Below the pieces are notes generated by a model. That model saw nothing but the letters and a program-made list of their open reading frames with translations, made no database searches and had not been told where the DNA came from. From Nematopogon swammerdamellus (Eukaryota; Arthropoda; Insecta; Lepidoptera; Adelidae): 64,000 bases of DNA. Below are positions 1 through 64,000 of the stretch, piece by piece (position 1 is the stretch's first letter; each line of letters opens with the position of its first letter). The stretch is taken from assembly GCA_946902875.1 (NCBI GenBank), contig OX336340.1:22335566-22399565 (forward strand), read 5' to 3'. A program made the translations under genes and the position numbers.

Positions 1-99
1 GGCAGTTGAAGCTTGAAAAAGGGGTCAAGCTTGCATTAATTTCATAATAAAGTTTTATTTTCTCGTTTGCTAGTGTATCCTTATATGAATTAGATTTTC

Positions 100-383
100 A
101 GGCTGATCGTGGTTCAGATTCCACGTAAAACTGTAGGTCCCTTCCCTTCTTACCTTTCTAGGTGGTAGGGTTCATCCCAGCCGGGTTGGTACCACCGCAA
201 TGAACGAAACGTCGGTCGAAACGGCTATGTAAATAGTTCGTGTTTTCCGTCCAGTTCAGTGTAGTCGACATGAAATGAAGGGAAGCACTGACATGGCATC
301 TATTAGTTCACCCGGTGTTATGGGCTGACATCACGAATGTTGTAGGTGATGTAGCCAACCATGTCAGTTTCCATAAAAAAAAA
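100..383 (+). mobile_element. SINE-A copy, 5' truncated
   Basis: Begins in the last part of the head (ggctgatcgtggttcagatt) and runs through the body ggttggtaccaccg..gaacgaaacgtcgg to gtcagtttccataaaaaaaa. The 5S-like block is missing. Confidence 0.8.
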
Positions 384-467
384 TAAGGATATTCACATTT
401 GACGTACAGAGGTGAGATGATTATAGAGGCTATATAGCATCGCGGTACCCTTTACGTGAGTGGAGCC

Positions 468-818
468 CAGGGTTGCCAGATGGTTCAGTTGAAAAAAACC
501 GGACATATTTCATCAAAGGACCTTTGATTTTTCAGGAAAAAAATTTAATTTCATTTTATGTATGAAATGTTTCATGACCTTTACTTTGAAAATGGATGGG
601 AGATAGATTAATGAATAAAAGGGTTGAATTGATCGAACTTACTGCAAAATCGATTAACACAGTAGATTAGTATTAACATGTTCTGAAAAAGTAAATATTT
701 GCGTTATATGATGAAAAAACTGGACGTTTTAGTGTCCGGTTTTTCATTATTTTGGAGACCGGACACAAGCCTCAAAAACCGGACTGTCCCGTCCAAAACC
801 GGACATCTGGCAACCCTG
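468..818. mobile_element. hAT-type MITE (351 bp) with 8-bp target-site duplication
   Basis: Terminal inverted repeats CAGGGTTGCCAGATG / CATCTGGCAACCCTG, flanked by the direct repeat gtggagcc at 460-467 and 819-826. The interior is AT-rich with several copies of accggac on either strand. There is no coding capacity. The 8-bp duplication and CAGGG ends are typical of hAT elements. Confidence 0.85.
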
Positions 819-1660
819 GTGGAGCCTCGGGCGCAGCTAGACTGCCCTCAGCCCAAAACATAAACCTACATAATCGTAGGTACGCAGGTATAACCAACAC
901 AATTCTGCACTTTGTCCCCGCGACCGATTTATCACCGCTCTTCTGAAATATAAAATCCCGAACCAGCAGTTAATCTATCAACTACGAGAGGGAGCGATTT
1001 AACATTTCCTGACCACTGGAGCCGCGGGCGAGACGAATCCTTCTCACAAGAGGGCGCCCGATGAAGACATCATAAAATAATGACAATACAACTTTCCACA
1101 TGAAAATTACAACCATATTCTTCCTTCATCGTAAGTAATTCCAAAATCAAAAGCGAATTTACACTCTTCGTTGTACGTCGTAAGTTTGAAAATCGAATGC
1201 AATTAGACTGGATGAAGGATGAGTTATATAGGGGGAGATTTTTATTTTATATCATCCAACAAAGTTGTCAAAGCGTGCTATAATAAATATAGGATTCTCA
1301 TTGAAACCGGAGGAGTTCTGGTTAATGATCTGTGCATAATGCCCTTGAAACATCGCTTCCGCTGCTTTTTGGCGGCAGTAAAAAGCTCGCTGGATTTTCT
1401 CATAGCTTCCCTCTAAGTCCTCTTGTAAGTAGGGATAGTTGCATCTGGGCGAGAGCTCAAATTGTTTGGGCGCATGGCCGATTCAATAGCGCCAATCGCG
1501 CAAAAGTAATAATAAAAAACATTCAGATGGAAAATGTGGCACAGAATAGGAATTTTGTGATTTGGAAATATCGCTAGTTAGAAAAACGATTATTGCTTAA
1601 TACCAGCATGTAGGTAGATACATTAGTAAACAGCCCTATCATTTATGTATTATTTATGTA
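819..1660. other. Unassigned upstream stretch
   Basis: No repeat family recognised and no ORF that looks coding. Composition is mixed, with short GC-richer pieces around 1010-1070 and 1440-1500. Confidence 0.3.
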
Positions 1661-1661
1661 C

Positions 1662-1976
1662 TGTGTGGGGCCGGTACTTTAAAAGAATAGCCCCACTGCA
1701 TCTCTCCCCGTGTATGTCGTAAAAGGCGACTAAGGGATAAGACTCCCCTCTTTACTAGGTGGTAGGGTTTAACCCGCCCGGGTCGGTACCACCGCACTGA
1801 ATGAAAGGTCGGTCGAAGCGGCTATGTAAATAGTTTGTGTTTGACGTCCAGTTCATCGTAGCCGGCACGACCGAAGGGAAGCGCTGGCGTGGCACCAAGT
1901 TCACCCGGTATTATGGGCTGACATCACGGATGTTGTAGGTGATGGAGCCAACCGTGTCAGTTCGCATAAAAAAAAA
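1662..1976 (+). mobile_element. Composite: repeat D start joined to SINE-A body
   Basis: Opens gtgtggggccggtactttaa..gtcgtaaaaggcgactaagg (repeat D), then after gactcc continues as the SINE-A body (ttactaggtggtagggttta) to a poly(A) tail. The same junction occurs in the copy at 31683, so it is an inherited chimeric family, not a local accident. Confidence 0.75.
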
Positions 1977-3309
1977 TCTTCGTTTAGTCGTTATCATTTA
2001 AATTAAACATAATTTGTGCCTTAAGAGCACAGCAGCATAAGTAAACGAATTAATTTATAGAGGACTTTTAACTATATGTGAGTAAAGGTCAAATGTGAAC
2101 ATTCAGTTATTTATTTATAATACATTGTAGTAATTATGATCTCGTGGCGTTCTGACCCATTCTCAGGACCCAATGTCAAAAAGAAAAAAAAATTGTGGCC
2201 TTTCGACCCAATTACATTTAATTTTGAGAGGCGTTCTGACCCACTTACCAGAATACACAGATACAGTAAGTGAACTTCCTTTGTGGCAATTTGAAAACCT
2301 CCTATCATTTCTGCTGCCCTGGTACTTTATTTCCCATTCCCAGCTTACCAAGAAGTCTTCGGGTTTCCACTTTATATTATTTTTCTATAGTAGTAATGTA
2401 TTATATATTTATTGCACTCAAATAAAAATATGGGCAAAATATAACACTTAATGCCTCTAGGCATTTTCTACCAGTACACCTTTTAGGGGTATGATAGCGG
2501 GAGTGACGGAAGAAATACAAATACATATGATGATACAGTACTACAAAACATAAAATAAATATTAATATGTAGTTAACCCGCGATATAGATATTACATATA
2601 CGAAATATTTACACATACAAGATAGACTAAATATACTTAGGTACTATTTTTATACATAATTACTAACAACTAAAAAAATACGTTCTAGTAAACAGACAGT
2701 TTTTAATTAATTTTAATTAATAATTATCCATTTGAGAATATTTATTAATTTCCAATTTAACACATTTCTCGTTATAACTAGTTTATTTTTAATTTCATAT
2801 GATTAATGTTATGAAAATGATCAAAATATTAAAATAAACATGTACCAACTCTATAATATGTTGTTACTGTTTCGCAAATTCATATATATGTATTAAAAGG
2901 GGATGTAAGTTCCACCCCAGGGGTAGCGAGGTTTGATGGTGCTGTATCGGACTCGAGGGTGGGTTGACGACAAACAGCGGAAATGACGTCATAATGGTCA
3001 CGTGACACGCCGGATCATTTGCTCCTTTATACGTCGCTTGGGGTCAAAATATTGTTTGAATTTTTTATTGGCTCTATTTATTTGGTCCGGGAAATAGGTA
3101 CCATAAATGGATCGATGAAATTAAGTCTTAATAAAAAAAAAAAGCCTAAGGTTTGCACTCCGGGAGTGCCGGCAGAAGTGAAAACTTAAACATCAACGTT
3201 GTGCATTTTGAATATTTTGGAATGGTTAGGGAATAATTTCCGACGAATTGTTTTATTTATCAGTATAAAAGTACTATCATTTATGTGGTAAAATACAATA
3301 TTCATTTAT
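1977..3309. other. Unassigned AT-rich stretch
   Basis: No convincing gene. A 92-codon plus ORF at 2173-2451 has no recognisable motif. A GC-richer piece at about 2880-3070 (ggggatgtaagttccacccc onwards) may be an old repeat. Confidence 0.3.
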
Positions 3310-3320
3310 TGCGCTATCGT

Positions 3321-3651
3321 GTGGGGCCGGTACTTAAAAATAATATCCCCACTGCATCTCTCCCCATGCATGTCGTAAAAGGCGACTAAGGGATAAGGAC
3401 AAGATACCGTGCTAAAGGGCGACAGGCTCGCCACCTCTCACCTTGGCAAGGTACTTCCACCGAGTTATGCAGCAGGTGGGTCTTCGTGCCTTACTTGCTG
3501 CTTGATCGATTGAATCTTGTTCGAATACTTTGCGAAACGTGGTGGTTGGTGTTGTGCTGTAATTGACCACAGTTCTTGCAGCACAACACCGATTACTCTG
3601 CTTACCCCGATTGTCGGGATTTAGCGTGTGTGATATGTATGTATGTATGTA
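3321..3651 (+). mobile_element. Repeat D, full copy with 11-bp target-site duplication
   Basis: Runs from gtggggccggtacttaaaaa to a (gtat)n tail and is flanked by tgcgctatcgt at 3310-3320 and 3652-3662. The exact duplication defines the ends of the family and shows it moves by retroposition. Contains an internal pair gtgttgtgctg/cagcacaacac. I find no protein domain and no convincing polymerase III box. Confidence 0.85.
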
Positions 3652-3699
3652 TGCGCTATCGTAGACAAACATGACAATTTATATTACATATATAAATAT

Positions 3700-4130
3700 T
3701 ATATAAATATTTTCTTTAACAGCTTTTGAATTATGCATTTGAAAATTAATAAAAAATATATATTTTTATGCCCTTTTCAACGATACGCCACATGACCCAC
3801 TTAAATTTTTATTTATTTTTTTACTTTCTAATTGGTCCCCATAAACTTAGCACCAAAATCAAAATTCGTTTAATTACGCTATATACGTGATTGGGTCATC
3901 AAACTCTACATAATATGTAGTATGTGCCGAATTTCAACTTTTTTGGTCAAGTAGATTCGGAGATAATAAGCTGTTACAGACAGGCAGACACAAGAGTGAT
4001 GCCATAAGGGTTCCTTTTTTTTTTTTACTCTTTTGAGGTTCGAAAAGTATTCGGCGATTGTGACGGACATGGATGGGGGCAATGGGGATGAGGGAAGCCA
4101 TTTCACCAGGGCACCGGCCACGACCTGCAA
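3700..4130. repeat. Degenerate interspersed repeat
   Basis: Contains cccttttcaacgatacgcca, a piece that recurs in similar form near 26440, and ends with gacaggcagacacaag..ataagggttcc and a poly(T) run, reminiscent of repeat E tails. Confidence 0.35.
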
Positions 4131-4286
4131 ATATTTGAGTTAAATTAATTTCTACTTGACAGAACGTACAATACTAATCCACCGCATCAACGTCAACGCT
4201 ACCACGTTGTTGTTCACAACACAAGTTGAGCTGGAAGAGATTACATTCACCATTAAATGCTCAAAACCGTGAATGGCCCAGTAGGT

Positions 4287-4566
4287 CTTTAAAAGAATAC
4301 GCACACTGCATCTCTCCCCGTGCATGTATGTTGTAGGTGATGTAGCCAACCGTGTCAGTTTTCATAAAAAAAAAAATGTCGAAAAAGGCGACTAAGGAAT
4401 AAGGACAGCGTGCCGTGCTAAAGGGCGACAGGGTTGCCGCTCACCTTGGCACGGTCCTTCCGCCGATCATGCAGTTGTTGAATCTGTGTTGGGCTTTAGT
4501 TCACTAGAGTTCTTGCATCACAACACCGATTACACTGCTTACCCTCATTTGTCGGGATACAGCGTG
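4287..4566 (+). mobile_element. Repeat D copy interrupted by a SINE-A 3' end
   Basis: The repeat D text breaks at gtgcatgt (4327), is followed by about 48 bp of SINE-A tail (gttgtaggtgatgtagcc..cataaaaaaaaaaa), then resumes atgtcg..aaaggcgactaagg at about 4376. A short atgt is repeated at the join. Confidence 0.75.
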
Positions 4567-4579
4567 ATGGTATATATGA

Positions 4580-4756
4580 ATTTATCTAAGTCCTCCCAAG
4601 TACAGCCTGGGGGTTTCCAAAAGGGTCGTGAAAAGGCTTCTGTAAGGCCGGCATGGCATTCGCAATCCCCGTTCATCACAGAAAGTCCATTGGCATCGTC
4701 AGACACCTACTCGTAGGTGAAAAAAGAAGCCGCAAGACGTGCTTTCCATAAAAAAT
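4580..4756 (+). mobile_element. Repeat C (LINE RT 3' end) fragment
   Basis: Degenerate copy with aggccggcatggcattcgca and gtccat..catcgtcagacacctact, ending gtgctttccataaaaaa. Corresponds to the end of a LINE RT ORF seen better at 26952-27240. Confidence 0.6.
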
Positions 4757-5264
4757 GATTTATGTATGTTCTCTAAACCCGCCACACGGAAATAAATTCC
4801 GTTTTCACTGATAAATTAGCCCCAAAAGTCCTTAACCTCGAACTGTGTCCCGCAGCTGAATAAACTCGCCTTCCCGTAGGTACCTAATTGCCTTTTATTT
4901 CCAAGAGCCTTTGGTTCGAGCCGATGTGTGTTCAAATACATCCACTGCGCGGGCGCCGCAGCGCGATGTCCCGCCGCGCGCGCCGCGGGCGCAAAGTATA
5001 CCTGAGAGTTGAGAAAAGCAAGGTTTATAGAATAACACGTTTTTTTACTGGTTCTGTGCCAAAAATTCGGAAATTAAAACGAACGCTTGCATCGCTAACA
5101 TTTTCAAAACTTTTGATAAACCTCAGCCAAAAAATAAAAACAATCCAAAGTGCTGAACTCAGTTCAGTTCATTGTAACCATACAAGAATGCAAGAGCGCT
5201 AGCAAGAGCGTATGGCTTACATAGGTACTCATAGTTGTATAGTTGACTGCTACACACTGCTATC
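4757..5264. other. Unassigned stretch with a GC-rich island
   Basis: A short CpG-rich segment (4935-4995, cgcgcgcgccgcgggcgc) sits within an AT-rich region. The 104-codon ORF crossing it (4888-5202) has no motif and no splice or promoter support. Confidence 0.25.
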
Positions 5265-5350
5265 CCGGTGATGGTGATGTCAGCCCTTTGTAAACTAGGT
5301 GCCATGTATATAAGTGCTTCCCTTTGTTCGTGCCGGTTACACTGAATACA
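5265..5350 (-). mobile_element. Degenerate SINE-A fragment
   Basis: Minus-orientation piece with actaggtgccatg..tgcttccctttgttcgtgcc and ggttacactgaa, matching the SINE-A tail with many changes. Confidence 0.5.
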
Positions 5351-5879
5351 TAAGATACACTAAATATACTTATTTTTACATAATATATTATTTACTAACT
5401 CAGAACCAGAGAGACATAGTTTTGGATCAGAGAAATTACGATGTCAAAAAGTGCTTCTTTAGATTAGAAGAATTTTGAAAGTGTGAATGGAAGAAGAGAA
5501 ACGGCGATTGACAGGGGCTCGTTCCACAGACATGTTAGTTGGGTACCTAGTGTAGATAGGTATAGCTTAGCTTAGACAGTAAGACAAAATGACAGAGAAA
5601 CGACTACCAACCGTCCAAAGGGACGCCATGCTTTTTATTTGTCGATAAATTATAGTATAGGGGCATGGCAGGCCGACGAAAACGCCACCTGGTGTCATAA
5701 ATAAAAAGCGGCCTAGGGCCTAGGCAGTAAGGTGGGTGTCAACCAGGCTTGTCAGGTGTTCGGTTTTTTACCGAACTGTTCGGTATTTCAGCCCCGTGTT
5801 CGGTGTTCGGTATGACGAAAATACCGAAGTATGAGAGGTTCGCTATTTGCTAAATATCGATTCATATCACACATTTGTT

Positions 5880-6200
5880 TACACACACACCACACGCCAT
5901 ATCCCGACAACCGGAGTAAGCAGAGTAATCGGTGTTGTGCTGGAAGTACTCTTGTAAATTACAGCACAACACAGACCACCACGTTTAGCAAAGTATTCGG
6001 ACAAGATAACTATCAGGCGGCAAGTAAGGCACGAAGGCCCACCTGCCTCATGACTCGGTGAAAAGACCGCGCCAAGGTGAGTGGTGGCTAGCCTGTCGCC
6101 CTTATGCACGGCATCTTGTCCATATCCCTTAGTCGCTTTTTACGACATGCAAGGGGAGAGATGCAGTGGGACTATTCTTATTAAGTACCGACACCGCACA
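5880..6200 (-). mobile_element. Repeat D copy (minus)
   Basis: Nearly complete, from cacacgccatatcccgacaa to the inverted start near gtaccgacaccgcacagtac; ends and internal text as in the copy at 3321. Confidence 0.75.
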
Positions 6201-6315
6201 GTACATTTATTTATTGTTTCGCAATATCAAATCCATACAGATTTTGCGCGCTGTCGCCAGCCAGCGCGTCTGTACATTGACACGTCTTTTGAAGACCCCC
6301 TTGGGATGACCTCCA

Positions 6316-6708
6316 TGTCAGCCTCGATAGCTCAGTGGTGCAGACAGTCAACTGTCGCTATTGAATGTTAAGCAACGCTGGGTGCGGTCAGTACTTGGAT
6401 GGGTGACCGCTGACCGTTGGAGGCTGAGCGAGGTTCGGATTCCTCGTAAAACTGTAGGTCCCTTCCCTCCTAATCTTACTTGGTGGTAGGGTTTAACCCG
6501 CCCGGGTTGGTACCACCGCACTGAATGAAACGTCGGTCTAAACGGCTATGTAAATAGTTTGTGTTTTCCGACCAGTTCAGTGTAGCCGGCACGATCAAAG
6601 GGGGAAGCACTGACATGGCACCTAGTTCACCCGGTGTTATGGGCTGACATCACGGACGTTGTAGTTGATGTAGCCAACCGTGTCAGTTTCCATAAAAAAA
6701 AAAAAAAA
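6316..6708 (+). mobile_element. SINE-A, full-length, chimeric tRNA/5S head
   Basis: The head opens tgtcagcctcgatagctcag (tRNA A-box-like) and passes into gttaagcaacgctgggtgcg and gtcagtacttggatgggtga, which match the internal promoter region of 5S rRNA (A box, intermediate element, C box). The body then carries ggtaccaccgcactgaatga, ccagttcagtgtagccggca and a poly(A) tail of 15. This is one of three full-length copies in the window. Confidence 0.85.
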
Positions 6709-6841
6709 TGACCCTTCCAGATTTTCGCCGTAACTAATTTACCTTTTTTTTTACAAAAAGCGCGACACGTTGCTCCCATATTATGTTTTATTTTAGATGA
6801 AGAAAAAGGGGGTTTGCGCCGGTTTAGCGTCGGGGGTGCGG

Positions 6842-7095
6842 TGGGAGCGCTAGTTGAGTAGGTAAATCTCCTCCAGTCCTACCAACTCCCCTGCGGTACC
6901 TAGGACACTTGCACAATTGCCTCTCTGAATCTCCAGCGCTACACGTTGTGTGAAGAAAGCACCGGCGCGACGGTCACCCGACTTATCGACAAGGAGTTTA
7001 GGCAAATCCTTGCCGAAAGATTTTGTGTCAGGCGACCACACGCCGAGCGTTTCCACCGCGAACGCTGGAAATTCAAAGTGGCCCACAAGGCCTGA
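6842..7095 (-). pseudogene. Fragment of a retroelement RT C-terminus
   Basis: A 78-codon minus-strand frame with VETLGVWSPDTKSFGKDL, DKSGDRRAGAFFTQRVALEI and QRGNCASVLGT. I recognise this as the C-terminal motif set (VETLGP.., GDPRAGSFL.QRISLAIQRGNA) of one invertebrate non-LTR element group. The rest of the element is absent. Confidence 0.6.
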
Positions 7096-7102
7096 GTACT
7101 TT

Positions 7103-7183
7103 CCTTAAATTACATACATACATACATATCACACACGCTGAATCCCGTCAATCGGGGTAAGCAGAGTAATCGGTGTTGTTCCT
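7103..7183 (-). mobile_element. Repeat D 3' fragment
   Basis: (tacа)n-type tail tacatacatacatacatatc followed by cacacgctgaatcccgtcaa and gcagagtaatcggtgttgtt; inverted end of repeat D. Confidence 0.6.
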
Positions 7184-7194
7184 TAAATTAATAT

Positions 7195-7332
7195 TAATAT
7201 TAAGGAAGGGCTCCTATCAGGCCGGCATGGCATTCGCAATCCCCGTGCATCATAGAATGTCCATGGGTATCGTTAAACACATACTCGTAGGTGAAACGAT
7301 GCCACATGTCGCGCTTTCCATAAAAAAAAAAA
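7195..7332 (+). mobile_element. Repeat C fragment
   Basis: aggccggcatggcattcgca, tccatgggtatcgttaaaca and gccacatgtcgcgctttcca with a poly(A) tail; LINE RT 3' end, 5' truncated. Confidence 0.65.
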
Positions 7333-8470
7333 GATATTAACTCTATAGGGCATTACCGCACCAAATTATTTTATAGGTGCTATTATTACAAGAATAATAT
7401 TGAACTCAGCATGTGACCTCCCCGTCTCTGTTACCAACATTTATAGTGACAATAATAGAAGTGCATACATTTTATACCTAACAGTTTTCTTCGTACGACT
7501 ATTTCAAGTGCAACTGCAACCTAATTTATTGAAGCGTTACATTGCGTACTGCGTAGCTTTTTAAACGAACTTCAAAATAATTATGAAGTCAAAATAATTT
7601 ACCTTAGTACTAGGTACTAGGTACTAGTACTAGGTATTAACAACTAGATTCTGCCCGCGGCTTCGCTCCCAGTGACTTTTTGCTCACAGCTCAAACTCCT
7701 TAAAAATCTTATGCGGACTAATTACTAACATTTAAAAAAAATGGCTAATCGGTTCAGCGTTCTCAAGTGATGCGCTTACAAACGAACAGAATTTATTTTT
7801 TATTTTTATAGAAGATAAGATATATACCTATATTAATATTATAAACGAACTAACAAATAAACCAAATATAATACATGAACACTTTTGATTGCAATCTGCT
7901 TTTATTCTAAGTACCTTTCTATTGTTTGTTATAAATTGAACAGCAAAATCTACAATACATAACTCCAAAAATTAATAAGCTTTAAAAGCTCTACCACAGC
8001 TGCAATGATATCCAACTAAATAATGTTTAGCGCCATCTACATGTAAAATGTTTTATTAAACGTCATCTGAGCTTTTTCAAAATAAATACTACCCATTGAA
8101 AGCTTTTTCCGAAAGCTTAAGTATTCTTGAATAGCGCCATCTATGACACAACTACTGAACCCGATAAATGAAGAATAAAGAAGCGTCTAAGTGAAAAGCG
8201 CCATCTATGAATTGTAAATTAAACTGGCTATTGAAAAGATACGTACGGTGTAGTAGGGGGAACATTATTAACTGCCAGTGTTCACAGATGGCGCTGAGCG
8301 ATTTGTGTATTTTATTTTTATTATACCTCACCTTTGATTTTAGAATGAATTTACATTTAACAACATTATTATTAGAATTACTATTGTATGCTCTTAATCG
8401 TAAATTAGGAAATGGCCAAAATTATTATCCTACGATTACCGCGAAAATGGCGGGGATTATCAAATTATGG
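7333..8470. other. Unassigned AT-rich stretch with scattered short repeats
   Basis: Holds a small tandem of tactaggtac units (about 7605-7635) and three spaced copies of gcgccatcta (about 8031, 8135, 8199), a motif frequent in lepidopteran repeat debris. No gene seen. Confidence 0.3.
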
Positions 8471-8664
8471 ATTGATACCACCGCAATGAATGAAAGGTCG
8501 GTCGAAACGGCTATGTAAATAGTTTGTGTTTTCCGTCCAGTTCAGTGTAGCCGGCACGACCGAAGGGAAGCACTGACGTGGCACCGAGTTCACCCGGTGT
8601 TATGGGCTGACATCACGGATGTTGATGTAGCCAACCGTGCCAGTTTCAATAAAAAAAAAAAAAA
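8471..8664 (+). mobile_element. SINE-A copy, 5' truncated
   Basis: Starts inside the body (gataccaccgcaatgaatga) and ends with gccagtttcaataaaaaaaa. A small deletion removes gtaggtgat from the tail. Confidence 0.75.
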
Positions 8665-9234
8665 TCTACCGTCGCGTCATCACCATGGAGACAGTTGCTC
8701 CGGAACCATGCGTGTACAACGCGTACATATGTACATCACCATGGCAATAACAAGCTTTCTTCAAGTGGAAAATAACACGACAGTAGATAGCGTGCTTCCG
8801 AACCGATCACTCATTATCTCAATGTAACTATATCAATTTATATACGATAATTCCGACAGAATTAATTTCGTCGATTGTTATCGTCGCCTTAAAAATTCAC
8901 TCTAAAACTACTACATATGAGTGCATCAAACCTATTTGGATTTGAAACTACTTAATTCCACAGTAGATAAGAATTTTAAGGGATATCGACACTACACTGG
9001 TAGAATAGAAAAAGCCCGCAGCGGATAAAAAATAAATTTAAAATGTTAAAGTTTTGCGATTTGCGACTCTGTGGCATTCTCAGTTTAATGTGACATTTAA
9101 TTGACAGTTCGTGTGTTTTGTGAAAAAAACATAATAATAAACATTATCTTGATACCAACTTCTTTCTACAGTATAACTAATAAAAGTGATATTTTTTTTT
9201 TGTGATTATCCGCAATGTGACTAGAACCGTCAAA
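8665..9234 (+). promoter_or_regulatory. RSPH3 upstream region and 5' UTR
   Basis: Non-repetitive AT-rich stretch between a SINE-A copy and the RSPH3 start. A TCAGT initiator-like motif lies at about 9088 (ttctcagttt). No TATA box at a convincing distance and no RFX X-box (which often marks ciliary genes) is obvious by eye. An intron in the 5' UTR cannot be excluded. Confidence 0.35.
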
Positions 9235-9362
9235 ATGAATTTGGCGGTGAGGAAAATGTTGGTGGAGGGACCCGAGGCGCCTCGGCCCAAGGGTTCCTTC
9301 ACATATGTCAGCGCGCCGAGAGCCCTCTACAACAACACCAAGCTGAGGATGAATCCGCCATG
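9235..9362 (+). CDS. RSPH3: RSPH3 exon 1 (coding part)
   Basis: Starts at ATG 9235 and encodes 42 codons plus two bases; it carries the family signature [10 protein letters not shown]. Donor is TG|GTGAGT at 9363. It leaves two bases of a codon, which the first base of exon 2 completes as TGC (Cys). The spacer between PRAL and the YSNMM motif of exon 2 is 20 residues, the same as I count in vertebrate RSPH3, so no exon seems to be missing between them. Confidence 0.9.
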
Positions 9363-12300
9363 GTGAGTGTCATATGTCAACAGAGTAACCCCACCTTTTG
9401 TAAGCGTCCCTTAGACTTCACAAAGCCTAATTAGGTGATAAGATGAGTACTATGGGGTTGATATTAACAAATCATTGTTAACAGCCCTAAAAATATATAA
9501 TAAAAAAAAATTGGTTGTCTGTAAAGTCGGTTTACGGACGATAGTTTTACGTGATGACGTGGAATAATCGTAGTACATAGAGCAAAGATCAGTAATTCTA
9601 TTTCCAGTAGAAAGATTAATCATCTTGTGACTGGCCATCAATAAACTGCTGTTGTCTGATCTTGACAGTTTTACTTCTTAAGACGTTTCCATGGTAACTT
9701 TGACTATACCGATTGTGCCTCTCTATCGCTTGTTACGCGATCTCGCTTGCACACACAGGCTCAGATGGAACGTGACACTTTTTCGTGTGTGCAGCCGGTG
9801 TTCATCAATTTATAAGACGTGACGTCATCACGTCAAAAAGCCTAAATGTTGATGTTGCAAGAAGTTTTAGAAATTCAGAAGTAAGTATGATAACTAGAAA
9901 TATCTCTACATGGGACTGACATTTCGTAGGCTGGAATAGTCAAACATTGAGTACCTAAAGACCCAAACAATTTTAGAAAAAAAAAACAGATTTATCTCTA
10001 CATGCCATACAATTGTCCGTCTCCTGTCTGTATGTTCGCTTTTAACTCGAAAATCGCTAAATTTATTCAGATGCGGTTTTCACTGGAGCCACGAGTGCTT
10101 TATCGTAACTAGAGGCTCAGTCAGTAGTGAGGTCAGTCAGTCAGTCAGCGTGTATGTATCCACTGCAGCAGTGGCGTATGTCCAGCAGCTGGACATACAC
10201 CTCTCCAATTTTCCTCCAGTCCTCCCGGCCTTCAGCGGTACGTTGCCACCCGCGATTTGAAGATCCGTGGATCGTGGGAGTGGGGAACGTAGACGGAAAA
10301 AATAGTTACGATCGAAGGTGGAGAAATATATTCCCCGAAATCCCGTTCCACACCTTTGCAGTGCGGCACAAGAACGATTTAGAGAATCGTGCATCAGTTC
10401 GAAGAACGACTGTCGACTACATCGACGAGATGCAGATGATTCAATGACAATGAGGGGATATTAAATAGAAAATCTTGGGCATTAGTTACGAAAAAGCGTG
10501 ACTATGACTCCGAATAGATTAGTATCTTCGGAACGGCTCAGAAACATAAAACCAGCGCTGTACAGTAAAAAAGTACTTGGGTAAGCAACCTGAACGCTCT
10601 TGAACTTAGATTCAAGGGCAAAACAATAATAATAATTATAAATATAAGGTCGTGGTTATTTCAGGCCACTTATACAAGTTCACAGCCGAAAACATTTCCC
10701 AAGAAATTTCAGGAACCAAAACTCTAGTCTCTAACGTATACGTAATAAATAACTAATCAAGTTTATGGGAAAACACTTCAAAATGAGGAAAACAATAAAC
10801 AATATAAAATGGAAAAAAAATTTATTTAGAATTGAACCGGATAGAACAAATTGTGACAAGTTCGAGTGCAATCTAACTGGCATTATAAATGATGATTAAA
10901 CAATACAATACAATAGGTACAATGTAATATGAAGTACCAAAATTTTATTTAACCAAACAGGTCTTACAATGTCTAAATATGTCATATTCTTTTAGGTTTA
11001 TTATTGTATAACATTTTTAACTTCGTATTTATTAAGATTCAGCACACCATTTACCCTATTTTGTATGTCATTTTATCTCCTATAGTCGCTTTAACAATCA
11101 TAGCCCGTGTTCTTACACTTTAATAAACAAATTAGATCGAGATCTTGCTGTGAGGGCATTGCCACTTTTGTTAAGCGTGAGGGTGGAAGCGTGCTAAACG
11201 CAACACCTGAAGAGTTTGTGAGCTTACGTGTTGTGAGTTCAATGCCGAGTTATAAATATATAGGTACGAGAGAAATGTTACATCCACTTTCCTTTAACTA
11301 TTCATAATTTCAAGAAAAATCCGCATCAACATTAATAGGCTCACTTGGTCTAAGTCCACATACAATTAAATTTTTTACATTTTTTTTTTTCAATTCACCA
11401 ACTCACATTTTTTACTCCATAATGTTTGGTGTCCATGTAATATCACACGCTAAATCCCGACAATCGGGGTAAGCAGAGTAATCGGTGTTGTGCTGCAAGA
11501 ACTCTGGTAAATTACACCACAACACCGACCACCACGTTTCGCAAAGTATTCGAACAAGATTCAATCGATCAAGCAGCAAGTAAGGTACGAAGACGCACCT
11601 GCTGCATGACTCGGTGGAAGTACCGTGCCAAGGTGAGAGGTGGCGAGCCTGTCGCCCTTTAGCACGGCATCTTGTCCTTATCCCTTAGTCGCCTTTTACG
11701 ACATGCACGGGGAGAGATGCAGTGAGGCTATTCTTTTTAAGTACCGGCCCCACACGAAGTCCATGTAATATTAATTTTATAATGCTCTAAATATATGTAC
11801 ATACATACCACACACGCTGTATCCCGACAATCGGGGTAAGCAAAGTAATCGGTGTTTTGCTGCAAGTACTCTTGTAAATTAAGCACAACACCAACCACCA
11901 CATTTAGCAAAGTATTAGGACAAGATAACTATCAATATAAGTGTAGAAAAGTTGTCCGTGTGAATAGAACCTTTTCCCTTCTTACCTTACTAGGTGGTGG
12001 GGTTTATACCGCCCGGTTTGGTACCACCGCACCGAATGAAACGTCGGTCGAAACGGCTATGTAAATAGTTCCGATTTTCCGTCCAGTTCAGTGTAGCCGA
12101 CAGGAAATGAAGGGAAGCACTGACAAGGCACCTAGTTCTCCCGGCGTTATGGGCTGACATCACAGATGTCTAAGATGATGTAGCCAATCATGTCAGTTTC
12201 CATAAAAAAAGACTGTTTGAAAATCCGTTATCTCTAGGCTACCTCATTGCGAGAGAGGCGTGACGATAAGTATATATAATATAGCACAAATAAATATACG

Positions 12301-15300
12301 ACCATGAAGTACCTAACCATTTTAAATTTCGAACATATAAATCCATTTTTCCGCAATACATTACCACATTACACCCTCATTTAAATCTTTTTTTTAACCT
12401 TCCGAACTGGGTGCATTTGCTCGAAGTCGCAACCTCAGACGCACCCAATTTCACCCCCAGAGGAGGTACCAGTCCAGCTAGAAAGGGAACTAAAGTCGCT
12501 GGGGAAAGGCTATTAACTAACCCGCAATTTAAAGATCCGAGGATTGTGCAGTAGCAAAGAGTTTGTATTACGTCGCTGAGCGCAGCGACGTAATACAAAC
12601 TCTTTGTGCAGTAGGGAAAAATATTCCTCGAAAGCCCAATTCCATATTTAAATCAAAGTATGCTGTGTTCGAATTTAATTTATAAATTGTTACGAGTTCA
12701 AGTGCAATAAGTATTGCCCACGAATGATTTTTGAACAAATACAAATGCAAATACAAAAATAACGGCGAATCGTGGTTAAAGGCGAGGACCTTAACCTTGT
12801 CTAAAGGCTTACTCGTTAAGGCTGTATCGAGGCAGAAAGTGTAGTGGTCCGGTTGCCATGGCGACCGGTGGCCAGCCGGACCTAGCGCGGGGTGAAGAAC
12901 CCGACTGAACGTATTAGGGTTGACTGAATTTGTGTTTCAGTCAAGTTTGCCCCGAATCTGTTCCGTTTTTTTTTTCTTTCAAGTTATGTTGACGCTAGCT
13001 TCAGTACCCGGCTCCGCTCGATTATGTAAATTCACTTTGCGCGGATTGTTTTTTGTTCACTGCTCAATCCTGAAGTATCAAATCGTGATCATACGCAGGT
13101 TGCGTAGAGAACTTTCCTAAACGTTGGTAAAAACCACATTAGAATCGGTTCAGTGGTTCCGGAGTTTAACTTAACTAATCAGACACACATCCAGACAGAC
13201 TGTTCCGTTTATAATATGTTCCTTAGATTGTATTTCAATAAGTATGTTATAAAATTCAAATAGGTTATTATTTTATTTTATGACGAATAAGAGATTTTAA
13301 TAACACGTAGTATATTATTTTATAGGCATACTTAACCAGTTAACTTAAAAAAAAATATTCTAAATTTATAAAAACCCCCTATGTAGTATTTTCATGCATT
13401 GCCATATCCCGCAGGGATATAGATTTAAATTTATAACATACCGGAATAATCCCGGTATATTATAAATAATTTATTGAAATCTATATGGAATATTCATAAC
13501 TAACAAAACTCGAAAGGTAGGTATGACAACTCTTAACTATTTCTACCCTAGTAGTGTTAGGACCACAGAGCATCAAATACCTACCGCGCGCGCCCCCTAC
13601 TAGAGACGCCCTAAGCGATAATATTTGAAACCCAAAAACTACACGCAGTGCTGCTAGCGCTTCGCATGTGTGTGTGTGTGTTAGTATCGACACTACACAC
13701 AAAGAGGAGCAAGTTAGGCACACGCACAAAACAAATGCACACGCACAACACACATATGTAAGTCATAGGCCACGCCCACAGGCTTCAACGGCGTTGTAGA
13801 GAAATCGCGCTCAGGGCGCCTCTAGGAGGGGCGCGCGCATTTGATGCTCTGTGGTTAGGACTCATAAAGATTCACGTGAGTTCATTTCGCGTGAAATTTT
13901 CGCCAACGACTCACTGCCCCAAGATCCCTGGTCATAAAATCATGAATCACCAAAATCTACTTTAACACTACTACACTATCATTAACTTCTATGAACCACA
14001 ATCTACTCTCGAACAACCTGAGTGACTTACTCAATGTTCAAGTGGAACATGTAATAACTCATAAAAGGTTTTTCATTACGAGAGGCGGCGTGCGGGACGA
14101 CCGCCCTAGCTAGCCGCCCGCCTAACCGTTGGGCGCCGCCCGCCCAATAAGTCTGACGCACTTCCGGCGCCCTTGGAAGGCCCTATAGACTTGTGTTCTC
14201 ATGGCGCCGCAGACTCAACAATCTCCTCGTCCTTTGCGATCGTGGTGCTGTCGTCTGTAGTTACTATAGGTGGTAGGCTCAAATTGTAGCCGACTGGGTC
14301 GGTACCACCGTACTGGATGTAAGATGGCCGCATAGCAGCCTCGGTTGTGTTCTCCAGTCCAGTATAGCCAGCAATCCAGGGAAGTCTCCGGTATGGCACC
14401 TACCTTCTCGGTGGTGATATTGGCTAGTCAGAGCATGTGCTTTGGCCCCTCTGACTCAGCCACCCATACCGGATTACATAAAAAAAACTAAAAAAAAGTA
14501 ACAGTAACACCATAAGCATCTTTCCGCCTCTCCTGAAAATCAAAAGCTCCAACCATCTTCTCAACCAAAAATGTATTTTTTTTTATTTTTTTTAATAGAA
14601 ACTGATACGGTTGGCTACATCACCTACAACATCCGTGATGTCAGCCCATAACACCGGGTGAACTTGGTGCCACGTCAGTGCTTCCCTTCGGTCGTGCCGG
14701 CTACACTGAACTGGACGGAAAACACAAACTATTTACATAGCCGTTTCGACCGACCTTTCATTCAGTGCGGTGGTAGCAGCCCGGGCGGGTTAAACCCTAC
14801 CATCTAGTGATATAAGAAAGGAGTCATATCCCTCAGGAGTCAAATACCGCTGTTTACAAAATATTTCAACTCTATGGCGTGTCACCCAGAAGACACTTCA
14901 AGGTCGAGAGGTCGAAGGGGTAATAAAGTAATAAATAAAGTAACCGTTTAAGGGTGAAATTCCAGCAGTTTCTATAGAGCATGCGAAACTGACCGCCCTC
15001 TATTGGCGGAGGCTATTGTTCAAGCAATCAGAAATTGCTTCAAAAACCTTTACATATCGTCAGCCTCGGTAGCTCAGTGGTGCGGTCGGTCGGCTGTTGT
15101 TAAGCAACGCCGAGCGTGGTCAGTTCTTGGATGGGTGACCGCTCGACCGCTGTTGGAGGCTGACCGTGGTTCGGATTACTCGTTAAACTGTTAGGTCCCT
15201 TCCCTTCTTGCCTTACTAGATGGTAGGGTTTATCCCACCCGGGTTGGTACCACCGCACTGAACGAAACGTCGTCGGTAGAAACGGCTATGTAAATAGTTC

Positions 15301-18300
15301 GTGTTTTCCCTCCAGTTCAGTGTAGCCGACATGAAATAAAGGGAAGCACTGACATGGTACCTAGTTCACCCGGTGTTATGGGCTGACATCACGGATGTTG
15401 TAGGTGATGTAACAAACCGTGTCAGTTTCCATAAAAAAAAATAACATATGTGACTACTACGACCGTTAAACTCTGGAACGATCTCCCTGCCTATATATTG
15501 CCCCCCGAGTACAGTCTCGGATCCTTCAAGAGCGTCGTGAATGGGCGCCTGTCAGGCATTCGAAATTCCCACTTACTACCTAATTTCCATGGGCGTCGTT
15601 CGTTAGGCATCTTAAGGGTGGCAGAGGCCACATGTCGCGCTTAAAATAAAATAAAAACTGGCCAAGTGTGAGTCATTTTCGCGCATGGAGGTTTCCGCAC
15701 CACAAAAAAAATGTTGAGAAACACGTTTCTTGCATGAGGATCGCCCTTTTTTTGCACATTTAACATTTTATAATATGTGTGTGTTAAATCCGCCAAAATA
15801 ACACATATTCTGTGAAAATTTCAACCGACTAGCTATTACGAATCCAAAGATACAGCCATCGGAGACAGACGACGTTGTAGTCTTAGCAATAGGCTTCCGT
15901 AAGTGGTACGGAAACCTACAAATAAAAAAGTGTGAACCACGTTCACGCGGCGAGGGTCCTCCTCGCAATGTATGCATGTATGCTCCTCGGATATACTTAG
16001 GCTATCAAAAAGCCCCTATGACTATCAAAGAGTTTCAAGTGCTCGTTCATTGTCAGATTTAGATAAGATAAGCTTACTACGCGATAACCCGAAGCTTTCC
16101 CAACCGTAGTCACATAGCCGTGGTACTGTAGTCAGGCTGTATGGAGAGAATCACATTTGGAACGATATGCGTTGAAATCACGTGATTCTCAAAAGTGTAT
16201 TGAATCATTGACTTTTGCTAACAATCGACTGTTACGTTTTTGGTGGAACACTTTTGATTGACAAATGGGCGTAGAGCATTTATTAAACGAAACAGAAGAA
16301 AGAATCAATTCGAATTTCAAATGTTTGGTCTCTATTTAAATTAACACAATACTAACTTAAAATTGTAATTTTTACTTGCCTACTTACGATTTAAATTTAG
16401 AACGCTAAATTATATTTATTGAACGATATGTGCTGAGTTTATTAAAATTGATGATCTGTGAAGGTTTCGCTGACGTCAGACCACGTGTTTACTTGACCCA
16501 CTCATGTCCTGTCCGCTCCATTTACTGGCCGAACTATATACATGCATAACTAGGTGATAGATAACAGCTGTGCCTAACGACTTTCGGATACCTGAAACCG
16601 TGTCGAGATAGTCAGGTGCGCCGGTTCACATTCAAGGTCTACGATCTAAAGTTGGAATTTTTCGCCCCAATTTAAGTTCGTCTAGGTTGTTATTCACGCG
16701 TTTTAGTGTCCGACTGCCTACCGCTATTTAATATGGACGCTTGCGCGAAGGCCGAGTAATACAGGTACCGCATTGGTGGCGTCCCGCTTCGATAACGTCT
16801 GACGTGATGTATCGGCGTAATGTGAGTTAAGTCGTTTTGCGTTTGGAGGCAGTTCGGCCGCGTGCTAGACTGACCAGGGGCCGACGTCGGCTACAGTGAT
16901 CGTTAAGCCGCCCTACGACCCGCGTGCCGCCCTCCGCTCGCCTCGCAGCGTCACCGTACAAGCCGGCTAATAATATAATATGTTTCCACTTCTTCTACGT
17001 TTAACCATTGGCATTGAAATAAATTAATAGAGAAGCTCTAAAATAGACCACGTGGTCTCGTGCACCGACCGTTAACATGTCAACGCGAGTGCAGCCCGCG
17101 CCATGATGCCGCCGGTGTCGGAGCGTGCGGACGAGGTCGAGCAGGAAGCTTTCACCGTGCTCAACCATGATGGCGAGCAGCGTGACGACATCACGGTCGT
17201 CGTCGAGTTCAGCGTGCCGCCCGGCAAGAGCGTCAACGTCGTCAAGCCGCTGCAGCGACGCGAGGAGGACGGCAGGAACCATCTGAACAGCGCCAAGCGC
17301 GAGGTCGAGATGACGGCCCCGGCCGTCGGCCCGCAGACGATCCTCGACCCGAAATTCTCGCGCGCGCTCGACTTCAAGCTCCGCCGACTGAAAGAAAAGG
17401 AAGCGATCCAGCAGAACTTACGACGCCCTTCCAGGTTCCGGCCCAAGAACGGCCCCACAGCGGCTTCCGACTCCAATCTGAACCGCGGAGAGTCTCCGAC
17501 GAAGCGGATGAGCCGTTCGCAGCCGCACATCGTGCTGCCCGAGGAATGCGACGAGAAGGTGTCTCCCAAGATGGATTCTAGCCCATCCCCCAACCGGAGG
17601 AGTAAGCGAAACGCCTCTTTCATGAACGACCCGGGCGAGAAGCCACGCTTCGTGACCACGGTCAAGACAGGAAGGTTTTTGCTTCCCCCGCCGGAGGTCG
17701 CGAGCTTGCTAGGTTTGCACAATCTGTACCCTCCGGAGGAGCGGCAGATCTACTTTTACTCGAGCAAGCCGAAGGCGGTGCCATCTCGCTCGAAGGAACC
17801 TTCAGAGCAGGAGTCCAAGGTGAAGCCAGGGCTTAAGGAGCAGAAACGGTTGTGCGCCAACAACGCTTTCGGAGGAGTACGCTCGTTGATAGCTGGGATC
17901 GTCGGCATGAGAAGTCATATGAACCAGAGAGACCAGCACAAAGGGGAAGGCGAACTGGAGTAAGCGTACTCGTATTTTCGTCACAATCCAACCCCTTGTA
18001 GATCTAGTTTAATGTAGATATTTAAAATTAAAATAAAATTCCATTCCAATGATACTGATGAAACCAATGTCATTTGCAAGGATGAAACTGCCCGTTTCTC
18101 CAAGGCTACGTTTTTTTTTACCCACGTTGACGTGGTATGGCAGAGGACACGTGTAAGGCAAATCAATCGCACTGAATATAGCCCTTGAAAAAAATATTAT
18201 AAACACTATGGGAATAGGCAGACTCCAATGAACCGCTCTTATATTATGTATAATGTACTCTGCCGTGTACTGATTCTTATCTGCCACGCTACTGCATTCT

Positions 18301-21300
18301 TGAAAACTATGTTTGACGCAAAATTCAAGAAACCGTCTGTTTTTTGTCACTGATCGATAGCATGTGAATCCAAATCGTTTAGATTCAACCAAACGCGCGC
18401 AGCACAGTGAATATCGTAAGAGCATCACTCGAGTACGAAAAAAAACGAAATTGAAACTATAACTTCAGACTTAATTTTTATAGGCGACCATGTTTGAGCG
18501 TACTCTAGCATTACTGATAGCGAGCTGGCCCTAATAAATAGAGTTTCTACGGGCGACCGGCGACCGTGTAACGTACATCAATATATGAATATCCTTATAA
18601 CTCGGGAACCACTTTATCGATTTACATACGGTTCTTCACTTTTGCATTCTTTTGCAGTCACTTCTCAAGATGGTTTTAGGCTATAAATCATAAGATACAA
18701 TCATATGCGGTCTGAACTGTGAGCAAAAACACGTGAAGCGCAACCGCGGTCAAAAACTAGTAGGTAAATAATAAAAGATTTGCATGTTGTCGGCATGTTG
18801 TGTATTATTTTTTATTGTTAGAGTGTTTTCGTATTTGCATGAATGGCAGGAACCATAAATGGATACTTTTCTGGAACTGCAACACATGATAAAGTACTGA
18901 GATGCGAGCCACTACTGATGACATTAGTAAATGTACCCTTTCTGACATGTGGCTATTTGTCAACAGCGGCAGCAACGAGAACATTGCGCCTTACAGCAAC
19001 ATGATGCACGAGCGGCGCGTCGTACGCGGCAGCACCTACGCACACCCTCCCCAGGGGTCCGGCGCGGTGAGTAGCATTACTGTTAACCGACAGTGACAAC
19101 AGCAGCAACACCGGTGCCGCCATGCCGTGCGGCAACATGATGGACGAGCGGTACGTCGTCGCACGCGGCAGCACCTACGCACATCCTCCCCGGGTGCCCG
19201 GCGCGGTGAGTAGCATTACTGTTAACCGACAGTGGCAACAGCAGCAACACCGGTGCCGCCATGCCGTGCGGCAACATGATGGACGAGCGGTACGTCGTCG
19301 CACGCGGCAGCACCTACGCACATCCTCCCCAGGGGTCCGGCTCGGTGGGTAGCATTACTGTTAACCGACAGTGGCAACAGCAGCAAAACCGGTGCGGCCA
19401 TGCCGTGCGTGCGGCAACATGATGGACGAGCGGTACGTCGTACGCGGCAGCACCTACGCACATCCTCCCCGGGTGCCCGGCGCTGTGAGTAGCATTACTG
19501 TTAGTCGACAGCGGCAACGGCAGCAATACCGGTGCGGCCATGCCGTGCGTGCGGCAACATGATGGACGAGCGGTACGTCGTACGCGGCAGCACCTTGCAC
19601 ATCCTCCCCGGGTACCCGGCGCTGTGAGTAGCATTACTGTTAGCCGACAGCTGCAACGGCAGCAACACCGGTGCGGCCATGCCGTGCGTGCGGCAACATG
19701 ATGGTCGAGCGGCACGTCGTCGCACGCGGCAGCACCTACGCACATCCTCCCCGGGTGCCCGGCGCGGTGAGCATAGCATTACTGTTAGCCGACAGCGGCA
19801 ACGGCAGCAACACCGGTGCGGCCATGCCGTGCGTGCGGCAACATGATGGATGAGTGGTACGTCGTACGCGGCAGCACCTACGCACACCCTCCCCAGGGGT
19901 CCGGCGCGGTGAGTAGCATTACTGTTAACCGACAGTGGCAACAGCAGCAATACCGGTGCCGCCATGCCGTGCGGCAACATGATGGACGAGCGGCACGTCG
20001 TCGCACGCGGCAGCACCTACGCACATCCTCCCCGGGTGCCCGGCGCGGTGAGCATAGCATTACTGTTAGCCGACAGCAGCAACGGCAGCAACACCGGTGC
20101 GGCCATGCCATGCGTGCGGCAACATGATGGTCGAGCGGCACGTCGTCGCACGCGGCAGCACCTACGCACATCCTCCCCGGGTGCCCGGCGCGCTGAGCAT
20201 AGCATTACTGTTAGCCGACAGCGGCAACGGCAGCAACACCGGTGCGGCCATGCCGTGAGTGCGGCAACATGATGGACGAGTGGTACGTCGTACGCGGCAG
20301 CACCTACGCACACCCTCCCCAGGGGTCCGGCGCGGTGAGTAGCATTACTGTTAACCGACAGTGGCAACAGCAGCAACACCGGTGCCGCCATGCCGTGCGG
20401 CAATATGATGGACGAGCGGTACGTCGTCGCACGCGGCAGCATCTACGCACATCCTCCCCGGGTGCCCGGCGCGGTGAGTAGCATTACTGTTAGCCGACAG
20501 CGGCAACGGCAGCAACACCGGTGCGGCCATGCCGTGCGTGCGGCAACATGATGGACGAGTGGTACGTCGTACGCGGCAGCACCTACGCACACCCTCCCCA
20601 GGGGTCCGGCGCGGTGAGTAGCATTACTGTTAACCGACAGTGGCAACAGCAGCAACACCGGTGCCGCCATGCCGTGCGGCAATATTATGGACGAGCGGTA
20701 CGTCGTCGCACGCGGCAGCACCTACGCACATCCTCCCGGGTGTCCGGCGCGGTAAGCATAGCATTACTGTTAGCCGACAGCGGCAACGGCAGCAACACCG
20801 GTGCGGCCATGCCGTGCGTGCGGCAACATGATGGACGAGTGGTACGTCGTACGCGGCAGCACCTACGCACATCCTCGCCGGGTGCCCGGCGCGGTGAGTA
20901 GCATTACTGTTAACCGTCAGCGGCAACGGCAGCGTAAGCGGGAGCTCCAGTAACACTACGACATCTGGTGACAACTATGGAAAGCAGAACTCATGATCCC
21001 AGAACAAGAGCGCCAACTCTTTTGTGGCGTAATTCGGAATGGAAACAATCTCCGAATCCTCTTAACCTGGTGGTTACCCATAACTGTCATATTTAAACAA
21101 CAATAGCAATGTCGTTCGTTTCGTCAACTGCTCGTGCTTCGGCTGATTAATATATTTAATTCCCAGTTTACAAATTGCCTCCTTGTGAATTAACAACGTT
21201 CAAATTGCGTCTTGCGTACCGCGACCCGGTCACAATACGATGGCCGCTGTGATAAGAACCGTTTAGTTCTGAAATGCCGTAACCTACTGCTGGCTGGACG

Positions 21301-24300
21301 ACTGTTTGTGGAGTGGGTACATAATATTATGTACCCGTACGGCTACACAATAACGTACATATTCGTAGTCGATGAATGGCCCAACGCGACCCAGATAGGA
21401 TAGAGCTATTAACGTTTTAATTAATCCATCATTTCTTTATGTTGATACTTTAGAAAATGAGACTTTTCGAAGGAAGAATAAGAGAGTTTTTCTGTTTTTC
21501 TAATCTCAGATCGATCATGATTTTAATCTTATAGCAAATCACATACTAAGTAAGTACTTCAATCAGTTTCTTTAATGGTTCAGAATAAAAAATGAAACTG
21601 ATACCGAAATATTAAAGCTGATTAAGTGAAACACTTCGTAATTATTTTTATTAAATTTCTTAATTTTTTTTATATTTTCCTATTTACATTTTCACCAAAC
21701 ATGAAGGCCCAATTGAGCGTAGCAGGATTATCCTCTAATTGGCTATTGTTCTACTAATTTTAGTATTATCTCACTGATACGCAAGATGGAATATAGATTT
21801 CCGCGAGATAATCTTAAAACCACAGAGCATCAAATGCGCGCGCCCGCCCCTCCTAGAGGCGCCCTGAGCGCGATTTCTCTACAACGGCGTTGAAGCCTGT
21901 GGGCGTGGCCTATGACTTACATATGTGTGTTGTGCGTGTGCATTTGTTTTGTGCGTGTGCCTAACTTGCTCCTCTTTGTGTGTAGTGTCGATACTAGCAC
22001 ACACACACACACACATACGAAGCGCTAGCAGCACTGCGTGTAGTTTTTGTGTTTCAAATATTATCGCTTAGGGCGTCTCTAGTAGGGGGCGCGCGCGTTA
22101 GGTATTTGATGCTCTGTGCTTAAAAGTAAAGCTAGATCAGAGGATAGTTCTGCCATAGTTCAAACAGACAGTCTCATTTTACTATGGTTCTGCTACGCAC
22201 AATTGGGCCTAAGATGATGATAAAGTGAGTGTTGAGTGATGCCTATATCAGAATAATAATATTAAAATAATGTAAAACAAAAATATTATTAGAAACAGAA
22301 AATGTTTATTTACAGAAAAACACGCAACTCAACAATGCCTTAATCTATTTACAAATGTACACAACAGGGGCGAGGTACGAGCTAATGGTGGTAGGCCTGC
22401 GGCTGCTCGTGCTTGGAAGGCGCCGAGTTATGTACGACCGCGTTGAATCTGAAGCAAAGACGAATCATTAGTATCTGAAAAGCCTGATCCACACGTAGGC
22501 CGAACAAAACAAACAATTTTGTTTCACCTCCCTCTAATTGCTTAGTAAAAGCGGGATAAAACTATAAGGTTTTTCATTTTTTGGCCAATGTGTGGATAAA
22601 CCCTACGTGTGGACCGAGCCTCCACTGTCAAGATATACATCAATTCGGGATGTGGTTCTAGTACATAGTGCTAAATTAGAAGGAACATTAATCGTTCCCA
22701 ATCTAGACAAATTAAAACAAAATCAAATAATTTTAATGCTTTGAATTAAATAAAACTAGTCGGTGACCCCGAAGTGTCACGCGATTTAGTGCCCCGCGAT
22801 CTAGAACCACTGCAGCACCGAAGGGATGTCGGCTCCCTAAGTGTGTTCTATCGCTTATTCCATGGGGAGTGCTCAGAAGAGCACTCCCCATGGAATAAGC
22901 GATAGAACACGGAAACTGGAAAGGGGACGGCGGGATCGCGTTTAAACAGTTAAACGCGATCCCGCCGTCCCCTTTCCACCTCCGCACCACTAGGCACCTG
23001 ATGGTGAATAGGCACCTGTCCATGGCCGTCGTTAGACACCTCATGAGTGGCTCGGCGCCACACATCGCGCTTTCTATTTCAAAAAATCGGTTAGACGGTC
23101 TAAAAAAATCGGTCAGCTATACAAATAAGTCATATTTTTTATCCAGCAGGTTCGTCCATATTGAATCACGGCATGGAACTCAGTTGCAACGGAAAGCTGA
23201 TGTTATTGGTTTACAAATCGTAAATATAACTAATGCTGTAACGAGCCCTATGAAATATACAATAGTAGAGAAAATGGTGAATGACATCATGAAGTACACA
23301 AACAAAGCGCAAGTTCTACACTCACCCATTATGCTTGTCAGCGGTGTACTCCACAGTCCTGATGGATCCGTCAGCCTCGTGCAGGGAGTACACTCCCTTC
23401 ACCACGTCGCCGTCGCGAGACTCTTCCTGGTACTTGTTGTCGCCGGTGTGCGGGTCCGACACCTTGTACTGGAACTCGTACTTGGGGTGGCTCTGGGAGC
23501 AACAATAAAATTGTGGTCAACGATAAAACATGATTGTCTATGGAAAATGGAAATATATTTATATTCCATTCTTGAGAAAAATTGGTTCCGCTAAGGAAGC
23601 AGAAGCCTCGGAAGGATCAAAAACCGGTCAAGTGCGAGTCGGACTCGCACACCTAGGTTTGCGCACCACAAAAAAAAATTTTGAAAAAAAAACATGTTCC
23701 TAGTCTGTATCCTTAATTTTTGACCTTTTTCTATATTTTATTCTGTGGTAACACATATTCTGTGAAAATTTCAACCGGCTACCTATTACGGTTCCAAATA
23801 TACAGCAATAGGACAGACAGACAGTCAGACGGACATACAGGCAGACAGACGGCGTAGGCTTAGTAATAGGCTTCCGTACGGGATACGGAAACCTAAAAAG
23901 GACATCAAGTTGAATTGGAGTTGAATCGGAAAAATGTTGAATGCCTGAAAACTGCAAAGGTCCCTTGAGCTTTGCCACAGCAACCTATAGAAACATAGGT
24001 ACACCAGAAAGATGGCACCTACTATAGAGATATTAATATTGAACCAATTCGTGCATAGGTGCATATAATATAAGCCACAAGGAGAGTTCACTCACATAGT
24101 ATTCCTCGTGATCGTGGGGTGCCTCGCCGGGAACATCGTGGCGCTGGATAGCCTGGGAGGACACGGCCTGGCCATGGCCAGAGCTGTGGCCCTGCTGGAT
24201 ACCATGGAGCTGAGGAGCCGCCACGTAGTGCGCTACCGGCACGGCGACCTTCGTGAGGACCGGGACGACGTATTTGTGGACATTGCCGTGTCCGAGATGG

Positions 24301-27300
24301 TTGCCACCGCCGTGGCTGGATTGCTGGTCGTGGCTGGCATGCTGGTCGTGTCTGGTGATGCTCTGGGAGGAGTAAGCCTGCCCATGTCCATGTCCGTGCT
24401 CCTGGCCGGAGACCACCGCCAGGACTAGCGCGAGGGATGCGAGCTGGAAGCAGAAGGGTTTCAGTTGCTTAATTTGATCAAGAACGCAAAATTTTGGCAA
24501 TATAGTACTGAAGGAAATACATATTTTAATATGGTATTACATTTTAGTATTATTATTTTTGGTAGTTTTAGTTCTATATTGTATGACAAATAGTCGTATC
24601 TTTACATTCTATACATTTTAGTAGGTATTAAATTTCGTGAGTAATTTTATTTCGAAAAATAAATAAATTTACGTTAAAAAAAATTATATTTGTGATTGTT
24701 TTAATTTTTTTAATTGAAAGTGCAACATGTCGCTCCGCCCCATCCTAAGGTGCCTAACGACGCCCATGGATATTCGGACGTATGCGGAGGTTGCGAATGC
24801 CAAGGCGGCCTGACAGGTGCCTATTCACTCCCTCTTGAAGGACCCGAGACTGTACTTGGGAAAAAATATATGGGCAAATAGAGGGATGGTTTTCTGTGAT
24901 TTTTTGGATCCTTAAAATAATAAATAAACTAATGAATTAATAATTATATCCTACAGTGACACAGATATTGAGTAGAAAATTCGATACAAAATATATTTTT
25001 TACTCTATGCAAATTTTTTTTGTTTTGTGATTTTTCGTTTAGTTTAATAGGAAGTACAGTGTGATCTTAAAAATGTTCTATAACCAATTTGTAGGTACCT
25101 TAAAGAACATTTTGCAGTTTATGTGCTGGCTGTTGACACGAGAGGTGCAAGAGAACTGATGCATTGCCGAGTACGGGCAGCAGTTTTTATAGCTCTCAAA
25201 TCACACGTGGGTATATTGTGATTAAGCCTACAACCGGTCGGCGCCGGTGCACTGTTATTCAACACTGCCAAAAATTCGTAGCAACAAGAAATGGGCCAGT
25301 GAATGTGCACCAGATGCAGAGCTTGTCTCGTTCGGAAGCTGCGGTTCAAGGTAGCTCGCTTCTGGATCAAGTTTTCTGCAAGTGTAGAAAATTAATGAGT
25401 TGCCTGTCCGGTGCGGTGAGTGCGTAATTTTGGTGCGACAAGTCAGCAACTAATTAAAAATAAATAAATAAAATTTAAAACTCGCCTTTCGACTCTTTCG
25501 TGAGACGATTAATATTTTTTTAAGGTTCCGTATGCATACGGAAGCCTATTACTCTATTACCTATTATTATAAGCCTGTGTCTGTCTGTCTGTCTATCTGT
25601 CTGTCCGCCCGTCTATCTGAGGGCTGTAATCGTTTGAACCGCAATAGGTAGCCGGTTGAAATTTTCACAGAATATGTGTTATTATAGCGGATATGCCAAC
25701 AAATCAAAGCAAAAAGTAAAAAATGTAGGAGCCCCCCATACAAAAAACGTGCTAAGAATCGACTAGGACATATTCACGCTACTAAATAATAAATGGGGCC
25801 ACAGGCAGTTAGCATTGCAGACAGACAAAAGACAGACGAATATGTTTTTTTGACAAGTATGGTATAGCGAATCTTTTTTTTTATGGAAACTGACATGTTT
25901 GGCTACATCACCCACGGAACCCTCCGTGCGTGAGTAAACTCGCGCATGGCCGATTTTTCGTATTCAGTTGTTTGAAAATTATAAAACCGGCCTGTTACAT
26001 AATGAGTTTGTGGTGTTTGTATGTTTGTATATACAGGTTGTTCGGCACATCGACTGACAATTTTTATAGGTAAGTGGGGTCATTTGCAACGTTCTGACTC
26101 ATGACACCTTTTGTCAGATGTCACGTGGTATCGAGATACGATTTTTTTTTCTTTATTTTTGAAAATTTCCAAACTCCCAGCTTTAAACCGTTGTAACTTT
26201 ATAACCCTTGTTTATAATTTGTATCAGCACGAAATAAAATTTATTGAATTTTACGATGTATCCCTGTTCTAGAAAATATTATTTGATTAAGTTAATACCA
26301 TGAAAAGGTCTTATGACCTCCCAAAGTCCCGAGAACGAGTAAAAATATGACAGAATCTTAATTTCTTAATTGATTTTAAAAAAAGCTGACAGCAATTGAT
26401 AGCTTCATTTTCTTTTATAAATTCGCTAGTTTACGCCCTTTCCAACGGTATTCCACATGTCATACAAATAAATTCATTATGTGGTCAAAATTAGGGATAA
26501 TTTGAAAGAGTCTAAACATTAACAATGGAGAATTGAACAAAGTGCCCGCGCGACCGGTACGTGTTCTAAATTTGAAAATGCTCCCGAAAACGTTTTACAG
26601 TTAAAAGCCCTAAAAATAAATTTAAAAAAACAGCAGACCTTTTCACTTATCCAAGAGCTTACCTTGTTGACAGGTATTCTTCTATTATCGGTCAGTTTCT
26701 ATGAATTCTTTATCCTTCTACTATTTGTGAAGTTCCACGTACTTCGTCGGTGCCTCGCGGTGCTGGGCAATTGTAGTTGTCATTAACTGCTGAAACATTA
26801 ACGAAGACAAAGTATCGTTGTTGATGGAGTGGATGCACTTTGGACAATTAAATGCAATTTGTGAACCCATTTCTGTAATTTCTCTAATTTCTTATCGCGT
26901 GTGGCCCGGTAATTGAAAATAATAGGCCCACTGGATCTCTCCCCGTGCATTTCCACCACCGCACCACGCGCACTGGGCAGTGATTGCATCCCTACACGCT
27001 GGACTACCGCGGTTGCGTACCAATAGATTCTGCAGATCTTTCCTCTACAGAACCGGTAAACTCTGGAACGCTCTCCCTGCTCATATATTTCCCCCCAAGT
27101 ACAGTCTCGGGTCCTTCAAGAGGGCCGTGAATGGGAACCTGTCAGGCCGGCATGGCACTCGCAACCCCCGCATACGACCGAATGTCCATGGGCGCCGTTG
27201 GACACCTCATGGGTGCTTCGGCGCCATATGTCGAGCTTAAAATTTAAAAAAATATCATACAAGGCACTAAGGGATAAGGACAAGATGCTGCCGTGCCAAA

Positions 27301-30300
27301 GGGCGCCCCAAGGATATAGCCACCTCTCACCTTGGCGGGGTCATTCCACCCACAGGAATGCGTTGAACGCGCACAGTGTTCGTCCTTAGACGTGGGCATC
27401 TTCTGGACCTTATATTCGGGATGAAAGCTATTAATTCACGACGTCGGTTTTTTTTATAGAAAACGCGACATGTGACGCCGAGCCACCTATAAGGTGTCTA
27501 ACGACGCCCGGTCATTCAGTCGTACGTGGAGGTTCCGAATGTTGTATGCACAAAAGAACAAGTACGCACAATAAATTAATTACGATGATAAAATTATAAA
27601 ACTTTATATATTATTATATTCTATATATATATATAAATATTTTAATATAATAATTAATTTATGTGCCACACAGATAGGCACTTATACATTTTATATATTT
27701 TTTTTGTTATATTAAAGTTGCCTTTTTTTATTTGGTACTTACACAATTTAATACACTTGATAATAATAAAAAAATAAGCTGCCTGAAAAATTATTTAGAA
27801 ACAAATAAATATAATTACTTTTAAATAGTCGTCATATCATCACTTGAATTGGTCGAGTAGGCGCATAAAATGAGAATATTTATTGATTTTCCGTGAGCTC
27901 GCCATTCAACGTTATTTATGAAGAAAGTGAAGATATAATGGCAAAAGCATCGCCTGTCAACCCTCACGGTCAAGGGCGGGGCGGGCTCCGGTGGCGGGTT
28001 CAGGCTTGCGGGCAGAAGGTTAAGTTTCCGAGCACACTTTCCTGACTTGGTGAGGAACATCTCTATCTCTATCTTCTATATCTATATCTCCTCTATCTCT
28101 ACCTCTATCTCTATCTTCTATATCTCTATCTCCTCTATCTCTACCTCTATCTCTATCTTCTCTATCTCTATCTCCTCTACTCTGCCTCTATCTCTATCTT
28201 CTCTATCTCTATCTTCTCTATCTTATCTATCTCTATCTCTATTATCTCTATCTTATCTATCTCTACCTTCTTCTCTATCTCTACCTCTATCTCTATCTTC
28301 TCTATCTCTATCTTCTCTATCTTATCTATCTCTATCTCTATCATCTCTATCTTATCTATCTCTACCTTCTTCTCTATCTCTATCTCTATCTTCTTCTCTA
28401 TCTCTATATCTATCTCTATCTTCTTCTCTATCTCTATCTCTATCTATATCTCTATCTTCTTCTCTATCTCTATCTATATCTTATCTCTATCTCTATCTCT
28501 ACTTTTTATAAAGAGAACGTCTGTCTGTATGTATGTTTGAAGTAAACTCAGGAACCACTGAACATATTTTGATGCGGTTTGCACCAATGGAAAGAGTAGT
28601 TCTTGAGGCTCACTTGACTATATACCATCACGCTAAATAGCCTTAGGACTGAGAAGTATAAAAGAAAGGTGGACAGGAGAAACCTAGTAAGGGGCAAGCG
28701 AAGGGACCTACAGTTTTACACCGGTTCCGAACGGTGAAGCATCAGGTTTAGGTATGCACGTAAATTTTTCGCACGGATTCAAACATCGGACCTCTCGCAT
28801 GAGAAGCCGATGCCCAAACCACTCGGCCACCAGAGCTTATTGTTTTAATATACACGGTGTTGCAACCCCAACCGTAAAAGCCGAAATGGGGAGATTCTGT
28901 ACGTGAAATAGAACCACTTTGGTTCTACGACTTTTTTATTTGAAGAAAAAAAAATTTTAAATAGGTATTTAAAATTTGTATTGAATTTTTTTTTTTTTTT
29001 ACATTTTTTTTCTTCACAGAAGTTCTTTAGTTTCACACATAGAATAACCCCCTTATGTCAGTTAAAAATATTACGAGGGCAACTGCAACACCGTGTATAT
29101 TATTAAAATTTAATTAGCACGAAATTGCTGATGGATCTGCTGGTTTTATTTGTGTACTGTTACGAATAGTCGAATACTTTTCTTATCTATGGATAAACAC
29201 CCAGTATTGCATAAATATTTCCTAAAGCACAACTCTTTAATGACCAACCTACAAGTAGCATATAATATGTACCTTCATTGGATTATGTCCTAACATTGCA
29301 GTGCACCGAAACTCTGATCTAGATGTTGTAAAGCATTACCAAACTCTTTCCATAATATATATCAGTCGATCTAATAAGAATGTAATTAACGAGAAATTGA
29401 CAGTGGACAATATTGTATGCATTGATCAACCAAACATTAGATATTCGACACACATACTTCAAAAGCGGACCACATATTTTATTTGTACAGGCTGATTTTA
29501 TTACTATGACGAATATTTCAGGTGAATAGTCTGTACGGAAAACGAAGTAGTTTAAACAGCAGTAAGTAGTAAGTAGACCGCATTCGTCACTGTCAGACTC
29601 CTGGCACATTCAAAATCCTGCTGAAGTAACATTATCTTAGCAGTTGCTCTGTTGTGGAATAAGGTATTATGTATGTATTTTATGTTATTTTTATTATTAT
29701 ATACTGTATCTACAGTGGGTGGCCAAATTATTAGACTCACCACACTTAATGTCATAGTTATCAATACAAATTTGCTCTTGGGAAAAAAAATTCCACCTCC
29801 TAAACCTTTGAACCTAAACTATTCCAACTAGGTATTTTTTATTACTGATATATTTGGCATACACCTACGTTACCATTTTCAACCTATGAACATCGACTTA
29901 ACTTAGAGACAAAGTAGAAAATCGAAATGTTTTAATTCTATACATAAATTATTTAAATGATATGAAAATAAATAATCGGTATTTATAAATTTGTCTCTAA
30001 GTTAAGCCGACTTTCATTGTATTAAGGTGTAAATGTAGGTTTATGGCAAATATATCAGTAATAAAAAATACCTATTTGCAATAGTTGAGGTTCAAAGGTT
30101 TAGGAGGTGGAATTTTTTTTCCCAAGAGCAAATTTGTATTGATAACTATCACATTAAGTGTGGTGAGTCTAATAATTTGGCCACCCACTGTATGTACTGA
30201 TATGTATATTTATATTTATATAAGCATGTATTTATTTGTTTATGTATATATTTGTATAAGTATGTATTATAATATTACTTTCCAGTCCAAATGTCTGCAC

Positions 30301-33300
30301 TACCCTTGCCATATTTCTTCTTCACTTACTCTCATCACCTAAAGGTTGACTGGAAGAAATCACTTAAAGTGATAAGTCCTACTTTGCACGCTACTTTTCT
30401 CTTGCTCTGTGTGAATTATTGTAAATTTGTATTGCTCTTCTGTATTTTTTATCTTCTGTCTTGTGTATCTCCGTGTTTTTGTGTGCAATAAAGAATTTAT
30501 TCTTAAAGAAATATTCTATTCTATAGATTCAGAAAAAAAAATTCAGTGCTTTAAATAAATTTTCGTAAATACCTAACCTCAAAATGTATGGAGAACTTTT
30601 TTTTTCAATGTTTCCATCGCTCTCTTTTGGAATCTACTTATGTAGTTTTCGATGCAGGTTAACCCTCTGAAATATCCGGCATGGTAACGAAATCGTCCAG
30701 AATATATTATATATGCTTATTAAAGTATTTATGTAGTATTCATATGTAGTTTATCATACATATTTCTTTACAGTCTAACACATTACCATAAACTATTCTT
30801 GTTCGCCTGCGTGTACTTCTCCCACATCCCAAAGGTTAGTTAGAATAGAATGCCTCGCGGCATTAAGCTCGCCTGTTGTACCTAATGTTATAAATTGGTG
30901 TTCAATAAAGAATATATACATACATAGAATATTATATATTAGGGACGAATGTGGCACGTCGCCGCGTCGACTCAACATTATAAGTACGCCGCCGGAGAAC
31001 GGAGGCAATAATTAGTTCCGTGCCGCTGAAGCGCGGGGAGACTGGTGAAAGATTGGAGAGGCATCTCTGTCAAATTCATTGACTGGATAAAAATAATATG
31101 TAGTAAACAAATACAAACGTATCAAAAAACACGAGAAGAAGATATGAAAAAGTAAACCCGCCCTTTTAATTTTAATTTAAATTAAAATTTAATATATACT
31201 CATGCATACACATCAATTTACTCATGCTTATTGATTAAATTAAAATTTAATTTAATCAATATGCATGAGACACGTAATAACTATTACATGTGTGAACGAA
31301 ATAATCGTAGGTTGACTGAGTTTATACAAGACAAGCCGTCCCATTTTATTTGTACCAGTATTTACGCCGCTTTACTAAATCTAGTGTTGCGGTTGATCGA
31401 TGGTTTTGCACCGCTCTTGATAAGTGCGACCGGTTCTTGTCAATGTCACATACCTTGGACTGTTTCTGCTCGGCTTTTGATCTCGATGAAATGGGATTAT
31501 GTAAGCATCTATTATCATTATGATTGCAGCGTGCTTCGGTTATATGTAAGGATTGCTTTAATTTTTATCGGTGTGTGTATTGCATATATAGTGTGTATAT
31601 AATACATTATTGCTTGAAAAACATTTTAAAGAAACAAGAGCAATATAAAATTTTACATGAGGTGCAAAGGCATTTTTTGTACCGTGTGGGGCCGGCACTT
31701 CAAAAGAATAGCCCCACTGCATCTCTCCCCGTGTATGTCGTAAAAGGCGACTAAGGGATATGACTCCTTTCTTATATTACCAGGTGGTCAGGTGGTAGGG
31801 TTTAACCCGCCCGGATTGATACCAGCGCACTGAATGAAAGGTCGGTCGAAACGGCTATGTAAATAGTTTTTGTTTTCCGTCCAGTTCAGTGTAGCCGGCT
31901 CGACCGGAGGGAAGCACTGACGTGACGGCTATGTTAATAGTTTTTGTTTTCCGTCCAGTTCAGTGTAGCCGGCACGACCGAAGGGAAGCACTGACGTGGC
32001 ACCAAGTTCACCCGGTGTTATGGGCTGACATCACGGATGTTGTAGGTGATGTAGCCAACCGTGTCAGTTTCCATAAAAAAAAGGGCAGACATTATTGACA
32101 GTCAGATTTCTTCCAGTCAACTTTGTTGTTTGATAACTCGATTAATATAGTGAAATTTAAGTAGGTAGTAGCAAAAGACTTAAATGTTAGAGTTTCAAAT
32201 TTAATAATTAAAAATAAGCATTCCTATCAATAATACACTGCAACTCCATAGGGATGTCGCCTAACTAAATGTGTTCTATCTCTTATTCTGTGGAGTGTGC
32301 TCGGAGGAGCTGTTTAACGCGATCCCGCCGTCCCCTATCCACCTTCGCACCACGCGCACTGGATAAGAATTGCATGCCTACACGCTGGAATAGCGTGTAG
32401 AGATGCAAAAAGCGCGACATATGGCGCCGAGCCACTCATAAGGTGTCTAACGACGCCCATGGACATTCGGTCTTATGCGGGGGTTTCGAATGCCATGCTG
32501 GCCTGACAGGTGCCCATTCACGCCCCTCTTGAAGGACCGAAGACTATTTGGAGGGAAATATGTGGGCAGGGAGAGCGTTCCAGAGTTTACCAGTACTGTG
32601 GAGGATAGATCTGCAGAACCGATTGGTATACGCATCAGGTTCAGCTAAGATTGCAAAATTACTGGTAAACTAGGATAGCAAGTAACCATTCATTGTAAAC
32701 AAATGTATATATGTAAAGGGCTAATTCCACTATATTCGTTGGAAAATTGCATCCAATATACCGATTAAATCTCAGGGGTTTTCAGCACGTTTTTCATTCG
32801 AAGAAATTGGAAGTCATTACGGGCGATTAATTACTATGTTGACGTTTCTACTGCACATTCGAATTTAATCCGTATTGCTCTAGTTTTAATGTCGTTTTTG
32901 CCTTGTTTCCGCTTTCATTTTCTTTGTGATAAATGACGGCGGCTAGACATTCGTGTGACAGAATACTAATGACGTAATAAAAGTAAGAAAATGCACGTTG
33001 GCTTGCAATGTGGAATTTTTTTTTATCTTTAATTCTGGATTATATTACCAATAGCAGTTCCAACTGCTTCGATTCGTTATTCATGTCAATAACTTCGGGA
33101 GGGTTACACACGCACTCAAACAAACACTTTACTTAAGAAGAAAACATATGTTTATAGGAGCATTTTTTCTCCTAACAAAAAAATTAAATGAAATAAGTAG
33201 CTGTAAAAACCAATCATAGTGACCTTGTAACTTACTTACAACAAACAGCTGTTCTGCGTTTGAACATAGTACGGTCATTGACCCCGTACAATGCAAGTTA

Positions 33301-36300
33301 CCTACTGTTATACACAGTTTAATGTTTAGGTAGCAAACATGTTTTGTTAAATTTCTCGAAAAGTAATGCTAAAAGCATATAATTTTATTTTTGCGTAGCG
33401 TATTTATTTGAGTGTGTATGTAACCCTTCCGAAACATTTGACATGAATAACGAAGCACCTTATATAAAGCGAGTACGTGCTTAGTACTAACATAAACATA
33501 AAATATTATCCTATAAGCATTCTTAGATATTCCAAAAAACTTCAATGAAAACCCCATGTGAATGGATTAATTAGTTTTCGACTTAAAACTAAGACGATTA
33601 AAGAATCACGCGCTGATCGCCGACCGGCGCATCATCAATAATAATAATCAATCTGTAAGGGATGGTCATGGACTAAGCTACTTTGTTTTATGAGATACTG
33701 AGTTTGTAGACTCTACGTATGATACTAAAAGTAAATTGACGATTTTTAGAAATATGTTCTGTATGTGTGTATTGTTCCTCAATAACTCTTAAACCGTTCA
33801 TCCGAATCCGAGTAAACTTGGCAAAAGCACAAACTTATAACTGTACCTACATGACATGACACAGGATAGGCTAAATAAAATTCACTTCCGGTTACGCTAA
33901 GATGTGGCTCTCATACAAACCGAATTGTTCAGCGCGCCGAAATAAAGGTACGGCATCGGTCTTACTTACTTTCTTCTTTTTAAATACGAATTTCATGCGA
34001 GCGAAGCCGCCGGTAAAGTATTTTATAAAACAATTCCCTCCTAATCTTACTTGGTGGTAGGGTTTAACCCGCCCGGGTTGGTACCACCGCACTGAATGAA
34101 ACGTCGTCGGTTGAAACGAATATGTAAATAGTTAGTGTTTTCCGACCAGTTCAGTGTAGCCGGCACGATCAAAGGGGGAAGCACTGACATGGCACCTAGT
34201 TCACCCGGTGTTATGGGCTGACATCACGAACGTTGTAGGTGATGTAGCCAACTGTGTCAGTTTCCATAAAAAAAAAAACACATCTGTAAAACTGTTTGAT
34301 ATACTTATATGGATTTGAAAACGTTTCTTTTTATAACTCGTAAACGTCTACATCGCGGCCGCGCGACTTCGCACCGACCCTCCGCATTCCTCCCCCCTCG
34401 CGCCCCCGCGCTGCGTCGAACGACCGGTCTGCACGCAACCGGCTAATACTTGTTTGAACGGATATTGCTACAATATACATAAATATAACAAATCTATATG
34501 AGTAACACAAACACGATATTATATGCGTCAAAGAATAAGTATATAAAATAACTAGCTCAATATTTCAAAATATGTTATATGTAAATAGTATGACTGACAT
34601 GGCACCTAGTTCACCCGGTGTTCAAATCAAATCGGTACCGGATACGGCACCCTAATAATTTACCGCTAAATAAATATCCGCGCAGCTCTGAATTTTTATA
34701 TTTGATTTACTTAGCGATCCCTCGACTCCTTTAATTACTTAAAGGAGTCGAGGGATCGCTAAAACGGAATTAATTTTTTACTTTTAAGGGTGGGGGTTTT
34801 TAAAATTTGTAATTTAACTTTTATTTCAAGCTTTTAAAAACAACCGCATCCAAGTCGGTCCATCATCCGTGAGACGCAATTTTTTTATTACTTCATATTT
34901 TACATTATTACATGATTACTAACCTAGCTAAGAACCATAAAAACCGGCCAAGTGCGAGTCGGACTCGCGCACCGAGGTCTCCACACCACAATTTTTTTTT
35001 TTAAAACACGTTTCTTGTATGAGAACCCCCCTTAATTTTTTACTTTTTCTATTTTTTATTATTTGTTGTTTTATCCGCCATAATACCACATATTCTGTGA
35101 AAATTTCAACGGGTTGCCTATTACGGTTCAAGAGATCTCGGACAGACAGACGGACGGACGGACGGACAGACAGACAGACGGCGTAGGCTTAGTAATAGGC
35201 TTCCGTACGGGATACAGAAACCTAAAAAAAAACATGCGCTTGGGAGCTACGATGCCACAGACAGACAGATACATTAAATTAATAAAAATAAATTACTGAC
35301 GCTCTCTTCAAGAGCCTTTGAAAATAAAACTATACGGTATTAACCTGTGGTATTAACTAATGTGACATCGACGTGTCCTTCGAAGTTCACACTGGGTCAG
35401 CCTTATAATCAATGCGGTTCATACGTCCCCTGGTTGGTAACCGATGATGTGCCGGTAGATAATTTCGATTGTTAGCACGCTATGTTAGTTTAAAAGGATT
35501 CTACTAGTATGATTTATTCTGCGTAATTTTCAGTAAAAAAAAAAACAAAAACCATTTTAATACATACATACACACCAGCACCACATAGAGCAGTATATAG
35601 GTCATGCTTCTAACTTGCTTCTAACTTTAAAAAATCTGTCAAGTGCGAGTTTTACTCGCGCACGGAGGTTACTGTATCTATCCGCTATCAGTAATATCCG
35701 CATATATTTTGTCTTTCAACAATGCAATGTATTAAAGCCTGTGGCGCCATCTATTATTCAGTTGCGTGACCAATCGATTTTTCGGACGTTTGTTGTATGG
35801 GAGCCCCCCTTAATTTTTATCATTTTCTTTTTTTTATTATTTGTTGTTATATCCGCCATAGTAACACATATTCTGTGAAAGTTTCAACGGGCTACCTATT
35901 ACGGTTCAAGAGATACAGCCATGGACAGACGGACGGACGGACGGACAGACAGACGGCGAAGGCTTAGTAATAGGATTCCGTACGGGATACGGAAACCTAA
36001 AAATTACGTACTTCAATACAAACTTTAATGCCCTATTTGAGCCCCTTAGTTAGCGGATAAATTTTCAAAAACCCTCTCTTAGTGCTCACCAAGGAGCCTT
36101 GAACCAGACCAGTTTTGGCCGGCGCGGGCGCGGGCGGTGTGGCCCGATCGTTGTTCTGTGGTCCTCACCTACGTTATATAATTCCCTTGCCCCTTACTAG
36201 GTGGTAGGCTCAAATTGTAGCCGACTGGGTTGGTACCACCGTACTGGATGTATGATGGCCGCATAGCAACCTCGGTTGTGTTCTCCTCTAGTCCAGTATA

Positions 36301-39300
36301 GCCTAGCCAGCAATCCAGGAAAGTCTCCGGTATGGCACCTACCTTCTCGGAGGTGATATTGGCTAGTCCGAGCTTGTGCTTTGGCCCCTCTAACTCAGAC
36401 ACCCATACCGGATTACATAAAAAAAATATATATATATATAAGCAACTCCTATGCAAAATTTCATGCTTCTACAACATCGGTTCAGGAAGTAGACTAACTT
36501 TTTGCACGCGGCTTCGCTCGCGACATTGTAGGTTATGCTAATTTGAGTCGACGCAATATATTCTCTCTCTCTCTCTCGCTCTCTCTCCCTTTCTGTCTCC
36601 TTCCCTTCCTCCCTCCATCTCTCCTAATACTCCTAAATAGGTATTTATATACTAAATGATGATGGTGTACATTACTGTACTTACGGTACAATCATTATTA
36701 AAAACACCTCCCATTGTGTGTACTATACTTTCATACGCCCTTGTTATGGCAAAACTGAGTTTTAAATCATTACCGATTACGAAATATGAGGCTATGTGGC
36801 TATCTGACGTATGTGGCTATATGACGTCTATGGCTGTATTGCGTATGTCGCTATAATATGGCGTAGACAGACAATCTACTTAAAAGTATCCAAGCACAAC
36901 TTCGTGTATTAGTGCTCCAGGCTAGTAAAGCAGACGTTGTTCAGCTCAAAACTATTATTTTCTTTATTATTTAGCTATTACTTAGTAATACGTAACCTGG
37001 TCAGAACTAAGTCAATATTTCTTCATACTTCAAATTTAAAGAGTACCTATCTACTATGTACTTCACCGCTAGTCGGTGATATCTTTGTGTTCCCGAAGAA
37101 AATGAAAGCACTTCTTGACGATTCGAGGAAACATCTTAAATATTCAATGATCAACATTCACAGTACATCTTGTGATTTCGGTGTCTAGGCCTGAACTGAA
37201 AACAATATTTACAAAAACAAACTAAGACAAGATCAAACGACTCATTCCAAACATTAGAAAATCCTTCTTAAAATTTTGAAAAGTATAAATTGACTCTATG
37301 GCAAAAGTATAAAATCTCGCTCTGGCTAACTGCCAGTGCAGTACATACAGTCCGCGCGCGAGCTCCGAGGAATCGGTATTTGTGGAAATTAATTTATTAT
37401 AGAATTTGTATAGAATTTTTATGGAGATTCACATTTTGTGATGATTATACTATACTAGGCGAGTAATATTATACAAATGTATAATAATAAAATTCTATAC
37501 AAATTCTATAATAAATTAATTTCCACAAATACCGATTCCTCGGAGCTCGCGCGCGGACTGTACATACATACGTATATCGTTGAACTGCGCGGGATCACTA
37601 GGTTATTGATTTTGATGGTGTCATGTGTTTCAGATTCTTTTGTTAATGATGATTGTTGACGATATCCAGATAAGATAAAATTAGATAACAGCTGTCGATA
37701 CAGCGTAGATAGAAGTAGCAGTTTTTGAATACTTTCTCGAAGACAGCAAAGCCGAGCTGTTTTTTATTAAACCAGCAGCTACAATAGGGTGGCAGAAACT
37801 TTAGTTGCCATCCTATACATTAATACTAATAATAAATCCTTAAGGGATGGTCATAGAGTAACTTACTTTGTTTTATAAGATACTGCGTTTGTAGACTCTA
37901 TGTATGATTCTAAAACTAAATTGACGATTTTTAGAAATATTTTCTATATGTATGCATGTTCCTCCATAACTCTTAAGCCGATCATCCGAATTCGAAGAAA
38001 CTTAATAAAAGCACATTTAACTGTACGCGACACAGGATAGGCTAAATGAAATTCAGTTCTGGTTACGTTAAGACACCGAGCGTTAAGATGTGGACCTCAT
38101 ACAAACCGCATTGTTTCGCGCGCCGAAATAGAGGTACGGTAACGGGCTTACTTACTTTCTTCTATTTAAATACTAATTTCACGCGAGCGAGCCGCGAACG
38201 AGAGATGGTAAAAGAAATATTTTGGGAATCGACCTTGAACTTTAGAAGTGATGAGCGTTTTTGTGTCGCGACTCGGGCCTTTTTGCGTTTTACGTATATT
38301 ATGTAGGTATTGACAAGGGGTACCTATTGCTTGATTCATAATGTTGATGATGCTGATGACATCCAATTCAAATTCAAATTCAAAATTATTTATTTTTCAA
38401 TTCCCTTATTAATAACATATACAATCTTTATACAATATACATGTTGTGAATTGAAAAAAAAAAGGTGTAGGCGCATGTGGCACTGGCATTTCAGTGCCGC
38501 TGATTTTAAGCCTAACCTTGTAGGTACCTGACTAAAAACCCAAAAGTGACAATAATGTAAGTGAAAGGTAGGTAAAAAAGAAGAAAGGATAGGCGATGTG
38601 TTAAAAATATGAATTGATAGTGTTGAATAATGCTGTTGTGTGAAGGTAGTAGGTGAGAGTATTTATTGAATAAGATAATAAAATTAATAGATTTAGTGGT
38701 TGATGGTCTTCTGTAATTGTAACAGGCAACGAATTAAAATTATCGGGAATAATCGTGGCATACAACGCACCGAATTGAGGCGCGCTATTTGTGAGCATTC
38801 AGCACACTCTCCAATCGTTGTCTCCCTTATTTATACGTATCCAATTTACATTTAACCATCTTACTCTATCGACGTTCACAGAGCGGAAACGTAACGTGAT
38901 GTATGAGGCGCTCGCGCACTTACACTGTTTTAAATATTGGCAATATATAGAAGAACTCCAATCGCACCTTTCTACCGGTAAAATGTATAACGAGGGCCTG
39001 TCCAGAAAGTAGAATGTCGTTGGTAACGTGTTTTTTTTATAATGTTTTGAAGGTTAGTATTTTTCATCAATAATAATGTATTGTGTAATAATTGACTATG
39101 TATGTATTGTGTCTCCAGGGTGATGCTGAGACTGCAGCAGCGCGCGCCGCGCGCACTCGCCGGAGAGCGCTCGCGAAACGCGCGGCGGCCGCGCGGCTCC
39201 GGCCGGGCACTCCGCCGCCCGCACCCGGCCGTAAACACCACCCCATACAGACGGAGTACTATCTGGAGGAGGTAAGCTTCTATCAATACGTCTCAATGGA

Positions 39301-42300
39301 TAACTAAATTACGTGTTTATGCGTGATTTGCGTCATTTCGCTCGCGGAAAACTTTTAAAATTATTCATCACATTTGCTAAGTAGAACACTTTTTAACTTG
39401 CAACGACTAATGAGTTTTTAAAATTGTTATTTTTATTCTTATTTCTTATTCAAATACAGTTACAGATACATATTTATTTCGTCCCAAAGAACACGCAATA
39501 TTTAACAATATTTCATTGACACAAATAGGTATGTCTTCAGCATGGATTCGTCATAAATTTTCTTTTGCTCTTCTTTAACAGTCTATGATGTCATGACATG
39601 ATCCACTGTAGGACGTAGTACGCCATATGGGAACAATGTTATCAAAGTATGGCAATAAAAAAGTTTCTTCAAATTAACTAAATATTCTAATTTGTACCTA
39701 CAGAGACGTAGATATTGAGTAGAATGTATGTATACCCTGCGCCGAACAGTTTTGAAGTGACCGTTCAATTAGGTTAGTATATGTATGTATATTATATTAT
39801 TCCGTGTATCATTGGGCATTGTGTCATTAATTTATACTCGGAATCTCGGTATTCAATCATAATAATTTTTTTATTTAATAAAATTTTATTAATTTGGCTG
39901 TAACTGGATTTAGGAAAGTTATGAATTGGCATAGTGGCAAATCTATTTATTAAACACCACTTTACTGTTGAACTATTTGTGCATTCGCTTCAATGAAAAT
40001 ATATCTAGAAGAACTGGTACAAGGTTGTTCGTGCAAAGTGGAACACTCAACTTTGACCGGCCTAGTTCCCTAACCTGCAGTATATTCTTTTTAAGTGGAA
40101 GGCAAACTTTTCTTGTGCAAACATACGTATTCTAAATTGTGTTAGTTTTACGGGTGTAGGTACGATAGGAGCGTTATTTTCTGATTTACATATTAAGGTC
40201 ACTTCCCTGAATTTATTTCACTCTTAAATTATGTTAATATTCTGCTTATTGCGTTTATTTAACTAAATAAAAACTAAGCTTAGAATGGATTAGAAAATGC
40301 TTTATTCCACCAAGAAACATTCAACAGTATCAAGCACATTACAACATTTACATAAGGTGCAAAGGCGGACTTATCCTTTACAGAGATAATAAAAACAAAA
40401 GTTTATTTGTAGTTAAGAAACCTACAGTCAGTCAGTCAGTCAGTCAGTCAGTCAGCGTGTAAGCGTCCACTGCTGGACATACCCTCCCCAATTTTCCTCC
40501 AGTCCTCCCGGCCTTCAGCGGTACGGAACCACTGCTTTCCGCCGACGTACTTGATGTCGTCGTCCCACCTGGCGGGTGGTCTTCCCACACTCCGTTTTCC
40601 AGTTACTCCAACGGTCGTCGTCTCTTCGCCTAACGTGCCCAGCCCACTGCCACTTGAGCTTAGCCACCCGGTGTCCAATATCGATTACTTTGGTGCGTCG
40701 GCGGATTGCCCCGTTACGCACCATATCACGTAGCGATATTCCCAGCATGGCTCGCTCCATTGCTCGTTGGGCAACTTTCAACCTTTGGACAACAGCGACC
40801 GTCAGTGTCCAAGTTTCACACCCGTACGTCATAACCGGGAGGACACACGGGTCTTTAAATTTTGTGGAAGGTCAGACCTCAGGGCGAATTTTAACTTTCC
40901 GAAGGCAGCCCAACCCAGTTGAATTCGTCTCTCGACCTCCTTAAGCAAACCTTGTCTACCAAACCGCAGAATTTGACCGAGATATACGTACTCTTCAATC
41001 TGTTCGATCACTTCTCCGCCAATAACAATTTGTCCTCCCATCATCACAAGCTCGGTCGCCATGACCTTGGTTTTGTCCCGGAAGAAACCTACGGAGAGGA
41101 ATAAATTAATAATAAAATTAAATATTAAGCCGCCGATGTCGCGCCTACCTCCCCGGAGGTGATATTGGCTGGTCGGAGCATGTGCTTTGGCCACCCTGAC
41201 AAACTCTTAACATGAACAATACAGAAGAAACGCTTTCTAAATTACTCGTGTATTTGATTGCAGCTATTCGACAAAGGTGTAGAGATGGAGATAGGAGTTC
41301 AGACAGATCTGTTCCTGGACAGGCCGGCAACTCCGCTCTACGTGCCCGCGAAGACCGGAATGGACGCTTCTACGCAGATTTATCCGGGAGAGGTGACAGA
41401 ATCAATCTTGACTTTCTTTCGAAACTTTCATCTCTGGAACCTGGCTGGTACACAGTTCAGGATTCGGAGATGTTGAATGTCACTATTCTATCATCATTCA
41501 TCACATTAGCTTTAACCCTTCAATTTATTATAATTTTGTTTTATTTGTTCAAAGAAATCTACAGCAATATTGTTAAAAATTTTACAATATGGAATATACG
41601 TACGAGCATAATTTTAGCTAACAAAAGACTTTATCAACATAAAGTATTTCAAGTACCGTGTGGGGCCGGTACTTAAAAAGAATAGCCCAACTGCATCTCT
41701 CCCCGTGCATGTCGTAAGAAGCGACTAAGGGCTAAGGGATAAGGACAAGATACTGCGCTAAAGGGCGACAGGCTAGCCACTTCTCACCTTGGCGCAGTCC
41801 TTCCACGTAGTCATGCAGCAGGTGGGTTCTTCATGCCTTACTTGCTGCTTGATACTTGTCTTGTCCGTATACTGTGCTAAACGTGGTGGTCGGTGTTGTG
41901 CTGTAATTTACCAGAGTCCTTATAGCACAACACCGATTACTCTGCTTACCCTGATTGTCGGGATACAGCGTGTGTTATGTATGTATGTATGTAAGTATTT
42001 CAATAATAATGTAATTATTTTTTCCGACATCCATCATGCCAACAGTTAAGTTAAATTAAGATAAATAAAATTAAATAATGTTAAATGTCTACCTATCTTT
42101 TACACACTAGTATTTAAAAACGCATAAAATAGTAATAACAGATTACACAATAGAAATCAAAAATCAATGTGAGATCAATCTAGTATTGTTGTATTGTTTA
42201 TTGATCATTCATATGGCAGTTAGACTGCGCTCGAACTTGTCACAATTGGTTCTATCTTAATTTGTTTGTATCACAATTTGTTCTATCTAAATTAATTTGT

Positions 42301-45300
42301 CTTATCTTTGATTCTATTCACTACCAGCTAACACTATGTATGTTCAAATTATTCCATTCCCTCGTTTATCTCTTTTTCAAAAACAACAGAATCTTACCAA
42401 TCCACATATCGCTCCCGTTAAGAAGATGACGAAATGTTCTAGGCATCATGTTATAATAATTTGTCTTTGGAAATATTTATTTTTATTTTTTATTTATTTA
42501 TTTATTTATTTCGGAAATACAAACAAAATAGCAAGAAAAAGAGAAATTAATTAAGGTAATAATATAGCGATTACACAATATGCTACTTCAGCTACGTATT
42601 TCACATATTTAACTTAAATTATAGAACGAGAAAAAAAAATACTAATGTGTCAGTGGACTTCATAATCAAGAACACTTAGAGGAGAAAATAAAATGTATAT
42701 ATATATTTATATAGGTAGGTAGGTTTGTGATTCACAGCCAATGTTCACAGCAAACAAGTGTGCCATCCCGATCGCACACATTACAATCTGTCTTAATAAT
42801 GATTATGTATGATGCATTAAATAGTATAGTACAGTTATTGGTTAGGGGGGCTTGGGACCAAAGCAAAATAAAACAACATTGACAGGACGGACTTGATATG
42901 TACATAATATATAATGCGAATGTGTGCGGATTTAAGATAATAATATAATAAATAAGTTATGCACAATATTCGCGATGTCAGCCCATACCACAGTGAGTAC
43001 GCCACGGTGCTGTAGTGCCATGTCAGTGCGACCCACAGTCGCAGGTTATTTAGATATTAAGCTAAAATACTTACATATACTAAAAACATAATTATAAAAT
43101 ACAAGTACAAACTATAATATTAGTTCCTACACATTGTATTGACTCTAGACAGAAAGTATACACAAAATAGCTTTCTTAAATTGGTATGACGTCATGAAGA
43201 AGATGTCCACATCCGCATCCGAATCACTGAGTTTAGTGTTGTATGTATTGCACATGCGCCAGATCGGCATACGGAATCCTGAGTTGGTTCTACAGAGTTC
43301 CAAGTGGAAGAGATGGGTGTTTCTGGTCGAGCGTGACGGAACCCGTAAACCTATTTGATTAAGTAAATCAGGACAGTCTATTAAGTCGTTTACTATTTTA
43401 AATAAGAATGACATGTCAAGTAATAAACGTCTATTATGGAGACTTGGTAATGAGAAATGTTCTAAGTGTAACTCATACGAAAGCGAACGCCTGAACATGC
43501 GACGATGTAGTATTTTTAGGAATATGCGCTGGATTCTTTCAACTGATTGCGAGTATTTATTGTAAAAGGGATTCCAAACTGGTGTCGCGTATTCGAGTTG
43601 TGACCGGACTAGTGTCTTATATAGTAGAAGATAGGTCGAAACTCTTTTAAACTGACGAGCCGTGCGAAGTACAAATCCCATCATCATATATGCACGATTA
43701 GTTATGCTATCGACGTGTTTATCAAAATGTAGTTTAGTGTCAAATAACACACCAAGATCCCTAATAACCTCAACACGTTCTAATAAGGCACCACCAATGT
43801 GGTAATTAAAGTAGATTGGGTGTTTTTTCTTAGTAAAGGTAATGACCTTGCATTTCGAGAGACTTAAGAATAATTTGTTTTGATTACAGTAGGTGTAGAA
43901 AGAATCTAAATCAATCTGGAGTGCCTCACAATCTTCGTTAGAACGTATTTTGGCATAAATTTTCATGTCATCAGCATATATAAGAACTTTACTGTAGCGA
44001 AAATTATGAATGACATCGTTGATGAATAAAATAAATAGAAATGGGCCCAGGATGGACCCTTGGGGCACGCCAGAGGATACTGTGATGTAGTCCGAACAAT
44101 AACCATTGACAACTACGCGCTGCTTTCTATTAGATATATATGAAGAGAACCATCTCAACAAATTTCCTTTTATACCATTAAAGGAGATTTTTTTGAGGAG
44201 AAGCTCATGGTCCACCTTATCGAAAGCCTTTTGAAAATCAGTGTAAATAGAGTCGACCTGCTCACCATCGTCCAGGCTGTGAAATATAAAATTGGAATAA
44301 ATAGTTAGGTTAGTGATGGTCGAACGTCGTTCAACGAAGCCATGCTGTTGTGATAGAATTTGATCATGATATATTGGATAGATAGCCTGATGTACCAACC
44401 TTTCAAAAAGCTTCGACAAGGCGGACAATATAGATATAGGTCTGTAATTTTTAACTTCATTCTTGCAACCACTTTTAAAAACTGGTGTGACATTGGCGAT
44501 TTTCCAAACATCAGGGAACACTCCCTCTAAGATGCATTTATTGAAAATAATATACAATGGGCAGGCAATAGTATCGGCAACTGCAACCAGGAAGAAGGGC
44601 TCAATTAGGTCAGGGCCAGCACCCTTATTTATGTCTAAATTTTTAATTTCTCTAAGGATTATGTCCGAACTGAAGTGCAGAGAGTGCAAAGAAATGTTAT
44701 TTAACGCGGTCTCGGTGGGCTCCACCCACGAATCAAGGTCTAGTGACGACGGTTCATAAACGGATTTAAAAAAGTCAGAAAACATATAGCATATTTCATT
44801 AGGATTATTTGTAGTCTCGTTTCCATTTTTTAATGTAGCTGGATATGAGCTCTCCTTACGACGGTCCGACACGTATGACCAGAAACACTTAATATTAGTA
44901 GCTATTCCATTTTCAAGCCGAGAGATGTACTCCTTGTAGCAATCGGCGGACGCTTTCTTGAACCTTTTACGAATTTCAGAGAAAGCTACGTAATCAGAGA
45001 TGTTCCCATATTTTTTATATTTAACCCAAGCCTTAGTTTTACATTTGTATAGCTTAAGAAGGTCGGGTGTAAACCAAGAGGCGCATTTCCTTTGTTTTTT
45101 ACTCTGAGTGGTACGTGTGTCCTTATGATATTATACAGTCTGTCATAGAAGAAGTCAACCGCACTTACTGCGGATTGCAGAGACAGCTCACCTGACCAAT
45201 CTACGTCGGCTATCGCTGAGTTAACTTCAGTATAATTTGCATTGCGAAATTTGAAACGTGGAGCCGGATAGCGATCCATTGACGTTTCCAGCGCAGCGTG

Positions 45301-48300
45301 CAATACACACAGGAACGGTGGATGGTGCCGATCAGGAGGTACGAGAGGTTCAGGTAAAATCAGCATTTCACACGGTAAACTGCAAATGAGCAAATCCAGA
45401 ATACGGCCATTTGCGTTAAAATGGGTATTATATTGCCTAGCTGAGAGAAAATGTAATGTGTTTAATAGTAAATTAGCGGGACTAGATTCGCGCACTGTGC
45501 AGCTTGATGAGCAGTATCCATCAACATTCACCGTCCAACGAATGTCAGGTATGTTGTAATCGCCGATCAGGCATAGCGTACAATCATCTGTATCAACATA
45601 GTAGCGCTGTATGGATTCAAAATGATTGACGTAGGCATCGTACGAAAATGCGGGTGGGATGTAAGACGCGCAGAGGAGGAGTCGCTCTCGCGACCGTGCA
45701 CTGCCGCGGCTCGAGTCCGACGGCGGCGGCCCCTGACCGCCACCGCCGCCGCCGCCGCCGCCTCCGCTCCGTCGTCGCAGCGACACCATGACACAGACCG
45801 TGTCGATGCCAGCGGCGGCGGCCGCGGCGGCGGCGGGGCCAGGTAACTCGCACCGCTCTGATATTAGGTCATTGCGAACCGCGATAAGACAGCCGCCGCC
45901 ATCCTTACGCTGTGTAATCGCACGATTACGGTCCGCACGATATATCGAGAATAAGTTTTCGTCGCAGAATTCCGAGTTAGATATATCTGGTACTAACCAA
46001 CTTTCCGTCAGTACAAGGATCTCATAATCACAGTTTATAATATTCATATATAGTGTATTCAGTTTGGTCCTAAGCCCAGCACAGTTTTGGTAATATAAAG
46101 ACAAGTTGTTATTAGACATAGTAATAAATAAGAAATAAGAATACAATTAAACAGATATGTAAGCGATTCATAAAGGGATGACAAACCTTGTAAGATAATT
46201 GACCTTTTGCCGTGTGAATTTTATTTAAGTAAACTATTTTAAGTACAATGAGAATAATATTATATCTTTTTATGTATTTGAATTTCATAATTTTAAAGAT
46301 TTTATTGACATCGCATAGTAGTCGACTCTTTGTCCTATACATGTTATTTATGTAAACTATTTTAACTATAATTAGAATCATATAACATTTGGTGTATTCA
46401 AGTTTCTTAATTTTGAGGATTTTATTGACGACCAACAGTTTCCCTTTAAAAGTGCATAATTTTATCATTATTAATAAAAATTTATACAAGTCAGGTGTAT
46501 TCCTACAGTATAAAATCATGATACGTAGGTACGTGTTTGTAGCAGGCATAGTACTTGTCATAGATTTCATAGCAAGGATAGTGCAAATATTATAGGCATG
46601 ATTCACATGTTTGTTATTATTATCCTTCATGTTTTGAGGATAATGGATACGGAAAGAGGATTGACACTGAGAAAAAGTGCGAAAGACATATTTCAAAATG
46701 AATATGGTTTGAAAGAACATCATTCTCATTATTTTGTTACACAATATGAGTTTTATACGCCACAGACACTTAGCAGCTAATAATAACAGTATGACAAAAA
46801 AACTTGTCAAGAGCAAGGACGCTGGTGTTTGATTAATATAGCTATGTACGTACCAGATATAAAAGTTATTTGATCTTAGCAAGGTCACTAGGGTTTCTGA
46901 TAGCAAGCACCCTGCTGTGCGGGTTATCATCACGCCTAACCAAGAGAGTTCCATGTTTGACCCACGAGTACTTGAACTTATGCTGAGTACATCTGCTGCG
47001 AACTTCGCGAAACAACAATTTTCGCTGCAAGGTGAGATGCTCATTGAGGTATATCTTACGAGGAGGGCCAGCCAGTCCTATACTATCAGTGGTTACTCCG
47101 CGTCTGACTCTGGCGGCAGCGATGATATTATCGCGCATTACTCTTGTGGTAAGTTTTGCAATTATATTTTTAGGTCTCCCATCGCCGCCAATTCCGCCGC
47201 TGTGAGCAGCGCCTCCGGTGTCGGTGTCGTCATCGCCTGCGCCTGCGCCGCGCTGCGCCGATGCCCCGCCTCCGCCGGTGGTGCCGCGCGCGACGCGGTG
47301 CACGGCAACGACGTCATTCGCCGATATCGGAGAGCCGACCGCCGTGCATAAATCTAGCAGGATCCCCATTAAGTTTTCTCCTTTTCTCTCGGGTACACCA
47401 TGGACTTCTATGTTGCAGCTTCTGGCCTGCTGATCTGCGTCTTCCTGCCTCCTTTTGACATCAGCGAGCTCCTGCCGAAGTTCAATCATCTCCCGTTTGT
47501 GTTCAGACTGGTGCGATTCGTGTTCACTCTCAAGATTATCCAACCTCGAGGTGATGGACTGGATGGAGCACAATAACTCGCCGCACTTTGATTCCAGACG
47601 CTTGCTGCATTCATCCATCTGGGACATGTAGTGGGCCGCCAGCTCAGACATCCTCTTGTCGACGATTTGCAGCAGACTGTCCATAGGAAAGGAGTTGGGT
47701 ACCGGCGTGCCAGAGGCCGGAGTTTGTGCTGAGTCGAAGGGCGATGCACCTCCAATGAGTAGGTCCGCCGTGTCGGGCGTAGTCGGTGCGCTGACGCTGT
47801 CGCGGGCGAGGGCCGCATCGCCATGGGGCGCTCGCTTGTTGCCAGTTATGTTGAGCGCCAACTTGTTACGAGGGCTGTTAATGTTGCCCGACCCTAATTT
47901 GTGACTGGATTGACAGTAAGGGCATGTCCATTCCTTTGTCATCCGCAACTTGGTGCGTTTTGTAGTAACGCACGCAACGTGATACGTTTCTGAGCAGATT
48001 TTGCACGAAATTGTTTCTTCAGTTCCAATCTCGGCATTGCACGCGTTGCATGTAGTCATTGCATCTGGCGCCTCTTTACTTGCCATTTTCGTTACCGTGT
48101 TTGTGAGGCTTCGTCAGTCCAGATGGTCAGTGGAGTAGGCAGTTGAGGTAACGCTTATACGACGGACGGCGACGCTGCACACACTCGCACACCTGCGCCT
48201 CAGACCGCTAGTCGGAGCGGACGCGGGACGGGACATGGGTGTGCAAACGAGTGCGAGCTAGATAGCACTGTTATACGCTACACCAATACACCGGCAACTT

Positions 48301-51300
48301 CAACACTGCGTTATCAATATCACAATCACGTCTATATCGTCTATAATAGGGGTTGAATTTTTATATATTTACAAGCACTAGGACCGCCAAAACTTTGCGG
48401 TTCGAACAATATAAGTCTGGTAGGCTATAAATCGCTTTTGACAGGCTTTTGAGTTTTTTCAATTCGGAGCTCGTAAATACGTGACAGCACGAACTGAGCA
48501 CGTTTGCTGACATTGCTGACATTTGGTAGATCCTTCCAGACCATGGCGAAATGGACCGACAGTCGTCACAATTGTTACCTGACGTAATCATTGGTGTCAG
48601 TACTGCAATGTTTGTTTTGTAAATATTTGCAGCTGTTCGACTTCGACATAGAAGTGCAGCCGATCGTGGAGGTGCTGGTCGGAAAGACGACGGAGCAGGC
48701 TCTGTCGGAGGTGGCGCAGGAGGAGGAGCTGGCGACGCTGAGGGAGCAGCAACAGCGCTTCCTGGAGCTGAGAGACGCGGAGCGCGCGGAGAGACAACGG
48801 CTCGCCGAGCAGGATAGGAGACTCGAGGCTGAGAAGGTGAGTCAGGGGTGGTCAGGACGGGACGTGACTGGAATGGGGTGGGGTCGAGTCGTGGAAGGGA
48901 TGCGAACTGATTGACAACGGGCGAGTGTTCGATGTCTTTTTTTATGTAATCCTGTATGGGTGGTTGAGTCGGAGGGGCCAAAGCACATGCTCCGACCAGC
49001 CAATATCACCTCCGAGAAGGTAGGTTCTATACGAGAGACTACCCTGGACAAGTTGCCTATCGTTGGCAAGGTCAGGGCCCGATTTACCAATAGGCTAATT
49101 AGGCTATAGCCTAGGGCGCTGGATTTTAGGGGCGCATCATAGGGCGGCGGCGCCGGCGGCGCGGAGGTATGGCGGCGGCGGCGCGGAGGCAGCGGCGGCG
49201 TAGCGGGCGGCAGCGCGGGCGCAGTCAATTCGACTGTGTGTTTTTGACATTGAAAATATCTTTTCGTTCGTTCCAGTTTAGGCCCTGATTTCACGAAAAA
49301 GTGCGATCCCCTTATATCTCGGAGAGTTGTGAAGATATGATATTCAAAAAAGGCTCAAAAGACGCGTATTCGTGTCATGAGAGCTGTAAGGTTCAAAAAG
49401 AATTATTTTAATATATATATTATATATATTAAAATATATATTAAATTATATATTATATATTTTTTATTATTAAAAATAATAAAAAATATATAAATGTAAC
49501 ATTTTATTTTTATTTTGTTGAATTTATTTTCAATGCCCCGCATCTTCTAACCTAACCTATATTGCTATATCCAACGAGCCCAAATATGGTGGATTTATCA
49601 TGTGTAGTTTAGGAGTTCCTATGGCTTCCTTCCGGCTCCATCATCAGGTCCCTGGAAATAACATATGACTAGAGTACCTACTTGCGAAGACAAATCCAAC
49701 GAGCCCAAACACGATGGGCTTATCATGTGTTGTTTAGGAGTTCCTATGGCTTCCTTCCGGCTCCATCATCAGAACCCAACTAACCTTTTACTTATCCCGA
49801 CTTTCTCGTGTCGCTCAGCGACAATATTTTTTCGAATTCCGTAGATTAATTTTCAATTTGCTCGATAGTCGTGTAAAGCACGAAATCTGTGATTTCTTTT
49901 TTATTAGTTTATTACAAACATTTGTTTCCGAAATAATATTCCTCGGCGCTGGCTAGGGGGCGCTATGAAATCTGAGCCTAGGGCGAGCAGGACCCTGAAT
50001 CGGGCCCTGGGCAAGGTGCCTTAGATGGATGCCTGAGAAGGGGTGGGTCGAGTCGAAGGCGGGTCGTGGTCCAGTAGGAACAGACCTGGGATGGTTTGGG
50101 TCGGATCGAACACGGTTCGATGTCCAGTAGGAACAGGACTAGGAATGGGTCGGTCAGACCCTGGCTGAATGGGCGGGGCCAGTGTCAGGGCGGAACAGGT
50201 CGGGGACGGGATAGGACGGGTCGAATTCGGGTGGGTCGGTTCGGGTACAAGCCAAATGTTTGACGATGAAAGAGCTCAATGTTTTTTCCAGGAGAGGCGA
50301 TTGGCGGAGGCTCGTGCGGCCCGCGTGACCGCCGTGGAGAGCAAGGAGCGCGCCGCGGCCGCCACCCTGGTCCAAGGATACCTTGCGGACCTCCTGCCCT
50401 CCGTGCTTGCGAACCTGCGCGACCAAGGCTACCTGCAGGAGCGGACAGAATACAGTCTGTATTGTTTTATAGAATCTGACATTATGGAACATGACAAGCA
50501 TGACAAGGTCGGCCGTTACTACGCCCGTGATGTCAACCAATCATACCTTATTCCTTTTGCAACTAGGTACGATGCCAGCTTTTCCCTTTGGTCGTGCATA
50601 AGTCTCCACAGTTAGAAATTAGACCATAGTAGGTAGGTATTATTTCCCAAATCGAAGAAGTATCAAAGACAGCAGTGTAACATTGCCCCAGCCTTTTTGA
50701 GGGGTAGAAATGTATCGCTCTGTAAACTTTGTAAATTTTGTCAAGCTCTAACACGGTTGACCAAAACACCTGCTGCCGCAGAGTACATATACGTACTATT
50801 CATTACACAACTGCATTCTAGAGGAAACTAGTCACCATATCAGGTTATTTTCGGTCGTTTGTGCTGGCTACACTGAAGTTGATGAAAACACTAGACTAAC
50901 ACCAGTAGTGAAAAGAACAGATTGCTAAAGAATGATGTATTGCAGGCGTGGAAGAGGACTTCCTGCCGTGGCTGACGGAGGCTGTGTCGGTCGAGGTAGA
51001 GTCCATCATCACCAGTCGAGACGTCATCACAGGTAATCCGTCTGACTACCTCTTGGGCATCACGGGTTCGTCTTTGAGCACTGCTATTCCCTGTAATACG
51101 TATATCATAATAAACAAAGTTTCTACGGGCGACCGTGTAACGTACGTCAATCAATATATGAATATCGTTATAACTCGAGAACTGCTTTATCGTATTACGT
51201 ACGGTTTTCACTGTTACATTATGTCATTTCTCAATATGGTTTTAGGCTATAAGTCATACATAACGCTACGTCATCGCCGGCCTGAGCTGTGAGCAAAAAG

Positions 51301-54300
51301 TCACGCGAAGCGAAGCCACTCGCAATAGCTGCTCTGTTTTCTTTATGCTAATTTGTATTTTTATGTTATTTTTATGTTTATATTTACGATACCCACGTAC
51401 ATTTGGTTTAGTGAGGTTGCCAATGCCATGCCGGCCTGATAGGTGCCTATATGTATTTTGACTTTTGGGTCACCCACCAGTATATATTACATTATATTAA
51501 TTCAAATTCTAAAATTCAAAATTCAAACATTTTTATTTATTAAATAAATTTACATGCAGAGTAAGCTCTGCACTATGTATTAATAGGTATATTACATTAT
51601 ATAAAAATTACATTATATTAAAATGGCCCCTACTGTACTGTGTGAGGCCGATATACTTAGAAAGAATAGCCCCACTGCATCTCTCCCCGTACATGTCGTA
51701 AAAGGCGACTAACGGTTAAGGAAGAGATGCCGTGCTAAATGGCGACAGGCTAACCACCTCTCACCTTGGCACGGTCCTTCCACCGAGTCGTGCAGCAGAT
51801 GGGTCTTTGTGCCTTACTTCCTGCTTGATAGTCATCTTGTCCGAATACTTTGCTAAACGTGGTGGTCGATGTGGACGTAAAAACCAATCTGGACGTATGG
51901 TATAGAGCTGTGGGGTACTGCTAGTACATCCAATGTGGAAATTCTGCAACGGTTCCAGAATAAAGTCCTGCGGTGTATCAGCAGTGCACCTTGGTTCGCC
52001 AGGAACGAGGAGATTCACGAGTACCTTGAGGTGCCGACCATCAAAGAGGAAATAGAGAAAAGAGCACTATCATATAAAAGTCGTCTCCAGAGTCATGTCA
52101 ACTGCCTGGCATTGGATTTGTTGGAAACTGCAAATCAGGTTTCGCGGTTGAAACGCATAAAACCAATCATTGCTACATAAAGTGATGAAATGATTATGAT
52201 GTTGCATGCTAATGAGTGTGCAGCATCCCTCGGACATAAAACATACCAGACATCTGATAAAGGCCACTATGGTGGCTGCTTGCGGATAGAACACGAAGAA
52301 AGAAAAAAAAAAAAAAAAAAAACGTGGTGGTCGATGTTGTGCTGCAATTTTCCATTTTTCTTGCAGCACAAAACCGATTACTCTGCTTACCGTGATTGTC
52401 GGGATACAGCGTGTGTGGTATGTATGTATGTATGTAAAAAGGCCCCATTAAATAAATAAGTCCTGCGCCCAAAAATCTTATTATTGTAATGGAGGTAGAT
52501 AGACAGGTAGAGGTATTAATCAGAGGTAGGTAGTAGGGGGCTAGAGTATGTAGCGTTTAACACGCAGGCAGCTAAATGTTCTCAAAAGCTATAACACCCC
52601 TCTATTTTTTGCGTCGGGGTTAAAAAATTAGAACCTCTAACTAAAGCTTGCAATTATTTGTGCTTTGGTGTCGGAGACTATTGTATGTTTGTTTTTTTTT
52701 TTTTTTATGGAAACTGACACGGTTGGCTACATCACCTACAACATCCGTGATGTCAGCCCATAACACCGGGTGAACTTGGTGCCACGTCAGTGCTTCCCTT
52801 CGGTCGGGCCGGCTACACTGAACTGGACGGAAAACACAAACTATTTACATAGCCGTTTCGACCGATCTTTCATTCAGTGCGGTGGTACCAACCCGGGCGG
52901 GTTTGTGTATAGTGTTAGATATTATTATCAGCTGCGATGTTTTTTTTTATGGAAACCGACACGGTTGGCTACATCACCTATATTATCCGTGATGTCAGCC
53001 CATAACACCGGGTGAACTAGGTGCCATGTCAGTGCGTCCCTTCGGTTGTGCCGGCTACACTGAACTGGACGGAAAACACAAACTATATACATAGCCGTTT
53101 CGACCGACGTTTCATTAAGTGCGTTGGTACCAACCCGGGCGGGTTGAACCCTACCACATAGTAAGGTAGGAAGGGAAGGGAAGGAAGGAAGAACTAATAC
53201 TACAGTTTAACGTGGAATCCGAACCACGGTCAGCCTCCAACGGTCGAGCGGTCACCCATCCAAGTACTGACCGGCCCAGCGTTACTTAACAATCAATTGC
53301 TTCCCTTGTCCTTACTAGGTGGTAGGCTCAAATTGTAGCCGACTGGGTTGGTACCACCGTACTGGATGTAAGATGGCCGCATAGCAGCCTCGGTTGTGTT
53401 CTCCTCTAGTCCAGTATAGCCAGCAATCCAGGGAAGTCTCCGGTATGGCACCTATCTTCTCGGAGGTGATATTGGCTGGTCGGAGCATGCGCTTTGGTCC
53501 CTCTGACTCAGCCACCCATACCGGATTACATAAAAAAAAAATAGCGACAGTAGACTGTCTGCGCCACTGAGCTATCGAGGCTGACAAAAGTTGTTGGTGT
53601 TTGCAGAGATAGTGCGCGAGGTGGTGGAGTTGCGCGCGGAGCGGTACCGCGCGGCGGGCGAGCTCGCGGCAGAGCAGGCCGCCATCCCGCCGCCCAGCGA
53701 GAGCAGCACCGAGCCCAGCGCGCCCTCAGAGTTCGGAGCCGAGGAGATGGGTGCGCGCGCAAGCATTGCTCTATTCACATCTCATCAATACACATTTATT
53801 TAATTCAACGCAAAAATTTCATCAAAACTTATTTTTTTTACATGCTATTTTTAACCGACTTCAAAAAAGCGAGCGTCTCAATTCGACACGTACCTACGAG
53901 CACATTTTAGGTATTTTTACACCTGGTGCACAGCGTTTCCTAATACGAAGCTTACAGGTCGAAATAAAGCAAAATCATATGTTTTTGTATTTTTTTTTTG
54001 TATTGACCTTGTGTGGCCCGGTATACATGAAAAGAATAGGCCATAAGTCAAGTAGAATCATCATCATCATTATCATCAATATATTAATCAATATCAATAT
54101 CTATGATCATCATCATATCATATTATCATCATCATCATATCATACTAATAATAATAAATCTGTAAGGGATTATCAAGATCATGGAGTAAATTACTTTTGT
54201 TTTATGAGATACTGCGTTTGTAGACTCTATGTATGTATGCTACTAAAACGAAATTGACGATTTCTAGAATTTGTTTCTGTGTGTATGTATGTTCCTCCAT

Positions 54301-57300
54301 AACTCTTAAACAGATCATCCGAATTCGATGTAACTTAGTACAAGCGTATTTAACTATGCATGACACAGGATGGGCTAAATAAAATTAAGTTCCGGTTACG
54401 CTAAGATGTGGCTCTCATACAAACCGAATTGTTCCGCGTGCCGAAATAAAGGTACGGTAGCGGGCCTTGCCCCTAGTTACATACTTTCATCTAGAAGGTA
54501 TATCGTTTACCTGAACGTAGCTCGGTCTTCTTTGCTCACTTTCTTCTTTTTAAATAAGAATTTCGAGCTAGCAAAGCCTCGGGCAAAGGCTAGTAAGAAA
54601 TAAGAAAGTTTTTTAATAAAATAAAATAAATATTATCAATTGATCCGCACTTGTGATTGGAGTGGACCTAAAATGTACCTACCGTAAGTGTAAAATTTTA
54701 AACGTCCCTAAATATTTACATTGTCAAAATATAATTTCGTCACCTCCGCACGTGCCACCCCCGTGCCCAACTCGAGTCGGCTTATGTCATACAAATCATA
54801 TCGAACCCATACAAATTGTCCGAGCGAATTATACAAAGACCCATCCACCATCGAGACAGCAGCGCGCGCGCAAACGATTCGCAATGGCTTGCATGAATGG
54901 TGTCATTAGAGCACTGTGCTTTAGTCACGCCTTCAAATTGCTGTTGCATTTTGAACTATATTTTCAAAGCATTAAAGTATACGCCAAAAAGACATTTTCC
55001 CGTATAGGTGTTCAAAGTTCAAAGAATATCGCACTTTATTGTCTTCCACGAAGGTTCAAATTAGGTTAATACGTGCGCTGCCTAGCACAGTGTTGCAAAT
55101 GCTATGAATTAGGGGAGCGTAAGAATACATTTTGCGGCGAACAATTAAGATTGATACGGTGTGATGACATTATAATATCATTTTGATATGGGGTTGATAC
55201 CACGCACAATATCGCCAATTGTATCCAATTCTCTTTTTTTTTATCTCGATCTACTGAACTCGTATTTATGTTTTTGTTAATATCTATTCTAGTGCCGCGT
55301 CGTATGGTCCAATAAACGCATGCACCTGTGGCGTAGCATGTGTTACCAAAATAATAGTTCTTAGATAAAACATTCGAATGCGAGGCCACGTACAAGCAAA
55401 CGTAGCGTGGTCGGACGCCCCCTGGCCTGGCTATAGGTGGACAGATAACCTAAGAAAGTTAGCCGGGAGTGGATAGATGAGAAGAGGTGAAGACCGCGTG
55501 TGGTGGCGTGCCTTGGAAGAGGCCTATGTCCAGCAGTGGACCGGTACGGGCTGACGATGATGACGATGACGAATGTATAAACACAAAATTAGAAAAATAA
55601 TATTGTGTAGAACTAAGGGTTTTTTATCTGTTTTACGGACCCTTTAGTGGTTTATGGACCGGCCGGACACCACAATACGAACATTTCTTTAGATTGGTTC
55701 CAAAATTTGCTATTACACCTACGTTTTGAAGTTGGTTTTAACGTTGATTGTACGAGTATTTCGTTACATTGTATTTACGTGTACTCATAATAGTAACGAA
55801 ATACTATGCTATGCTATGCTATAAAGACCCTCAGTCACACTGAATTCAAAGTCAAGTCTAAGGATAATGGCCGCGCACGCGTCATACAATATGTTCGGCG
55901 CGTGCGTAACGCGTGTCGCACAGCGCACTTGTTGCCTCCCCAGTGTTCGATTCTTGTTCTTTCGGGAGAAAGAAACGCAATGTCGCTAATATAACAACTA
56001 TTAACTAAATGAAATGCTATCTGTCTGTTCGTTACTCTTAAACGACTAATCCAAACCGCTAGTTGAACTAAAATTTTGCCTGGGGTTAGCTGAAGTGCTG
56101 ACTTAGCGAATCGATTTTAAATTTTAACGTTTAAAATGAAGTTTTATCGTGAAAGAGAGAATACCCCTGCAAAAGCTAGTAGCAGTATGGTAACAATTAT
56201 GAAACATTTTAACAAATGTTTCGTTATAAATCAAAGAAAACTATTTTAATAGTGACTTATGATGTTGATTTTCACCTCCTGGCAGCACGTGCACTTAGAT
56301 CTATTGGGAGATAGGTTGGAAAGTTAAAAGCTACATTACATACAGTTGTATTCACACTCAACCCCCTGTGTCGTCGGGTACCCCGCTTGCATTAGGACTC
56401 TTGCACACGTGGACATTGGACACACAAATTTAATATCACAATGTCTCTAAAATTATTATTATTTTAGTTCTGTTCATTTATTCAATGCTGACGAAACATT
56501 TTGATTCATTGTGATCATTATGTAGATGAATCAACTTAAATAAAATACATACAATAAATTATTATAAAACAAACCTTAAAAAAGTGTTTACATTGGAAAA
56601 TTGTAACACAAAAAACTGTAACACAGAAAATTGTAACATAGAAAACACCTGTAATACGCTTTCCTCTTCCTCGTGCTTTCCATAAAAGCGGATAATTATT
56701 ATCTTTCCCATAAATAATGAAACCCGTATAATAAAGTATTTTCTAAGTATCTATCTAAAAACATTGGGCGAATCAACCAAAGTATTTAAAAAAATTATTA
56801 CTACAAAAGGTCACAAACTCAAACAAATAGTTTTCCTCCATATGCAGTGCGGTGTGAATGAGGGTTAATATCCAGTAGTAGAGGACAAAATGAGCAATGC
56901 AATAGCTAACTGACCTTCCCACATCACTAGGTATTCCGAATAAGATTTTAATTCAATAACTATCGATAAGGCTAACAAGTGAGTAGATATGCACTTACTG
57001 AGTGATCCTTGATAAGGAAAGACATGATTATATTATTATGGAAATAACAAATATTATATAAGGGTTTCGAAATATTGTATGAAAATGACAACATTTTCAG
57101 AACATTAAAACAGGTTTATATTGGACAATATTGGAAATGGCGTACTTTTTTTTAACGAATCATCACTGACGAATCATTTTAAAAACTTTTAAATTAAAGT
57201 TCAAAACTTATATACATATTTTTTTTATTTCTACTGAAATGAGCAAGTTACTGTAAACATTTATAGTGCCTTTTGGTCGAGTCTAATGTTTACATTGGGA

Positions 57301-60300
57301 AATAATTAGATTTTAGCATAGCGTCTGTTTTCAATATTGGATTATGCAGGAGTGGAGAGGGGAGATAAGAATCAGTGCGCCGCACACATGCTCTAGCGTA
57401 GTAGTCGTCCTGGACCACAGTATGAGTGTGCCTCATTCCACCTTTAGAATAAATTGTTTAGCGACAAATTGTGCTCTTTGCGCACAATAGCACCAAAGTA
57501 GAACAGTAGCTAGTAGAAGTAATCATTGTGTGTGTGTGTGGTTTTTTTTTATTACCAAAATTTTGTTTCTTTTGATTTCTAAACGTCTGATTTGACAATC
57601 ATAATTTTCTCTTACACCAAAACTATTTACCAAAACCATTCTTTTTTTTTTTTTTTTTATGTAATCCGTTATGGGTGGCTGAGTCGGAGGGGCCAAAGCA
57701 CATGCTCTAACCAGCCAATATCACCTCCGAGAAGGTAGGTGCCATACCGGAGACTTCCCTGGATTGCTGGCTATACTGGACTAGAGGAGAACACAACCGA
57801 GGTTGCTTGCGGCCATCTTACATCCAGTACGGTGGTACCAACCCAGTCGGCTACAATTTGAGCCTACCACCTAGTAAGGGGCAAGGGAAGGGACCTACAG
57901 TTTTACACCGGTTCCGAACGGTGAAGCAGCGGGTGTAGGTATGCACGTAATTTTTTTCGTCAGAAAAAACTCATTGGTACACGCCGACCGGATTCGAACC
58001 TCGGACCTCCCGCATGAGAAGCCGATGCCCAAACCACTCGGCCACCCGCCGCTTAAAATATATAGAAATAAAATATATCACTAATAGCAGCATTTGGTGG
58101 CCTTCCGGGTGCGCCTCTGCTAATATTATTGAAACAAATATTTTTGCACTCTCCGTACATTACTGGCGGTAAAACAACAATTACAAAATCGTTTGCCCCC
58201 AGACAATGCCCTTCTGACACGCTGGGCGATTTCGCAACTCCCTGTGTGGACCGTGTCAAAAGTTGCCAACCCTATTAGTGAAATAAATTCGTTTAGTTTG
58301 AAGTTTTAATGCTCATAGTTTTTAAGTCGATTTTTCAGTAATAATCAACTGTCATGCATTCGTAGTAACTGTATAAGATGAATCGAGCAAATATGACGCT
58401 TCGCGCCAGGGTTTTAAGATCGAATTTACATTAAATGTTTCATCAATTTTGGTGTGTTGCATACGTTTGTTAGGGGCATGTATTTACGCAGCTGTGGTCC
58501 CCCGCTTCGACCACCGTGCCAGAACTAGGAACCGACGACGGGGACAGGAATAGGACTTATTGTAATTTTTTTTACATCTCCTCGGTACAATATAATAATA
58601 ATGTAAAGAGCTTAAATATTTCGATTTGAACCACTTAATAAAGTAATGTTGAAGTTGAATGGTGAGCCGCTGTGTCGGGTGGGGTGCATTCGGTTTTAGT
58701 AGTGTTGATACTTTGTTGCAACTAGTGGATACTTACGTCACAGCATATTATTAGGAAATCAATAGATAGATGGCACCTCCACCGTGATTTTACTATTTCC
58801 TTGTTATCAAGGAAGGTAGATATATTGTTGAATTCTTTCAATTAAATATTATTTCAATAGATGCGTATATCGAAAGTAATTAAAATTAATAATCGGTTGT
58901 TTAAAAAAAATAGTTTTTCTTAATTAATCCTACTCACCTAGAACCTACAGATACTTGAAATCTTTATCTCTGTTTATTTTATTAATCGCTAGACGGCTCA
59001 CAAAAGCTTCTAATCCAAATATGTATGTAAAAATGTTTTTTGTAACTGATAAATTTTTAATGTCTTTATTATTGTTTGTACAAAATAAATAAAAAAAACA
59101 CATATTTTAAATATTTCGTCTATTCTTTGTCGTCGCGTCGTCAGATAATAAAATTTTAATATATATAATATTTATGTACAAGTTTAATGTGTCAAATGCT
59201 TGTAAATTTTTTAGAAATTGTGATAACTCGTACTATGTAGGCAGTGGCAAAGACTTTTGCAAATGTAGACTAAGTGGACGTAAAAAAGGTATCCAGCGAA
59301 GTTTCTTGCCAGTTCTTTTTCGCTGTGATAATCGAACTGGCAAAATGCTAAATGTTAAATGTTCAAATATGACGAATCCGAGTGCAGTGTACTGTCTATG
59401 GATGATGAATAAAGAATAGAGTTAGAAACCTTGTTCACTGAAACAACAAACTGTCAAAACGATCGAATCCAACTAACAGCCCAGTCGCGCTGCACTGGTG
59501 GTGGTGGTGGTCGCCGTTTGGTTCGGGGTCGCCGACATTTTTTTTTATACAAAATTTTAATTCGTTTGCGCTTTCTTTAATTCGTATCGGTGGATTACTC
59601 GTGCGTTCATCCCCTCTCCACGCAACCCCTCGCTAGGTACGCAAATCTCTATATCGCTTCGGCAAATATAGTGGCTCTTTTGATATTAATTTAGTGTCAT
59701 TTTTCGATACGGATCACTCGACGCGATTTCGTGCGCGCATTTAAGGTTTATTATTCTTTAGGTCTGCAGCGAAAGTTGCGCAAGCGCACCGCCCCGCGAG
59801 CACCTGCTTGCGATAATATTTTGTTAATCCGCACTTTTTGAGAGTTTGAGAGTAACAGATGGCGGATATATGATGATAAGCTCCTGCGCACAGTGCCGAG
59901 TAGTGAGTGATGCGGAGAGTGCCAAATGGCAGACTTTATGTCAGCCTCGGTAGGTCAGTGGTGCGGGCGGCCGAATTTTGTTAAGCACACCCGGACGCGG
60001 TCAGTACTTGGATGGGTGACCGCTCGACCGTTGGAGGCTGGCCGTGGTTCGGATTCCACGTAAAACTGTAGGTCCCTCCCCTTCTTACCTTACTAGGTGG
60101 TAGGGTTTATCTCGCCCGGGTTGTTACCACCGCACTGAATGAGACGTCGGTCGAAACAGCTATGTAAATAGTTCGTGTTTTCCGTCCAGTTCCGTGTCGA
60201 CGACATGACATGAATAGGCACTGACATGGCACCTAGTTCACCCGGTGTAGGTGATGTAGCCAACCATGTCATTTTCCATAAAAAAAAACATAAAAAACTC

Positions 60301-60771: not shown

Positions 60772-60810
60772 CGAAAACTGGACGCTCATCACAAGGCGAT
60801 GAGTTGAGAA

Positions 60811-60816
60811 AATAAA
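60811..60816 (+). promoter_or_regulatory. Poly(A) signal AATAAA of RSPH3
   Basis: AATAAA in gagaaAATAAAcaga, 40 bp after the proposed RSPH3 stop codon. This is the first such hexamer downstream of exon 9. Confidence 0.6.
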
Positions 60817-61270
60817 CAGAATTTCAGCGGAATGTAGATATTTTTCGTATGCTATGAAAATGCCTAATAAATAACATAATTAGATAAAATTGTATTCGCA
60901 AATTTTTTTATTGTAGAAATTGATACCATCTACACAGATGTTAAATATTTCAAACTGTGAGTAGTTGGAAATTAATGGGAATGGAAACCAAAATTAATTT
61001 TATCTTCAATAATATTTATGGTGTTACGTAGGTTGGTCACCGTTTCAAAAAGAACCTTATTTAGAATGAATTATGAGAAATTCGTATTTTCTATACATAC
61101 ACGCATGTACCCACCATCCGGACATCAAATTAAACAAGATGTTTTTCACTATTATAAAATGTATTTAATTAGTCAAAATGCGTTTTTATTTTTAGGAACA
61201 TGTGCTTGTGGTTTAAACACGAGAACACCCGTATCCTTATGGTGGGTGGGTACCACCTTTCTGTCAGTAT
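60817..61270. other. Downstream flank of RSPH3, unassigned
   Basis: AT-rich; nothing recognised. Confidence 0.3.
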
Positions 61271-61274
61271 TAAT

Positions 61275-61685
61275 ATTTTTTTTTTTTTATGTAATCCGTT
61301 ATGGGTGGCTAAGTTGGAGGGGCCGAAGCGCATGCTCCGACCAGCCAATATCACCTCCGAGAAGGTAGGTGCCATACCGAAGACTTCCCTGGATTGCTGG
61401 CTATACTGGACTAGAGGAGAACACAACCGAGGCTGCTATGCGGCCATCTTACATCCAGTACGGTGGTACCAACCCAGTCGGCTACAATTTGAGCCTACCA
61501 CCTAGTAAGGGGCAAGGGAAGGGACCTACAGTTTTACACCGGTTCCGAACGGTGAAGCAGCAGGTGTAGGTATGCACATAAATTTTTTCGTCAGAAAAAA
61601 CTCATTGGTACACGCCGACGGTATTCGAACCGCGGACCTCTCGCATGAGAAGCCGATGCCCAAACCACTCGGCCACCCGCCGCTT
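61275..61685 (-). mobile_element. SINE-B, full-length, tRNA-like head
   Basis: Sense strand (minus): head with gcgggtggccgagtggtttg and a B box with one change (gcggttcgaataccgtcgg), body, poly(A) of about 14. Close to the copy at 57642. Confidence 0.88.
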
Positions 61686-62340
61686 AAATAGCCGCCGCCT
61701 AATAGATAGACAATTACAATCTATTAACTTCTAGTCATCTTTAAGACATTTCAAAATCGCAAAATGTAAATTTATAATATTATTATTGTTTTCTCAAAAT
61801 TATTATCGCATAACGGCTCGTTTCTTGGCAATAAATCTAGTATTAAATGTAGGATGGTAGAGCTGCGCATTAGCATGCCGTAGAAATTGGTGTTTTAATA
61901 TGTCCGAAATAGATATTCGAATAAATTTAAGAAAGGTTATGATAACTTTTGTACATCAATAGTGGGGTCGGTAGCGTAGAAATATTCGTTAATTATATTT
62001 TAAATTTGTTTTGAGTAAATTTGTTTCAATTAAAATTGTTGTTTTAATTAAAACCTGAAAATAAGTTTAAATTTGTACTGTTGTGTATATTCGTAGCAGA
62101 TGCTACGAACTTCGTAGCGTATGTATTACCAACCAGCCATGCCATTCTTGTAATATAATTATGTAGTTCCTGATACGTGAAGAAAACATACAGAAAAAAA
62201 ATTAAAAAAATTATAATACACAGAGAAACAAACTCCCTCCCTAAAAATAAATAATAAAAAAGGCGGACTTAGCACTATAAGTGATTTCTTCCAGTCAACC
62301 TTAGGGTGATGAGAGTGAGTGAAAAATAATTTTTTTTTTT
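61686..62340. other. Intergenic stretch, unassigned
   Basis: AT-rich. A short LINE 3'-UTR-like piece (aagtgatttcttccagtcaacc) lies at about 62279-62300. Confidence 0.3.
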
Positions 62341-62342
62341 AT

Positions 62343-62529
62343 AAAATTCAATCCACCTACGCCATTGACCACAGATCAATCAATCGCGTAGGTGGACGAA
62401 GACGGCCGCCAATCGCTACTCTGTGATATGCGCGATGTTCTCGAAATTTACGCCGAGCAGTGGTCGCCGAATTATTGTTTCGATAAAACTCGCGTACACA
62501 AAAAGCGCGATCCGCAGAGCTGAAAAGCT
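62343..62529 (-). pseudogene. Fragment of a Tc-like transposase-associated HTH protein (DUF4817-like)
   Basis: Minus frame LFSSADRAFCVREFYRNNNS, ATTARRKFREHRAYHR, LIDLWSMA. I recognise the RAFCV.EFY.NN.SA..ARR.F pattern of the N-terminal helix-turn-helix of insect Tc-type transposon proteins. Only this end remains; it abuts a SINE-A fragment. Confidence 0.55.
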
Positions 62530-62638
62530 GTCCAGTTCCGTGTCGACGACATGATAGGAATGGGCACTGACATGGCACCTAGTTCACCCGGTATAGGTGA
62601 TGTAGCCAACCATGCGATTTTCCATATAAAAAAAAAAC
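62530..62638 (+). mobile_element. SINE-A 3' fragment, deletion sub-family
   Basis: ccagttccgtgtcgacgaca to ccatataaaaaaaaaa, with the same internal deletion as 59939-60288. Confidence 0.75.
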
Positions 62639-62654
62639 AGCAAAAAAGCAAAAA

Positions 62655-62800
62655 AAGACACCAGGTGGGACGACGACACCAAATACTTCGGCGAAAAGCA
62701 GTGGTTCCGTACCGCTGAAGGCCGGGAGGACTGGAGGAAAATTGGAGAGGCTATGTCCAGCAGTGACGCTTACACGCTTACTGACTGTGGACGAACCACC
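62655..62800 (+). mobile_element. RTE-type LINE 3' fragment
   Basis: tgggacgacgacaccaaata, tggttccgtaccgctgaagg, ggaggactggaggaaaattg, acgcttacacgcttactgac: the sense equivalent of the end of the element at 40430. Confidence 0.65.
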
Positions 62801-63090
62801 GGACGAAAGTCATTGGTGTAAAATTCTATAAAATATAATTGAAATCATTTTTAGTTTCTGAAATTACATAGTTTTGCGCTTAATTTCTTCTAAAAGTTAA
62901 TAAACCACGGGCGGAGTCAACTGCATCTGCGGTGGTGTGGCGGTGGTGGCAAGTGTCGATGCGGCGGGGCGGTGCGGGTGTGCGGGGGGGGGGGGGGGGC
63001 AGGGGAAGTGGCACGTGCTGCGGACACAAGGTGCGTGCAGGATTGTGATGTCACGGCGGCCGGGGCGCGCAACCAGCGGTGTTCGCTTTT
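62801..63090. other. GC-rich stretch with a run of G
   Basis: A ggtggtg-rich piece (62925-63000) ends in a run of about 17 G. The 99-codon frame crossing it has no motif. Confidence 0.35.
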
Positions 63091-63095
63091 ATTTT

Positions 63096-63290
63096 ACAAG
63101 CATTTTTAACCGACTTCCAAAAAGGAGGAGGTTCTATGTTCGGCTGTATGTATTTTTTTTTTTATGTATGTTCAGCAATATCTTGCCCAATTGTGAACCG
63201 ATTTCGATGATTCTTTTTGTGTTCGGTTCAGTCTAGCTCCAAGGTGGTCCCATTTTTTTTTTGTCAAGATCGGATTGGAAAGCGATTCCG
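63096..63290 (+). repeat. Common lepidopteran repeat fragment
   Basis: ttaaccgacttccaaaaagg, aggaggttctatgttcggct, aaccgatttcgatgattctt; a text very frequent in moth and butterfly genomes. Class not decided. Confidence 0.5.
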
Positions 63291-63371
63291 CCGAGTATTC
63301 CGCCGAGTACCTATCTGTGTATTAATAGCAAATAAAAATTACTAAAAAAACTGTGAAATAAAAAACTATTT

Positions 63372-63549
63372 CAAAAAATATAAAAACCGCCTTCGAAAAT
63401 GTATGAAATAAAAAAATAAAAATCGAACCCTAGAGTTTAAGGCGGTGGTGCTAAAGCAAGCAAAAATAACCGACCGCCTTCAACTCTAGGGTTCGATTTT
63501 AATTTTTTTTATTTCATACATTTTTGAAGGCGGTTTTTATATTTTTTTA
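63372..63549. repeat. Inverted repeat with arms of about 67 bp
   Basis: Left arm 63372-63438 (aaaaaccgccttcgaaaatg ... cgaaccctagagtt) and right arm 63482-63549 (aactctagggttcgatttta ... aaggcggtttttat), imperfect, around a 43-bp centre that itself holds aaggcggt / accgcctt-like text. Confidence 0.75.
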
Positions 63550-63877
63550 TTATTTATTCGTTCGAAAATGTTTTCCGTTCGGTCAATGTAGCGGACACGG
63601 CCGAAGAGAGGTGTTAAATGGGACCTAGTTTCGACAGAAATTAGGTGGAACGAGCCGAAATCACCCGTAACACCTGTCATGCTCTATAATAAAAACTTAG
63701 TTTTCATTATTTTGATATTCATCATTGATTTTATAACACTCGCCCTATAAAATCAATGATATTCATTAGTTTGAAGTCGTGATTAATTTATCTATTTATA
63801 ACTTTTCCTTGAATGCAATGTGTAGTTAAAATAATGTGTAGGTACCTATGTATGTATTAAGATATGACAGGACATAA

Positions 63878-64000
63878 AAAAACCGGCCAAGTACGAGTCG
63901 AACTCGCGCACCGAGGGTTCCGTGTCGCCATGTCATGATCAGCGCCACTCACGCCATCTATGTATTAGTTAAAGTGCTTTATACTCTTTTCGGTAGATGG
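63878..64000 (+). mobile_element. Repeat E copy, cut by the window end
   Basis: aaaccggccaagtacgagtc, gaactcgcgcaccgagggtt, then cgccatctatgtattag as in the insert of the copy at 35634. Confidence 0.65.

Follow-up and report, generated by a model that had tools for sequence, protein, structure and literature searches.

A probable intronic minisatellite derived from a coding exon of RSPH3 and its splice donor in Nematopogon swammerdamellus

Exon 2 of the radial spoke protein gene RSPH3 is followed, in the stretch of 64,000 nucleotides that we analyzed (the window), by 13 additional exon 2-like units, each carrying the start of the next intron. We consider it most probable, at roughly 0.82, that this array is a non-coding intronic minisatellite which was born from the exon and is spliced out together with intron 2. 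The normal transcript would then run from exon 1a or exon 1b to exon 2 and on to exon 3, with the array leaving as part of the 20-kb intron 2, and exon 2 would stay under selection while now and then swapping sequence with the array. The positions of all features are collected in Table 1.

Table 1. Features of the RSPH3 locus and of the exon 2-derived array, in window coordinates.
Feature	Position	Strand	Remarks
RSPH3 exon 1a	9235..9362	+	ATG; ends in phase 2; donor gtgagt; protein homologues
RSPH3 exon 1b, alternative first coding exon (predicted)	17103..17959	+	ends in phase 2; donor gtaagc
RSPH3 exon 2 (U1)	18967..19066	+	100 nt; motif NMMHERRVVRGSTYA
CGGCAGC at exon 2 start, proposed left microhomology	18967..18973	+	sequence; role inferred
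Intron 2, first 27 nt	19067..19093	+	donor to first AG
13 extra exon 2-like units (U2-U14) with intron starts	19094..20933	+	up to array end
U2, exon-like part	19094..19205	+	frame intact between AG and donor; motif read in frame
U3, exon-like part	19233..19344	+	frame intact between AG and donor; motif read in frame
Three-unit block in two copies, U6-U8 and U9-U11	19651..20500	+	97.4% identical
U8, exon-like part	19936..20047	+	frame intact between AG and donor; motif read in frame
U11, exon-like part	20362..20473	+	frame intact between AG and donor; motif read in frame
CGGCAGC at array end/start of single-copy intron, proposed right microhomology	20927..20933	+	sequence; role inferred
RSPH3 exon 3	39119..39271	+	phase 0
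RSPH3 exon 4	41264..41392	+	
RSPH3 exon 5	48633..48836	+	
RSPH3 exon 6, 5' part	50292..50459	+	3' junction: see text

The PF06098 domain that identifies an RSPH3/RSP3 gene is encoded by exons of the window: three exon-level matches passed the Radial_spoke_3 cut-off of 26.4, with 95.2, 49.4 and 29.5 bits. The protein joined from these exons matched RSPH3 chains of known structure (best E 2.1e-73). Its closest protein matches were the lepidopteran RSPH3 sequences of Plodia (76% identity), Helicoverpa (76%) and Galleria (75%), which by themselves point to a moth or butterfly as the most likely host. Altogether, 162 homologues were found with the whole joined protein. The exon and the donor at the head of the array belong to this gene, and exon 2 itself has kept its frame, its splice sites and its motif. 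Exon 1b, predicted within intron 1 and absent from the earlier note, joins exon 2 in frame and ends in the same phase as exon 1a. An N-terminus resembling it was recognized by eye in four lepidopteran models (P0009, P0012, P0013 and P0031); no Pfam family was found for 17103-17959. At the other end of the gene, there was no convincing exon 6 donor among the GT patterns listed for 50292-51000 (plus strand). The following exon, with FLPWL near 50963, is not part of the joined protein; the 3' junction of exon 6 is provisional or unusual.

Other repeats and open frames lie in the introns and beyond. Intron 4 contains frames of a LINE-like element on the minus strand (43145-48086), one with an RVT_1 reverse transcriptase, a middle one with no Pfam match, and one with a PHD finger and Baculo_FP_2nd. 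Intron 2 contains a histidine-rich open frame of 155 amino acids on the minus strand (24033-24500), also with no Pfam match. In addition, 28059-28501 is occupied by a long array of ATCTCT type, and 52698-53145 by a 242-bp unit present 1.9 times at 93%.

Tandem Repeats Finder placed the array at 18996-20933, with a period of 139, 13.8 copies and 89% matches, and reported higher-order periods of 279 and 426. Fourteen anchors, spaced 136-145 bp apart, correspond to exon 2 and 13 extra units, which form head-to-tail copies at the very start of intron 2. Every unit is followed by the same intron-start sequence that follows exon 2, extending for 27-29 nt from the donor to the next AG. Cut at the preceding AG, the exon-like parts of the 13 extra units measure 111-116 nt, compared with 100 nt for exon 2. 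The unit core differs from exon 2 by a mean of 0.097 per site, and units U2-U14 are 90-99% alike in pairwise comparison. Adjacent homologous copies of an exon within its own gene amount to a tandem exon duplication, and head-to-tail units that fall into classes and were amplified in blocks are what is expected of a minisatellite. A search of the 699-Mb, 39-contig assembly with exon 2 recovered 12 of the 13 extra copies among the matches listed, at 82-94% identity (U11 was absent there). In two genome searches, in which the best candidates were scored so that counts are lower bounds, the unit was found solely at the RSPH3 locus, and we therefore rejected an origin from a satellite or a dispersed repeat. 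The earlier note had described a tandem amplification of the RSPH3 exon, complete with donor and the beginning of the following intron, and had counted 13 extra units. The repeat, anchor and identity analyses bear out the amplification, and the anchors bear out the count.

The ends of the array suggest how it may have arisen. Exon 2 begins with CGGCAGCAAC, and the lead of U14 reads CGGCAACGGCAGCAAC; past the last unit comes CAGCGGCAACGGCAGC, after which the repeat ends. We propose that the array was founded by a tandem duplication between two CGGCAGC copies, one opening exon 2 and the other lying in intron 2. Such an event would explain why the lead starts and the array ends as they do. By fusing intron 2 with the beginning of exon 2, it would have carried along the exon and its donor and left behind the intron 1 acceptor region. 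One segment does not follow from this model and counts against it: between CGGCAGCAAC and GCAACATG, exon 2 and the units show 0.45 differences per site over the aligned lead. In order to find a source of the lead, the leads of U2 and U14 were compared with the window by short-word BLAST, dropping hits that started inside 18990-20945. No match longer than 11 bases was obtained, and one of the matches was the 10-mer CGGCAGCAAC, with which exon 2 opens. When the leads of U2, U3, U8 and U14 were each aligned globally with the 5' part of exon 2, between 0.6 and 3.9% of 5000 shuffles aligned as well. Judged by these alignments, the unit lead likely descends from the 5' end of exon 2.

After its founding, the array grew block-wise. 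Apart from the duplicated three-unit block of Table 1, the two-unit blocks U7-U8, U10-U11 and U12-U13 are 97.2% identical pair by pair. Unequal crossing-over may later have spread both single units and multi-unit blocks. Exon 2 seems to have taken part in the traffic as well. Over the 3' half of exon 2 and the beginning of the intron, U7, U10 and U12 have 76 bases identical to those of exon 2, and they differ from it in the motif just upstream. This mosaic of shared and differing sequence suggests exchange between exon 2 and the array, in either direction. A short repeat (AHVPHVPHGPHVAHAHA) directly after the same motif was also noticed in the RSPH3 model P0008 of Parnassius mnemosyne; going by this repeat, the 3' half of the exon may be repeat-prone in Lepidoptera.

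Exchange leads to a further reading, in which the array serves as a reservoir of variants for exon 2. Gene conversion with the adjoining coding exon would then change the region of the N-terminal motif of RSPH3 faster than point mutation, and some of the in-frame units U2, U3, U8 and U11 would perhaps be spliced at a low level, for example in testis, giving rise to RSPH3 forms with an altered motif. We regard this reading as very unlikely.

The splice sites and reading frames of the units bear on whether any of them could serve as exons. Of the 13 extra units, 12 retain the donor GT and U9 shows CT instead; in 8/13 the donor reads gtgagta as in exon 2. This retention counts against a non-coding minisatellite. 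An AG precedes each copy, but it consists of intron 2 sequence, 27-29 nt past the previous donor. The 20 positions before the AG contain 10 pyrimidines in exon 2 and in each of the three units measured (U2-U4), with longest runs of 3 and 2, respectively; by pyrimidine content, the AGs of these units thus look no weaker, another point against that reading. Joined to exon 1a and exons 3-5 via the nearest AG, five of the 13 units (U2, U3, U5, U8 and U11) end in phase 0 with no stop. In U5, the motif region is read in another frame, so that the motif is in frame in just four units. These four open, in-phase units also count against a non-coding minisatellite. Among the others, U7 and U10 contain stops, and U4, U6, U9, U12, U13 and U14 end in the wrong phase, U9 being also the unit that lost its donor GT. 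Long minus-strand open reading frames in the array are taken as products of the GC-rich repeat.

Mutually exclusive splicing could make use of such units: one of exon 2, U2, U3, U8 and U11 (perhaps also U5) would be chosen between exon 1a or 1b and exon 3, the other units being dead. The four units enter in phase 2, leave in phase 0, and have open frames, GT donors and an AG. The gaps between units fit too, since 27-29 nt is below intron size and gaps too short to serve as introns would enforce the choice of one exon. However, 9/13 units fail through a motif out of frame, a stop, a wrong phase or a lost donor, whereas copies used in this way should preserve the reading frame, which was found in 4/13 (5/13 counting U5). 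The branch point would also have to come from the upstream unit.

Mutually exclusive exons should in addition keep conserved residues, and the units were compared with the homologues in this respect. From the 162 homologues, 120 were listed, and a pattern that fixes the neighbors in the motif but leaves the tested arginine free kept 100 of them. Arginine occupied the tested position in all 100, and the spacing of the motif was uninterrupted in all 100. In the 13 units, the same position is always tyrosine or histidine. A stricter pattern retained 68/120 homologues, all with arginine. The 20 homologues set aside include many fragments or models without exon 2 and a few that depart from the motif, such as P0117, with KLMHGRLRRGSN as its nearest stretch; the pattern used found a one-residue insertion in none of the 20. 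Read in the motif frame, seven extra units have VVARG, with an inserted alanine, and in four EW replaces ER; U5 and U13 carry 1-nt deletions. The earlier note had every unit reading NMM.ERxVVRGSTYA, which does not hold: a literal match was found in U4 alone, a unit that is out of frame from its own nearest AG, the tested arginine is lost throughout, and a residue is inserted in 7/13. All four in-frame units carry the inserted residue. In the Chlamydomonas chain 7jtk_E, the motif occupies residues 40-54.

In order to look for coding constraint, we compared variation among the parts of the units. Among U2-U14, variation was spread evenly: the pairwise difference per site came to 0.068 for the lead, 0.064 for the exon core and 0.048 for the intron-derived part, and 8/42, 16/74 and 6/27 columns of these parts varied (p 0.93), counting columns with 7 or more letters. 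By codon position, 4/23, 5/24 and 7/24 columns varied (third position versus the rest, p 0.38). Synonymous changes accounted for 6/16 changes among units (0.375), compared with 0.26 expected when transitions are weighted twofold, a slight excess toward constraint in small numbers; in the other two frames, 4/15 and 5/15 were synonymous (28% and 32% expected). Between exon 2 and the unit consensus, the core shows 6 non-synonymous changes and 1 synonymous change. Frame-breaking indels in the exon-like part comprise 4 nt in the lead and 1 nt in each of U5 and U13. Taken from these comparisons, the units appear to be under no clear coding constraint. A search of the protein database with the stretch encoded by the array gave two candidates that shared words and none with E <= 1; the native exon 2 stretch, run as a control, gave no match either, although the whole protein has its many homologues, and the negative result for the array is therefore uninformative.

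The lost arginine, the inserted residue and the lack of a clear sign of constraint add to the case against mutually exclusive exons, which we consider very improbable. They also bear on the proposal in the earlier note of an expanded coding-exon array that changes spoke docking. With the conserved arginine in 0/13 units and the motif not read in frame in 9/13 from the nearest AG, this proposal is unsupported; the constraint tests and the intron 2 origin of the AGs before the copies lend it no support either.

The retained donors could instead act as a splicing decoy, an idea to which we give the same very small chance. The 12 GT donors behind exon 2 would compete for U1 snRNP and shift the splicing of exon 2; use of a downstream donor with the exon 2 acceptor would run into a stop and lower RSPH3 output. 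Both the kept donors and the reading past the exon 2 donor, which meets a stop at the tenth codon, agree with this idea, but copying as recent as the similarity of the units indicates predicts GT retention as well. Least likely of all is an assembly artefact that inflated or invented copies: tandem arrays are prone to assembly error and the copy number could be off, but diagnostic substitutions and indels separate the units in a structured way, the window contains no N, and 1.9 kb is short relative to usual long reads.

If the array is a non-coding minisatellite, as we favor, its effect on the RSPH3 protein is most likely none, as far as the DNA tells, and radial spoke biology is most likely unchanged by it. 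PMC4901443 describes the N-terminus of RSP3 as anchoring the spoke in the axoneme. The NMM.ERxVVRGSTYA motif itself may do this anchoring; no statement on where the motif sits in the spoke was found in passages of PMC8789290 and PMC12399478. The interest of the locus lies elsewhere. Here a coding exon with its splice donor has clearly given rise to a probable minisatellite, and this founder apparently remains in use beside it. The locus is thus a possible system for studying how cells single out one exon from a dozen similar copies. The array could also show the rate at which sequence is written back into a coding exon. For annotation it carries a warning, as gene finders could call false exons in it.

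Several known systems resemble parts of this arrangement. Ordinary intronic minisatellites grow by unequal crossing-over, and the RSPH3 array shares with them unit classes, higher-order blocks and mosaic copies; it differs in that its unit derives from an exon of the host gene itself, a founder that is still coding and lies next to the array. Turri reportedly described a minisatellite with multiple splice donors in 1995, and the gene is said to be human 6-16. It too is a tandem repeat in a gene with units carrying splice donors, but its donors, going by the title, serve a transcript, whereas the RSPH3 unit spans about 140 bp with nearly the whole exon, and its donors may go unused. Among the literature matches listed, with subscription papers mostly outside, none on RSPH3 exon duplication or exon-derived arrays described this array. 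Tandem exon duplication is well described (PMC9013439), and tandem exon duplications and arrays of mutually exclusive exons such as those of Dscam are treated in PMC9013439, PMC3228551 and PMC1397879. Like such arrays, the RSPH3 array consists of adjoining homologous copies of one coding exon within a gene; unlike them, it fails to keep the frame in 9/13 copies and, to judge by its sequence, has the native acceptor region in no copy. The RSPH3 array is a fresh instance of a known phenomenon, with an unusually clear founder exon.
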